DNA from: a bacterium | GTDB lineage: Bacteria > Zhuqueibacterota > Zhuqueibacteria > Residuimicrobiales > Krinioviventaceae | DNA length: 50,602 nt | Reading direction: 5' to 3' | NCBI GenBank assembly: GCA_029561455.1 | Contig: JAKQIY010000053.1 | Location: 1 to 50,602, forward strand | Part shown: in pieces, positions 1-50,602 of the stretch | How the letters are laid out: each line of letters begins with the position of its first letter | Numbering within the stretch: the stretch's first letter is position 1 | Notes under the pieces: model-generated | Databases searched by the model: none | What the model was told of the DNA's origin: nothing | The model's input: the letters and a program-made list of their open reading frames with translations, nothing else | Position numbers and translations under genes: made by a program

Positions 1-108
1 ACTGCAAAATGCAAAAGAACAAAGGATAAAAATTAATATTGAACGCTTTAAGAACACAAACCAACATCAAAAATCAAACGCAGCATGAAACCCTAAACTA
101 TAATTTTT

Positions 109-894
109 TCAAATGAAAACTTTTTGTCTGAAACAATTAGCCATTCCTAAATTTGATGCTTGAAATTGCATGTCAGTTTCTGGTTCTTTTACAATTAGTT
201 GTAAAGTTCTATAGAAATTCCATGGATCATATAAGTTTAGATCAACCGAGAATTCCTCTTCTGTTCTATTTAATTGTTTTGCACTTTCTTTTTGAAGAAT
301 ACTTATAAATTCCTTCATAATCTCTCGTCCATCTTCATCCTTGACAGAAAAAAGCAGATCATCTCGTATCTTATGTATTTTATTTTTAAATATATCAGAT
401 TTAAAAAAACTTTCTCCAGTCTCTTCATTAATAATCTCTTCTTTTTGAAACAGTTTATTTATTTCAAGGAGAATTCGGCCAATTAGTGACCAACGATTAG
501 ATGGGAGATAATCTAAAATTTGCCTATCTATACCAAGATATGCTGATGAATATGCCTGTCTATTTTCATTTGTGATATAGTTATTACTTAAATTTAAGCC
601 GCTTTTTACACTTCCTCTATTGTCAACCCATTCCTCAGCTAGCTCAAGATATTTATCATTATCAAAGTATAGTCTTATTTTTATTTTATTATCCAATTCC
701 CCTAAATAGTGATCCTGTTCAATTGTTGAGTTAAAAGAGGGATAAATTGGGCCTAATGGCCAATTGATAGCATCAAATATATTACTTTTTCCAACACTAT
801 TGCCACCAATGAACACATTTATTTTATCGGATACTTTAATATCAATATGCGATATGCTTTTAAAATTTTCAATTATTATTCTTGTTATCTTCAT
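109..894 (-). pseudogene. Truncated AAA-family (OLD/RecF-like) ATPase, N-terminal part only
   Basis: The protein opens with the usual start of SMC/RecF/OLD-like ATPases (a hydrophobic strand, then NFKS) and has a Walker A P-loop, GGNSVGKS, at about residues 30-37. The family normally runs 400-600 residues with a signature motif, Walker B and a switch His in the second half. Here the reading frame ends at residue 261, just after a QASNLG segment that normally precedes the signature region, and the last ten residues look unrelated. Walker B is absent, and positions 1-108 hold no continuation. Base composition is far more AT-rich than the core genes to the right. I read it as a broken gene, perhaps from a defence or mobile island. 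A natural short variant is less likely. Confidence 0.7.
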
Positions 895-1274
895 TTAATC
901 TTATTTTTTATCTAACAAATTATTAATTTTCACGATATTATATAAATCTAATATCTATATATAGAAAGAGGCCAATATTTTGAATAATATAGTTAGTTTT
1001 TTTATTAATAAATATTATTTAAAATTTTCCTCATAAAAAAACTTAACTTTAATATTTTATCTCGGTAATAATCCGTTCCAATAATATTAGTTTTGATGGT
1101 ATAATCGGTCTCTCCTATAAAACAGTAAACTTTTTTATCCTCACTCTACATCATATAGTATACAAGAAAAATCCCACATCTACCCAAGCATAATAAACCA
1201 TATCGTATATTGTAAAAATAATCAAATTTTACGGAAACATGCAAGCAAAATTTTCATTTTCCCGTAAAAACTAT
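895..1274. other. AT-rich intergenic stretch, no gene seen
   Basis: Very AT-rich DNA upstream of the truncated ATPase. No open frame with a recognisable protein and no tRNA-like fold was seen. It should hold the promoter of the ATPase, but no convincing -35/-10 pair was picked out. Composition changes abruptly at its right edge. Confidence 0.5.
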
Positions 1275-1480
1275 CCCTAAACCAGCCCAGCGCCTTGCCG
1301 CCCGGCAGTAGAGACGCGCCCAACACACCGCCCACCCCACGGCGCAGTTATTACAGCAGTTTAGTTCCTTCGGGCCAAAGTGGGAGAGAAACAGGCAAGT
1401 TCACAGCCAGCCGGCAAGTCCGGAGAGGCGCTGCACAGGGTTTTGCAACAATGCACAATTTTAAGGGGGAGGGAAGCGGC
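1275..1480. other. GC-rich island of unknown nature
   Basis: About 200 bp of strikingly GC-rich sequence lies between AT-rich flanks. An open frame on the plus strand crosses it (from 1295) but its translation is rich in Pro, Arg, Ser and Gly and matches nothing I recognise. A CC-TTCG-GG tetraloop hairpin sits near 1366 and complementary GCGCC/GGCGC blocks occur. It may be a repeat element, a remnant of a mobile element or a structured RNA. The sequence alone does not decide. Confidence 0.35.
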
Positions 1481-1576
1481 GATGTTCATAAAAGCAGTCC
1501 GGTATTGACGAAAATATCGGTGTTTATAGTATTGTTCTTTCAGCGAATTCCGGCAGGATACTGGTGGGTATATATT

Positions 1577-1867
1577 CTAGCCAATCGTCAAGTTTACGCG
1601 TTTTCCAAAACCAAGCTCCACAATACGATATAATGTCGATAATTGTATATCGCTGTGTCCATTTTCTATCCGGGAAATAAAACTTTTTCTTGTCCCTGTT
1701 TTTTTAGCGAGGTCTTCCTGGGTCATATTGGCTTCTTTTCGGGCATTCCTTAAAATCTCTCCAATCGCAAAAGCTTTGGCTTTAATCTCAAAATCTGTTC
1801 GCTTTGGTGTACCAATTTTACCGTATCTTTTGTCCAAGTGTTCTTCAAATGTGGTATTATCTTCCAT
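1577..1867 (-). CDS. XRE-family HTH antitoxin of a HigBA-type module
   Basis: A 96-residue protein if it starts at the ATG at 1867. A TTG in the same frame at 1876 would add three residues. The C-terminal two thirds is a helix-turn-helix of the Cro/C1 type: the segment from NMTQEDLA through FISRIENG to STLYRIVE is the classic five-helix pattern. It lies directly downstream of a RelE/HigB-like toxin gene, five bases after that gene's stop, in the toxin-first order of higBA operons. The family neutralises the toxin and represses its own promoter. Family membership is clear; the neutralising role is inferred from gene order. Confidence 0.85.
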   Translation of the reverse strand: MEDNTTFEEHLDKRYGKIGTPKRTDFEIKAKAFAIGEILRNARKEANMTQEDLAKKTGTRKSFISRIENGHSDIQLSTLYRIVELGFGKRVNLTIG

Positions 1868-1872
1868 GTGTA

Positions 1873-2220
1873 TCAATCTTTCTTTTTATGTTCAAAATAT
1901 TCTTTCCTGATATGCATTGCTTTCTCAAGCTCTTTTGCAGGCGTTTTTTGCGTCTTTTTTTGCAAGCCGTTAAACAAGACTATAATGTTTCCTTCATCAA
2001 AACAACAAAATATTCTGTAAATATTACTTTCATACTCGACTCGTATTTCATACAATCCTTTTCTTCCTGTTACCGGTTGTAGGAATTTTTTTGGAATACT
2101 TTCAGCAACAGAAACGAGATACAAAACATAATCAATTTTCTCTTTTGTTCTTTCCGACAGAGTATCATAAAATTCTGTAAAATATTTTTTAAAGAATATT
2201 ATTTGTCGTTTTTTATTCAT
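1873..2220 (-). CDS. RelE/HigB-like toxin (phage Gp49-like)
   Basis: A 115-residue protein with the small RelE/ParE-fold pattern of Gp49/HigB-like toxins: an N-terminal helical hairpin, then the strands GLYEIRVEYESNIYRIFCC and NIIVLFNGLQKKTQKTP and a final helix. The YEIR, YRIF and LxNGLQKKTQKTP elements are typical of the family, which usually cleaves ribosome-associated mRNA. It is the first gene of a two-gene minus-strand operon with the HTH antitoxin. No clear Shine-Dalgarno sequence precedes the ATG. Length is normal for the family, so the module looks intact although it sits beside a broken ATPase gene. Confidence 0.87.
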   Translation of the reverse strand: MNKKRQIIFFKKYFTEFYDTLSERTKEKIDYVLYLVSVAESIPKKFLQPVTGRKGLYEIRVEYESNIYRIFCCFDEGNIIVLFNGLQKKTQKTPAKELEKAMHIRKEYFEHKKKD

Positions 2221-2339
2221 AATAAAAGTTAACTAATAATGGAACAAAAGTCAAGATTATGTTTTGCAATTTAACCCGCTTCCAGATTTCCAGCCGGGTA
2301 TCCTTGCCGTCCTGAGCCGGCGGAGAATTGTCGATGTTT

Positions 2340-2433
2340 CTAGTCCCGCCTTCAGGCTGGCTTTCAAGAACCGGCTAAAGCCGGGACTACAAACGTGCTA
2401 TTGGCTCGTAGTACCGCCTTCAGGCGGTCTTTA
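2340..2433. repeat. REP-like palindromic repeat, two related units
   Basis: Two units related as direct repeats: 2340-2364 and 2409-2433 both read close to TAGTnCCGCCTTCAGGC followed by a CTTT tail. The first extends into an imperfect long hairpin closed by TAGTCCCG at 2341 and CGGGACTA ending at 2389. The second centres on a palindrome, ACCGCCT-TC-AGGCGGT, at 2412-2427. Such paired palindromes resemble REP/RAYT elements, which often occur in many intergenic copies. No transposase lies nearby. The rest of 2221-2611 shows no supportable gene. Confidence 0.6.
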
Positions 2434-2611
2434 ACACCTTGGAACGACAATAGCTCATTCTTTCACCGCCCCGATCATTTGCAACGTACTGATAAGCAGA
2501 CAGGCGCGGATTTTATTGATGACCGGCCGCGCCGATTTCTCAACCTGGTGATAACGCTTTGAACGGATAATTGTTCCGATAACAACCTGCTGCCGGCGCT
2601 TGCGATTGCCA

Positions 2612-3061
2612 TTATTCAATGCTCTTGCCGCTGATCTCATCAATATCGATGCGAATGAGCAGAGCCGCGGCAACGGATTGGGGATTGTATTCATACGGCC
2701 CCGCTATATAATGGCTCATCAGTATATCAAACACCTGCTGCTTTTCATCATCGTCGCTAATGAATGTTGCCCGGCCATGCCCGGTAACGCTTTGCCCCCT
2801 GACAGTCCAGTTGCAGGCTTTTTCCCCGCTCACCAGTTGACAGTCCCCGGTGATACAAAATCCCACCCGGTTATCCTTGCGTAACAGTTCCAGCTTTTTG
2901 CCATGCAAACCGGTATGCAGGTACAGCGCATTATCGGTATAGCCAAAGTTCATGGGGATAATATACGGCGCTTTTTCCGTATTGATAGCCAAAAAACAGG
3001 TCGGCGCGCTGTTCATCACTTGTTCTATTTCCTGCCGGTCCAGTATTCTTTTTTTGGACAT
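2612..3061 (-). CDS. Flavin-binding pyridoxamine 5'-phosphate oxidase-fold protein (NimA-like)
   Basis: A 149-residue split-beta-barrel protein. The line runs from an N-terminal helix (DRQEIEQVMNSAP) through IPMNFGYTDNALYLHTG, which in this family contributes to FMN binding, to KLELLRKDNRVGFCITGD. This is the pattern of the pyridoxamine-phosphate-oxidase-related, nitroimidazole-resistance-like family. These are small FMN-dependent reductases or oxidases whose substrates are mostly unknown. The start is supported by an AAAGGATGA sequence about 8 bases upstream. It appears monocistronic. The 370 bp downstream hold only the REP-like repeat. Confidence 0.8.
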   Translation of the reverse strand: MSKKRILDRQEIEQVMNSAPTCFLAINTEKAPYIIPMNFGYTDNALYLHTGLHGKKLELLRKDNRVGFCITGDCQLVSGEKACNWTVRGQSVTGHGRATFISDDDEKQQVFDILMSHYIAGPYEYNPQSVAAALLIRIDIDEISGKSIE

Positions 3062-3218
3062 TTTTTTATCATCCTTTGCTTTTTTAAAATATTATCTTAT
3101 ATTACCACATCCGGGATGCAGGGAACGCCTTTTGATCAGTTAAAAAGCCCCGGAAAGCTAAACGCAAACCACGTGATTAATATAAAACATTTTGCCAACA
3201 ATAAAAAGGGTAACTGCG

Positions 3219-3758
3219 ATGAACAGAAAGGATTTTATCAGCCGGATCATAAAACTGGGCGTCATTCCCGCATTTTTGCTGACCCGGATCAAGACCGGCG
3301 CGGCGCAAAATGAAGAAACTGCTGAAAGCAGCGCCACTCAGCAGAAATTTACCGGACAGTGGCTGGTTTCGTTGCTGAATAACATGAACAACAAATTGCA
3401 GGAACAGGATAAAGTGAAATTACTGGAAGCCTGCGGGCGCGATTGCGCGCGTAACGGCGCTGTGCAAATGGCGCAGGCCAACAAGGGGAATGTGCAGGGT
3501 TTGATCGACAAACTGGCGGAATTTTTGGGCAAGGAAAATGCCGTTCTGGCCGGCAACAAGGCAACGATCAAATACAGTAAATGCTATTGTCCCAACCTGG
3601 CCAATTTTACCGGAACCATGCCGGGTATGTATTGCAATTGTTCCCGGGGCTGGGTGCTGGAAATGTTTGAAACTGCCGCGCAAAAACCGGTTAAGGTTGA
3701 ACTGGTGAGTTCAATTGTGCGCGGCGCTGATCACTGCGAATTTTCTATTGAAATTTAA
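3219..3758 (+). CDS. Exported cysteine-rich protein, possibly DUF6144 / ATC-hydrolase-like
   Basis: The start is put at ATG 3219 because AAGGG lies 8 bases upstream; the longer frame begins with a TTG in poor context. That gives 179 residues. Residues 1-29 look like a signal peptide or membrane anchor (a charged start, hydrophobic IIKLGVIPAFLLT, then an Ala-rich site). The mature part has spaced cysteines: C-GRDC, then CYC, then CNCSRGW, and a last Cys in DHCEF near the C-terminus. This resembles proteins annotated as L-2-amino-thiazoline-4-carboxylic acid hydrolase-like or DUF6144, which I recall only loosely. The cysteines could bind a metal. The stop overlaps that of the convergent histidine kinase gene. 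Confidence 0.55.
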   Translation: MNRKDFISRIIKLGVIPAFLLTRIKTGAAQNEETAESSATQQKFTGQWLVSLLNNMNNKLQEQDKVKLLEACGRDCARNGAVQMAQANKGNVQGLIDKLAEFLGKENAVLAGNKATIKYSKCYCPNLANFTGTMPGMYCNCSRGWVLEMFETAAQKPVKVELVSSIVRGADHCEFSIEI

Positions 3759-4918
3759 GCGGTTTTGGCAATGGGCAGGCCGATGGTAAAAGTCGTGCCT
3801 GTCCCGACCTGGCTTTCCAGGGTGATATAGCCTTTATGCTGCTCCAGGATGTTCTTGACGATCGGCAGTCCCAATCCTGTGCCTTTACCGGCGGATTTGG
3901 TGGTGAAAAACGGCTCGAAAATTTTAGTCTGTAACTCTTTGGGAATACCGCTGCCATTATCCCTGAATTCTATTTCAAAATTATTTTTATCCTTGCTCAG
4001 GGCCGTGGCCAGTTCCAGCACCCCGCCGGTGGGCATGGCGTGGGCGGCATTGATTTCCAGGTTGCGGATAACCTGTTCCAAAAGATTGCGGTCGCCATAC
4101 ACAGGCTGCGCCGGTTTGTGCAGGTTGGTTTTGATGGTAACATATTTCAGCACGCCGCTCAGGATCAGCGTTTCCGTAGTCTGCTGTAATAGAACATTCA
4201 GGTCTAGCGGTTCCAACTGTGGTTTGGTAGGCCTGCTCAGGGATAACAGATTCTTGCCGTGCACGGCGACTTTTTCCAGGTTGGCAAGTATATATTCGTT
4301 ATATTCTTTAATTCTATCCGGCTTGCCATAGTTTTCCTTGATCAGGCGGGCGTGAATGAGCATGCCGCCCACCAGGTTGTTCAACTCGTGGCCGATGCTG
4401 CCGGCGATGATGCCCAGCGTGGCCTGTTTTTCGGTCTGCACCAACTGGTTGTGGGTCTGTTTTAAATCGGAGATATCTTTATACATGATAGACACCGCTT
4501 CGACTAGATTGTCGTGCGAAAAGATTGGCGCGGCGGAAATGAGCACGTTTTTGGGCGTGCCGTCTTTGCCATAGCGGATCGCCTCAAAACTGCGTATAGA
4601 TTCACCATTTAACAATTTTTGTGATAATTCCACAGCTTCGTGAAAAACATTTTCATGGGCGATCAGTTTATCGATGTCCTGGCCCATTACCTCGGCTTCG
4701 CTATAGCCGAACACATTCACCGCGCCCTTGTTCCAGGATGTGACCTTTTTATCGACATTGATGGAGACAATCGCATCGGCGGCAAATTCGACGATGGAGC
4801 GGTACTGCTGTTCCGATTCCCGCAGATCGCGGATCATTTCCCACACCAGTTCTTCAAGGGTTTTGGAAATTTCCTTGATCTTTTTTTCATATTTTTGAAC
4901 TTTTTCTTTTTGCTTCAT
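3755..4918 (-). CDS. PAS-domain sensor histidine kinase (orphan)
   Basis: 387 residues. An N-terminal coiled coil of about 35 residues is followed by a PAS domain (about 36-150: VEFAADAIVSIN, WNKGAVNVFGYSEAEVMG) and then a HisKA/HATPase core. The phospho-acceptor His is H177 in SIGHELNN, the N box is NLEINAAHAM (about 286-295), the G1 box is DNGSGIP (about 320), the F box FEPFFTT and the G2 box GKGTGLGL. No membrane segment is visible, so the protein should be cytoplasmic and sense an internal signal through PAS. No response regulator gene is adjacent, so the partner is unknown. The stop codon overlaps that of the convergent exported-protein gene, leaving no space for a terminator between them. 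Confidence 0.93.
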   Translation of the reverse strand: MKQKEKVQKYEKKIKEISKTLEELVWEMIRDLRESEQQYRSIVEFAADAIVSINVDKKVTSWNKGAVNVFGYSEAEVMGQDIDKLIAHENVFHEAVELSQKLLNGESIRSFEAIRYGKDGTPKNVLISAAPIFSHDNLVEAVSIMYKDISDLKQTHNQLVQTEKQATLGIIAGSIGHELNNLVGGMLIHARLIKENYGKPDRIKEYNEYILANLEKVAVHGKNLLSLSRPTKPQLEPLDLNVLLQQTTETLILSGVLKYVTIKTNLHKPAQPVYGDRNLLEQVIRNLEINAAHAMPTGGVLELATALSKDKNNFEIEFRDNGSGIPKELQTKIFEPFFTTKSAGKGTGLGLPIVKNILEQHKGYITLESQVGTGTTFTIGLPIAKTA

Positions 4919-5318
4919 ATTATTGTGAATACCCGATTCAGTAATTGCTCAATATTATTCGATCAAAATTGATTATAATAAATTACTATTTTTTTTTCAT
5001 ATTTCAAATGCCATACTGCCTGGCCGGTTTATAATATTATACTTTGTTCTGTTTGATTGTTGCCATAACATGCCGGGAAAGCAGGATAATCCCGGTTTTA
5101 CAATAAATTTTTAATGAATTTTAGGTTACGTACTCTTGCGCGCAATAGATGTACCTGCCGGTACACCTTGAAGTCGATCTGGCATAACAGGATTTCTAGT
5201 AATTAATTAAAAATCAATATTTTAAAAGCAATATATTATAAGGATAAGCTTTTGGCACCAGCCTTGCGATACCTGTATCCAGAAAAACAAACAGTAATTT
5301 ACTAAAGGAGATATGGTC
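4919..5318. other. Divergent promoter region, 400 bp, with a short palindrome
   Basis: Intergenic DNA between the divergent kinase and WXXGXW-protein genes. The only clear structure is a 16-bp inverted repeat, TGTACC-TGCC-GGTACA, at 5150-5165, about 150 bases before the small exported protein's start. It could be an operator, but no regulator is tied to it. Nothing else was recognised. Confidence 0.4.
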
Positions 5319-5630
5319 ATGAAAGCGAATACCTTTACATTGTTTATCGGGGTGTTGTTTTTGCTGGTTCTGGGCAGTTCGGTTTATGCGCGGCCGGTGC
5401 ATGTACACAATGCGCCGCCGGCCAATAAGGTAGTGGTTGTTACTACGCCGAGACCGCATGCCAATGCTGTGTGGGTCAAAGGACACTGGTGCTGGAAGAA
5501 TAATGCTTATCTGTGGAATGATGGCAAGTGGATTGACCCGAAACCGGGTTGTGTTTGGGTGGATGGCCATTGGAAGAACACCCGGCACGGCTGGGAATGG
5601 ATCGAAGGACATTGGCGCAAAGTTAAATAA
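5319..5630 (+). CDS. Small exported WXXGXW-repeat protein
   Basis: The start is taken at ATG 5319 because AAAGGAG at 5304-5310 is 8 bases from it; the ATG at 5313 is only 2 bases away. That gives 103 residues. Residues 1-24 form a signal peptide (charged start, FTLFIGVLFLLVLG, then VYARP). The mature protein has three spaced copies of a Trp-rich unit of the form W-V-K/D-G-H-W (VWVKGHW, VWVDGHW, EWIEGHW) with Trp/Lys/Asn spacers, the YXWXGXW/WXXGXW type seen in many small periplasmic proteins of unknown function. A strong terminator follows at once, so it is transcribed alone. Confidence 0.8.
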   Translation: MKANTFTLFIGVLFLLVLGSSVYARPVHVHNAPPANKVVVVTTPRPHANAVWVKGHWCWKNNAYLWNDGKWIDPKPGCVWVDGHWKNTRHGWEWIEGHWRKVK

Positions 5631-5643
5631 GTTATTATTACTG

Positions 5644-5673
5644 AAAAAGCCGGTTTAGCAACCGGCTTTTTTT
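5644..5673. terminator. Bidirectional rho-independent terminator
   Basis: A perfect 12-bp stem, AAAAAGCCGGTT with AACCGGCTTTTT, has a 4-base loop and T-runs on both strands. It ends the WXXGXW gene (stop at 5630) and can also serve the convergent ROK kinase (stop at 5776). Confidence 0.92.
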
Positions 5674-5775
5674 ATTCATGGATTATATTCTATTATTCAA
5701 TAAGCTATCTTAATGGTGGGTCAATATCCACCTAACGAGCTGAAAACTGACAACTGAAAACTGACAGCTATTAAC

Positions 5776-6759
5776 TTACCCAATCGCCTGCCATGCCAGG
5801 AACGAAGCGCCGAGCACTGCGGAATCGTCTTTTAATTCGGCGGGAACGATCCGCACATTGCGCGAAGCGATTGCAAAGGCATTTTCAACCGCCACCTTGC
5901 CGACAGTTTTCACATACGCATTGCCCAAAGCTTCCACCACGCCGCCGCCGATCACCACCACTTCAGGGTTAAAAATATTCAGCAGGGAAGCGGCAGCGTA
6001 ACCCAGGTAGGTTGCCGAGCGGTCGATAGCCTCTACCACTGCCGGGTCGTTATCCGCATAACTTTTTGCCAATATACTGCTGCTGATCCGGTCGTATTTG
6101 CTTTTGGTCTTTTTAAATATTGTCGTCGATGAAAGATCATTGATCGCCGCTATGCGGATTTGTTTTTCGATGGCAAGCCGGCTGGAAAAGGCTTCCAGGC
6201 AGCCCTTTCTGCCGCAGCCGCAGAGAGGGCCGTTGGGATCAAGGATCATGTGCCCCAGTTCGCCGGCGTTTTCATTAAAACCATGCAGCAGCTTGCCGTC
6301 GATTATTACCCCGCCGCCAATGCCGGTGCCGACAAACAATCCCACCATGTGCTGGGCGCCATGACCGGCGCCGTAAGCATATTCACCCAAAATACCCACA
6401 TTACCGTCGTTATCTACCTTGACCGGTTTTTTCAGGGTTTTTTCCAGCCGGGATTTTAACGGCGCGTCCTTCCAACCGAGGTTGGGGGTTTCTATGATCG
6501 TGCCCTCCACCAGGTTGAGCGGCCCCGGCGAGCCGACGCCAATCGCGCCGATCTCCGCCAGCGTCAAGCCGCAGGACTCGATCGCTTTCATTATACAATC
6601 AAACATCCGGTCAATGACCTGGTTAAAGCCCTCTTCAGCGTTGGTTTTTGCACGGGTTGAACCAAGTATTTTACCTTTTTTATCGATTACTGCCGCGTAA
6701 ATCTTGGTCGCTCCCAAATCTACACCGACGACATATTGATAATTTTGATTATTCTTCAT
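5776..6759 (-). CDS. ROK-family sugar kinase, probably glucokinase
   Basis: 327 residues from ATG 6759. The frame extends further upstream, but the family's conserved start (VGVDLGATKIYAAVID, an ATP phosphate-binding loop) lies just after this Met. The ROK signature and zinc-binding CGCGRKGCLEA motif are present, as are the catalytic Asp in KVDNDGNVG, the sugar-binding ENAGELGH segment, GTGIGGG and a C-terminal VVVIGGGV. These fit a cytoplasmic ATP-dependent hexokinase of the glucokinase type. ROK members also include N-acetylmannosamine and fructose kinases, so the exact sugar is open. It is a lone gene. Glucose phosphorylation would fit an organism degrading xylan and other glycans outside the cell. 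Confidence 0.9.
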   Translation of the reverse strand: MKNNQNYQYVVGVDLGATKIYAAVIDKKGKILGSTRAKTNAEEGFNQVIDRMFDCIMKAIESCGLTLAEIGAIGVGSPGPLNLVEGTIIETPNLGWKDAPLKSRLEKTLKKPVKVDNDGNVGILGEYAYGAGHGAQHMVGLFVGTGIGGGVIIDGKLLHGFNENAGELGHMILDPNGPLCGCGRKGCLEAFSSRLAIEKQIRIAAINDLSSTTIFKKTKSKYDRISSSILAKSYADNDPAVVEAIDRSATYLGYAAASLLNIFNPEVVVIGGGVVEALGNAYVKTVGKVAVENAFAIASRNVRIVPAELKDDSAVLGASFLAWQAIG

Positions 6760-7057
6760 CGCTTGTCCATTTTTTATTAAATCAACAATTAAGCGCTTGT
6801 TTTGTAGAACCTGGCATGTCATAGAACCCATGCCTTACCGGTCTTTCGTTGAATCAATTTTAACAACCGCACCGTTGGTTAAAAGTTATTAAAGAGACCG
6901 GGTTTTTTGCAATATAAAAAAAAATTGTTAAAGACACTAACTTTTTTTTAAGTAAAAAAGGCGGGATATGATTTAAATTCAATATAATCAATTAATTGAT
7001 TGTTGTATGCCAATAATGCTTTTTTATTGATTATTCTTTAATAAATAAAAATTTATC

Positions 7058-7086
7058 TTGACTTTGTAATAAAAGGTCAATATCTT
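7058..7086 (+). promoter_or_regulatory. Probable promoter of the dcw cluster (PmraZ)
   Basis: TTGACT at 7058-7063 is followed after exactly 17 bases by TATCTT at 7081-7086, a good sigma-70-type arrangement. The -10 region read as TATCTTTA also approaches the TAnnTTTG form of Bacteroidetes promoters. Similar TTGACTTT elements occur before the RHH antitoxin gene (35725) and the SPOR lipoprotein gene (42563). It lies just before the MraZ box array. The remaining part of 6760-7057 is AT-rich without other structure. Confidence 0.65.
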
Positions 7087-7095
7087 TATGCGAAT

Positions 7096-7138
7096 TGGTA
7101 TCTTTAGGCATTAAATGGAAATAATTGGCAATAATTGG
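7096..7138 (+). promoter_or_regulatory. MraZ-box operator: five NGG steps at exact 10-bp period
   Basis: TGG trinucleotides at 7096, 7116, 7126 and 7136, with AGG at 7106, fall exactly 10 bases apart. The last three lie in near-identical decamers of the form TGGnnATAAT. MraZ is known to bind tandem TGGGN repeats separated by 5 bases, one per helical turn, upstream of its own gene. The array lies just downstream of the -10 element and 15 bases before mraZ, where bound MraZ would block transcription of the whole cluster. Confidence 0.75.
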
Positions 7139-7152
7139 TTGTTTAAAAGTGT

Positions 7153-7605
7153 ATGCCGGAACTAACAGGTAAAACAAGAGTATCGTTCGACGCTAATGGT
7201 CGGTTAAAATTGCCGAACAAGCTGATCGAAGCCATGCCAGAACAGTGTAGCGACAAGCTGGTTGCAACTCGCGGCATTGAGCATTGCATATCACTTTATA
7301 CATTGCCTGATTGGGACAAATATAAGCAATCAATTAATATGATTCAAGGTTTAAGTGTTGTCGAAAAGTTGAATTTACAGCGCAAGATCATCGGCATCTC
7401 CACAGAGCTGACGATGGACAAGCAAGGCCGCATCACACTACCGGCCAATTTGATAGAATTTGGTCAACTGGAAGGCTGCAATGAAGTTGTAGTGATTGGT
7501 ATTGAGCATGTGATAGAAATCTGGAATCCGGAAGTGTTCAGAATTAATGATGAAACCAACGAGCCTATGGCTCTTGAAGCGTTAAACCGGCGTCCGACTA
7601 TATAA
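7153..7605 (+). CDS. mraZ: Transcriptional regulator MraZ
   Basis: 150 residues with two SpoVT/AbrB-like half-repeats, each carrying the family's DxxGRxxLPxxL motif: DANGRLKLPNKL near residue 13 and DKQGRITLPANL near residue 90. MraZ forms a ring that binds tandem repeats upstream of its own gene and represses the dcw cluster. It is the first gene of the cluster, preceded by a promoter and a fitting operator array. The ribosome-binding site is weak. Only 11 bases separate it from rsmH. Confidence 0.95.
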   Translation: MPELTGKTRVSFDANGRLKLPNKLIEAMPEQCSDKLVATRGIEHCISLYTLPDWDKYKQSINMIQGLSVVEKLNLQRKIIGISTELTMDKQGRITLPANLIEFGQLEGCNEVVVIGIEHVIEIWNPEVFRINDETNEPMALEALNRRPTI

Positions 7606-7616
7606 TTGTATATAAT

Positions 7617-8561
7617 GTGAACCATGAATATCACAAATCTGTTCTTGTACAAGAAGCGCTTGACGGCCTGGAAGCCGTCACGGCGCGAATAATAGTTGAC
7701 GCGACTTGTGGCGACGGCGGATACTCTAGTGAACTGTTGCGTGTGATGCCGCCAGACGGGATGGTGATAGCGATTGATCGCGATCCCCAGGCAATTGCGC
7801 GGGCTAAAGACAGGTTGTCGTCATACCAGGATCGGTTTGTGGCTGTTAAAGGTAATTTTTGTAATATCGATACCCTGGTAACCGGTCTCGGCATAACGCA
7901 GGTTGATGGCGTTGTAGCTGACCTGGGTGTTTCGTACTTGCAGATCAGTGACCCGGAGCGGGGTTTCATGTTTATGAAGCCCGGCCCGTTGTTGATGAAT
8001 ATGGGTGATGATTGCCGGGTAAATGCGGAAACAGTTGTAAACGAGTATTCGGGGGAAGAGTTGGCACGCATTTTTTGGGAATATGGTGAGGAGAGGGCTT
8101 CGTGGAAAATAGCAAATGCCATAACAAGATTTCGCCAAACGACAAGAATTACTACCACCCGGCAGCTTGTCGATATTATTCGTGGTGTAGTCGGCTCCAG
8201 ATTCGAAATCAAATCCTTCGCCAGAATATTTCAAGCTATCAGGATGCATGTGAATATGGAAATTGAGAACCTGAAACAATTTTTACCTGCATCTTTACGA
8301 ATTTTAAAGACCGGCGGTGTATTGGCCATAGTTGCCTATCACAGCGGTGAAGATCGAATCGTCAAGGAATTCATGCGTGAACAGGCGAACCCCTGCACCT
8401 GCCCCAAAGAACTGCCCTGGTGTGTATGCGGCAAAAAACCGGTGTTGCAATTAAAAGGCAAAATGATCACTCCCGGTGATGAGGAAATCCGTAATAACCC
8501 AAGCGCCAGGTCGGCAAAGCTAAGAGTAGCCCAGGTCATCGGCAAGGGTGGTGCGGTATGA
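7617..8561 (+). CDS. rsmH: 16S rRNA (cytosine(1402)-N4)-methyltransferase RsmH
   Basis: 314 residues from a GTG start that lacks a clear Shine-Dalgarno sequence. The family's opening HxSVLVQEAL, SAM-binding DATCGDGGYS, then DGVVADLGVSYLQI with RGFMF, QAIRMHVNMEIENL and the C-terminal NPSARSAKLR are all present. RsmH methylates C1402 of 16S rRNA with S-adenosylmethionine. Several motifs are slightly divergent: AYHSGEDRIV replaces the usual SFHSLEDRIVK, and the glycine-rich loop reads CGDGG. The fold and length are normal, so activity is expected. It overlaps the next gene by 4 bases (ATGA), indicating translational coupling. Confidence 0.95.
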   Translation: MNHEYHKSVLVQEALDGLEAVTARIIVDATCGDGGYSSELLRVMPPDGMVIAIDRDPQAIARAKDRLSSYQDRFVAVKGNFCNIDTLVTGLGITQVDGVVADLGVSYLQISDPERGFMFMKPGPLLMNMGDDCRVNAETVVNEYSGEELARIFWEYGEERASWKIANAITRFRQTTRITTTRQLVDIIRGVVGSRFEIKSFARIFQAIRMHVNMEIENLKQFLPASLRILKTGGVLAIVAYHSGEDRIVKEFMREQANPCTCPKELPWCVCGKKPVLQLKGKMITPGDEEIRNNPSARSAKLRVAQVIGKGGAV

Positions 8562-8878
8562 GCAATTCCGGTCACATAAATTCTTTTTACGGCCATAGCA
8601 AACAAAAGCGCATAAAAAAGTACTTTTGGTATGGCCTTTTCCTGTTTGCATTGTTCTGCATCGTTAAAGTATGGCAGAATGTCAGCGCCGATCAAATGAT
8701 CCGGCATAATCAACGTTTAAAAGCCGAACTCACGCAAATGCAATATGAATCGTATTTATTGACCTTGCAATTGGAAAACGTTGCCAATGTGGAAAGAATT
8801 GAACGGCTGGCCCATGAGAAACTGGGTTTTGTATATGCAGAAAAGGTGAATCTGGATCTAAATATTATTAATGACTAG
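8558..8878 (+). CDS. ftsL: FtsL-like divisome membrane protein
   Basis: 106 residues: a basic cytoplasmic N-terminus (KQKRIKK), one membrane helix at about 24-42 and a periplasmic coiled coil (about 45-80). It ends with IERLAHEKLGFV, which resembles the ERLAxxxLGM-like end of FtsL/DivIC proteins. FtsL forms a complex with FtsB and FtsQ that activates FtsW-FtsI. Sequence conservation is low in this family, so the assignment relies on topology and on position between rsmH and ftsI. The start overlaps the rsmH stop by 4 bases. Confidence 0.85.
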   Translation: MSNSGHINSFYGHSKQKRIKKYFWYGLFLFALFCIVKVWQNVSADQMIRHNQRLKAELTQMQYESYLLTLQLENVANVERIERLAHEKLGFVYAEKVNLDLNIIND

Positions 8879-8902
8879 TATTGTGAATATGGTGATACAG
8901 CA

Positions 8903-11026
8903 ATGAAGAATATGCAAAATTTTACATGGCGCTTTGATATTTTCACAGTCGGCGCATTGCTGTTTTTATTGCTGATGATCGTTAAAATGGTGCAAATACA
9001 GATTGGTGTGGGAGGGTTGGAGGTGACGGAAAACAGATTTCAGGCGCAGCACAAGTTACCGCCGGAGCGCGGCAGGATATTTGACCGCAATTTAAAAACC
9101 CTGGCTTTTAATATCCCGACGGTGACTCTGTTCGCCGATCCGAAAAAGATTGAAAACGCTAATGCGGCAGCCAGGGCGGTAGCATCCTTAACTGGTCTCG
9201 ATTTTGCCCAGGTGCGGGAAAAACTCGGCCAAAAAACCAATTATGTTAAACTGGCCACGAAGCTGCCCCTGGCGGTGCATGAAAAGCTTGGCAAACTTGG
9301 CATAACCGGTTTGTATTCCGAGGTTGTATTGACGCGCAAATATCCTAAAAGTGATCTGTGTTCACAATTACTGGGCTTTACGGATATCGACGGCAAAGGC
9401 ATAAGCGGCCTGGAGATGACCCAGGATTTCCTGCTGCAGGGCGCTCCGGGGCGGGTCGTCTACCAGATCACCGCCAATAATGAAAAATTTCCCCGCATCG
9501 GGTACCCGGAAGAACAAGCCCGTGACGGTAACGATTTTGTTTTAACGATTGATTACCGTTACCAGTATATTGCCGAACGGGAATTACATAATACCATACT
9601 TCAGACCGATGCTGCCGGCGGTGCGGTGATCATTATGAATCCGGAGACTGGGGAAATTCTGGCTATATGTTCCGAGCCTAATTTCAATCCCAATGAACCC
9701 GGTAAAGCGGATCAGGAAGCCTGGCGGATCAAACCCGTCACCGATATTTTTGAACCCGGTTCCACGTTCAAACCGATTCTCATGTCCGCCCTTCTGGAAA
9801 AAGGACTGCATACGACTTCCGATAAGGTGTTTTGTGAGAATGGTAAATATATGTTAAAAGACCGGCCCATTCGTGACACAGCCCCGTATGCCTGGCTCTC
9901 TATGCGCGATGTAATGGTTTATTCTTCAAATATCGGCATGTCCAAGCTGGCCATGGAGACTGACCGGAAACTGTTGTATGACTATGCCCGCGCTTTCGGC
10001 TTTGGTCAGGAAACCGGCGTTGGCCTGCAGGGTGAACAAAAGGGTATTTTAAGCAGTATCGGCGCCTGGAGCGGAGTTTCGCCAGGGTTTATTTCAATAG
10101 GGCACGAAGTGGCGGTTACCGCTTTACAAATGACCAATATGTTTTCGACCATAGCTAATGGCGGATTTTTGATGCAGCCTGTGATCGTTAAAGAAATCCG
10201 CAAGGATGGAATCCCCGTCAAGGTATACGGTCCACGGGCGGTCCGCAGGGTCATTTCTACCGCCACCGCCGACACGATGAAAAGTATCCTGGCCGATGTG
10301 GTCGAGCGGGGAACCGGTAAAAAAGCGGCAATAAAAGGTGTTACCGTCTGTGGTAAAACCGGCACTGCCAAGATGCCGTTCACGGATCGCAAGAACGTCG
10401 GCTACCAGGAAGGTAATTACATATCCAATTTTTGTGGATTCTTCCCGGCGGAAGACCCAAAAATTTGCATTTACGTAATGATCGAAAAGCCCCGCAACCT
10501 TTATTATGGCGGCGATGTGGGCGCGCCCTGTTTTAAAAACATTGCCGAACAGATCATAACCTTTGAAGGCCTGGATTATTTCCAGTCCCCCGATAGACAG
10601 GAAGAATTCCATACGGTTGAAAATAATCCCATCCTGGTGCCCAACCTGGTAGGGTGCAGCCGGGCTGCGGCCAGTTATGCGGAACATAAAGCCAGTTTAC
10701 CGATTCATACCGGCGGCGAGGGCCAATTTATCATGGCGCAAAATCCCCCGGCAGGAACAATATTGGCGGAAGCACAGGGCATTCGTTTGGATTCTGAAAC
10801 GAATAACGATGATAATGATGTACAACTGGTCCCCAATGTAACCGGTTTACCGGTTCGTAATGCCATGAATATTCTGGCTGTTAAAGGATTCAGGGCGGTG
10901 ATAATTGGCTCCGGTAAAGTTGCCAGGCAGCAACCGGGGCCCGGGAAAAAAATCGGCAAACAGGAGCAGGTTTTACTGCAATGCGAGTCTGCCGTTAATT
11001 TAAATGATTTATTGGTATTAAGGTAA
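8903..11026 (+). CDS. ftsI: Division-specific penicillin-binding protein (FtsI/PBP2x type) with two PASTA domains
   Basis: 707 residues. A single N-terminal membrane anchor (about 14-33) is followed by the PBP dimerisation domain (RGRIFDRN near residue 54) and a transpeptidase domain. The acyl-enzyme Ser is S287 in STFK (287-290), SSN is at 341-343 and KTGT at 485-488. Two PASTA domains close the protein (about 575-636 and 639-699), each opening with a VPN-V/L-G motif. It cross-links septal peptidoglycan together with FtsW. C-terminal PASTA domains are usual in Gram-positive SpoVD/PBP2x and occur in several FCB and other phyla. The gene sits at the standard place between ftsL and the mur genes. 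Confidence 0.95.
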   Translation: MKNMQNFTWRFDIFTVGALLFLLLMIVKMVQIQIGVGGLEVTENRFQAQHKLPPERGRIFDRNLKTLAFNIPTVTLFADPKKIENANAAARAVASLTGLDFAQVREKLGQKTNYVKLATKLPLAVHEKLGKLGITGLYSEVVLTRKYPKSDLCSQLLGFTDIDGKGISGLEMTQDFLLQGAPGRVVYQITANNEKFPRIGYPEEQARDGNDFVLTIDYRYQYIAERELHNTILQTDAAGGAVIIMNPETGEILAICSEPNFNPNEPGKADQEAWRIKPVTDIFEPGSTFKPILMSALLEKGLHTTSDKVFCENGKYMLKDRPIRDTAPYAWLSMRDVMVYSSNIGMSKLAMETDRKLLYDYARAFGFGQETGVGLQGEQKGILSSIGAWSGVSPGFISIGHEVAVTALQMTNMFSTIANGGFLMQPVIVKEIRKDGIPVKVYGPRAVRRVISTATADTMKSILADVVERGTGKKAAIKGVTVCGKTGTAKMPFTDRKNVGYQEGNYISNFCGFFPAEDPKICIYVMIEKPRNLYYGGDVGAPCFKNIAEQIITFEGLDYFQSPDRQEEFHTVENNPILVPNLVGCSRAAASYAEHKASLPIHTGGEGQFIMAQNPPAGTILAEAQGIRLDSETNNDDNDVQLVPNVTGLPVRNAMNILAVKGFRAVIIGSGKVARQQPGPGKKIGKQEQVLLQCESAVNLNDLLVLR

Positions 11027-11032
11027 AAAGCA

Positions 11033-12439
11033 GTGAGCAATTTATTATTAACAATTCCGGAATTACTCCAACTAGACGCCTGCCATGCAGACTGGCATAG
11101 CCAGGCGCAGCCCCCGGAAACAGCAATTACCGGCATCGGCACCGATTCGCGAAGCGCCCGGCCGGGTGATTTGTTCTTTGCGATCAAAGGCGATAAATTT
11201 GACGGCCATGATTTTATCATGCAGGCAGTTACCAATGGCGCCGCCGCCTGTGTGGTCAGTGCGTCATGGTATAATACTCATGGAAGCCAATTTCCCCAGG
11301 CTGCATTCATTACCGTACAGGATACCCTGATCGCTTACCAGGAATTTGCCCGTTATTACCGTAAGAAATTTTCCATACCCGTGCTTGCCATTACCGGCAG
11401 TTCCGGTAAAACCACCACCAAAGAATTGGTGGCAGAGGTACTGGTGCAAAAGTACCGGGTATTAAAGAATATGAAATCGTTCAATAATCATATCGGCGTT
11501 CCGGCTACTTTATTTGAATTGCGCCCCGAACATGAAATTTTAGTGATCGAACTGGGCACCAATCACTTTGGCGAACTGCGGCGCCTCAGCTACCTGGTTG
11601 AGCCGACCGCCTGCCTGCTGACCAATATCGGTTATGCCCACCTGGAACACCTGGACAGCGTTGAAGGTGTGCTCAAAGCTAAAATGGAGATCTTTGCCAG
11701 TATGCGGCCCGGCGGCGCGGCCTTTTACAATGCCGATGATAAAAATTTACACGGCGTCCAGTTCCCGGCGGCAAAAAGTATTTCCTATGCTGTTGAAAAT
11801 AACGCCAATGTTCAAGGGCATATTGAATCATGCGATGATTATGCCAGGTATTTGTTTAGCGTAATGGGTGTTAAAATTACACTTAAACTGCCCGGTCGTC
11901 ATAACGTCGGCAATGCCCTGGCCGCCGCAGCAGTTGGTTCTTTTTATGCTCTCACACCGGAGCAGATCAAAGCCGGCCTGGAAATGGTTGAACCTGCCGA
12001 TAAACGCGCCCAGGTAATGGAGATTAAAGGTATCCGCATCATCAATGATTGCTACAATTCAAATCCGGGCAGTTGTTATGCTGCGCTTGCCACATTGGGC
12101 GAAATGAATTTGACCGGAACCGGGCGGCGAATTGCGGTACTGGGTGATATGAAGGAATTAGGTAAATATACGTTTTCGGAGCATGAAAAACTGGCCGCTG
12201 TCGCTTCCCGGTATAAAATTGATATGCTTTACCTGTTTGGCGACGCCACAGCGCATACCTTTCAGGCTGCTGCCGCTTTTCCCGGTTTGCAGGCAAAACA
12301 CTTTAACGATAAAAGCGACTTGCAAGGCGAATTACTCGATGCCCTGCAGGAACATGATATAATACTCATAAAAGGCTCCCGTTCCATGCAAATGGAAACA
12401 ATTGTGGAATATGTGACCACTCAATTAAAAGGCAGGTGA
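11033..12439 (+). CDS. murF: UDP-N-acetylmuramoyl-tripeptide--D-alanyl-D-alanine ligase MurF
   Basis: 468 residues from a GTG start, 6 bases after ftsI, with AAGG 9 bases upstream. The N-terminal UDP-binding part contains TDSRSARPGDLFFAI. The ATP-binding loop ITGSSGKTT is at about 120-128, followed by NMKSFNNHIGVP, ELGTNHFGEL and the C-terminal NDCYNSNPGS, all typical of MurF. It adds D-Ala-D-Ala to the UDP-muramyl tripeptide in the cytoplasm. The FNNHxGVP signature marks MurF and not MurE, which usually precedes it but is missing here. Confidence 0.95.
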   Translation: MSNLLLTIPELLQLDACHADWHSQAQPPETAITGIGTDSRSARPGDLFFAIKGDKFDGHDFIMQAVTNGAAACVVSASWYNTHGSQFPQAAFITVQDTLIAYQEFARYYRKKFSIPVLAITGSSGKTTTKELVAEVLVQKYRVLKNMKSFNNHIGVPATLFELRPEHEILVIELGTNHFGELRRLSYLVEPTACLLTNIGYAHLEHLDSVEGVLKAKMEIFASMRPGGAAFYNADDKNLHGVQFPAAKSISYAVENNANVQGHIESCDDYARYLFSVMGVKITLKLPGRHNVGNALAAAAVGSFYALTPEQIKAGLEMVEPADKRAQVMEIKGIRIINDCYNSNPGSCYAALATLGEMNLTGTGRRIAVLGDMKELGKYTFSEHEKLAAVASRYKIDMLYLFGDATAHTFQAAAAFPGLQAKHFNDKSDLQGELLDALQEHDIILIKGSRSMQMETIVEYVTTQLKGR

Positions 12440-12445
12440 GTTTTT

Positions 12446-13531
12446 ATGTTATATTATTTACTAACCCCGTTACGCGATGAATTTATAGGTTTTAACCTGT
12501 TTCGCTATATTTCATTTCGTGCTGCATTAAGCGGTTTTTTTGCTTTTTTTATCTGTGTTTTTATCGGTCCTTATATTATTAGAACGCTGAAACGTCTGCA
12601 GATCGGCGAAGAGATCAGGAATGACGGTCCGCAAACCCATTTGAGTAAAAAGGGAACCCCCAGTATGGGCGGCGTTATCATCGTGGGCGGCGTGTTGATC
12701 TCTACACTCTTGTTCGCTCAATTCAAGGAAATGACGATCTGGCTGGTGTTGCTGGTTACCCTGTTTTTATCGGCCATCGGTTTTATGGACGACTATTTGA
12801 AAATTGTAAAAAAATATTCCAAAGGCCTCATCGCCAGGTATAAATTGATCTTTCAGATATTGCTTGGTATTGTTGTAGGCTGCCTGGTTTACTTTTTCCC
12901 GGTTGTGGAAGAAGCGCGCACCATGTCCACTGTGCCGTTCTTTAAAGACTATGAGTTTAATTTTGGGATCTTTTATATTCCCTTTATTGCTTTTGTTATA
13001 ACCGCGATGTCGAACAGTTCCAACTTGACCGACGGTCTCGATGGGTTACTTGCCGGTCTCGTCGCCGTTGCCGCTATTGCCTTTGGCGCCATTTGCTACG
13101 TCTCCGGTCGTGTGGACTTTACAGATTATCTCAATATTATCTATTTGCCTGGGTCGGGAGAGTTGACAATCTTTTGCGCCGCCCTGGTGGGCGCCTGTTT
13201 GGGATTTTTATGGTATAATGCCCATCCGGCGCAGGTCTTTATGGGCGATACCGGGTCGCTGGCGCTCGGCGGCTCAATTGCCGCAGTCGCGATCCTGGTA
13301 AAGAAGGAATTCTGGCTGTTAATCATCTGCGGTTTATTTGTAGTGGAAAGTTTATCGGTCATCATCCAGGTTTTCTGGTACAAACGAACCAAAAAAAGAA
13401 TTTTTAAAATGGCGCCGATCCACCACCATTTTGAATTGCTTGGCTGGGCGGAACCCAAAGTGGTGGTCAGGTTCTGGATTGTCGCTATATTGCTTTCTTT
13501 ATTAACGTTTACGACTTTTAAAATCAGGTAA
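12446..13531 (+). CDS. mraY: Phospho-N-acetylmuramoyl-pentapeptide-transferase MraY
   Basis: 361 residues with about ten membrane helices. Canonical motifs are visible: KKGTPSMGG near residue 68, the catalytic DD in GFMDDYLK (about 112), NLTDGLDGL (about 193), [11 protein letters not shown] (about 266) and [12 protein letters not shown] near the C-terminus. It transfers phospho-MurNAc-pentapeptide to undecaprenyl phosphate to make lipid I at the inner membrane. It follows murF by 6 bases and precedes ftsW by 9. The murD gene usually found at this place is absent. Confidence 0.97.
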
Positions 13532-13540
13532 TAAATAATA

Positions 13541-14791
13541 ATGACAAACGCTGCAAAGCAAAAATTTGATATTAGCAAAATAGATTACCTGCTGGTTTTT
13601 TGTGTTTTATTACTGCTGATCATCGGTGCGAGTATGGTCTATTCCGCCAGTTCCTTTAGGGCGGAAAAAGAGTTTGGCGATAGCGCTCATTTTTTCAAAA
13701 ACCATCTGGCGCGGGTCTTTATCGGATTGCTTTTAATGGGTGTTCTGACAGTGGTAAATTACCGCAAGTGCCTGGGTCTTTCGCCCATTATTATGGCGGG
13801 CAGCATTATTTTGCTGTTGCTGTTGTTCACCCATGCTCCCTTTGTTATTACCCGCAACGAGGCGTCGCGGTGGCTGCGGCTGGGATTTTTTACTTTTCAA
13901 CCCTCGGATTTTGCCCGTTATGGATTGATTTTAATTCTCGCCCGGCTGCTCTACCAGAACCGCGAAGAACTGGAAGAATGGAAGGGATTTTTAAAATATA
14001 TCGCTTTTGTGTTCATTATTGTCGGCATGGTCGCCCTGGAAAAAGATTTCGGCACCGCCATGCTGATCACTTTGATTGCTTTTTGTATGTTTTTCTTTGC
14101 CGAAGTGAAAATGGGTTTTTTGCTGTCAATCGGCTTGTCAATTGTAACGGTCGGCTTGTTATATATCAAAAAAAATGGTTATATGCTGCAAAGAATATTG
14201 TCTTTTTTTGATGTTATGCTCAATAAAAATTTAACCGATTACCAGATCCGGCAATCGATCATCAGTTTTAACATCGGCGGTTTGTTCGGACAGGGCATTG
14301 GCGACAGCCGTCAAAAATACATGTTTTTACCCGAACCGCATAAAGATTTTATTTTTTCGGTTATCGGCGAAGAACTGGGTTTACTAGGCTGTATCGGCGT
14401 GTTGTTGTTGTTCTTTATGATCATTTACCGGGGCATGCGCATTGCCAAAACCGCCCCGGATGGTTATGGCCGGCTGTTGGCCGGAGGCATTACCGTGTGC
14501 ATCGGCATTTATGCGTTTTTCAATGCGGCTATTACCATGGTGCTGCTGCCGACTACCGGCATCCCGATGCCGTTTATCAGTTATGGCGGCTCGGCAATGG
14601 TTACGCATCTGGCTGCAGTGGGTATTTTGCTGAATATTTCCAGCCAGAGTAACGCCGCTTTTATGAATTATCCGAATCGTACTGTTTATAAAGACCGGAT
14701 AAAACGGTTAACGCTCAGCTTTTCCGGCGCTTCCGGGTCAACGCGCTATGCAAAAACTGAGCCCGCATCCAAGTACAGGATTATACGCTAA
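13541..14791 (+). CDS. ftsW: SEDS peptidoglycan glycosyltransferase FtsW
   Basis: 416 residues, polytopic. SEDS-family motifs are present: an N-terminal helix ending in MVYSASS, RWLRLGFFTFQPSD, ALEKDFGTAML (the catalytic-Asp loop), PHKDFIFSVIGEELG and TTGIPMPFISYGGSAM. FtsW polymerises glycan strands from lipid II at the septum with its partner transpeptidase, encoded upstream. Its stop shares one base with the start of murG. Placement in the dcw cluster and pairing with a division PBP favour FtsW over RodA. Confidence 0.95.
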   Translation: MTNAAKQKFDISKIDYLLVFCVLLLLIIGASMVYSASSFRAEKEFGDSAHFFKNHLARVFIGLLLMGVLTVVNYRKCLGLSPIIMAGSIILLLLLFTHAPFVITRNEASRWLRLGFFTFQPSDFARYGLILILARLLYQNREELEEWKGFLKYIAFVFIIVGMVALEKDFGTAMLITLIAFCMFFFAEVKMGFLLSIGLSIVTVGLLYIKKNGYMLQRILSFFDVMLNKNLTDYQIRQSIISFNIGGLFGQGIGDSRQKYMFLPEPHKDFIFSVIGEELGLLGCIGVLLLFFMIIYRGMRIAKTAPDGYGRLLAGGITVCIGIYAFFNAAITMVLLPTTGIPMPFISYGGSAMVTHLAAVGILLNISSQSNAAFMNYPNRTVYKDRIKRLTLSFSGASGSTRYAKTEPASKYRIIR

Positions 14792-15918
14792 TGACTGCAA
14801 AAGATCAAAAAAATCCTGTTTACATACTGGCCGGCGCCGGAACCGGGGGACACCTGTACCCGGCCATTGCCATCGGCGAAATGATATTACAGTTACAGCC
14901 GCAAAGCAAAATCTGTTTTATCGGCACCAAAAAAGGTCTCGAAACCCGGGTTGTCCCGGCAGCCGGGCATGAATTGATATTAATCTCTGTGCGCGGCTTT
15001 TCCCGCAAGAATGTGTTTGCCAATGTCATCGTGTTAGGACGTTTATTGGTCAGTCTTGTGCAGTGTATGCGAATTTTACATAAAATTAAACCGGCGGCAG
15101 TTATCGGCTCCGGTGGTTATGTCAGCGGCCCTATGTTGTTTATGGCAGTTCTGCTCGGCTACCCGACCCTGATCCAGGAACAGAACAGTTATCCCGGCAT
15201 GACAACACGTTGGCTGGCAAAATGGGTCGACCGGGTGCATATCAGCTTTGCCGAATCCGCTGCTTTTTTTAAACGGCAGGATAACCTGGTGTTGACCGGC
15301 AACCCGGTACGTTCTTTTCAAAATGTTACCGACAAACACGCTGCCAGGTCGGTTTTTAACCTGCAACCGGATAAATTAACGATGCTGGTATTTGGCGGCA
15401 GCCAGGGCGCGTTGGCTGTGAACAAGGCAGTTATTGCCTGCCTGGAAAGAATAATGCAGGAAACCGATTTGCAAGTGATCTGGGGCACCGGAAAAACCGC
15501 ATATCCCCTGGTTGCCGATGCGATTGCGCCCTGGAAAAACCGGATCTATGCCGCCGAATATATCCATAATATGGATATGGCTTATGCCGCCAGCGATTTT
15601 GCCGTGTGCCGCTCCGGCGCCATTACCCTGGCTGAACTGGCGGTTTGCGGAATTCCGTCGCTATTGATACCATATCCCTTTGCAGCTGCGGGGCATCAGG
15701 AAAAAAACGCCCGTGCTTTTGCTAAAATCGGCGCTGCACAGATGATTTTAGAAGCGGAATTGAACCGGGATGCGCTGTTCGGACGGATTGTCGAATTATA
15801 CCGTGATCCGCAGAAACGTGAAACCATGCGCAAGGCGGCGCTGGGTGCGGCTTTCCCGGAAGCTACTGAAAAAATTGTCAAATCGGTTTTTGAAATTGCC
15901 AATAAAGGAACAAAATAA
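14791..15918 (+). CDS. murG: UDP-N-acetylglucosamine transferase MurG (lipid II synthase)
   Basis: 375 residues, GT-B fold. The glycine-rich N-terminal loop is GAGTGGHLYPAIAI, with GSGGYVSGP and QEQNSYPG in the N-domain, TGNPVR at the domain linker, and GGSQGA, SGAITLAEL and PYPFAAAGHQEKNA in the C-domain, which bind UDP-GlcNAc. It converts lipid I to lipid II on the inner face of the membrane. It overlaps ftsW by one base and the ftsQ-like gene by one base, so the three are translated as a unit. Confidence 0.97.
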   Translation: MTAKDQKNPVYILAGAGTGGHLYPAIAIGEMILQLQPQSKICFIGTKKGLETRVVPAAGHELILISVRGFSRKNVFANVIVLGRLLVSLVQCMRILHKIKPAAVIGSGGYVSGPMLFMAVLLGYPTLIQEQNSYPGMTTRWLAKWVDRVHISFAESAAFFKRQDNLVLTGNPVRSFQNVTDKHAARSVFNLQPDKLTMLVFGGSQGALAVNKAVIACLERIMQETDLQVIWGTGKTAYPLVADAIAPWKNRIYAAEYIHNMDMAYAASDFAVCRSGAITLAELAVCGIPSLLIPYPFAAAGHQEKNARAFAKIGAAQMILEAELNRDALFGRIVELYRDPQKRETMRKAALGAAFPEATEKIVKSVFEIANKGTK

Positions 15919-16631
15919 TGGATTTTTTAGCATTAGGTAAAAAAGTTTTATTTTTTAGTATGGCCCTGCTGACCGGGCTGTTTATTATGCAATCGATCAT
16001 CGAAGCGCATTCGCCGCAGCCCCGGGACCCAGAACTTTATCCGGCTTTTACAAGTGAAGAAACGAGCGAGCCGGATGGTACCATTCTGGACAAGTTAATA
16101 CCTGAGCACAAAGAGATTAAAAGTTTGAATTCGGTTGCCCAGGGCGATCTGCAGGAACGTCTTGATTCCGGTAAAAAACGCGGCAAGCCGGTGGCTTTTT
16201 TGTCGGAAAAAAAGTTATATCTGCTGGATGGTAAAGCCAATATCCTTGCCCCGGCCGATTCGGCGGCGTATTGTGATCTGCCGGTCATTTCCGGGGATAG
16301 TTTAAAGATCGACTGGAAGCGGTTGCAGGTAACCGGCGAAGAAATTGAACAGGCAATGAACTTTATTAAAATGACCAGAAAGGATGACTACCTGGCGTAT
16401 GCCAATATTTCCCAGATTTATATTCATCATGAAATTGGCCTGATCGTTTATACCAATTATGCTAATGGTCTGCCGCTTATCGTCGGTAAAGGCGATATCG
16501 AAAAAAAGATTGTGTACCTGAAGGCTTTTCAAAAACAACTTGGCAATACCAAACTGGCTGCAAATGCCCGTTATCTGGATTTACGACTCGACGGGCAAAT
16601 AATTGTTAAAAAAGCAAATCCCAATATTTAA
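15918..16631 (+). CDS. ftsQ: FtsQ-like divisome protein with a short POTRA region
   Basis: 237 residues: a short cytoplasmic N-terminus, one membrane helix at about 10-28, and a periplasmic part ending in the FtsQ/DivIB beta domain. Support comes from KLYLLDGKANIL then LPVISG (about 100-126) and the terminal ARYLDLRLDGQIIVKK (about 218-233). The stretch of about 60 residues between helix and beta domain, where a POTRA domain of about 70 residues belongs, is Pro/Glu-rich and lacks the usual motifs. Its position between murG and ftsA is classic for ftsQ. AAAGGA at 15904-15909 supports the start. Identity is likely; the POTRA domain may be degenerate. Confidence 0.8.
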   Translation: MDFLALGKKVLFFSMALLTGLFIMQSIIEAHSPQPRDPELYPAFTSEETSEPDGTILDKLIPEHKEIKSLNSVAQGDLQERLDSGKKRGKPVAFLSEKKLYLLDGKANILAPADSAAYCDLPVISGDSLKIDWKRLQVTGEEIEQAMNFIKMTRKDDYLAYANISQIYIHHEIGLIVYTNYANGLPLIVGKGDIEKKIVYLKAFQKQLGNTKLAANARYLDLRLDGQIIVKKANPNI

Positions 16632-16647
16632 AAGGACGGGGTTTTAT

Positions 16648-17892
16648 ATGGATGAGATAGAAATTATTACAGGACTTGATATTGGCACAACCAAGATAAG
16701 TTGTTTCATAGCCGAAATCAATGAGGCTGATGAGATAAAAATTATCGGTGTTGGCAGTGTTCCTTCCGAAGGATTGCGGTATGGGGTGGTTGTTGATATT
16801 GATAAAACCGTCAATTCGATCACCAATGCCATCCGCAAAGCCGAGGAAATGGCCAATATTCAGGTCGACCAGGTATATGCCGGCATTGCCGGCGATCATA
16901 TTCGCAGTATTAACGGCCGCGGCGTGGTTGCAATATCCGGTGAAAATTCCGAAGTAACGACCGACGATGTACGGCGGGTTATTGATGCCGCCAAAGCGGT
17001 GGCGCTGCCGATTGACCGGGAAATAATTCATATTCTACCGCAGGAATTTATTGTTGATGAACAGCGCGGCATCAGAGATCCTGTTGGCTTGAAAGGTATT
17101 CGTCTTGAAGCTGAAGTGCACATTGTTACCGGCGCAATAACCTCGGCGCAAAATATTCATCGTTGTATCGAAAAAGCCGGTTATGGCGTGGCCGACCTGG
17201 TGCTGGAACCCCTTGCTTCCAGTTTTTCCGTGCTGACTGATGATGAAAAGGAACTCGGCGTCATCATCGTCGATATTGGCGGCGGCACCAGCGATATTGC
17301 CATGTTTTACGAAGGCTGTATCCGACAAACTTCAGTAGTTGCCCTGGGCGGACGCAACGTGACCAATGATATGGCCATTGTTTTACGCACCCCTTTGGAC
17401 GCCGCCGAACAGTTGAAAATCAAACATGGCTGTACCATCCATCGGGAAAATGATAAAGAAGCGATCATTGAAGTGCCCGGCGTCAGTGACCGCGCCAATC
17501 GCCGCATTTCCCGTACCTTGTTGGTGGATATTATTCAACCGCGCATGGCAGAAATTTTAACCCTGATCTATGAAGAGGTAAAAAAATCGGATTATATTAA
17601 TTTGATGACCAATGGATTGGTATTGACCGGTGGCGGGTCTCTCATCCCCGGGATTATCGATCTGGCGGAAGAAATTTTTAACATGCCGGTTAAAATTGGA
17701 ATTCCGCAGGGCTTTACCGGTATGGTGGAAGAATGTCGTAACCCGCAGAGCGCTACCGGTGTTGGGTTGATCCAGTATGGCGTGAAATATCAGCACGAAA
17801 CCGGCGGCAATTACCGCGATGGCGAAGGCAATGTGTTTGATTCGATCAAAAAACGTTTCCGGCGCTGGTTTGGCAGCGTTACAACAATTTAA
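16648..17892 (+). CDS. ftsA: Cell division protein FtsA
   Basis: 414 residues from ATG 16648, chosen because AAAGGACGGG at 16631-16640 lies at the right distance. The frame is open further upstream into ftsQ. The actin fold is clear: TGLDIGTTKIS phosphate loop 1, the 1C subdomain (SINGRGVVAISG), VDIGGGTSDIAMF and GLVLTGGGSLIPG. The C-terminus, SIKKRFRRWFGSV, is the basic amphipathic helix that anchors FtsA to the membrane. FtsA tethers FtsZ filaments and recruits later division proteins. Confidence 0.97.
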   Translation: MDEIEIITGLDIGTTKISCFIAEINEADEIKIIGVGSVPSEGLRYGVVVDIDKTVNSITNAIRKAEEMANIQVDQVYAGIAGDHIRSINGRGVVAISGENSEVTTDDVRRVIDAAKAVALPIDREIIHILPQEFIVDEQRGIRDPVGLKGIRLEAEVHIVTGAITSAQNIHRCIEKAGYGVADLVLEPLASSFSVLTDDEKELGVIIVDIGGGTSDIAMFYEGCIRQTSVVALGGRNVTNDMAIVLRTPLDAAEQLKIKHGCTIHRENDKEAIIEVPGVSDRANRRISRTLLVDIIQPRMAEILTLIYEEVKKSDYINLMTNGLVLTGGGSLIPGIIDLAEEIFNMPVKIGIPQGFTGMVEECRNPQSATGVGLIQYGVKYQHETGGNYRDGEGNVFDSIKKRFRRWFGSVTTI

Positions 17893-17928
17893 TGAAAAGG
17901 TCAAATTTTACATACAGAGAGGTGAATT

Positions 17929-18132
17929 ATGAATAATGAACAAGTGGCCAATTCGGAAATGGTAAGAAAACAGATCAGTTTACCCCTGGAATTAATTGAA
18001 GATACCCTGGATTTATTGTTGAATCCCAAACGGATCATCTCTTCCTCTGATGAGATCGTGCTGGACTGGAACAAAAGGACGCAGATTTATAACCGTCTTT
18101 TTGCAATCGTCAAGGAAGATATGCAGTTTTAA
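17929..18132 (+). CDS. Unknown 67-residue protein between ftsA and ftsZ
   Basis: A small open frame with a strong Shine-Dalgarno sequence (AGAGAGGTG, about 6 bases from the ATG), same strand and spacing as its neighbours. The protein is acidic and mostly helical by eye (MVRKQISLPLELIEDTLDLLL, then a second helix near DEIVLDWNKRTQIYNRLFAIVKED). It has no cysteines, signal peptide or membrane segment. I do not recognise the family. The start signal and the place between the two genes of the FtsA-FtsZ pair suggest a real cytoplasmic protein, perhaps acting in division. That role is inference from position only. Confidence 0.65.
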   Translation: MNNEQVANSEMVRKQISLPLELIEDTLDLLLNPKRIISSSDEIVLDWNKRTQIYNRLFAIVKEDMQF

Positions 18133-18233
18133 TTCCTCCGCCGGAATACTGTTGTAATGAGCGGTTGATCATTGCCGGTCATTATCAGCGAACCCCGGTG
18201 AGAATGCTGTAATGCAAATAAAGGTTTTAAGTG

Positions 18234-18254
18234 TGGTCAAGTTGGGATTGACCA
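18234..18254. promoter_or_regulatory. Perfect inverted repeat upstream of ftsZ
   Basis: TGGTCAA and TTGACCA, 7-bp perfect arms with a 7-base spacer, lie 34 bases before the ftsZ start in the 156-bp gap after the 67-aa gene. The geometry suits a dimeric repressor or activator site. No matching regulator is known. Confidence 0.45.
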
Positions 18255-18288
18255 TATTTAAAATGTAAAAAAAATAAAGGAGTGGGTC

Positions 18289-19812
18289 ATGAATTTTACC
18301 TTTGATTTTGAAGATAACAACGCTGCCAAGGCAGTATTAAAGGTGGTTGGCGTTGGTGGCGCAGGCTGTAACGCCATTAACCGGATGATATCCGAGGGCT
18401 TGTCCGGTGTAGAATTTGTCGGTATAAATACCGATGAGCAAGCCCTCAATATGTGTAAAGCGCAGATCAAGGTCTATATCGGCACCAAAACAACGCATGG
18501 TTTGGGCGCCGGGGCGGATCCGGAACGCGGCCGCCGGGCTATTGAAGAAGACCGGAACGCCGTTTACGAGAACCTTAATAATGCCGATATGGTTTTCATC
18601 ACCGCCGGCATGGGCGGCGGCACCGGCACCGGCGCTGCTCCCATTGTAGCGGAAATTGCCAAAGATATTGACGCCCTGACGGTTGGCATTGTTACCACCC
18701 CGTTCCTGTTCGAAGGGCCAAAAAGAATTCAACGCGCCGAGGAAGGTATTGCCGCGTTAAAACAGAGCGTCGATACGTTGATCGTTATTCCCAACCAGCG
18801 GCTGCTGACCATTGTGCCGCCGAATACCCCCCTCGATGAGGGATTCCGTTATGCGGATGAAATTTTATTCAATGCCACCAAAGGTATTTCGGATTTAATT
18901 ACCATCACCGGTCTGGTTAACCTGGATTTTGCGGACGTACGTGCGGTGATGAGCGAAATGGGCGATGCCCTGATGGGGTGCGGCGCCGCCAGCGGCCCGG
19001 ACCGCGCCAGGGTTGCCGCTTACCAGGCAATCAACAGTCCGTTGCTGGAAAATGCCTCCATTTCCGGCGCTCTGGGTGTGCTTGTCAATATTACCGGTGG
19101 GCCGAATATGACGCTGCATGAAGTGAATGACGCCGCCAGCATCATCTCCGAAGAAGCCGGCTCCAAGGCTAACCTGATCTTTGGCTCGGTGATCGATAAA
19201 ACCCTGGATGAGGAAATTCGTATTACCGTCATTGCTACCGGTCTCTCGCATAACCGCACTACTGTAAAATTTCCTGCCCAGGATCGGCAGCGTTATGCGG
19301 TTGCCGGCGGCGTGGTGAATAAACGCGAAATTCCTGCCATTGAACGCATGGAAGAAATCAATAAAGAAATGACGGAACATACCAACAGCGATTTCTCTTC
19401 TTTTAATATGAACAAGGCTAAAAAGCCGGTTCCTGATTATATTCAAAAACCGCGTGAAGTTATCTCTACGCAACCTAAAAGCGCCGAAACCAAACCGGTA
19501 GAACGTGATTTTTACCAGCAACAAAAACCGGTTGAACGGGAAATGTACCAACAGCCCAAAGTCGTGGATCGTGAACTGTTTCAGCAGCCCAGGGTCGTAG
19601 ACAGAGACCCGTTTCAACAGCCGCGAGTGGTTGACAGAGAACCCTTTCAGCAACCCAAAGTGATCGACAGGGATAGTTTCAAACGCGATGCTTTTGACAA
19701 GGATAATAATAGCCCGGTATATGCTGAATCGAAGACCAATGGTTTTACCCGTCAGGATTTGGATACCCCTGCCTGCCGCAGAAAAAAATGGAGCATGTTC
19801 GGACTGGACTGA
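18289..19812 (+). CDS. ftsZ: Cell division GTPase FtsZ with a repeat-containing linker
   Basis: 507 residues, long for FtsZ (usually 350-450). The tubulin-like GTPase core covers about 1-330: [13 protein letters not shown], the tubulin signature [15 protein letters not shown] and the T7 loop [11 protein letters not shown]. The following linker is about 150 residues. It contains six 11-residue repeats (about 402-467), Gln-rich and alternating in charge. The protein ends with [12 protein letters not shown], matching the conserved C-terminal peptide (D-x-PAxxR) that binds FtsA. AAAGGAG precedes the ATG by about 5 bases. It is the last gene of the cluster. Confidence 0.97.
19492..19689 (+). repeat. 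Six tandem 33-bp repeats inside the ftsZ linker
   Basis: Six in-frame 33-bp units encode 11-residue repeats of the form [KR]-[PV]-[VI]-[ED]-R-[ED]-x-[FY]-Q-Q-P, with the last unit degenerate at its end. The DNA copies differ at many synonymous sites, so the amino acid pattern appears to be kept while the bases drift. Confidence 0.9.
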
Positions 19813-19867
19813 AAAATAATTTAAAACCCCACTCACAAGGCGCGCTTCGATCCCAACTCGTGCAGCC

Positions 19868-19910
19868 GGTAAACTGCCATGTCTACAGGCTGCTAGCCGC
19901 CTGTTTACCA
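19868..19910. other. Nested hairpin between ftsZ and its terminator
   Basis: GGTAAAC at 19868 pairs with GTTTACC ending at 19910, and ACAGGC pairs with GCCTGT inside it. The structure lies just before the ftsZ terminator. It may protect the 3' end of the message. The rest of 19813-20101 shows no gene. Confidence 0.45.
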
Positions 19911-19911
19911 T

Positions 19912-19944
19912 AAGAGCCTTCCGCAAGGGAGGCTCTTTTTTTCA
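19912..19944 (+). terminator. Rho-independent terminator of the dcw cluster
   Basis: AAGAGCCTTCC and GGGAGGCTCTT form an 11-bp stem with one wobble pair, closed by a GCAA tetraloop and followed by a run of T. It lies 100 bases after ftsZ and ends the cluster. Confidence 0.92.
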
Positions 19945-20101
19945 CATATAAAAGGCTTTTCCGGGAATGATTAAAAATACACAATAAATAGTAAAATCCC
20001 CTGAGGATATTACCACCTCTGTTCAGTATGATTTGGTTTGACCTGATCTGGTATAAATAGAGGATACCGCAATTAACGGCGTTTAGAGGCGAAAAGATTT
20101 G

Positions 20102-20127
20102 CAGGCGTCCGTATTAACGGACACCTG
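20102..20127 (-). terminator. Hairpin downstream of rpmB, probable terminator
   Basis: Two 11-base arms with one mismatch (CAGGCGTCCGT and ACGGACACCTG) around a 4-base loop, 17 bases beyond the rpmB stop. Only a short TCTTTT follows on the minus strand, so termination is probable but not certain. Confidence 0.6.
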
Positions 20128-20144
20128 TTCTCCCTTTTAAACTC

Positions 20145-20336
20145 TTAGATAGCTTTTTCAATCTTGCCGGTACGCAGGCAGCGGGTGCATACATACGCAT
20201 GACGCACAATTTGATTTTCCCTGATGCGCATTTTTTTGATATTGGGCATCCAGCGTCTTTTTGACAAGTTGTGGGCATGGCTAACATTATGACCAACCAT
20301 TGGGCCCTTGCCGCATATATCACATTTTTTTGACAT
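20145..20336 (-). CDS. rpmB: 50S ribosomal protein L28
   Basis: 63 residues, typical of L28. It opens with [22 protein letters not shown] and has a CTRC pair near the C-terminus, making the four-cysteine zinc-ribbon form of L28. The [10 protein letters not shown] segment is characteristic. GGAGAGG lies just before the ATG. It is a single gene here with its own hairpin downstream, pointing away from the dcw cluster. Confidence 0.96.
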
Positions 20337-20482
20337 GACCTCTCCTGACAGGATATATATAAATTTACATATTTACCAAGTCTAACAATTTAAACATTTG
20401 ATTGTTTAAAATCAAGAAATAATTATTGTTAAATAGTTTTTTTTTGATCTGATCCTGTTAACTGGCGCCAAACAGGTCTGCT

Positions 20483-21574
20483 TTAAAGAATAAAATCCAC
20501 CTGGCATTGCTGACCGATAGTTTGCAGGTTTTTATATACTTTTTCCTGGAGTGGAATGCCTTGTTTTTCGTACTTTTCCATGAAAGTGAATTCTTTTTCT
20601 CCATGAATATAAATATGATTCTGGTTCACCGCTTTGGCAGAATTCTGAATACGGTTTAGCAGATCATCCATTTTGGCAGTAAACGTATCCGGGTTGATAA
20701 AGCTGGCAATATCCAGGGCCAGAAAGAAATGGCCGACCTCGGCAGGCACTTTTTTGCCCTCAATGGTACGGTCGACCAGGTCGGCATAGGCGCCGCCGGA
20801 AAGCACTCCGCATAAAATATCAACCAGCACCGCCAGGCCATAGCCTTTGTAACCGCTGAACAATTCACCTTCGCCGCCGAGCGGCAGAATTCCGCCTCCC
20901 AGCCGTTTTATAAGGTTATTCAACACCCGGCCCGGATCGGTTGTTACCTGGCCGTTTTCATCGACTGTCCAGCCTTCCGGCATTTTTTTCTCTTCACGAT
21001 TATACACTTCCAGTTTGCCGCGGGGAATGACCGAGGTTGCCATATCCAGGACAAACGGCTGGCGGTTTTTAGCCGGGGCCGCCAGGCTGATCGGGTTGGT
21101 GCCAATGACCATTTCCCTGCTAAAGGTTGGCACTACCAGCGGCGCTGAATTGGTCATAGAAATGCCAAGCATATTTTCTTTCAGGATCATCATGCTGTAA
21201 TAACCGGCAATGCCATAATGGTTGGAATTGCGCACTGTAACAATGCCCACCGCGGCTTGTTTGGCTTTGGCAATTGCCAAACGGGTGGAAAAGTGTCCGA
21301 CCAGTTGCCCCAACCCGGCCTGGCCATCGATAACGGCCGATACGGGGGTTTCTTTGACGATTGTGGGCCGGGTATGCGGTAAAATAACCCCGTCGCGAAT
21401 TCCATCAACATATCGTTGCAGGCGGGCTACTCCGTGCGAGGGTATCCCGCGCAGGTCTGCCATCACCAGGTTATCGGCGCAAATGAAAGCGTCATCGGCG
21501 TTGAGGCCGAATGACTGAAAAACTTTTTGGGTAAAATTCAGCAAATTGTGCTTTTGTACGATTGGCATTCTCAT
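20483..21574 (-). CDS. Ldh2-family malate/L-lactate dehydrogenase (probable malate dehydrogenase)
   Basis: 363 residues of the malate/L-lactate/ureidoglycolate dehydrogenase family, unrelated to Rossmann-type LDH/MDH. Family elements seen: ADLRGIPSHGVARLQRY with the active-site His, VRNSNHYGIAGYY, NPISLAAP and GYGLAVLVDILCGVLSGG. These enzymes use NAD(P)H to interconvert 2-oxoacids and 2-hydroxyacids. An internal ATG at 21568 has better spacing from the upstream AAAGAG than the first ATG, so the start may be two residues later. It lies 12 bases after aconitase, which favours malate; the lut genes of the same strand leave lactate possible. Confidence 0.85.
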   Translation of the reverse strand: MRMPIVQKHNLLNFTQKVFQSFGLNADDAFICADNLVMADLRGIPSHGVARLQRYVDGIRDGVILPHTRPTIVKETPVSAVIDGQAGLGQLVGHFSTRLAIAKAKQAAVGIVTVRNSNHYGIAGYYSMMILKENMLGISMTNSAPLVVPTFSREMVIGTNPISLAAPAKNRQPFVLDMATSVIPRGKLEVYNREEKKMPEGWTVDENGQVTTDPGRVLNNLIKRLGGGILPLGGEGELFSGYKGYGLAVLVDILCGVLSGGAYADLVDRTIEGKKVPAEVGHFFLALDIASFINPDTFTAKMDDLLNRIQNSAKAVNQNHIYIHGEKEFTFMEKYEKQGIPLQEKVYKNLQTIGQQCQVDFIL

Positions 21575-21586
21575 TCTCTTTGGTTA

Positions 21587-24295
21587 TTATGAATTTTTTA
21601 ACATATCTCTTAATACTGTCTGTAATATCCCGCCATTTTGATAATACGTGATCTCAACCGGGGTATCGAGCCGGGCAATGACAGTTATGCGCCGGCTGCC
21701 GCCGTTTTCGCCGGTCACTGTTATTTCCAGGTTTTGCTGCGGAACCAGGTTGCCCGGAATGTTTATTGTATATAATTCGCGCCCGGTCAACCCCAGAGAG
21801 GCGGCGGAATCGCCCGGCTTGAATTGCAGCGCCAAAATACCCATACCTATTAAATTACTGCGATGGATGCGTTCAAAGCTTTCGGCCAACACGGCTTTCA
21901 CTCCCAGCAACATAGTGCCTTTGGCTGCCCAGTCCCGCGAACTGCCGGTGCCGTATTCCTTGCCGGCAATGACCAGCAGCTTCACTTTTTCTTCTTTATA
22001 CCGCATGGCGGCATCGTATATCCATTCCTGTTTGCCATCCGGGAAATGGAGCGTTACACCGCCTTCGGTTCCGGGAACCAGCAGGTTTTTCAGACGAATG
22101 TTGGCGAATGTGCCGCGTACCATTACCCGGTCGTTACCGCGCCGGGCGCCATAGGAATTAAAGTCTTGCGGTTGCACGCCCAGCGATAGCAGGTAGTGCG
22201 CAGCGGGGCTGTTTTTCGCAATCGAGCCAGCCGGGGAAATGTGATCGGTAGTAACGGAATCACCCAGTAAGGCCAGTACCCGCGCATTGTTAATGGAGCC
22301 TGCCGGCGCGGCTTGTTTTTGCATATCCATAAAAAACGGCGGTTCCTGGATATAAGTGGAATCGGCCCGCCAGTTAAACATTTCCGATTCGGTGATGGGA
22401 ATGTTGTTCCATGCCGGATTGAACGAGTTCATGTCGGCATACATTTTTGTGAATATTTCCGGGGCGGCCGATTTTTCCACCATGGCGGCAATTTCCCGGT
22501 TGGAAGGCCAGATATCTTTTAAAAATACCGCTTTGCCATCTTTACCTGTACCCAGGGGTTCGGCGGAAAAATCAATATCGATCCTGCCGGCCAGGGCATA
22601 GGCAACCACCAGCGGCGGCGATGCTAAATAGTTGGCGCGGGTATGCGGATTGACCCGGCCTTCGAAATTCCGGTTACCGCTCAACACAGCGGTAACGACC
22701 AGGTTTTCTTTATCGATTGCCTCGGCGACCGCGTCCGGCAGCGGCCCGCTGTTGCCGATGCAACTGGCGCAGCCGTAACCGATGGTCTGAAATCCAAGTT
22801 GATCGAGATACTGCGCCAAACCGGTTGCCTGCAAATATTCCGTCACCACCCGCGAACCCGGGGCCAGACTGGTTTTGACATAGCCCGGTACGGTCAGCCC
22901 TGCATTAACCGCTTTTTGGGCTAGCAATCCCGCGCCCAGTATGACCGAGGGATTGCTGGTATTGGTGCAACTGGTTATCGACGCAATGACCACCGACCCG
23001 TGAGCGAGCCGGTGAGCGCCATTAAAATTAACTGTAGCCTGTTTATGCAGTGATTCAACCGGTAAATTGTAACCCCGTTTGTCAACCGGGGCTGTCAGTG
23101 CGGCATGAAACTCGGTTTTAACCTGGCCAAGGGGAATGCGATCCTGGGGACGCTTGGGCCCGGCCACACTGGCCTGGACTGTGGCGAGATCGAGATGCAG
23201 GGTGTCTGTATAGTAACATTCCGGGGAATCCGCGCTGCGGAACAATCCCTGGGTTTTCATATAGCGTTCCACCAACGCCACCAGTTCCGGCGATCGCCCG
23301 GTGCGGAGCATAAAATTCAGGCTTTCCTGATCCATCGGGAAAAAGCCCATGGTTGCGCCATATTCCGGCGCCATGTTGGCGATGGTCGCCCGATCCGGCA
23401 GACTCATACCGGCGACGCCCGAACCATAAAATTCAACAAATTTACCGACCACGCCTTTTTGCCGCAGCATTTGTACAATTATCAGGGTTATATCCGTAGC
23501 GGTAACACCTTCCGGGCATTCGCCGCTCAATTCAAATCCTACAACGCGGGGGGCAAGCATGTACAGGGGTTGACCAAGCATAACCGCTTCCGCTTCTATT
23601 CCGCCAACACCCCAGCCGACTATTCCCAACCCGTTGATCATGGTCGTATGCGAATCGGTGCCTACCAGGCTGTCCGGGTATATAACCTGTTCGCCATTAA
23701 CAATTTCAGTAAATATACCCCTGGCCAGGTATTCAAGGTTAACCTGGTGAATTATGCCCACGCCGGGCGGGATAACGCCAAATTTTTTAAATGCATTTTG
23801 TCCCCATTTAAGGAATTCATATCTTTCCCGGTTGCGTTGAAATTCCATTTGCATATTTATAGCCAGTGACTGCGGGGAACCATAGCTGTCGGTTTGCACG
23901 GAATGATCGATGACCAGGTCGCAGGGGATGAGCGGTTCGATGCGGCGCGGATCGCCACCCAACCTTTGCATGGCGGAACGCATGGCGGCCAGATCGACCA
24001 TAGCCGGCACGCCGGTGAAATCCTGTAAAATAACCCGGGCCGGTTTAAACGGCACTTCGATATTCATTTCTTTGGCGGCATCCCAGGCAGCCAGGCGTAA
24101 AACATCGTCGCTCATCACTTCAATGTTGTTGCAGTTTCGCAGAGATGCTTCCAGTAATATCCTGATACTGTATGGTAATTTATCCAGACCGGAAAAGCCA
24201 TGCTTTGCCAGTTTTTCCAACTGAAAGATATATACAGTTCCTGTCGGGGTGGAAATTTTTGTTTTGGTATTGAATAGATCTTGATAACCGTTCAT
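21587..24295 (-). CDS. acnA: Aconitate hydratase AcnA
   Basis: 902 residues, the length of the AcnA/IRP branch. The N-terminal half has [27 protein letters not shown] and [23 protein letters not shown]. The [4Fe-4S] cysteines lie in [10 protein letters not shown] and [10 protein letters not shown]. The C-terminal swivel domain has [13 protein letters not shown] and [15 protein letters not shown]. It interconverts citrate and isocitrate in the cytoplasm. GGAG precedes the ATG by about 5 bases. It is followed at 12 bases by the Ldh2-type dehydrogenase and preceded at 23 bases by lutC. Together with the Re-citrate-synthase-like and isocitrate dehydrogenase genes farther along, it supplies the oxidative branch to 2-oxoglutarate. 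Confidence 0.97.
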
Positions 24296-24318
24296 TCTTT
24301 CTCCAAATCAGTGTATTT

Positions 24319-25002
24319 TTATTCTTCAAGCCAGTATACGACCAGCCGGCGGGGGCCATGAGCGCCAAGAATGATGATCTTTTCTATATCTGCAGTCCGG
24401 CTGGGGCCGGTGATTAATAGCATGTTTTTAGCGCTCTCTGTGGGGATGAGTGTAAACAAATCAAACAGGTTGGCGATCAGTTGTTCGGGTTTGACGATGA
24501 CATAGATGCAATCAGGCAAAAAATGCGGAAACATGCTGTCGGAGTCGGCCTGCAACACCGCCAGGGAGGCGGTATCGGCAATGGCATGATCCACACCCAC
24601 CAGGGCGGCGTCGGCAAAGGCGAGCCTGGTTTTTCGCGCATCAGCTTCCAGTTCCGTTGCCCTGATGTAATTAATAGCAGAGTATTCGGTTTGCAGTTGC
24701 CTGGCCGCGCTAGCCGTATTCTTATGGTCAGTGAGGATCAGGGTGCGATACTGCTTGTTCTGCAAGTCTTTACTTATATGAGCGACTAATTCCCCCGTTG
24801 ATTTGACCGGAACAAATTCACCGGAGACGGCCAGCAATTCTTTTTCAAACTGATTGCGCAAACCCTTGCGGTCAGCCGGGGTGATCGCTTTGAGACTCTC
24901 CTGTATCAGGTTTTCCGTTTCGGCTGGAGATTCCGGCAAGTGGGAGGGATTTTTCACTGCTTTTTTTACGGCGTTTAAAATTGTTTCACGACTGGAATTC
25001 AT
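24319..25002 (-). CDS. lutC: LUD-domain protein LutC (L-lactate oxidation subunit)
   Basis: 227 residues with the LUD fold. Typical elements are TASLAVLQADSDS (usually DTGTL/ASxxG), FPHFLPDCIYVIVKPEQL and the C-terminal LITGPSRTADIEKIIILGAHGPRRLVVYWLEE, close to the LutC/YkgG ending. With LutA and LutB, LutC forms an iron-sulfur L-lactate dehydrogenase complex feeding electrons to the respiratory chain or a carrier. AAGGAA lies about 5-8 bases upstream of the ATG, inside the 9-base gap after the xylanase gene. The lutA and lutB genes are about 7 kb upstream on the same strand. Confidence 0.88.
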   Translation of the reverse strand: MNSSRETILNAVKKAVKNPSHLPESPAETENLIQESLKAITPADRKGLRNQFEKELLAVSGEFVPVKSTGELVAHISKDLQNKQYRTLILTDHKNTASAARQLQTEYSAINYIRATELEADARKTRLAFADAALVGVDHAIADTASLAVLQADSDSMFPHFLPDCIYVIVKPEQLIANLFDLFTLIPTESAKNMLLITGPSRTADIEKIIILGAHGPRRLVVYWLEE

Positions 25003-25011
25003 ACCATTTCC

Positions 25012-27189
25012 TTATTTCAATAATAACATTTTGGCGGTTTTTGTGAAACTGCCGGCTGAAAGCCGATAGAAATAAATGCCGGCAGGCAATTGAGCGGCGT
25101 CAAATTTTATTTCATAATCTCCGGCCGTATGATATTTGCTAACCGGAACGGCTACTGTTTGTCCGTTGATGTTGATAATCTCCAGCCTGGCCTGCACAGG
25201 GACAGGTATAGTGTAGTTGATTGTCGTAACCGGATTGAACGGGTTTGGATAATTTTGTGCGAGACTGAAAATCCTTGCAGTTTTTTCTTTACCAACATCC
25301 GTTACATCACTGTCCAATTTAACGGTAATGACATCTGTCGATTTACTCAGGTTTACAGTCTGCACAGTATGGATGTTTTCAATATCGACAACGACCTCGT
25401 ATTTACCGAGGAACCCGCTGGTTGCAAACAAACCCTGGGCATTGGTGCTGCCGGTTGCATTGGTCCACCATTCATTAAAGACCTGATTGATGAACGCCTC
25501 CCCTGAAGGTTTTAGCGTCCAATCCTGTTTGAAAATCGGCGCATCGTCGCCCCAATGTTGGCCGTCCCAGAAACCCCACATCAAAAAGTTTTGCACTGCC
25601 GGATGACTGAAGCATATTGTTAACAGGTCGCGCATATAATCGGCGGCCAGTTCTGCGGGCACCTCGACAGCGTCATATTCGGTAATACTGATGTCCTTGT
25701 TAAAAGAACCGAAATCTTGCAGTATCTCGTATACTCTGGCCGGCGCGGTTAATGGCGAGCCAAAGTGACCCTGAATGCCGATCCCATCGAGGGGAGCGGC
25801 ATTATCAATAAGGTATTGGATCAGTTCTTTATAGCGTTGCTGGGAACTGAGATCGCTGCCACCGTTGATGATGATACTGTAATCGTTTATATATAACAAA
25901 GCATTGGGGTCGCCCAGTTTTGCCCAATTGAACCAGTCGATATAGATTCGTTTTGTACCAAAAACATTTTCCAGGTCAAAATTATGCGCTGCTTCATTGA
26001 TTACATCCCATTCCGCAATTTCACCATAAATACCTGGATAACCGGTAATTTCCTCAATGTGATCAAAAATTCTATCCCTGATGTAGGTAGTATCCGCTTG
26101 ATGCTCTTTAATATCATCGGGGAGATAGGTCCAACCCGGCCACACCAGGTTATGGCCGCGTACTTTAATATCCCGGTCCCGGAACCATTCAACCACCGAA
26201 GCAACGCCGTCCCGACCACCCGGCCACCAGGGGTTTTCCCAGGGCGGCCATTTAAGAGCGTTCTCCACAACCACGATGTTAAAGGTTTTACCATCACCGG
26301 ACAGGTTTTCCAGTTTTTCACGGTAGATATCCGCAGTTGTGGAGTTTTCCAGCATTCTGGATGCTGCTATAGCCGTACCAAAACCGAATTCATGCTGCAG
26401 CATGTTGAACTGTACACCGGCATTTTTAACCGGATGATCATTTTTGTTAATAACCTGGATGGTGACCGGCGCTTTGCGATACTGTTCGATGCGTTGCTGC
26501 GCTTCCACCCGCCAGGGGGCATTCAGGTCGCGTCCATCATAGTCCAGGTCGAATAAAGAACGAGGCAGTTCTTCCAGAGTATACTTGTTACCATAATTGA
26601 GCAAAGCTAAACCGCCAATTTCGACTACCTGCTGCATATAGCCCATGTTGATCTGGTAGCGGGCCTGGCCGACAGCGTGGTCTTTGCCGGCCTGGAACGG
26701 CAACATCCATTGCTGCCATGCAGCCGCCGGTTCCTGGCCTATATCCAGATCTTTACTATAGGGATCAGTTGTCATTTCGAATATATGTTGAATTCTACCC
26801 ATGCCCTGTTCGCCATGAACACCACGAACCCATATCACCAGCAAAAGGACATCATCTTTTTTAATTGCCGTCCTGATTGCAAAACGAACGGCATTATCCC
26901 AGGCATTGGCGCCTTTTTGGGTTACGGTCAGTCGCACAATTTCTGTAAATGGTTCCGAACCACTGCCGGTTTCAATTTTTTTGGTTACACCGGATAAATT
27001 TGTTAATTTATTAGTGGTATTTTCCTGATCGGTGAGCACCCACTCGCCGCCTTCAAGATCATAATCGGTTTTCAACTGGTTACGTAAATTTTGGTGATAG
27101 CTGTCTTCTTCCGCAAATAGAGGAGCAGCGCAAACAAGACACATTATTATAAAATTAATAGTAACCCGGGTAGTTTTTCTTATACACAT
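25012..27189 (-). CDS. Secreted GH10 endo-1,4-beta-xylanase with sorting domain
   Basis: 725 residues. Residues 1-26 form a signal peptide ending LFAEED. An N-terminal jelly-roll-like region (about 45-215) may bind carbohydrate, and a strand-rich linker (VTIQVINKNDHPVKNAGV) precedes the GH10 barrel. The acid/base Glu is in EWDVINEAAH and the nucleophile Glu in SITEYDAVE, with HNLVWPGW and GIQGHFG also typical. The C-terminus (NYPNPFNP...KTAKMLLLK) is a type A sorting domain used by T9SS-like export in FCB bacteria. It hydrolyses xylan outside or on the cell. Only 9 bases separate it from lutC. Confidence 0.93.
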   Translation of the reverse strand: MCIRKTTRVTINFIIMCLVCAAPLFAEEDSYHQNLRNQLKTDYDLEGGEWVLTDQENTTNKLTNLSGVTKKIETGSGSEPFTEIVRLTVTQKGANAWDNAVRFAIRTAIKKDDVLLLVIWVRGVHGEQGMGRIQHIFEMTTDPYSKDLDIGQEPAAAWQQWMLPFQAGKDHAVGQARYQINMGYMQQVVEIGGLALLNYGNKYTLEELPRSLFDLDYDGRDLNAPWRVEAQQRIEQYRKAPVTIQVINKNDHPVKNAGVQFNMLQHEFGFGTAIAASRMLENSTTADIYREKLENLSGDGKTFNIVVVENALKWPPWENPWWPGGRDGVASVVEWFRDRDIKVRGHNLVWPGWTYLPDDIKEHQADTTYIRDRIFDHIEEITGYPGIYGEIAEWDVINEAAHNFDLENVFGTKRIYIDWFNWAKLGDPNALLYINDYSIIINGGSDLSSQQRYKELIQYLIDNAAPLDGIGIQGHFGSPLTAPARVYEILQDFGSFNKDISITEYDAVEVPAELAADYMRDLLTICFSHPAVQNFLMWGFWDGQHWGDDAPIFKQDWTLKPSGEAFINQVFNEWWTNATGSTNAQGLFATSGFLGKYEVVVDIENIHTVQTVNLSKSTDVITVKLDSDVTDVGKEKTARIFSLAQNYPNPFNPVTTINYTIPVPVQARLEIININGQTVAVPVSKYHTAGDYEIKFDAAQLPAGIYFYRLSAGSFTKTAKMLLLK

Positions 27190-27229
27190 ATAGAGTCCTA
27201 ATTTATAAATTTTACTTGAAATTTAATAT

Positions 27230-27263
27230 AAATAAAACTGGTATGAAATTGCAAGTTTTATTT
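27230..27263 (-). terminator. AT-rich hairpin after the SGNH gene
   Basis: Perfect 10-bp arms AAATAAAACT and AGTTTTATTT with a 14-base loop, between the stop of the SGNH gene (27313) and the xylanase start (27189). The stem is AT-rich with a weak T-run, so it may be a weak terminator or a processing site. Confidence 0.4.
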
Positions 27264-27312
27264 GAACATTAGCTGTAAAATTTCCCGGGCACAAGTTGCA
27301 AATAACGTAACG

Positions 27313-29241
27313 TTAGTTACTGGCTGTTTGAGCCTGCCTGAAATCGTCCAGTTCCTCTAAAACAGAGGCGGGGGCAATTTTATACAATTGAGTGCGTATT
27401 GCGTCTCCCTTTTCCATTTTCATGGATTTATAATAGGCACGGCACAGGTTGTATAGTAATTGTTCGTCGGTGGGCAAGGTGAGACGGGCTTTTTCAAGGT
27501 TTGTTATACCTTCGCCGGTACTGTTCAATGCCAGTTGTATTTGTCCCAACCATTTGTATATAAAACCTGAATCATTATAACGCAGCGCCTCTGTTAACAT
27601 AGCCTCGGCGCGTTCATATTGCCCGCTGTTGAGCAGCAATTCCAGGTAAGGTTCATAAAACAGGTCGAGATATGGAACAATATAAACCAGGGCTTTATAT
27701 TCCGCCAGGGCTTTATCCGTTTCGCCCTGTTGTTTGTACCAGTTTGCCATTTCCAGATGTCCCAGTTCCAAAGTGGATTCGCCGGTTTGCATGATGCGCA
27801 GGGCAATGGAATCCTGTTTGCCGGCGGGGGTATACTGCGCCAGGGCTACATTAGGCCCGCCGCTAGTGAACGGCCAACTGCCCTTGAGCTGCACTACCGA
27901 TAATGCGGCATAAATACTGTCCAGGGCAGTATAGCCCCAGTTCGCGCGATAGAATGAAGCAGGTTTGATATTGGTAGCCGGCCACTCTTGCGCAATAAAA
28001 TTTTCACGCCGCATGACCTGGAAAAAAGCATCGGCCATTAAAAAATAACCGGCGATGTTGGGATGAAGGTGTTCATGAATGAGCGTATTGCCGATCAATC
28101 CGTTTGGCGACGCTTCCGTAAAGACCGCCTGCATGGGCACAACCGACGCCCCGAAAGCCGCAGCAGTGTTGCGGATGATGTCGTTAAACTCTTCGGTTGC
28201 GCGAAAGCGCAGGGCGTCCAGGTCTTTGGCGCGATAATAGGCGGCCCTGGCTTTATCATATTGCCGCTCTTGCTCCAGCTTTTGCGCCCGGGTAAACACC
28301 GTCTCTGCCGGGGGCAGGGTATCGCTTGCTGTGGAAGTGAAGGGTAGTTGGTCACTGATATTGCTGACCAGTTCACTGATCAGTACAGGAACGCCTGCAG
28401 CCCGGGCTTTAGCCAGAATTTCACCCAGGTTGGCCTGGAATTGCTTTTTCCCTGCTTTATAAAGGGGGCTATCCAGGGGTATCGATTTGTTCCCCACCAT
28501 GCGCGACATGACGGTTTTCATCGGATCCTGCATTCTTGCGGTTGTGGATACACCGTGTAAACTCATGTATATTCGGCCGGTAAGATTGCGTATTAATACA
28601 AAAGTTTTATAATTTTTGAGTTTTAAAAAGAGTTTAACCACCGGCCGGATTCGCCCCAATGATTCCATCGAGGCTACACCCAGGGCGCCATAGAATTCAT
28701 TATGTCCGGCGTAGATCAGCAGCGCATCCGGCTTTTGGGCGAGGATTTCATCCATAAAATCGAGCAAAGTATAGCTGTTGATAGCAGTAAGGGCGGTGTT
28801 GACGACTTCAATGTGCCGATCCGGAAAGGTATCTGCCAGGCGTTTACCTAAAATACGGGGAAAAGTGATATTGTTCCCATAAGGAAAACCGGCGGTTGTA
28901 GAACCGCCCAGTACAAAGATCCGGTAACCATTGGCCGGTTTTTCTTTCAGAAACAAATCTTTACGCGGCGAAGGATTGAAATTCTCCCGATAGAAATAAC
29001 GTTTCCCTACCTCGGTATTGATCCCGTAAAAGCGTGATGTCGCATCCGGAATGGATATGAATAACCGGGTATCGATACCGTAATGAAAAACCTGCAAACC
29101 GGTTTCCAGCAGCGCAAAAAATAAAATGGGTACCAGCAGCATAAAAATTGTAAAGGCGCGTTTTTTAGCGGCAGATAGCGGAGCCGTCGCTTTTTCTGCA
29201 GGCCTCTTTTGTATTGTGGACCTGGTTTTTTTTGTTTTCAT
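27313..29241 (-). CDS. Membrane-anchored SGNH/GDSL-like hydrolase with C-terminal TPRs
   Basis: 642 residues from ATG 29241; a TTG start 8 codons earlier is possible. A Lys-rich N-terminus precedes a membrane helix (about 31-50), so the body is probably periplasmic. The SGNH core has block I FVLGGSTTAGFPYG with the nucleophile Ser near 114, IYAGHNEFYG (block III Asn near 181) and a late HEHLHPNIAGY that can carry the catalytic His. The last 170 residues form about four TPR-like helical pairs. SGNH enzymes of this kind often remove or add acetyl groups on glycans, and xylan is acetylated, so deacetylation of xylan is plausible beside the GH10 gene. The substrate is inferred. Confidence 0.8.
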   Translation of the reverse strand: MKTKKTRSTIQKRPAEKATAPLSAAKKRAFTIFMLLVPILFFALLETGLQVFHYGIDTRLFISIPDATSRFYGINTEVGKRYFYRENFNPSPRKDLFLKEKPANGYRIFVLGGSTTAGFPYGNNITFPRILGKRLADTFPDRHIEVVNTALTAINSYTLLDFMDEILAQKPDALLIYAGHNEFYGALGVASMESLGRIRPVVKLFLKLKNYKTFVLIRNLTGRIYMSLHGVSTTARMQDPMKTVMSRMVGNKSIPLDSPLYKAGKKQFQANLGEILAKARAAGVPVLISELVSNISDQLPFTSTASDTLPPAETVFTRAQKLEQERQYDKARAAYYRAKDLDALRFRATEEFNDIIRNTAAAFGASVVPMQAVFTEASPNGLIGNTLIHEHLHPNIAGYFLMADAFFQVMRRENFIAQEWPATNIKPASFYRANWGYTALDSIYAALSVVQLKGSWPFTSGGPNVALAQYTPAGKQDSIALRIMQTGESTLELGHLEMANWYKQQGETDKALAEYKALVYIVPYLDLFYEPYLELLLNSGQYERAEAMLTEALRYNDSGFIYKWLGQIQLALNSTGEGITNLEKARLTLPTDEQLLYNLCRAYYKSMKMEKGDAIRTQLYKIAPASVLEELDDFRQAQTASN

Positions 29242-29288
29242 CGTATGAGATTCAGGTGATGTCAATGTTTAGTTGCTTATACAAATAT

Positions 29289-29322
29289 GCCCGGGGTGAA
29301 GCTGGAACTATCACGCCCGGGC
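29289..29322. other. GC-rich hairpin between the 939-aa gene and the SGNH gene
   Basis: GCCCGGGGTGA and TCACGCCCGGGC form an 11-bp stem with one bulge and an 11-base loop in the 113-bp gap. No T-run follows, so an mRNA-stability element or partial terminator setting different levels of the two products is more likely than a full stop. Confidence 0.5.
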
Positions 29323-29354
29323 AAGTTATTACTAAAAATGTTAAAGAAAAAGGA

Positions 29355-32174
29355 TTACTTGATCAATAACATTTTTTGGGTTTTTACATTGTTGTTGCTT
29401 TCCAGTTTGTAGAAATAAACACCACTGGCCAGTTCATGGGCGTCAAACGAAACATCATAGCTGCCGGCGGGTTTTACTTCATTCACCAGGGTAGAAACTT
29501 CTCTACCCAGAATGTCGAATACTGTCAAACGAACCATGCCGTTCTTTACAATCGAGAAAGAAATGGTCGTGGTCGGGTTGAACGGGTTCGGGTAATTCTG
29601 CAATAACTTGAATTCGGAAGCAACCATAGTCGGGTTTTCTTTAACGCTGACTTTGGTAATGCCGGCTGGATTGTACCATACCTCGGCGCTGTCATTGGCA
29701 ACACCGGTAATGGCGTTTACAGGAATGAGTTTCAATTTGTTATCCGGCATGAATTCTACAGAACCGAGCATCTGCGGATTGTTCCATACTTTATCATCCA
29801 TAACGGCCGACCATTGAATGGTTGCCTGACGTGCCAGGGCATCACTGTCATGATTCATAAAAGACATACCGAATACATTGCCAACTGCCGGAACGATTGG
29901 ACCGCGGGCAGCAGTACCGGTAGTTACAATATCAGTCCATTTAACGCGCATTTCGAGGACATAACCATTATCGGTTTTTGCGCGGGCAAAATCACCAGCT
30001 GCGCGATTGGAAACGCCGGCGTAATATTTTGGATCAACATCTGAACTGTCCAAAGCAGATAGACTGACATCAACAATACCTGCCGTTGGTGCCAGGCTTG
30101 GATCCGGATCGAATTTAATTTCGATTTTATCTACCTGGTAATTGGTAGCATTATTAAGGGCTACACTGTCATCGGCAACTTCTTCATAAACATACATATA
30201 AGTTGAATCCCATGCTAACCATACCAACGCGGAACAGTCTTTATCATCATCCGGAGCGCCATTAGCATTAAAAGCCCGCGACGGCATATAGAAATGACCG
30301 TCATCCGGGGTTTTCAGGGTCATATACAAAAAGTCTTTTTTAGCATCCATAACCACCGGCGGGAAAGAACCGTCATACGGCACGGTGTTGGTTACACCGG
30401 TCATATTATTGGTGGGAATGAACTGTAATTTATTATCAGCCAGGAATTTTACTGTACCCAGGAATTTCGGGGTTTTCCAGGCATCGTCATTCAGCACTGC
30501 GCCCCAGGCAACAGTAGCATCGCGCTCAATATTGCCGTCATTGTCATGATTTTGCAGGGTGGCGCCAAATACGTTACCAACAGCCGGGGTGATGATTTCT
30601 GTGCCAAGTTTAATAGCTTGCCATTTAATGGCAAATTCCAGAACATAGCCGGTAGCCGTGGTTTTACGAGCGAATTGTTTCAGAGTGTCGGCAATATTAC
30701 TGAGATCGTCGACCTTTGCTGTGGTCGGCAGACCGTCTTCCAGACCGAGGGCGCACAAACGGGTTTCAAAATTGCTGGTTTTAGTGCTGTCATCGGGAAC
30801 CGGATCGATCTTGAGTTCGATTTCATCATTTTTCCAGGGCTGGTTGCCGGCCATGGAGACTGTATCGTCGGTCACTTCTTCATAAACGTAGAACCATTCT
30901 TCATCCCATGCTCCCCACAATTTAACGGAGAGGTCTGCATCGTTATCGGCAATTTTGCCCAGGGCGCCTTGTGTAAAGGTGAACCAGCGCATTTGCAGAT
31001 AACCGTCATCCGGACCGGTTAAAGCTTTATAGAAATCGTCTTTAACGCCATCAACGACCACAACAGTTTCCTGTTTCGGATAGACGCGAATGTTATCTAC
31101 ATATAAGGTTCCTGTATAATCGCCTTTGGGATTGATTTCAATACCGGCATAAATTGTAGCCCATGGGAAGAATGTTGCCGGATTTAATGTATTTTGTTGT
31201 TTTACTTCAAATACCAGGGTATTCCAGGCGTCTCTTTTAATTAGAGTAGAATTGTCGCCGCCAAAGCCGGTTCTTTCAACTGGGGCATAAATTGTCCGTT
31301 CCCAGCCCCAGTGGGTTTTATCCATCTGGAAGAACTGCACAAAACCGCTATCCGGGAAATCTGCGGGGAAGAATACATCGGCTGCTAACAGGTATTCGCC
31401 AACTGTGGAATCTGTCCAGGTGTATTTAACATCCGGGAAGATCGCGCCATCGGTGCCGGCTGCCAGGGTAATGGAATCTACAGCAACGTCAACTTGCAGG
31501 ACACCGCCGGCTACCGGGTCAACCGCATGCGATACGGTGATATATTTATTCCAGGTACCGAAACCGGTGCTGTTTTCACTTAAATCCCACAATACTTTGC
31601 CGCCCTGCCACAGGGTAACATTGTCGATCAATACTGAACCCGTCCAGGGTTCAAAAATCTGTATTTCTACACCGGTTTGTACGGTTGTCGGAACGAAATT
31701 AACCGGATCAACCTGGTTTTCACGCGCTAATTCAAATGTGAATGTATTCCAGCCGCCGATGACCATTTCGCGGCCGCCGGCCTGGTAGGACGGGGAATAT
31801 AAGGTACGTTTCCAGTTCCAGTGAGTTCTGTCCATCATATAGAACTGCATAAAGGAACTATCCGGGAAATCGGCGGGAACGTAAACATCAACGGTTACGA
31901 ACTCGGGGCCTTCGCCGGGAGCTGTCCAGCCGAGGTTGATATTATCAACCCGAACAGCCGCTGTACCAAATGAATCGACAACGCAGGCAGCTTCCAGAAC
32001 ACCGCCAAATTCAACATGATTGGTCTGGGTTACGCTGGTAACAATAGAACCCCAGCCAATACCCCAACCACCGACGCCTTGTTCAAAATCGTAGATTACA
32101 TCAGCAATCTGGCCGAATGTAAAACTGGTGGCCAAAAATAACAGTGTGACAAAGGTAAATAGTACTTTTTTCAT
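29355..32174 (-). CDS. Secreted 939-residue protein: two jelly-roll-like modules, two CBM9/DOMON-like modules, sorting domain
   Basis: Residues 1-21 form a signal peptide. Two repeated modules follow (about 22-195 and 196-370). Each contains the near-identical block FPADFPDSxFxQFxxMDxTHWxWxRT, 169 residues apart, and ends in a VLIDNV/LYVDNI strand like carbohydrate-binding jelly rolls. Two further repeats (about 375-600 and 620-835) have the WDEEWFYVYEEVTDD...NDEIELKIDP pattern of CBM9/DOMON-like sugar-binding domains. A NYPNPFNPTTTISFSI sorting domain closes the protein. No catalytic domain is visible. It is probably a cell-surface glycan-binding protein serving the xylanase downstream. A GGGAGAG sequence supports the start. 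Confidence 0.8.
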   Translation of the reverse strand: MKKVLFTFVTLLFLATSFTFGQIADVIYDFEQGVGGWGIGWGSIVTSVTQTNHVEFGGVLEAACVVDSFGTAAVRVDNINLGWTAPGEGPEFVTVDVYVPADFPDSSFMQFYMMDRTHWNWKRTLYSPSYQAGGREMVIGGWNTFTFELARENQVDPVNFVPTTVQTGVEIQIFEPWTGSVLIDNVTLWQGGKVLWDLSENSTGFGTWNKYITVSHAVDPVAGGVLQVDVAVDSITLAAGTDGAIFPDVKYTWTDSTVGEYLLAADVFFPADFPDSGFVQFFQMDKTHWGWERTIYAPVERTGFGGDNSTLIKRDAWNTLVFEVKQQNTLNPATFFPWATIYAGIEINPKGDYTGTLYVDNIRVYPKQETVVVVDGVKDDFYKALTGPDDGYLQMRWFTFTQGALGKIADNDADLSVKLWGAWDEEWFYVYEEVTDDTVSMAGNQPWKNDEIELKIDPVPDDSTKTSNFETRLCALGLEDGLPTTAKVDDLSNIADTLKQFARKTTATGYVLEFAIKWQAIKLGTEIITPAVGNVFGATLQNHDNDGNIERDATVAWGAVLNDDAWKTPKFLGTVKFLADNKLQFIPTNNMTGVTNTVPYDGSFPPVVMDAKKDFLYMTLKTPDDGHFYMPSRAFNANGAPDDDKDCSALVWLAWDSTYMYVYEEVADDSVALNNATNYQVDKIEIKFDPDPSLAPTAGIVDVSLSALDSSDVDPKYYAGVSNRAAGDFARAKTDNGYVLEMRVKWTDIVTTGTAARGPIVPAVGNVFGMSFMNHDSDALARQATIQWSAVMDDKVWNNPQMLGSVEFMPDNKLKLIPVNAITGVANDSAEVWYNPAGITKVSVKENPTMVASEFKLLQNYPNPFNPTTTISFSIVKNGMVRLTVFDILGREVSTLVNEVKPAGSYDVSFDAHELASGVYFYKLESNNNVKTQKMLLIK

Positions 32175-32503
32175 CTCTTCTCTCCCAAAATGAATTTTGT
32201 TTTAAAACATGATTTTACCCTGTACTACAATTAATAAATACAGCTTGTTTCCCTTTTGCTTATCACCTCGCTTTCATAATTTGTTTGTCAGTTAACATGT
32301 TTGATACAGAAATCTTTATAATAGGAAATTTCTTTACTCTTCATTATTGGTAATAGTATTTAAAATGCTGAATACTGGAAAATTAATTATGATCTTTAAT
32401 GGTATTTAATTTTCAATTGAAAATGCCCGAAATACCGATATTATTATGTAAACAATTTCCTGATAATAATCAAGAATAAAATTTACCGGAAACCTGAATT
32501 GCT
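32175..32503. promoter_or_regulatory. Intergenic region with a 16-bp palindrome at 32409-32424
   Basis: This 329-bp AT-rich gap separates lutB from the secreted-protein gene downstream. It contains one perfect palindrome, ATTTTCAATTGAAAAT, about 235 bases before the secreted gene, and an imperfect inverted repeat near 32196-32216. A regulated promoter for the carbohydrate block is plausible. No -35/-10 pair stood out, and no gene is seen here. Confidence 0.4.
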
Positions 32504-33898
32504 TTATTTTTTTTGTAATTGCATAAAGCGTTTGCGGAATCCTTTGGGATCAAATAATCCCAGCGCCCGTTGCCGGAAATAGCCCGGCGCCGGGAAGGCC
32601 ATGCCTTTGGGCAACAAGAGCTGAAATTTTCCCGGAAACCAGGTGGCAAAACGGTACAAGCATGGATGTTTAGCCAGAAATGCCCAGGCTGCTATTCCGA
32701 ATTTTTCAATTTTCATGGAATAGCCCTTGTCCACAATCCGGTTTCGCAGTTTGAGCATGTGATGGGGAATATTGATACGCACCGGGCAATTTTCAAAACA
32801 GGCGCAGCACAGACTGGATGCAAACGGGGAATAGCGGCCTTCCTTTTCACCTAGATACTGGGGAATAAGCGCGGCTCCAATCGGCCCCATATACACCCAG
32901 CCGTAAGCATGACCGCCCACTTGCTGATAAACCGGGCAGATGTTCAAACAGGCGCCGCAGCGAATACAAAACAGCGTTTCCCGCAATTGCGGATCGGCCA
33001 GGATACGGGAACGTCCGTTATCGAGAATAACAACGTGCATCTCCTGCGGGCCTTCGTGCATTTTTGGGTATGGGGCGCCGCCGATTATGTTGACGTATAC
33101 AGAGGCTTTTTGTCCCGTTGCGCTGGGGGCCAGCAGTTTTAAAAAAGTGGCCAATTCTTTATAGCCGGGGACAATTTTTTCTATGCCCATAACGGCTATA
33201 TGCGTTTTCGGCAGGCCAACCGTTAACCGGGCATTGGCTTCGTTTTCGATGACGCACACAGCGCCGGCCTGAGCAACTGCAAAATTAACCCCCGAAATAC
33301 CGATATCGGCTGCCAGGAATTTGGCGCGTAGTTTTTCGCGGGCAATTGTCAGCAGTGCGGTCGGCTCTTCGGTGTAAGGTGCGCCCAGCTTTTCGTGAAA
33401 CAGTTTGCCAATATCCTGCCGGTTCAGATGCAGGGCCGGGGCGGTGAGATGCGAGGGGATTTCCCCTTTTAATTGCACTATATATTCGCCCAGGTCGGTT
33501 TCCAGGGTCTCCAGGCCGTTTTCTATCAAAAAATCATTCAGATGCAGTTCTTCGGTGGTGAGGGATTTGGATTTGACGATGGTTTTGGCCTGTTTATCGC
33601 GCGCTATTTGCAGAATGATATTCCGGGCTTGTTCCGCGTCTACCGCCCAATGCACATGTATGCCATTGGCAAGGCAATTTTTTTCAAATTGTTCCAGGTA
33701 CTGATCCAGGTTTTCCATGACCTGCTTTTTAATAGAGTGTGCGCGGTAACGCAAATTTTGCCAATAGGGAATTTGATCCTTTATTGATTTACTTTTACTT
33801 AAAGAAGTTTGCGTGGCTTTGTTAACCGCATTCCTAAGCCGTTCATCGTGCAGGGCATTATGGATATAATGTTTGGTGCTTTTCGGGGTCAGATTCAT
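32504..33898 (-). CDS. lutB: Lactate utilisation iron-sulfur protein LutB
   Basis: 464 residues. A LUD domain comes first (VKSKSLTTEE, FAVAQAGAVCVIENEAN, IGGAPYPKMHEGP), followed by two [4Fe-4S] motifs of the ferredoxin type, CIRCGACLNICP and CCACFENCP, and a helical C-terminal tail. This is the standard LutB/YkgF arrangement, in which the clusters pass electrons from L-lactate within the LutABC complex. It lies 17 bases after lutA and is followed by a 329-bp gap. The third gene, lutC, is not next to it as in B. subtilis but about 7 kb downstream. Confidence 0.94.
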   Translation of the reverse strand: MNLTPKSTKHYIHNALHDERLRNAVNKATQTSLSKSKSIKDQIPYWQNLRYRAHSIKKQVMENLDQYLEQFEKNCLANGIHVHWAVDAEQARNIILQIARDKQAKTIVKSKSLTTEELHLNDFLIENGLETLETDLGEYIVQLKGEIPSHLTAPALHLNRQDIGKLFHEKLGAPYTEEPTALLTIAREKLRAKFLAADIGISGVNFAVAQAGAVCVIENEANARLTVGLPKTHIAVMGIEKIVPGYKELATFLKLLAPSATGQKASVYVNIIGGAPYPKMHEGPQEMHVVILDNGRSRILADPQLRETLFCIRCGACLNICPVYQQVGGHAYGWVYMGPIGAALIPQYLGEKEGRYSPFASSLCCACFENCPVRINIPHHMLKLRNRIVDKGYSMKIEKFGIAAWAFLAKHPCLYRFATWFPGKFQLLLPKGMAFPAPGYFRQRALGLFDPKGFRKRFMQLQKK

Positions 33899-33915
33899 AG
33901 CGTACCTGAACAGAT

Positions 33916-34641
33916 TTATAAATGCAGACCGGCAGCCAGGATTTCGGCAATATGCAGAGCCCTGGCTTTGTAATTATGTTTACGCAGATAACCATCAATA
34001 TTCATTAAACAACTGGAATCCGTAGCTGTAACATATTCCGCACCGCTTTCTTCTATATATTTACATTTACGGGCGACCATGGCGGTGGAGAGTTCGGCAA
34101 ATTTATAGGAAAAAGTGCCGCCAAAGCCGCAGCAGGTATCCGACTTTTCCATTTCGACAAAATCAATATTCTTCAGGGAGCGCAGCAACTTGCGCGGTTG
34201 TTCGTGGATACCCAGTTCACGGAGGGAATGGCACGAATCGTGAAGTGTAACGCGATGGTTGAATTCGCCATCCAGTTGCTCTACACCGGCAACATCGACC
34301 AGGAATTCGGTAAATTCAAAGATCTTTTTGCTCAGGTCGGCGCGCGCCTGGTGTAGTTCGGGTCGAATATCGAGTTCATAATAAAAATTGCGCACCATGG
34401 CAGTACACGAACCGGATGGGGAGACAATGTATTCTTTATCGCTGAATAATTTTATAAAGCGCTCGGCGATGGGGATAATTTCTCTACGATAGCCGGAATT
34501 GAACGCCGGCTGGCCGCAGCAGGTTTGTCCATCTACATATTCAATTTCGGCGCCAATATATTGCAAAACCTTGACCATTGCCAGCGCCGAGTGGGGATAT
34601 AAATGTTCCGTTAAGCAGGGTATAAACAAAGCAACTTTCAT
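33916..34641 (-). CDS. lutA: Lactate utilisation protein LutA (CCG-domain)
   Basis: 241 residues from ATG 34641. An upstream extension of the frame is hydrophobic but lacks the family's start, and MKVALFIPCLTEHLYP is the usual LutA opening. Two CCG cysteine-rich domains are visible: VDGQTCCGQPAFNSGY and TLHDSCHSLRELG with SDTCCGFGGTFSYKF. In heterodisulfide-reductase-like proteins these bind iron-sulfur clusters. It works with LutB and LutC in L-lactate oxidation to pyruvate. First gene of the minus-strand series. Confidence 0.93.
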   Translation of the reverse strand: MKVALFIPCLTEHLYPHSALAMVKVLQYIGAEIEYVDGQTCCGQPAFNSGYRREIIPIAERFIKLFSDKEYIVSPSGSCTAMVRNFYYELDIRPELHQARADLSKKIFEFTEFLVDVAGVEQLDGEFNHRVTLHDSCHSLRELGIHEQPRKLLRSLKNIDFVEMEKSDTCCGFGGTFSYKFAELSTAMVARKCKYIEESGAEYVTATDSSCLMNIDGYLRKHNYKARALHIAEILAAGLHL

Positions 34642-35092
34642 TTTCCATCCGCGAGATTGAGCAATACCTATATCCTGAATGTACAGGGAAAAAAAGATAA
34701 TAAAATTATAATGGAAAAACAATAACTATTAAGTAATTTTAAAAAATAAATTATAATTCTCAAGTCAGTAACCGTGGCAGGCCAGCCCCTGGTAATGTGT
34801 TATTATCCAGGTGCATGCCGATGCAGTGAAAAAGGAACTCTCAAGTCATGTTGTAATATTATGGTTATATCAGTTTTGAAAATTATTGTTGCTTATTATT
34901 GGAAATTGATTATTTTTAAGAGGGTATATGATTATTTGTACAGATGCAGGGTTCACAATTTCAATTATTGAATAAATTCAGGCGCCAGGATATAAACAAT
35001 TTCCATAATTAATGAATCATATTCCTGTGTAGTAAATAAAGGGTATGCACTAGTATTTATGAATTGATCATCTCAATAACCTGGAGGTATAA
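34642..35092. other. Divergent intergenic region, 451 bp
   Basis: AT-rich DNA between lutA and the barrel-protein gene. The only repeat noticed is CTCAAGTCA, twice about 80 bases apart (34759 and 34839). A 65-codon frame at 34774 lacks a ribosome-binding site and looks non-coding. Promoters for both directions must lie here, but none was picked out. Confidence 0.4.
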
Positions 35093-35629
35093 ATGAAAAA
35101 GATTTCAAGTTTTTTAATGATCTTGATTACGTCCACATGTATTTTTGCGCAACAATATGCAATAGACAAGGGCGCAGTGATAATGTCAGGAACAACTACT
35201 TTTTCAAGTTATGGTGGAGACCTCTATGAAAGGAGCGGGGATAGAATGACGACTTTGACGATTGCGCCTGCTTTAAACAAGTTTGTTGGCAAGAATATTT
35301 TTATTGGCGCGGCTTTGGCTTATTCCAAAATGTCAAGAGGAGATAATTCCAGTACTACTTTAGGAGTTGGTCCAACAATCGGTTATGCCATTGGCGATGC
35401 AAAAAGTACAAATTACCCATTTTTAGGAGTAGGAATAAGTTATTATTCAGTTGGCGACGAAGATGATTCAACAGGCGGGCATGATATTAAATTAAGCAGC
35501 GGGATTATTATTTCTTCTCACAAACACATTGGCATTATCATCGAAGCGGGTTATCACATGATGAGCCTTGAATCCACCAAAGGCGATATCATTACTATTG
35601 GTTTAGGTATTGCAGGACTGTTATTTTAA
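35093..35629 (+). CDS. Small outer-membrane beta-barrel protein
   Basis: 178 residues. A signal peptide covers about 1-19 (KKISSFLMILITSTCIFA, cleavage before QQY). The rest alternates amphipathic strands with Gly/Ser/Asp turns (TLTIAPALNKFV, IGAALAYSKMS, LGVGPTIGYAIG, PFLGVGISYYSVG) and ends in ITIGLGIAGLLF, with a terminal aromatic residue as in barrel proteins recognised by BamA. About eight strands fit. Function is unknown. GGAGG lies 5 bases before the ATG. It appears monocistronic. Confidence 0.72.
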   Translation: MKKISSFLMILITSTCIFAQQYAIDKGAVIMSGTTTFSSYGGDLYERSGDRMTTLTIAPALNKFVGKNIFIGAALAYSKMSRGDNSSTTLGVGPTIGYAIGDAKSTNYPFLGVGISYYSVGDEDDSTGGHDIKLSSGIIISSHKHIGIIIEAGYHMMSLESTKGDIITIGLGIAGLLF

Positions 35630-35724
35630 AACGTAATTGCATACCCTTTTTTTATTATCTGCAGCAACGAATCAAAGGGACCAAAATAGTTGTTAGCAAA
35701 ATTATTATATTAAAAATTATGATA

Positions 35725-35753
35725 TTGACTTTATTTATTCAAAATGATATATT
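35725..35753 (+). promoter_or_regulatory. Promoter of the RHH antitoxin gene
   Basis: TTGACT at 35725-35730, a 17-base spacer and TATATT at 35748-35753 form the best sigma-70-like promoter in the window, 43 bases before the antitoxin start. Confidence 0.75.
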
Positions 35754-35778
35754 CCATTTTGGTAGCATATTGGAACAT
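35749..35778. promoter_or_regulatory. Inverted repeat overlapping the -10 box, likely antitoxin operator
   Basis: ATATTCCA at 35749-35756 and TGGAACAT at 35771-35778 are inverted with one mismatch and overlap the -10 element. Ribbon-helix-helix antitoxins commonly repress their own operon from such sites. Confidence 0.55.
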
Positions 35779-35795
35779 ATAAAGAGGAATGATCT

Positions 35796-36038
35796 ATGGC
35801 AACCATAACTGTAAAAAATATTCCTGCTGATCTTTACGAAAAATTGAAAGTCACAGCATCTGCCAGTCATCGCAGTATTAATAACCATGTGATCTGGTGT
35901 ATTGAAAATACCATTAAAAGCAGAAAAGTAAAGCCTGAAGAGTTTATCGCTCAACTTGATAACTTTTATGAGAATGTCAAGGCGCCGGTATTGACAGATG
36001 AAATTTTGCAGGACTATAAAAAGGCCGGCAGATTATGA
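35796..36038 (+). CDS. Ribbon-helix-helix antitoxin (FitA/VapB-like), toxin partner lost
   Basis: 80 residues. The first 45 (TITVKNIPADLYEKLKVTASASHRSINNHVIWCIE) match the Arc/MetJ ribbon-helix-helix DNA-binding domain of FitA-like antitoxins. The C-terminal part, with an acidic stretch ending in DEILQDYKKAGRL, would wrap a PIN-domain toxin. AAAGAGG precedes the ATG. The stop overlaps the start of what was a VapC-type toxin gene by 4 bases (ATGA), but that gene now stops after 12 codons. The antitoxin is intact and has a good promoter and operator. Confidence 0.85.
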   Translation: MATITVKNIPADLYEKLKVTASASHRSINNHVIWCIENTIKSRKVKPEEFIAQLDNFYENVKAPVLTDEILQDYKKAGRL

Positions 36039-36073
36039 AAGTTATTGATGCAAATGTAATTGTGAAATACTAA
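36035..36073 (+). pseudogene. Remnant of a VapC-type PIN-domain toxin gene (12 codons)
   Basis: The reading frame that overlaps the antitoxin stop encodes MKVIDANVIVKY and then a TAA. This is the normal N-terminus of PIN toxins, with the first acidic active-site residue in VIDAN. The remaining 110-120 residues are missing, and no continuation was found in the following 75 bases in any frame. A deletion removed the toxin body and left the start. Confidence 0.75.
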
Positions 36074-36148
36074 TCTTAAAAATTTAAGAACCCGGCAGAA
36101 TCGAGGGAGGGAGGGCTTGAGAATATGAGGCAGGGAAGAGAAGATTAA

Positions 36149-36361
36149 ATGAAATGTATCCATTGTAAAGGAGAGATGAAAAGAGGCACAGCTCCCTTTC
36201 ATGTTGATAGAAATGGTTGTCATGTTCTTTTAGACGCCATTCCTGCCTGGGTTTGTACACAGTGTGGAGAGGCTTATTTTGAAGGTAATGAAGTTGATAC
36301 CATTCAGGATATTATTCGTTCTATTGAAGAAAAGTCCAAAGCGTTTGCTGTTTCGGCATAA
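36149..36361 (+). CDS. YgiT-type zinc-finger protein (MqsA N-domain-like)
   Basis: 70 residues. C3 and C6 (CIHC) and C36 and C39 (CTQC) form the zinc site of the YgiT/MqsA N-terminal family, with PAWVCTQCGEAYFEG typical. In many genomes such proteins follow a small toxin gene (DUF4258 or similar) as its antitoxin. Here the preceding 75 bases hold no such gene, only the VapC stub farther up. A GAAGAGAAG sequence precedes the ATG. It may be a leftover antitoxin. Confidence 0.8.
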   Translation: MKCIHCKGEMKRGTAPFHVDRNGCHVLLDAIPAWVCTQCGEAYFEGNEVDTIQDIIRSIEEKSKAFAVSA

Positions 36362-36416
36362 AATGGAGTAACTAATAAATACTTAAAGTGCGGATATTAG
36401 TTGGGCTGGCGGTTTC

Positions 36417-36463
36417 CCCGGCAAAGCCGGGCGGCTTTGGTTCCGCGCCAGAGACACGGAACC
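36417..36463. repeat. Two adjacent GC-rich hairpins between convergent genes
   Basis: CCCGGC-AAA-GCCGGG at 36417-36431 is followed by GGTTCCG (36439) paired with CGGAACC (ending 36463). They lie between the zinc-finger gene and the convergent isocitrate dehydrogenase gene. They may terminate transcription from either side or belong to a repeat family. No T-run is present. Confidence 0.45.
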
Positions 36464-36500
36464 AGGATCAATTAATACGTTTGAAAATCCCCCTAAATCC

Positions 36501-37700
36501 TTATCCCTTAACATACCCTTCATAAATCTCATTCAGCCTGGGCGATTTAATGGTTGTCATAAGATAATCACAAAATTCGCGGCCGGTGGCGCCGTCATTA
36601 CGACCGGTGATGACCAGCTTTTTCTCAAACTGCTGACAAATGACCAGCGCTTTTTCCAGTTGTTGCGCTTTGGCCTGAAAACCGATATGCTGTAACATCA
36701 TCGCCGCGGCGCGGATGAGACTGGAGGGATCGGCGTATTGTCCCCGGCCCTCGGTAATCATGCGCGGGGCGGAGCCGTGAATGGCCTCGAACATAGCGTA
36801 TTGCATGCCGATATTGGCGCTGCCGGCGGTGCCCACGCCGCCCTGGAATTCGGCTGCTTCGTCGGTGATAATATCGCCATACAGGTTGGGCAGCACCACG
36901 ACTTTGAACTGGGTGCGGCGTTTGGGGTCGACCAGCTTGGCCGTCATAATGTCGATATACCAGCCTTCCCATTTCACCTGGGGATACTCTTTGCCGATGC
37001 GTTCTGCGGTTTCCAGGAACAGGCCGTCGGTGGTTTTAATGACATTCGCTTTGGTCACCACCGTAACATGGTTCAATCCGGTTTTGGCGGCAAAGTCGAA
37101 CGCCATGCGGATGATGCGTTCCGCGCCCTGTTTGGTGATCACTTTAAAGTCCATTGCCATATCTTCCGTTACCATTAATCCCTGGCTGCCAAGAATGTAC
37201 TCGCCTTCAGTGTTTTCGCGGAAAAACGTCCAGTCGATGCCTTCGCGGGGGATTTTAACCGGACGGATATTGGCGAACAAGTCCAGTTCGCGGCGCATAG
37301 CGACGTTGGCGCTTTCGATGTTGGGGTAGGGGCCGCCTTTTTCCGGGGTAGTGGTCGGTGCTTTAAGAATGACGTGGCATTTTTTCAGTTCCGCCAGCAC
37401 GTCATTGGGAATGGCTTGCATGTGTTTGACGCGGTTTTCAATGGTCAGGCCCTCGATGGTGCGGAACAGCAGTTTACCCTGGGCAATTTCTTCTTTGAGC
37501 AGCTCTTCCAGCAATCGCTGAGTTTCCTGCGAAATGAGCGGCCCAATGCCGTCGCCCCAGCAAAAACCAATGATAACCGGTTTCAGGGTATCGTAATTAA
37601 TCCAGTTCTGTGCAGCTTTCATCTTTTCAATCCGCGCCAGTTGTACCTGGATGAGTTTGGCAAGATGCTCCTGGGCTTTTTGGATATTTGGATTATTCAT
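36501..37700 (-). CDS. Isocitrate dehydrogenase (isocitrate/isopropylmalate family)
   Basis: 399 residues from ATG 37700, chosen because GGAG lies 6 bases upstream; the frame also contains a GTG two codons earlier. Isocitrate-type substrate residues are visible: the Ser and Asn of ESANVAMRRELDLFANIRP match E. coli IDH S113 and N115, followed by the Arg residues. FRENTEGEY, VTKANVIKTTDG, NLYGDIITDEAAEFQGG and HGSAPR follow as expected. It oxidises isocitrate to 2-oxoglutarate. The region after HGSAPR (ITEGRGQYADPSSL) does not clearly tell NAD from NADP, so the coenzyme is left open. It is the last of a minus-strand series that includes a citrate-synthase-like gene. Confidence 0.9.
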   Translation of the reverse strand: MNNPNIQKAQEHLAKLIQVQLARIEKMKAAQNWINYDTLKPVIIGFCWGDGIGPLISQETQRLLEELLKEEIAQGKLLFRTIEGLTIENRVKHMQAIPNDVLAELKKCHVILKAPTTTPEKGGPYPNIESANVAMRRELDLFANIRPVKIPREGIDWTFFRENTEGEYILGSQGLMVTEDMAMDFKVITKQGAERIIRMAFDFAAKTGLNHVTVVTKANVIKTTDGLFLETAERIGKEYPQVKWEGWYIDIMTAKLVDPKRRTQFKVVVLPNLYGDIITDEAAEFQGGVGTAGSANIGMQYAMFEAIHGSAPRMITEGRGQYADPSSLIRAAAMMLQHIGFQAKAQQLEKALVICQQFEKKLVITGRNDGATGREFCDYLMTTIKSPRLNEIYEGYVKG

Positions 37701-37852
37701 TAGCACTCCGGATAAAAATGAAAAATAATATGATATATAACCCGCCGAAACAGGTCAAATAAATTTCCCATTACCTGAATAGAGTTTTGACGGCAACTGT
37801 AATCCAGGGTGTTTTAATATAAAAAATAGCCGGGCACGGGTTTCAGAACATG

Positions 37853-38365
37853 TTATTGATCTACAGCTTCGTTCCCGGTTAAATCTTTACGCCCTTGTTT
37901 ATACTTGTAAAATCTTTCTTTAAGAGAATTGAGTTCGTTTTGCATAGCGATGGTTTTGTCCATATAATACTGGGCAAAATAATCTCTGGCCAGGCCAAAT
38001 ACCATATTACAATCGGTTAACAATTCAACCAGTTCTTTGGATACCGGGTAGTGAGTGACGAGAATATCCCAGAATTCTTCTTCGAAAATTCGGATGGCAT
38101 TTTGCACTTCTTCCAGCGAATACCCTTCGTTGGAACGCTGACGGGCCAGGTTCTCCATATAAATTTTCAAAGGGCGTTCATTATTCTCATGGATCACTTT
38201 GATGATGATATCCAGAAACTCTTCTTCTCTTTCCTGGTGCCGTTCAAAGTCGATCATTTCATAATGCGAAGATGATAACTTTTGCAAGCGATTACATATT
38301 TCGGTAATCAATTCGTCTTTATGCTTTTCGATTACCTCGTACAGCTTGTTATTGGCTACTGTCAT
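37853..38365 (-). CDS. All-helical protein resembling the RsbRD N-terminal domain
   Basis: 170 residues, almost entirely helical and acidic, without membrane segments or cysteine motifs. The pattern of EVIEKHKDELITEICNRLQ at the start, RPLKIYMENLARQRSNEGYSLEEVQNAIRIFEEEFWDIL in the middle and a C-terminal coiled coil resembles the four-helix RsbRD_N domain, which senses signals in stressosome or kinase proteins. Here it stands alone with no STAS or kinase domain. Its start overlaps the end of the GGCT-fusion gene by 17 bases, so the two are co-translated. It may regulate or partner the fusion enzyme. Family assignment is by eye. Confidence 0.6.
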   Translation of the reverse strand: MTVANNKLYEVIEKHKDELITEICNRLQKLSSSHYEMIDFERHQEREEEFLDIIIKVIHENNERPLKIYMENLARQRSNEGYSLEEVQNAIRIFEEEFWDILVTHYPVSKELVELLTDCNMVFGLARDYFAQYYMDKTIAMQNELNSLKERFYKYKQGRKDLTGNEAVDQ

Positions 38366-40268
38366 AATGTTTTTTGATTCTTTTGGTCCTTCGTTTTATT
38401 TGTTCTTCAATTCTGCCGATAATTCTTTGCGTATACCTGCCGTGTTCCTTGCCAAATACCGCCACTTCCTTATCCAGACCTTCTTCAATGGTAACCAGGA
38501 ACTGGTCGATACTCTGTTCCGGAATTGGGGCCGGTCTGCTTGCCCAGTTTATAAAGAATTGTTCCATTTCGATATATTGCTGCGGATCTGGCAAATTTGA
38601 GCAGCCTTTAAAAGGATAGGGGTTAAGACCCAGTTGGAACCCTTTTAAAGCCATGATCAGCGGCTGGTAATCGTATTCATAGAACAGCCTGGGGAACTGG
38701 TATTCCACCACCGGCGTCCAGACATCTTCTTCGGGATTTTTATGGTGTTTATTAAGACGGGAGATATTCAATCCCGATTCCTTGTGGAATATTTCCTGGT
38801 TGAAAATACGCATTTCCCGTAGTTTACCGTTTTCATCCTCGCGCAGATCGCCGCCCAGGGTCAACAGGCACAATATATAATCCGGGTTGGTCAATTTCTT
38901 GAACGGCGCATTGGCAGGAATTTCAATGCTGATATGCAGGCTATGCGGTTTAATGCCCATAAAGCGCACGGCAAGATCGGTAATACTGGATAATATCCAT
39001 GAATCTTCGGTAGCCGGTTTGGAGACATCCCCCAGTAACTTGTACCTGCCGAAAGCCAGTTCCAGAAAACCGCGGGTGCGGATATTGGGTGAAGTGAGGA
39101 ATTTATGATCGTCAATATGCGCGCCGAGCTTCCAGCCGCGCCGCATCAGGTCGAAATTGTAAAAATAGTAAAATGAATCGAAAACAGGGTCGGCCCCTTC
39201 TTTGGCGCCAATAGCGCGATAACCAATGTTGGAAAATTCCAATTCGGCGCCCAGGGGCAGCAGACCTATATGCCGGTTGCTGTTCACCCAGTCGACTATC
39301 TCTTCGGCTTTATCCCGTTCATATAACTCTTCGGCAATTAAAATGGCGGCGGCGGCATAATCAGTATATAGCAGTTCCGGGTTGAAACGGTCGATTTCGA
39401 GTTGTTTATGCGCCGATTTAACATGCGTGTTTTGATCCACCATCAGCTTGAGCGCCATCATCGCCGAAATAGTATGCATATAATAAGCGTCGCTCACTTT
39501 GACTTCACTGCGATAGTCGTTACGGAATTTTTCTTCCAACTGGTTAAAGATCATAAAGTTGGTCGCCAGTTTGATATAATTATCGGCGTATTCCATAGCT
39601 TTGGGGTCGCTTTTCAACCAGGTTAACCTGGGAATGCTGGCTTTTTCAATTTCATGTTTGATAATAAATGCCGGCAAGCCCGAATCCTGAAAATACTGGC
39701 GCAGAATGCTGTGCACTTCTTCGGATAATAATTCGCGGGTTACTTTGATGGGCAGAGCGCCGCGGTCATAGTTGATAAACAGGTCGGCTTTTTGTTCAAT
39801 ATAGCGGGTAACATTTTTTTCCACAAACTCTTCAATCCGATCCCGTTCCTCAAAGCCTTTGGTAAAATAGGGTTTTAAAGATTTAGGCTTGCCGATATAA
39901 ACCCAGGCTTCGATTATTTCTTCCTTGACCTGCACCTGGGCGATCTTGCGTTTATATAATTTCCCCTCGGATTCGTAATCATCGAGTTTTTTTATAATAT
40001 CCGGCGTGACATGATATAGCAGCCGACCTTCAATAGTAAATCCTTTCCATGGCAGGGCAAAGGAAAAACTGTTTTCCGGTTGTATACGCCTGTGATTAAG
40101 CAACAAACCGGTATCGTTGGGTAAAGTTACTCCGGTCAATAACTGTAAATAATAGTCATTATTTAGCGAACCATAAACAAACAGTTTGTCTATGGTTTGG
40201 CTATCAACCTTTTTATTCTTTTTCACCCGGTTCCGAAATGTGAAATTCTTGGTCAGATTAGTCGTCAT
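38349..40268 (-). CDS. Gamma-glutamylcyclotransferase-like domain fused to a large region with amidoligase-like motifs
   Basis: 639 residues. Residues about 27-165 form a GGCT/AIG2-like domain: LFVYGSL (29-35) is the substrate-binding loop, and LDDYESEGKLYKR (about 96-107) carries the catalytic Glu at 99. The following 470 residues are not a known GGCT extension. They contain GAELEF (340-345), like the GxExEF metal-binding motif of the glutamate-cysteine-ligase/amidoligase fold, then AHIDDHKF (383-390), FLELAFGRYK and HSLHISIEI (about 442-450). GGCT and amidoligase genes are known to be associated in other genomes. A cytoplasmic enzyme making or breaking gamma-glutamyl amide bonds is therefore plausible. 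It overlaps the citrate-synthase-like gene by 4 bases. The amidoligase reading is a hypothesis. Confidence 0.65.
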   Translation of the reverse strand: MTTNLTKNFTFRNRVKKNKKVDSQTIDKLFVYGSLNNDYYLQLLTGVTLPNDTGLLLNHRRIQPENSFSFALPWKGFTIEGRLLYHVTPDIIKKLDDYESEGKLYKRKIAQVQVKEEIIEAWVYIGKPKSLKPYFTKGFEERDRIEEFVEKNVTRYIEQKADLFINYDRGALPIKVTRELLSEEVHSILRQYFQDSGLPAFIIKHEIEKASIPRLTWLKSDPKAMEYADNYIKLATNFMIFNQLEEKFRNDYRSEVKVSDAYYMHTISAMMALKLMVDQNTHVKSAHKQLEIDRFNPELLYTDYAAAAILIAEELYERDKAEEIVDWVNSNRHIGLLPLGAELEFSNIGYRAIGAKEGADPVFDSFYYFYNFDLMRRGWKLGAHIDDHKFLTSPNIRTRGFLELAFGRYKLLGDVSKPATEDSWILSSITDLAVRFMGIKPHSLHISIEIPANAPFKKLTNPDYILCLLTLGGDLREDENGKLREMRIFNQEIFHKESGLNISRLNKHHKNPEEDVWTPVVEYQFPRLFYEYDYQPLIMALKGFQLGLNPYPFKGCSNLPDPQQYIEMEQFFINWASRPAPIPEQSIDQFLVTIEEGLDKEVAVFGKEHGRYTQRIIGRIEEQIKRRTKRIKKHYDSSQ

Positions 40269-41632
40269 TTCAATAAATCGGCAAAGTGCAACTGGAATTG
40301 CTGCATCATTTCTTCCGGCGAAATGGAGGTTATACGACCGTCTTTGTATTGCTGCTCAACCCACTCAAAGATTTTGGCAACCTTGGGGTTCCTTTTATCA
40401 ACCGGCGGAATGCCGCGTTTTTGTAATTCCTGGTTGATCCAGAACCCGACACCGGCGATGCCGGAGCGGTCGGTTAAATGTACGCCCAACGGACGGTTGA
40501 GGATTTTTGCCGTATCAAATATATTATAGATCTCTTCATTTTTGATCACACCGTCGGCGTGTATTCCAGCCATAGTGACATTGAACCGTTCGCCGACGAA
40601 CGGATAGTTATGGGGAATTACCGTGCCGATCTCGCGGAGATAATTGGCTATATCGGTTATAGCGGTCAAATCCATGCCGTTGGCGCTGCCGGTGAGTGAG
40701 GCATATTCCACAACCAGCGCTTCCATCGGCGAATTACCGGTACGCTCGCCGAAACCGAGAATCGTGCTGTTGGCGGCAGCTACCCCGGACAACCAGGCGG
40801 TAACTGAATTAATGTGCACCTTGTGAAAATCATTGTGGCCATGCCATTCCAGTAATTCTGAGGGTATGCCGAGTTCCCGCTGCAGATAATAGACCATTTT
40901 TTGAATAGAACGCGGTAATGCCGCATCAGGATAAGGCAGGCCATAGCCCATGGTATCACACAAGCGGATCTTGATCTTTAAACCGGTTTTAGCCGAAAAA
41001 TTCATCAATTCTTCGGCAAAGGGAACCACGGTTCCCCAAAAATCGGCGCGGGTAATATCTTCAAAATGGCAGCGAATGGCTTCCATGCCGGCATCGGCAG
41101 CGGCCTGAACAACTTCCATAAATGAATTGAGCACCTGGCGGCGGGTTTTTTTAAATTTCATAAAAATATGATAATCGGAGATCGATGTCAGCAGCCCGGT
41201 TTCCTTTATGCCAATGTTGCGCACCAGTTCAAAATCGCTAGCGTTGGCACGAATCCACGAAGTAACTTCAGGGAATTTATAACCCTTGTTCCTCACTTCT
41301 TCCAGTATTTCCCGGTCACTTTCAGAATAGATGAAAAATTCCGATTGGCGGATAACCCCATTAGGACCTGACAGCCGGCTGATCAAATCAAACAGTTTGG
41401 ATACCTGCTCAATTGAATAGGGAGGACGCGCTTGCTGACCGTCCCGGAAAGTTGTATCGGTAATCCATATTTCTTTGGCCGGACGGGCGTTAACCGTTAC
41501 TCCATCGAAAATTGTTTTGGGTATTTCATTATAGGGGAAAATTTCACGCATTAAATTTGGTTCCTCTACATCGAGCAGAGGATGCTTGACTGTCTTTTCA
41601 ATATTTTGCCAATTGCTGTTCAGGACGGACAT
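40265..41632 (-). CDS. Re-type citrate synthase homologue (isopropylmalate synthase-like)
   Basis: 455 residues from ATG 41632, set by GGAGGG 5 bases upstream; the frame also has an ATG four codons earlier that overlaps this site. It is an HMGL-like aldol-condensing TIM barrel: TDTTFRDGQQARPPY (metal-binding Asp and catalytic Arg), GVIRQSEFFIYS, RCHFEDITRAD, EWHGHNDFHKVHIN (metal-binding His pair) and GERTGNSPMEALV. The DGQQARPPY variant and length match Re-citrate synthases of anaerobes better than LeuA, which also carries a C-terminal regulatory domain missing here. It would condense acetyl-CoA and oxaloacetate. Aconitase and isocitrate dehydrogenase genes nearby support this, and no Si-type gltA is in the window. 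Homocitrate or isopropylmalate synthase remain possible. Confidence 0.75.
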   Translation of the reverse strand: MSVLNSNWQNIEKTVKHPLLDVEEPNLMREIFPYNEIPKTIFDGVTVNARPAKEIWITDTTFRDGQQARPPYSIEQVSKLFDLISRLSGPNGVIRQSEFFIYSESDREILEEVRNKGYKFPEVTSWIRANASDFELVRNIGIKETGLLTSISDYHIFMKFKKTRRQVLNSFMEVVQAAADAGMEAIRCHFEDITRADFWGTVVPFAEELMNFSAKTGLKIKIRLCDTMGYGLPYPDAALPRSIQKMVYYLQRELGIPSELLEWHGHNDFHKVHINSVTAWLSGVAAANSTILGFGERTGNSPMEALVVEYASLTGSANGMDLTAITDIANYLREIGTVIPHNYPFVGERFNVTMAGIHADGVIKNEEIYNIFDTAKILNRPLGVHLTDRSGIAGVGFWINQELQKRGIPPVDKRNPKVAKIFEWVEQQYKDGRITSISPEEMMQQFQLHFADLLK

Positions 41633-41757
41633 TTTTCCCTCCATATTATTTATGTTAAAAGATAAAAATTACCTTAATTATATACTCTCCCTCTTTTCGC
41701 CGGAACCTCAAGCAAAAATGTAATGATTTGGAGAATGATGAGGTTGTTGGTGAATTA

Positions 41758-42438
41758 TCAGGGTTCCTGAACGTCGGTCAGGTATTTCAGGGCATCAATG
41801 ATCTGGTTATTATTGGGGCTTAATTCCAGGGCCTTTTTGTATGCCTTGATTGCTTCGGGTACGCGGTGCAAACGGTAATATACCATACCAAGGTGATAAA
41901 ATAAACGCGAGTCGTTTTTACCAATCTCCGTCAGGGCTTCAAGATGCTGCAAGGCGTCATCGTAACATTGCTCTTCAATACACGACAAGGCAGCCTGATA
42001 ATGCGCTACAGGAGAATCCTGGTTTTTTTCCAGCAATGTTTCAAAAGCTAAACGCGCTTTGGCAAATTTACCCAAATGCCAATAAGTAATTCCCAGCCAG
42101 TAATAAGCCATTAACATTTCAGGGGAAAGTTCTATTACTTTTTTCAGCGCATCTTTGGCCTCAGTCAATTGCAGTTGGCGGTAATGCGAAATACCCAGGT
42201 AATAGTAAGCATAAGGTAAATTGGGATTTACCTGAATCGCTTTTTCAAATATTTTGATCGCGGCGGATATTTTGCCGCGCATATAATAACCATTTCCAAG
42301 CATCAGCAACGAGCGCACATCTTTGGGGTTTTTTTTGATGCTTTCTTCCAGTTGCTGCATCAATTCGTCAAGCTGTGAAGTATCCATTAAATCCATAGCT
42401 TCCGGAAGATTTATAGTAAAAGGTATTATCTTGCTCAT
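41758..42438 (-). CDS. Tetratricopeptide-repeat protein
   Basis: 226 residues from ATG 42438, since a GGAG 9 bases upstream favours it over the first ATG at 42453. After about 30 residues, five to six TPR units follow, each with the W/Y-LG-Y/G-A-F-A-P pattern: LLMLGNGYYMRGKISAAIKI, YYYLGISHYRQLQLTEAKDA, YYWLGITYWHLGKFAKARLA, LFYHLGMVYYRLHRVPEAIK. It lacks a signal peptide, so it should be a cytoplasmic scaffold. Lies 125 bases upstream of the citrate-synthase-like gene and may be in the same transcript. Partner unknown. Confidence 0.85.
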   Translation of the reverse strand: MSKIIPFTINLPEAMDLMDTSQLDELMQQLEESIKKNPKDVRSLLMLGNGYYMRGKISAAIKIFEKAIQVNPNLPYAYYYLGISHYRQLQLTEAKDALKKVIELSPEMLMAYYWLGITYWHLGKFAKARLAFETLLEKNQDSPVAHYQAALSCIEEQCYDDALQHLEALTEIGKNDSRLFYHLGMVYYRLHRVPEAIKAYKKALELSPNNNQIIDALKYLTDVQEP

Positions 42439-42562
42439 TTCCAGTAACTCCATGTTACAAAAAATACTGTTTTTCAGAAAATTGAAAATAATGTGTTTCT
42501 AGATTAATGTCAAGTGATAATTATATTTTTTGGGGTATAAAGACGGATATTTTAATTTTTTT

Positions 42563-42592
42563 TTGACTTTGTTATTGATTTTAAATTGTTAT
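42563..42592 (+). promoter_or_regulatory. Possible promoter of the SPOR lipoprotein gene
   Basis: TTGACT at 42563-42568 resembles the elements before mraZ and the RHH antitoxin. A weak -10 (TGTTAT, 42587-42592) follows after 18 bases. It lies in the 202-bp gap between two divergent genes. Confidence 0.4.
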
Positions 42593-42640
42593 ATCTCTAC
42601 ATTATTTCTTTGATATTATTAATAACAAAATGGATCGACT

Positions 42641-43177
42641 ATGAACGGCAAAAAACTGATAATTTTATGTATGGGGTTGGTGCTGACAGGATATTTAAGC
42701 TGTTCCGGGCCGGCGCAATTACAAAATGGTTCCACCCCGGTTCAACAACAGCAGCATGAACAGCAAACCCGGTTAAATGAGGAGTTTGATCCCCTGACCC
42801 TGAATGATGAACCTGTATCAAGCTCCGAAACTATCGACGCTAAAGCAGAATTTTTTCAACTGTCCGAATTTATTACTACCGCGGTGCAGGATACCGCCGA
42901 CATTAATGAAATGGCGCCGGGATACCGGGTACAGTTGATTTCCACCCGCAGTGAATCGGAATCAAACATGGTCAAGCTAGACGCCATGTTAACCTTCCAA
43001 ACCCATGTGTACCGGATATTCGACGACCCTTATTACAAAATACGTATTGGTGATTGCCTGTCGCGTTTTGAAGCCAACGAGTTGCAGGAAACAGCAGTGA
43101 AAAAGGGATTCAGCGAAGCCTGGGTTGTGCAAACCAATGTCTATAGAAATGTCCGTCCGGTTGAGGAAAAACAATAG
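42641..43177 (+). CDS. SPOR-domain lipoprotein
   Basis: 178 residues. The N-terminus (KKLIILCMGLVLTGYLSC) is a lipoprotein signal with the acylated Cys near residue 21. A Gln-rich and acidic linker (about 22-85) leads to a SPOR domain at about 88-170: APGYRVQLISTRSESESN, VYRIFDDPYYKIRIGDC, EANELQETAVKKGFSEAWVV. SPOR domains bind denuded glycan strands at the division septum, so the protein should sit in the periplasm on the outer or inner membrane. It has its own terminator. Its neighbours are unrelated. Confidence 0.85.
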   Translation: MNGKKLIILCMGLVLTGYLSCSGPAQLQNGSTPVQQQQHEQQTRLNEEFDPLTLNDEPVSSSETIDAKAEFFQLSEFITTAVQDTADINEMAPGYRVQLISTRSESESNMVKLDAMLTFQTHVYRIFDDPYYKIRIGDCLSRFEANELQETAVKKGFSEAWVVQTNVYRNVRPVEEKQ

Positions 43178-43205
43178 CCGCTTTTCATATAAAATTATAG
43201 AGTTT

Positions 43206-43241
43206 AAGCCCGTTTTTTGTTTGGAAACGGGCTTTTTTTTT
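43206..43241 (+). terminator. Rho-independent terminator after the SPOR gene
   Basis: A 10-bp stem, AAGCCCGTTT with AAACGGGCTT, a 9-base loop and a T-run of eight or more. It ends the SPOR lipoprotein transcript before yebC. Confidence 0.92.
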
Positions 43242-43362
43242 ATTATATTATCGGCCACGAATTTTTGCATTTTTTTAACACCAGGCTTTTAAAAAGGCGA
43301 ATAATTTGTGAAAAAATTCAAGAGTTACAGGCGGGGTCTCGGGTCTATTTTTAGGAGCTAAT

Positions 43363-44112
43363 ATGTCAGGCCATTCAAAGTGGAGTACAATCAAGAGGAA
43401 AAAGGGTAAAGCAGATGCCGAACGCGGCCGGCTGTTTACCCGTTTGATTAAAGAAATTACAATCGCAGCGCGGCACGGTGGCGGCGATGAAAATGCCAAT
43501 CCCCGGTTGCGCTCTGCCGTTCAGGCGGCGAAAACGGCAAATATGCCTCTGGCTAATGTGGAAAAAGCGATCAAAAGAGGAACTGGCGAATTACCCGGTG
43601 TGGTATATGAAGAATTGACTTATGAGGGTTACGGACCAGGCGGCATAGCGGTTTATGTAGAGGCGTTGACCGATAATAAAAATCGCACAGTCGCCGAAAT
43701 GCGGCACATGTTTTCCAAATACGGCGGCAGCCTGGGGGAAAGCGGCAGCGTTGGCTGGATGTTCACTAAAAAAGGCGTAATCATGATCGATGCCACGGGT
43801 GTATCCGAAGATGATATAATGATGGCCGCTCTTGATGCCGGCGCCGATGATATGAAAAAAGAAGACGATATGTTCCGTATCGTCACCGAACCTGCCAAAT
43901 TTGAAATTGTTAAAAAGGCGCTTACCGATGCCAAATTTAAAATTGACAGCGCTGAAATAAGTATGGAACCTTCCAACACAATCAAGGTTGAGGGTAAAGC
44001 GGCCGAATCGGTATTAAAATTAATGGATCTGCTCGAAGAACATGAAGACGTGCAAAACGTCTATTCGAATTTTGATATAGATGACAGTGTTATAGAATCT
44101 CTGGATTCCTGA
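43363..44112 (+). CDS. yebC: YebC/PmpR-family (TACO1) protein
   Basis: 249 residues with the universal opening SGHSKWSTIKRKKGKADAERGRLFTRLIKEI and the family's NPRLRSAVQAAKTANMP, YEGYGPGGIAVYVEALTDNKNRT and GSLGESGSVGWMF. YebC proteins act as transcription regulators in some bacteria and, like YeeN and mitochondrial TACO1, help ribosomes through difficult sequences. It is upstream of ruvC by 7 bases, a common arrangement. TTAGGAG precedes the ATG at good spacing. Confidence 0.96.
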   Translation: MSGHSKWSTIKRKKGKADAERGRLFTRLIKEITIAARHGGGDENANPRLRSAVQAAKTANMPLANVEKAIKRGTGELPGVVYEELTYEGYGPGGIAVYVEALTDNKNRTVAEMRHMFSKYGGSLGESGSVGWMFTKKGVIMIDATGVSEDDIMMAALDAGADDMKKEDDMFRIVTEPAKFEIVKKALTDAKFKIDSAEISMEPSNTIKVEGKAAESVLKLMDLLEEHEDVQNVYSNFDIDDSVIESLDS

Positions 44113-44119
44113 TCATAAT

Positions 44120-44620
44120 ATGCTGGTATTGGGAATAGATCCGGGTAGTATGGTTACCGGGTATGGACTGGTGCGAGACAGCAATGGTGAACTGGAATGT
44201 ATTGAAAATGGCTGCATTCGCAATACCGCAAAAACCGAATTTGGTGCCCGGCTTAAAAAGATACATGATGAAATAACCGGGCTGATAGAAAAATTTCAGC
44301 CGGATCAAGTAGCGTTTGAAGATATTTTTTACGGACGCAATGTCAGGGCGCTGATCCAGTTAGGTCAGGCCCGCGGTGCTGCTATTATTGCTGCTTTGAA
44401 TGCACATAAGCCGGTAGTCACTTATGCCCCGCGCGAAGTAAAACTGGCAATAACAGGTTTTGGCGGCGCTTCTAAAGAACAGGTACAAAAAATGGTCATC
44501 GGCATCCTGAAATTGGATGAGGCGATGCAGGTTATGGATGTTTCCGATGCATTAGCGATTGCTATTTGTCATATTAACCGCTTTAATGCAGAAACCAGAT
44601 TAAATAAAAATATTCGATGA
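44120..44620 (+). CDS. ruvC: Holliday junction resolvase RuvC
   Basis: 166 residues with the RNase-H-like core. Acidic active-site residues lie in LGIDPGSMVTGYG (first Asp), FEDIFYGRN (Glu) and SDALAIAICH (late Asp), and QLGQARGAAI is typical. It cuts Holliday junctions symmetrically after branch migration by RuvAB. It overlaps ruvA by 4 bases (ATGA). Confidence 0.96.
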   Translation: MLVLGIDPGSMVTGYGLVRDSNGELECIENGCIRNTAKTEFGARLKKIHDEITGLIEKFQPDQVAFEDIFYGRNVRALIQLGQARGAAIIAALNAHKPVVTYAPREVKLAITGFGGASKEQVQKMVIGILKLDEAMQVMDVSDALAIAICHINRFNAETRLNKNIR

Positions 44621-45213
44621 TAGCATACATTACCGGAAAACTGGTTGAAAAAACACCTGCCTGTGTTATTGTTGATAAAGACGGAATTGGTATACAGTTA
44701 TTGATACCTCTTTCAACATTTGATACGCTCACCGAGCCTGGTAATGACATCCGCCTGGAAACTTTTTTATATGTCCGGGAAGATGCTTTGGTGCTTTATG
44801 GTTTTAGCAGTACCGGTGAGAGGGAACTGTTTTTGCAGTTATTGTCGGTTTCCGGTATTGGACCCAAACTGGCTCTGACCGTTCTCTCCGGAATAAAAAT
44901 TAATGATTTTTACCGCTACGTTGCTCAGGGCGATGAAGTTGCCTTGACCCGCATCAAGGGTCTGGGTAAAAAGACCGCACAACGGTTGATTTTGGATTTA
45001 AAAGATTTTGCTGTTCAAAAAGCGACGCATATCGATTACAATCGTCCGGCAGCCCGAGATCAAAATGCAGTTATTTATGATGAAGCGCTGCTGGCTTTAT
45101 TATCATTAGGATATTCACGAGTCGAGGCAGAAAAATCAATAAGCAAAGCGTTATCTGCATCATCAGACGCTGTAACGATCGAAGAACTGGTCAGAATCGC
45201 TTTAAACAATTAG
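44617..45213 (+). CDS. ruvA: Holliday junction branch migration protein RuvA
   Basis: 198 residues. It shows an N-terminal OB fold (MIAYITGKLVEKTPACVIVDKDGIG, FLYVREDALVLYGF), the two helix-hairpin-helix motifs (LLSVSGIGPKLALTVLSG and LTRIKGLGKKTAQRLILDLKD) and the C-terminal domain III (EALLALLSLGYSRVEAEKSI) that contacts RuvB. It binds the junction as a tetramer or octamer. It sits between ruvC (4-base overlap) and ruvB (8-base gap). Confidence 0.96.
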   Translation: MIAYITGKLVEKTPACVIVDKDGIGIQLLIPLSTFDTLTEPGNDIRLETFLYVREDALVLYGFSSTGERELFLQLLSVSGIGPKLALTVLSGIKINDFYRYVAQGDEVALTRIKGLGKKTAQRLILDLKDFAVQKATHIDYNRPAARDQNAVIYDEALLALLSLGYSRVEAEKSISKALSASSDAVTIEELVRIALNN

Positions 45214-45221
45214 AATAGATA

Positions 45222-46250
45222 TTGGATTATAAAGAACGAGCAACATATCCGGAGCCATTAAATGGCGAAGGGATACTAGATTTAACTTTAAGACCTTCGC
45301 GGCTTGATGAATTTGTCGGGCAGCAAAAGTTAAAAGCTAATCTTGATGTATTTATCAAAGCCGCCAATGCCCGCAAGGAATCGCTGGATCATGTGTTGTT
45401 TCATGGGCCGCCCGGACTGGGTAAAACAACCCTGGCCAATATTATAGCCTACGAATTGGGTAGTAATATTCGCATAACCTCGGGCCCGGCGTTGGAGCGC
45501 CCCGCCGACCTGGCCGGCATTTTAACCAATTTGCGTGAACGCGATGTGTTGTTCATCGATGAAATCCATCGTATGAATCGCGTCATTGAAGAGTATTTGT
45601 ATCCGGCTATGGAAGATTTTACCCTTGACATTATCATTGACAAGGGTGCCAATGCCCGATCCGTACAATTAAAGTTACCCAGATTCACCCTGATCGGCGC
45701 CACCACGCGTGCAGGATTGATTACCTCACCTCTGCGGGCGCGGTTTGGCGTCAATTTCCGGCTCGATTTTTATGAGCCCAAAGAGTTGTGTACCATTGTT
45801 TTGCGTTCCGCCGCAATCCTGGCGATGGCTATCGAAGAACCGGCAGCATTTGAAATAGCCAGCCGTTCGCGGGGAACGCCGCGTATCGCCAACCGGTTAT
45901 TGCGCCGGGTTCGCGATTTCGCCCAGATTGAACATAAAACGTGTATCGATCTCGAACTGGCCAGACGGGCGTTAACCCGGCTCGATGTTGATGAACAGGG
46001 CCTTGACGATATGGATAAACGGATAATCTTGTCTGTTATTGATAAATTTAACGGCGGCCCGGTCGGTCTAAATACACTGGCTGTAGCCATCGGGGAGGAA
46101 AGTGATACTATAGAAGGAGTCTATGAGCCATATTTGATCCAGAAAGGTTTTTTGAATCGAACGCCCCGCGGCAGAACAGCGACCGAACTGGCGTATCGGC
46201 ATTTTAATCGTAAACGGGATGGGCTGCACTTGCCCGGCCTTTTTGATTAA
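45222..46250 (+). CDS. ruvB: Holliday junction branch migration ATPase RuvB
   Basis: 342 residues from a TTG start at 45222. No in-frame ATG occurs before the conserved [16 protein letters not shown], so TTG is accepted although the ribosome-binding site is weak. Walker A is GPPGLGKTT, Walker [11 protein letters not shown], sensor 1 IGATTRAG, the arginine finger lies in SPLRARFG, and the winged-helix end is [14 protein letters not shown]. RuvB hexamers drive branch migration with RuvA. Length is standard. Confidence 0.96.
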
Positions 46251-46291
46251 AACACTAAAAATTTAATTATATAAATGGAGGTGGCTGAACG

Positions 46292-47320
46292 ATGAAACTT
46301 TCCGATTTTAAATACAACTTGCCTGAAAAAATGATTGCACAATATCCCAGCGAAAAGCGGGATGAAAGTCGTTTGATGGTCGTAAAACGCAACGAAGATG
46401 CATTTGATGAATGTATCTTTAAAGATGTGATTGATTACCTGGAAAAGGGCGATTGTCTGGTAGTCAATGAAACCAAAGTCTTTCCCGCCAGACTGGAAGG
46501 AACAAAGGATAAGACCGACGCCCGGGTTGAGGTGTTTTTGTTACGCGAATTGGAACAAAGTCTGTGGGAAGTGCTGGTTAAACCGGCCCGGAAAGTTCGT
46601 GTTGGCAACCGTCTGACTATCGGCAAGGAACTGTCCTGCGATGTGATCGATAATACGGTATCCGGCGGACGTGTCGTCCGTTTTAATTATGAAAATGATT
46701 TATATGCCATGGTCGACAAGATCGGTAAATCACCCCTGCCGCCATATATTAAACGCGAACCGGAACCTATGGATAAAGACAGGTATCAAACAGTATACGC
46801 GCGGGTAAGAGGCGCTGTAGCCGCGCCTACCGCCGGTTTGCATTTTACTAATGAATTACTGGACAAGATCAAAAAGAAAGGCGTTCATGTAGTGCCCCTG
46901 GTTCTGCATTTGGGATTGGGAAGCTTTCGTCCTGTCGTTGTAGAAGATTTGGGTCGGCATAAAATGGATTCCGAATATTATGAGATAAACCAGCAGTCTG
47001 CTGAAATTATTAATGAGGCTAAACAGAAAAAGAAAAAAATTGTTGCCGTCGGCACCAGCGTTGTCCGCGCTCTCGAAACCAGCGTCACATCCGAAGGCTG
47101 GGCCAAGGCCAGTTCAGGCTGGACGGATAAATTTATCTATCCGCCTTATGATTTCAGGATCGTTAATCGTCTGATCACCAATTTCCATTTACCAAATTCT
47201 ACGCTGTTGATGCTGGTATCGGCTTTTGCCGACCGGGAATTGATCTTTAAGGCTTATCGCAAGGCTATCCGTGACAAGTATCGGTTTTATAGCTATGGCG
47301 ATGCCATGCTGATTCTTTAA
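46292..47320 (+). CDS. queA: S-adenosylmethionine:tRNA ribosyltransferase-isomerase QueA
   Basis: 342 residues with family motifs: opening LSDFKYNLPEKMIAQYPSEKRDESRLMVV, then LPPYIKR, YARVRGAVAAPTAGLHFT, LHLGLGSFRPV and NFHLPNSTLLMLVSAFA. It transfers and rearranges the ribosyl group of S-adenosylmethionine onto preQ1 in tRNA to form epoxyqueuosine. GGAGGTGG lies before the ATG. The yebC-ruvCAB-queA order is common in bacteria. No other queuosine gene is seen in the window. Confidence 0.96.
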   Translation: MKLSDFKYNLPEKMIAQYPSEKRDESRLMVVKRNEDAFDECIFKDVIDYLEKGDCLVVNETKVFPARLEGTKDKTDARVEVFLLRELEQSLWEVLVKPARKVRVGNRLTIGKELSCDVIDNTVSGGRVVRFNYENDLYAMVDKIGKSPLPPYIKREPEPMDKDRYQTVYARVRGAVAAPTAGLHFTNELLDKIKKKGVHVVPLVLHLGLGSFRPVVVEDLGRHKMDSEYYEINQQSAEIINEAKQKKKKIVAVGTSVVRALETSVTSEGWAKASSGWTDKFIYPPYDFRIVNRLITNFHLPNSTLLMLVSAFADRELIFKAYRKAIRDKYRFYSYGDAMLIL

Positions 47321-47350
47321 CCGCAAACGAAAGTTATTGTTAAGCAAACG

Positions 47351-48043
47351 ATGGCTCCTGGAGTAAAAGTGGCTGCGGTCATTGTTGCCGCCGGTTCGGG
47401 AAAAAGAATTGGTGGAACAATTAAAAAGCAGTTTTTAGAGCTCAAGGGTAAACCAATATTGGTGCATACCCTGGAACGCTTCCAGGCTTGTCCGGATATT
47501 AATGAAATCATCCTTGTCGCCCCGCAAAACGAACTGCGGCGCCTGGAAGATGAAATTGTAAAACAGTTTTTATTAACAAAAGTAAAGCGTCTGGTCGGCG
47601 GGGGAGAGGAACGGTATAATTCCGTATTAAACGGCTTGAACGCTGTACCTGAATATATTGAAATTGTGGCGGTGCATGACGGCGTCAGACCGTTCATAAC
47701 AGGTGAAAAAATATCCCGGCTCGTTTATGAAGCGCAGCGCCATGGCGCGGCAATTCCGGGAGTGCAACCCAAAGATACCGTAAAAAGCTGCAAACAAGGT
47801 TTTGCCGGCCAAACCCTGGATCGGGACTCGCTGGTGTTGGTGCAAACCCCGCAAGTTTTTAAAAAAGCACTGTTACTTGAAGCCTATCGGCAGGCATTTG
47901 CCATTCAACAGTTTGGCACCGACGATGCGGCGCTGGTAGAAAGAATGGGTCACCCGGTATTTATTGTACCGGGCGATTATGATAATATTAAAATTACTTC
48001 TGTTGACGATCTGTACATAGCGGAAAAATTGCTGGAAAGATAA
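47351..48043 (+). CDS. ispD: 2-C-methyl-D-erythritol 4-phosphate cytidylyltransferase IspD
   Basis: 230 residues. The CTP-binding loop is VIVAAGSGKRIGG at the N-terminus, followed by KKQFLELKGKPILVHTLERF, VGGGEERYNSVLNGL, VHDGVRPF, TQTPQVF-like VQTPQVFKKALLLEAY, and FGTDDAALVERMG. It forms CDP-methylerythritol in the MEP isoprenoid pathway. It ends 2 bases before ispF, which catalyses a later step. Confidence 0.96.
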   Translation: MAPGVKVAAVIVAAGSGKRIGGTIKKQFLELKGKPILVHTLERFQACPDINEIILVAPQNELRRLEDEIVKQFLLTKVKRLVGGGEERYNSVLNGLNAVPEYIEIVAVHDGVRPFITGEKISRLVYEAQRHGAAIPGVQPKDTVKSCKQGFAGQTLDRDSLVLVQTPQVFKKALLLEAYRQAFAIQQFGTDDAALVERMGHPVFIVPGDYDNIKITSVDDLYIAEKLLER

Positions 48044-48045
48044 AG

Positions 48046-48516
48046 ATGCGCATAGGACATGGATTTGATGTACACCGCCTGGCTCCCGAACGCCGCCTGA
48101 TCCTGGGAGGAATTCACATTCCTTATCACCTGGGATTACTGGGTCATTCGGACGCGGATGTATTGTGCCATGCCATAAGCGACGCCATACTTGGCGCTGC
48201 CGCGCTCGGCGATATTGGTCAGCATTTCCCTGATAATGATGCTGCATTTAAAGATATATCGAGTTTACTGTTGTTGAGTAAAGTGCTGGAATTGATCGAA
48301 CAACAACACATGCGGTTGTACCAGGTCGATTCTACCATTGTCGCCCAAAAACCCAAAATAGCGCCTTTTGTAAAGGATATACGCCTCAGTCTGGCGCAAA
48401 CCATGAAAATACCGGTAGAACGAGTTTCCGTTAAAGCGACGACAACGGAAGGCCTGGGTTTTACCGGCCGCGGCGAAGGAATTGCCGCTCATGCCGTGGT
48501 ATTATTGAATGATTAA
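48046..48516 (+). CDS. ispF: 2-C-methyl-D-erythritol 2,4-cyclodiphosphate synthase IspF
   Basis: 156 residues. Metal-binding residues lie in RIGHGFDVHRL and GHSDADVLCHAISDAILGAAALGDIGQHFPD, with STIVAQKPKIAPF and KATTTEGLGFTGRGEGIAAHAVVLL at the C-terminus. It cyclises CDP-ME 2-phosphate to MEcPP with release of CMP. The enzyme is a trimer in the cytoplasm. Standard length, next to ispD as is usual. Confidence 0.97.
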   Translation: MRIGHGFDVHRLAPERRLILGGIHIPYHLGLLGHSDADVLCHAISDAILGAAALGDIGQHFPDNDAAFKDISSLLLLSKVLELIEQQHMRLYQVDSTIVAQKPKIAPFVKDIRLSLAQTMKIPVERVSVKATTTEGLGFTGRGEGIAAHAVVLLND

Positions 48517-48538
48517 CCATTTTTATAAAGGTTTATAA

Positions 48539-49972
48539 ATGGATTTATATATATACAACAGTCTTTCCCGGAAAAAGGAATTGTTCGAGCCTGTACAAAA
48601 AGGCCGGGTCGCCATGTATGTTTGCGGCCCTACGGTTTATGATTATCCGCACATCGGTCATGCTAAAAGTTACATCTCTTTTGATATTGTCGTCCGCTAT
48701 TTACGCTATCTGGGCTACAAGGTACGTTACGTCCAAAATATTACCGATGTCGGCCATTTGCTCGATTCCGGTGAAGACCGCATTTTAAAAGGCGCGCAAA
48801 AAGAGCAAGTGGAACCCATGGAACTGGTGGAAAAATATACCCGCGCCTATTTTGCGGCTATGGATGAATTGAATGTATTGCGCCCGGATATTTCGCCTCA
48901 TGCGGCTGCACACATTCCCGAACAGATCGAATTTATAAAAAAACTGTTGGCAAAGAAAATTGCTTATGAAGTTAAGGGCTCGGTTTATTTTGATGTGAAT
49001 AAATGGCCGGAATATGGCAAGTTATCGGGACGAAAGATCGAGGATCAGCAGGCCGGGGCGCGTGTCGAGATCAATACTGAAAAACGCCATCCGGCGGATT
49101 TTGCTTTATGGAAAAAGGCCGAACAGGAGCATATCATGCAGTGGAACAGTCCCTGGGGACAAGGCTACCCGGGCTGGCATCTGGAATGTTCGACCATGTC
49201 CATGAAATACCTCGGCGAAACTATCGACATTCATGGCGGCGGTATGGAAAATCAGTTCCCGCACCATGAATGCGAAATAGCCCAAAGCGAAGCTCTCACC
49301 GGCAAGCCGTTTGTCAGGTACTGGATGCATCATAATATGGTTTTAGTTGATGGCGTGAAAATGGGCAAATCGCTGGGAAATTTCACCACCATCGCCACGG
49401 CGCTGGATAAATACTCCGGCGAGCAGATTCGGTTCTTTATATTGCAATCCCATTATCGCAGTCCGGTAGATTTTAGCGGTGATGCTATCGAAGCGGCAGG
49501 CCAGGGACTGGAAAGATTACGCGCAACTCCCTCCAGGCTGGTTGAACAACAAAACCACGCCCCCGCAGGAGAGATGCGCCCGGAGATCATGGCCACAGCC
49601 GACGGGTTCCGCAGTAAATTTATGCAGGAAATGAATGACGATTTTAATACCCCCAATGCAATCGGCGTGCTGTTTAATTTCAACCGCGAGATCAATAAGC
49701 TGCTGCAGGAAGAGCAACTTAATAAAACAGAATGTGATTATTTGTTGCAAACCTTTCACACCTTGTCCGGTGACATTTTAGGAATCAAATTGCACACTGA
49801 ACAGACAAATTTTTCTGCCGCGCCGTTCATCGAAATGTTGATTGAGCTGCGTAAAGAGTTGCGTGAGCAAAAAGTCTGGCAACTGGCGGATAGTATTCGC
49901 ACCAATTTGCTGAAAAACGGCATTGAGCTAAAAGACGGTAAAGAAGGCACCCGTTGGACAATAAAAAATTAA
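48539..49972 (+). CDS. cysS: Cysteinyl-tRNA synthetase
   Basis: 477 residues, class I synthetase. The HIGH motif is PHIGHAKSY and the KMSKS motif reads KMGKSLGNF. Zinc ligands include the Cys of MYVCGPTVYD, the Cys of WHLECSTMS and the His residues of QFPHHECEIAQSEA. It charges tRNA-Cys in the cytoplasm. It starts 22 bases after ispF; ispD-ispF-cysS clustering is known in other bacteria. The gene ends before the tRNA-tuf operon promoter. Confidence 0.97.
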   Translation: MDLYIYNSLSRKKELFEPVQKGRVAMYVCGPTVYDYPHIGHAKSYISFDIVVRYLRYLGYKVRYVQNITDVGHLLDSGEDRILKGAQKEQVEPMELVEKYTRAYFAAMDELNVLRPDISPHAAAHIPEQIEFIKKLLAKKIAYEVKGSVYFDVNKWPEYGKLSGRKIEDQQAGARVEINTEKRHPADFALWKKAEQEHIMQWNSPWGQGYPGWHLECSTMSMKYLGETIDIHGGGMENQFPHHECEIAQSEALTGKPFVRYWMHHNMVLVDGVKMGKSLGNFTTIATALDKYSGEQIRFFILQSHYRSPVDFSGDAIEAAGQGLERLRATPSRLVEQQNHAPAGEMRPEIMATADGFRSKFMQEMNDDFNTPNAIGVLFNFNREINKLLQEEQLNKTECDYLLQTFHTLSGDILGIKLHTEQTNFSAAPFIEMLIELRKELREQKVWQLADSIRTNLLKNGIELKDGKEGTRWTIKN

Positions 49973-50000
49973 AAAATATCAGGTGATTTTAAAAAAGTAC

Positions 50001-50028
50001 TTGATTTTTCAATAAAATGTTATAAATT
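50001..50028 (+). promoter_or_regulatory. Probable promoter of the tRNA-tuf operon
   Basis: TTGATT at 50001-50006 is followed 16 bases later by TAAATT (50023-50028), with overlapping TATAAA at 50021. A GGGGC follows, as in stable-RNA promoters with GC-rich discriminators. It lies 31 bases before the first tRNA. Confidence 0.5.
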
Positions 50029-50059
50029 ATGGGGCTTGTTATCTTTTAACAAATTTCAA

Positions 50060-50132
50060 GCCACCATAGCTCAGTAGGTAGAGCACCTCACTTGTAATGA
50101 GGATGTCGCGGGTTCGATTCCTGCTGGTGGCT
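50060..50132 (+). tRNA. tRNA-Thr (anticodon TGT)
   Basis: 73 bases. A perfect 7-bp acceptor stem (GCCACCA with TGGTGGC), D-loop AGTAGGTA, anticodon stem CCTCA/TGAGG with loop CTTGTAA, and T-loop TTCGATT. The 3' CCA is not encoded. First gene of the tRNA-tuf operon. Confidence 0.96.
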
Positions 50133-50152
50133 CGCTTCTGAAGCGTATAAAT

Positions 50153-50234
50153 GGGGAGGTTCCCGAGCGGTCAAAGGGAACAGACTGTAAATCTGTCGGC
50201 GGAGCCTTCGGAGGTTCGAATCCTCCCCTCCCCA
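50153..50234 (+). tRNA. tRNA-Tyr (anticodon GTA)
   Basis: 82 bases with a long variable arm, as in bacterial class II tRNA-Tyr. The acceptor stem is GGGGAGG with CCTCCCC, the anticodon loop contains GTA between CAGA and TCTG, and the T-loop is TTCGAAT. CCA is not encoded. Confidence 0.96.
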
Positions 50235-50250
50235 CATTTATATTAAAATC

Positions 50251-50296
50251 GATCGGTCTCGGATGCAGGACGAATTAGCTGAGCCGATCTTTTTTT
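50251..50296 (+). terminator. Terminator-like hairpin inside the tRNA cluster
   Basis: GATCGGTCTC and GAGCCGATC pair with a single bulge and are followed by seven T. It lies between tRNA-Tyr and tRNA-Gly. It may partly end transcription after the first two tRNAs or act as a processing site. Confidence 0.6.
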
Positions 50297-50352
50297 GTCG
50301 ATGATTGTGTTCTTGTTGAAAAAAGCAGGCGATGGAGATGTGATGTGAAAAA

Positions 50353-50426
50353 GCGGGAGTAACTCAGTTGGCTAGAGTCACAGCCTTCCAAGCTGTTGGT
50401 CGCGGGTTCAAGTCCCGTCTCCCGCT
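50353..50426 (+). tRNA. tRNA-Gly (anticodon TCC)
   Basis: 74 bases. The acceptor stem is GCGGGAG with CTCCCGC, the anticodon loop CTTCCAA gives TCC, and the T-loop is TTCAAGT. CCA is not encoded. Confidence 0.96.
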
Positions 50427-50435
50427 CGATGGTAT

Positions 50436-50508
<73 letters not shown>

Positions 50509-50569
50509 CCCAGGATTTTAAAAAACAGGTTTTAAACTTATTAATTTGTCAAGCTCGGAGGAGCGTTAT

Positions 50570-50602
50570 ATGGCTAAGGCAAAGTTTGAGCGTACAAAGC
50601 CA
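50570..50602 (+). CDS. tuf: Elongation factor Tu, first 11 codons (cut by window end)
   Basis: Only MAKAKFERTKP is inside the window. It is the near-invariant N-terminus of bacterial EF-Tu, preceded by a strong GGAGGAG at 50557-50563. The gene continues beyond the right edge. Its place directly after four tRNA genes matches tufB operons. Confidence 0.93.
   Translation, partial: MAKAKFERTKP

Follow-up and report, generated by a model that had tools for sequence, protein, structure and literature searches.

A gamma-glutamylcyclotransferase domain joined to a predicted GS/GCS-fold ligase-like domain beside a probable Re-citrate synthase in the KSB1 phylum

Genes for COOH-NH2 ligases or amidoligases adjoin genes for AIG2-family cyclotransferases in Firmicutes (PMC2588565), and a phage module groups genes for GGCT, ATP-grasp, amidoligase and COOH-NH2 ligase proteins (PMC11945000). 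The criteria published for the ligase superfamily are, by core strand, a GhExE or Ex[EH] motif on the first, acidic residues on the second and third, [HDQ]x[NH] on the fourth, an arginine on the fifth with another in the loop before it, and either Ex[RK]x2D or [QH]x4D on the sixth (PMC2588565). On the cyclotransferase side, the catalytic list of mouse GGACT/A2LD1 includes Y7, G8, T9, L10, E82, Y88 and Y115 (PMC2954230). In the literature that we searched, a scope outside which the main amidoligase survey lies, we found neither a ligase-cyclotransferase fusion nor a link of such a pair to citrate synthesis; the pairing of the two genes was known before, and the fusion and its citrate context are new in that literature.

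The window analysed here, meaning the whole stretch of 50,602 nucleotides (contig JAKQIY010000053.1 of assembly GCA_029561455.1), comes from a bacterium of the phylum KSB1, also named Zhuqueibacterota (PMC11683472). Its reverse strand carries one gene that joins a cyclotransferase domain to a predicted ligase-like domain, and the first-pass annotation of the sequence had placed this gene at the right coordinates. The gene and the parts of its protein are the following, by window position and residue number:

38349..40268 (-): GGCT-ligase-like fusion gene, ATG start, 639 aa (ORF call, homologues in 14 genomes, dN/dS)
39861..40196 (-): GGCT/AIG2 (GGACT-type) domain, residues 25-136 (Pfam PF06094, structure matches)
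40164..40175 (-): YGSL, residues 32-35, 5-oxoproline-binding loop
39972..39974 (-): Glu99, equivalent of the catalytic Glu82 of GGACT
39270..39860 (-): helical middle region, residues 137-333 (helices in the predicted model)
38352..39269 (-): predicted GS/GCS-fold carboxylate-amine ligase-like domain, residues 334-639 (model, VIA-align, Foldseek)

This is no chance reading frame, because 13 other genomes hold homologues of 52-80% identity to the query and because dN/dS is 0.05-0.15, a range that applies to all three parts of the protein in the two relative pairs for which dS had not reached saturation. The homologue set, window included, consists of 12 full-length sequences and two shortened at contig ends; the fusion recurs in 12 of 12 full-length members, which rules out an assembly or frame artefact as its origin. 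Between the two domains, 36 of the 197 columns of the middle region (137-333) are invariant among 12 sequences, and residues 136-214 have pLDDT <50 in the full-length model. A survey of the fusion and its neighbours, suggested at first pass and carried out here over 82 genomes of the phylum, found 14 carriers, all in one order, and a profile search of the same 82 genomes found no relatives beyond that order. A single-sequence search of public contigs matched one sister genome, on a contig labelled candidate division KSB1, and a search of plasmids, phages and viral contigs found no relatives.

The N-terminal domain is the better-known half, and its description in the first-pass annotation as a GGCT-like domain with YGSL at 32-35 and a catalytic Glu99 is borne out by both profile and residues. 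Pfam GGACT (PF06094) matches residues 29-128 significantly (1.6e-14, 54.9 bits against a cut-off of 22.8) and is matched by 12 of the 14 homologues, the other two being those shortened by contig ends. Structure searches with residues 25-137 matched GGACT, GGCT and ChaC2 at Z 8-14.5. The residues of the mouse list given above correspond, in the same order, to Y32, G33, S34, L35, E99, Y105 and Y124, where the pairings of E82 with E99 and of Y88 with Y105 come from a phmmer alignment and that of Y115 with Y124 was made by position. All of these are invariant in the 12 homologues that reach YGSL except Y105, where 11 have Tyr and one has Phe. The GGACT domains that we found in the fusion's order all lie within fusion frames, and those in other clades of the phylum occupy short frames of about 120-270 aa.

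For the C-terminal domain the structural model is the main guide. Modelled separately, residues 325-639 gave a pLDDT of 79.6 and a pTM of 0.84, with weaker values near strands 2-3 (about 48-58), and the model shows the layout by which the GS/GCS fold is recognised, six core strands of which the third and the sixth are each followed by helices. Among the 50 VIA-align matches listed for this model, all were GS/GCS-superfamily enzymes: PafA and Dop at Z 12.7 each, GshA at 12.4, YbdK at 12.1-12.4, GshF at 11.4, plant GCL at 11.0 and GS/GlnA at up to 9.6, the GCL-type group (GshA, GshF, plant GCL and GCS2/YbdK) spanning 10.3-12.4; here rows within one Z unit count as tied, and the leading Z does not assign the domain to a family within the fold. 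The top Foldseek match was PafA (1.6e-4), the full-length model likewise matched PafA, Dop, GshA and GlnA, and a viral fold library had no match to the domain at 0.001. The first reading had guessed a glutamate-cysteine-ligase/amidoligase-like fold from the motifs GAELEF (340-345), HIDDHKF (384-390) and LHISIEI (444-450) and had proposed structure prediction with a structural search as a check; the predicted fold is indeed related to GS/GCS, and the guess is supported by these matches together with GAELE as an invariant GhExE signature. The conserved active-site positions, with core strands placed by the secondary structure of the model and not by residue-level superposition, are listed below; each is invariant in 14 of 14 homologues at the residues named:

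39237..39251 (-): GAELE, residues 340-344, GhExE signature on core strand 1 (E342 and E344)
39105..39119 (-): H384-[IV]-D386-D387-H388, acidic residues on core strand 2 (low local model confidence)
39060..39062 (-): Glu403, acidic, core strand 3 (strand 401-406; low local model confidence)
38934..38936 (-): His445, core strand 4 (strand 443-449), HxS/T and not HxN/H
38751..38759 (-): R504-L-N506, core strand 5 (503-509), conserved Arg
38703..38705 (-): Glu522, core strand 6 (518-526), ExQ and not Ex[RK]

Strands 1, 2, 3 and 5 thus carry the published residues in full, with R504 as the strand-5 arginine and a further arginine, R487, invariant (14 of 14) in the loop before that strand. Strands 4 and 6 carry half of them: the position two residues after H445 is Ser or Thr instead of Asn or His, and the strand-6 context reads ExQx2R as against Ex[RK]x2D, lacking both the Arg/Lys and the Asp. 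The two glutamates of GAELEF have not been lost in any homologue, and H384, D386, D387 and H388 of HIDDHKF have likewise been kept. LHISIEI fared less evenly, as its H445 is invariant and its tail, SIEI, varies among the homologues, so the tail was ruled out as a motif.

Sequence comparison gave no family for this domain. Over residues 334-639 there was no match in Pfam, NCBIfam (both scanned with all 14 members) or, by profile search, the PDB sequences, and hhalign gave no link to single GshA, Dop or PafA sequences and no significant one to a GCS2 alignment. The first-pass annotation had suggested a profile search against the GCS2 and amidoligase families, and the result was negative at the level of sequence: Amidoligase_2 (PF12224) had no match in the 14 members at E<=1 and none in the window's own genome; GCS2 (PF04107) and Glu_cys_ligase (PF04262) matched neither the fusion protein nor anything else in the order's genomes; and Pup_ligase (PF03136) matched no fusion member and nothing over its cut-off in the order, the ground on which a pupylation system was rejected. 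Elsewhere in the phylum, a single genome has a PafA/Dop pair (PF03136, better copy E 8e-123; locus L091 on G022:C72, 1057-2589 and 2781-4412, both on the reverse strand). This pair, which was not found in the two other genomes of that genus, is either a real Pup system or contamination by an 11-kb contig.

The genes around the fusion are mostly those of the citrate branch, and we mapped the locus across relatives by tblastn. The neighbours on the same strand of the window are:

40265..41644 (-): HMGL-type synthase, probable Re-citrate synthase (PF00682 2.4e-30; adjacency; no PF00285 in 12 of 14 carriers)
37853..38365 (-): Rsbr_N/globin-like helical protein (sub-threshold Pfam Rsbr_N 9.4e-5, RsbRD_N)
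36501..37706 (-): isocitrate dehydrogenase-like protein, Iso_dh (PF00180 3.6e-66)
21587..24295 (-): aconitase AcnA (TIGR01341, 1334 bits)

The fusion gene overlaps the synthase gene upstream by 4 nt and the Rsbr_N-like gene downstream by 17 nt. Both overlaps had been seen at first pass and read as signs of a set operon, a reading that the conserved gene order across carrier genomes upholds. In the relatives, each of the 13 loci that span the junction has the HMGL-type synthase immediately upstream of the fusion; downstream, the Rsbr_N-like gene is present in most loci and was not found in three (L027-L029); isocitrate dehydrogenase comes next in every locus long enough to include it, except L024; and aconitase adjoins the cluster in L023, L024 and L028. 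Several relatives have LutABC-type lactate-utilisation genes downstream, or aconitase with a malate/sulfolactate-type dehydrogenase, or both. The upstream gene, called citrate-synthase-like in the first reading, encodes an HMGL-type enzyme, and the downstream one, called helical regulator-like there, encodes a helical protein that resembles Rsbr_N/RsbRD_N, with Pfam matches to these globin-like sensor families that stay below their cut-offs. On these similarities it is a possible sensor partner of the fusion.

Two further features of the window were observed. LutA/LutB and LutC-like genes lie between isocitrate dehydrogenase and aconitase (24319-34722), where they are interrupted by large secreted proteins with T9SS tails; the Lut genes of the sister genome are adjacent. 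On the other side of the cluster, a small lipoprotein-like ORF (42641-43177) runs divergently; its position is conserved in nearly all relatives, and yebC and ruvC come after it.

The upstream synthase, whose sequence carries the metal motifs DTTFRDGQQ and HGHND, probably supplies citrate by the Re route. Known Re-citrate synthases have been misannotated as homocitrate or isopropylmalate synthases, and confirmed ones may share merely about 28% identity with the first described (PMC12016533). We consider the neighbour a probable Re-citrate synthase because canonical citrate synthase (PF00285) is missing from 12 of the 14 carrier genomes, including that of the window, compared with 11 of 68 other genomes; the Fisher p for absence against presence of the fusion is 1e-6 in the phylum and 0.05 within the order, both uncorrected for kinship and completeness. 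Two carriers have a canonical citrate synthase as well, and the window genome has four further HMGL-family genes, two of them near each other on another contig. Six genomes of the order carry a paralogue (L054-L059) that shares 53-56% identity with the probable Re-citrate synthase, and no GGCT-ligase partner was seen beside it at those loci. In two fairly complete genomes of the same order that share a genus (G046 and G047), neither a canonical nor an HMGL-type synthase was found.

Our preferred explanation, which we hold with reasonable though not high confidence, is that the fusion combines, in a single chain for the citrate-to-glutamate branch, a gamma-glutamyl ligase driven by ATP with the cyclotransferase that goes with it. 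The analysis shows two predicted folds, conserved active-site positions, the operon and the co-occurrence with missing canonical citrate synthase, and the activities are inferred from these. With Mg-ATP, the C-terminal domain would activate a carboxylate group, probably that at the gamma position of glutamate, and join it to an amine; the N-terminal domain would cleave gamma-glutamyl amides to 5-oxoproline and the free amine. One half would then form the gamma-glutamyl amide that the other cleaves, with a small amine as the a priori likelier acceptor and a lysine of an operon enzyme as the other option. The fusion would serve the branch from citrate through 2-oxoglutarate to glutamate that the probable Re-citrate synthase begins and, since glutamate is the end product of this branch, it could be a signal to the fusion as well as a substrate of it. 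The fusion may accordingly be placed between citrate and glutamate as a make-and-break switch or as a tailoring enzyme. We regard ligase activity of the C-terminal domain as quite likely and glutamate as its probable donor, that the GGCT half acts on the product of the ligase is narrowly the better bet, and a regulatory role is a tentative suggestion that we lean against. Improbable in our view is the most specific version, a reversible switch in which plentiful glutamate leads to gamma-glutamate being put on a lysine of Re-citrate synthase or isocitrate dehydrogenase and later removed as 5-oxoproline; if true, it would parallel AceK or pupylation, with mono-gamma-glutamylation as the mark.

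The strongest competing explanation, though an unlikely one, is biosynthetic and not cyclic: the ligase would make a gamma-glutamyl small molecule, such as a thiol or a protected intermediate, for an anaerobic citrate pathway, and the GGCT domain would recycle or deprotect it. A precedent for a ligase with a deprotecting cyclotransferase is BtrJ and BtrG in butirosin synthesis. Searches of the order turned up no GshA and no GCS2, a gap that a different gamma-glutamyl ligase could close; this makes gamma-glutamyl-thiol synthesis a serious rival, and linked ligase and cyclotransferase genes have been interpreted in terms of peptide metabolite synthesis (PMC2588565). Against this, we recognised no further peptide-biosynthesis gene as conserved in the cluster, whose members are mostly citrate-branch enzymes.

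A paired ligase and cyclotransferase, as we propose, has to be weighed against several counterpoints, namely a C-terminal domain without sequence or profile similarity to known ligases of the fold, the variants on strands 4 and 6, the weak model around strands 2-3, the lesser strength of the citrate synthase co-occurrence within the order, the two carriers with a canonical citrate synthase, and a fold that includes the hydrolase Dop. The last of these leads to an alternative that we consider improbable, in which the C-terminal domain is a Dop-like hydrolase or deamidase and both halves break gamma-glutamyl bonds. The equal structural nearness of Dop and PafA and the departure of strand 6 from the ligase motif agree with it, but members of the fold are mostly ligases (PMC2588565), and the order has no Pup_ligase-family match over the cut-off. 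Least probable of all is a protein that lacks catalysis in one domain or in both and that regulates or scaffolds the synthase by sensing ATP or glutamate, perhaps together with the Rsbr_N-like protein, whose gene overlaps that of the fusion. The strand-4 and strand-6 motifs are altered, but the GGCT catalytic Glu and the main residues for metal and nucleotide do not vary even between divergent genera, so dead domains are not expected, and three loci keep the fusion where no Rsbr_N-like gene was found.

By its predicted fold, the C-terminal domain adds a family to the GS-fold carboxylate-amine ligase-like domains, one absent from the profile libraries searched. The pair is also tied to a probable enzyme of carbon entry into glutamate in bacteria without an ordinary citrate synthase and, if both halves act on one bond, it would offer a test case for a gamma-glutamyl make-and-break cycle in central metabolism.

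Compared with known systems, the most distant likeness is to AceK, the isocitrate dehydrogenase kinase/phosphatase, an analogy of opposing activities on one chain and of a link to isocitrate dehydrogenase; the folds and chemistry are unrelated, and regulation by the fusion is a proposal only. The N-terminal domain has the sequence family (PF06094), fold and catalytic residues of GGACT/A2LD1, whose known members are small proteins, unlike the fusion. With PafA and Dop, the C-terminal domain has in common the fold over about 240 residues, the GhExE motif and C-terminal helices past strand 6, but the fusion carries a GGCT domain and lacks both a PF03136 match and the [QH]x4D pattern of PafA on strand 6. 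GshA, GshF, plant GCL and GCS2/YbdK resemble it in fold, GhExE, strand-4 His and strand-6 Glu, whereas the C-terminal domain has no profile match to GshA or GCS2 and shows the HxS/T and ExQ variants. The Firmicutes and phage pairs come closest in arrangement, since there too the two activities are genetically paired, but each has its own gene there, in a peptide or cell-wall setting; in the present case the two, known until now as adjoining genes, are found also as a single polypeptide, one without an Amidoligase_2 profile match and encoded in a citrate/isocitrate operon.
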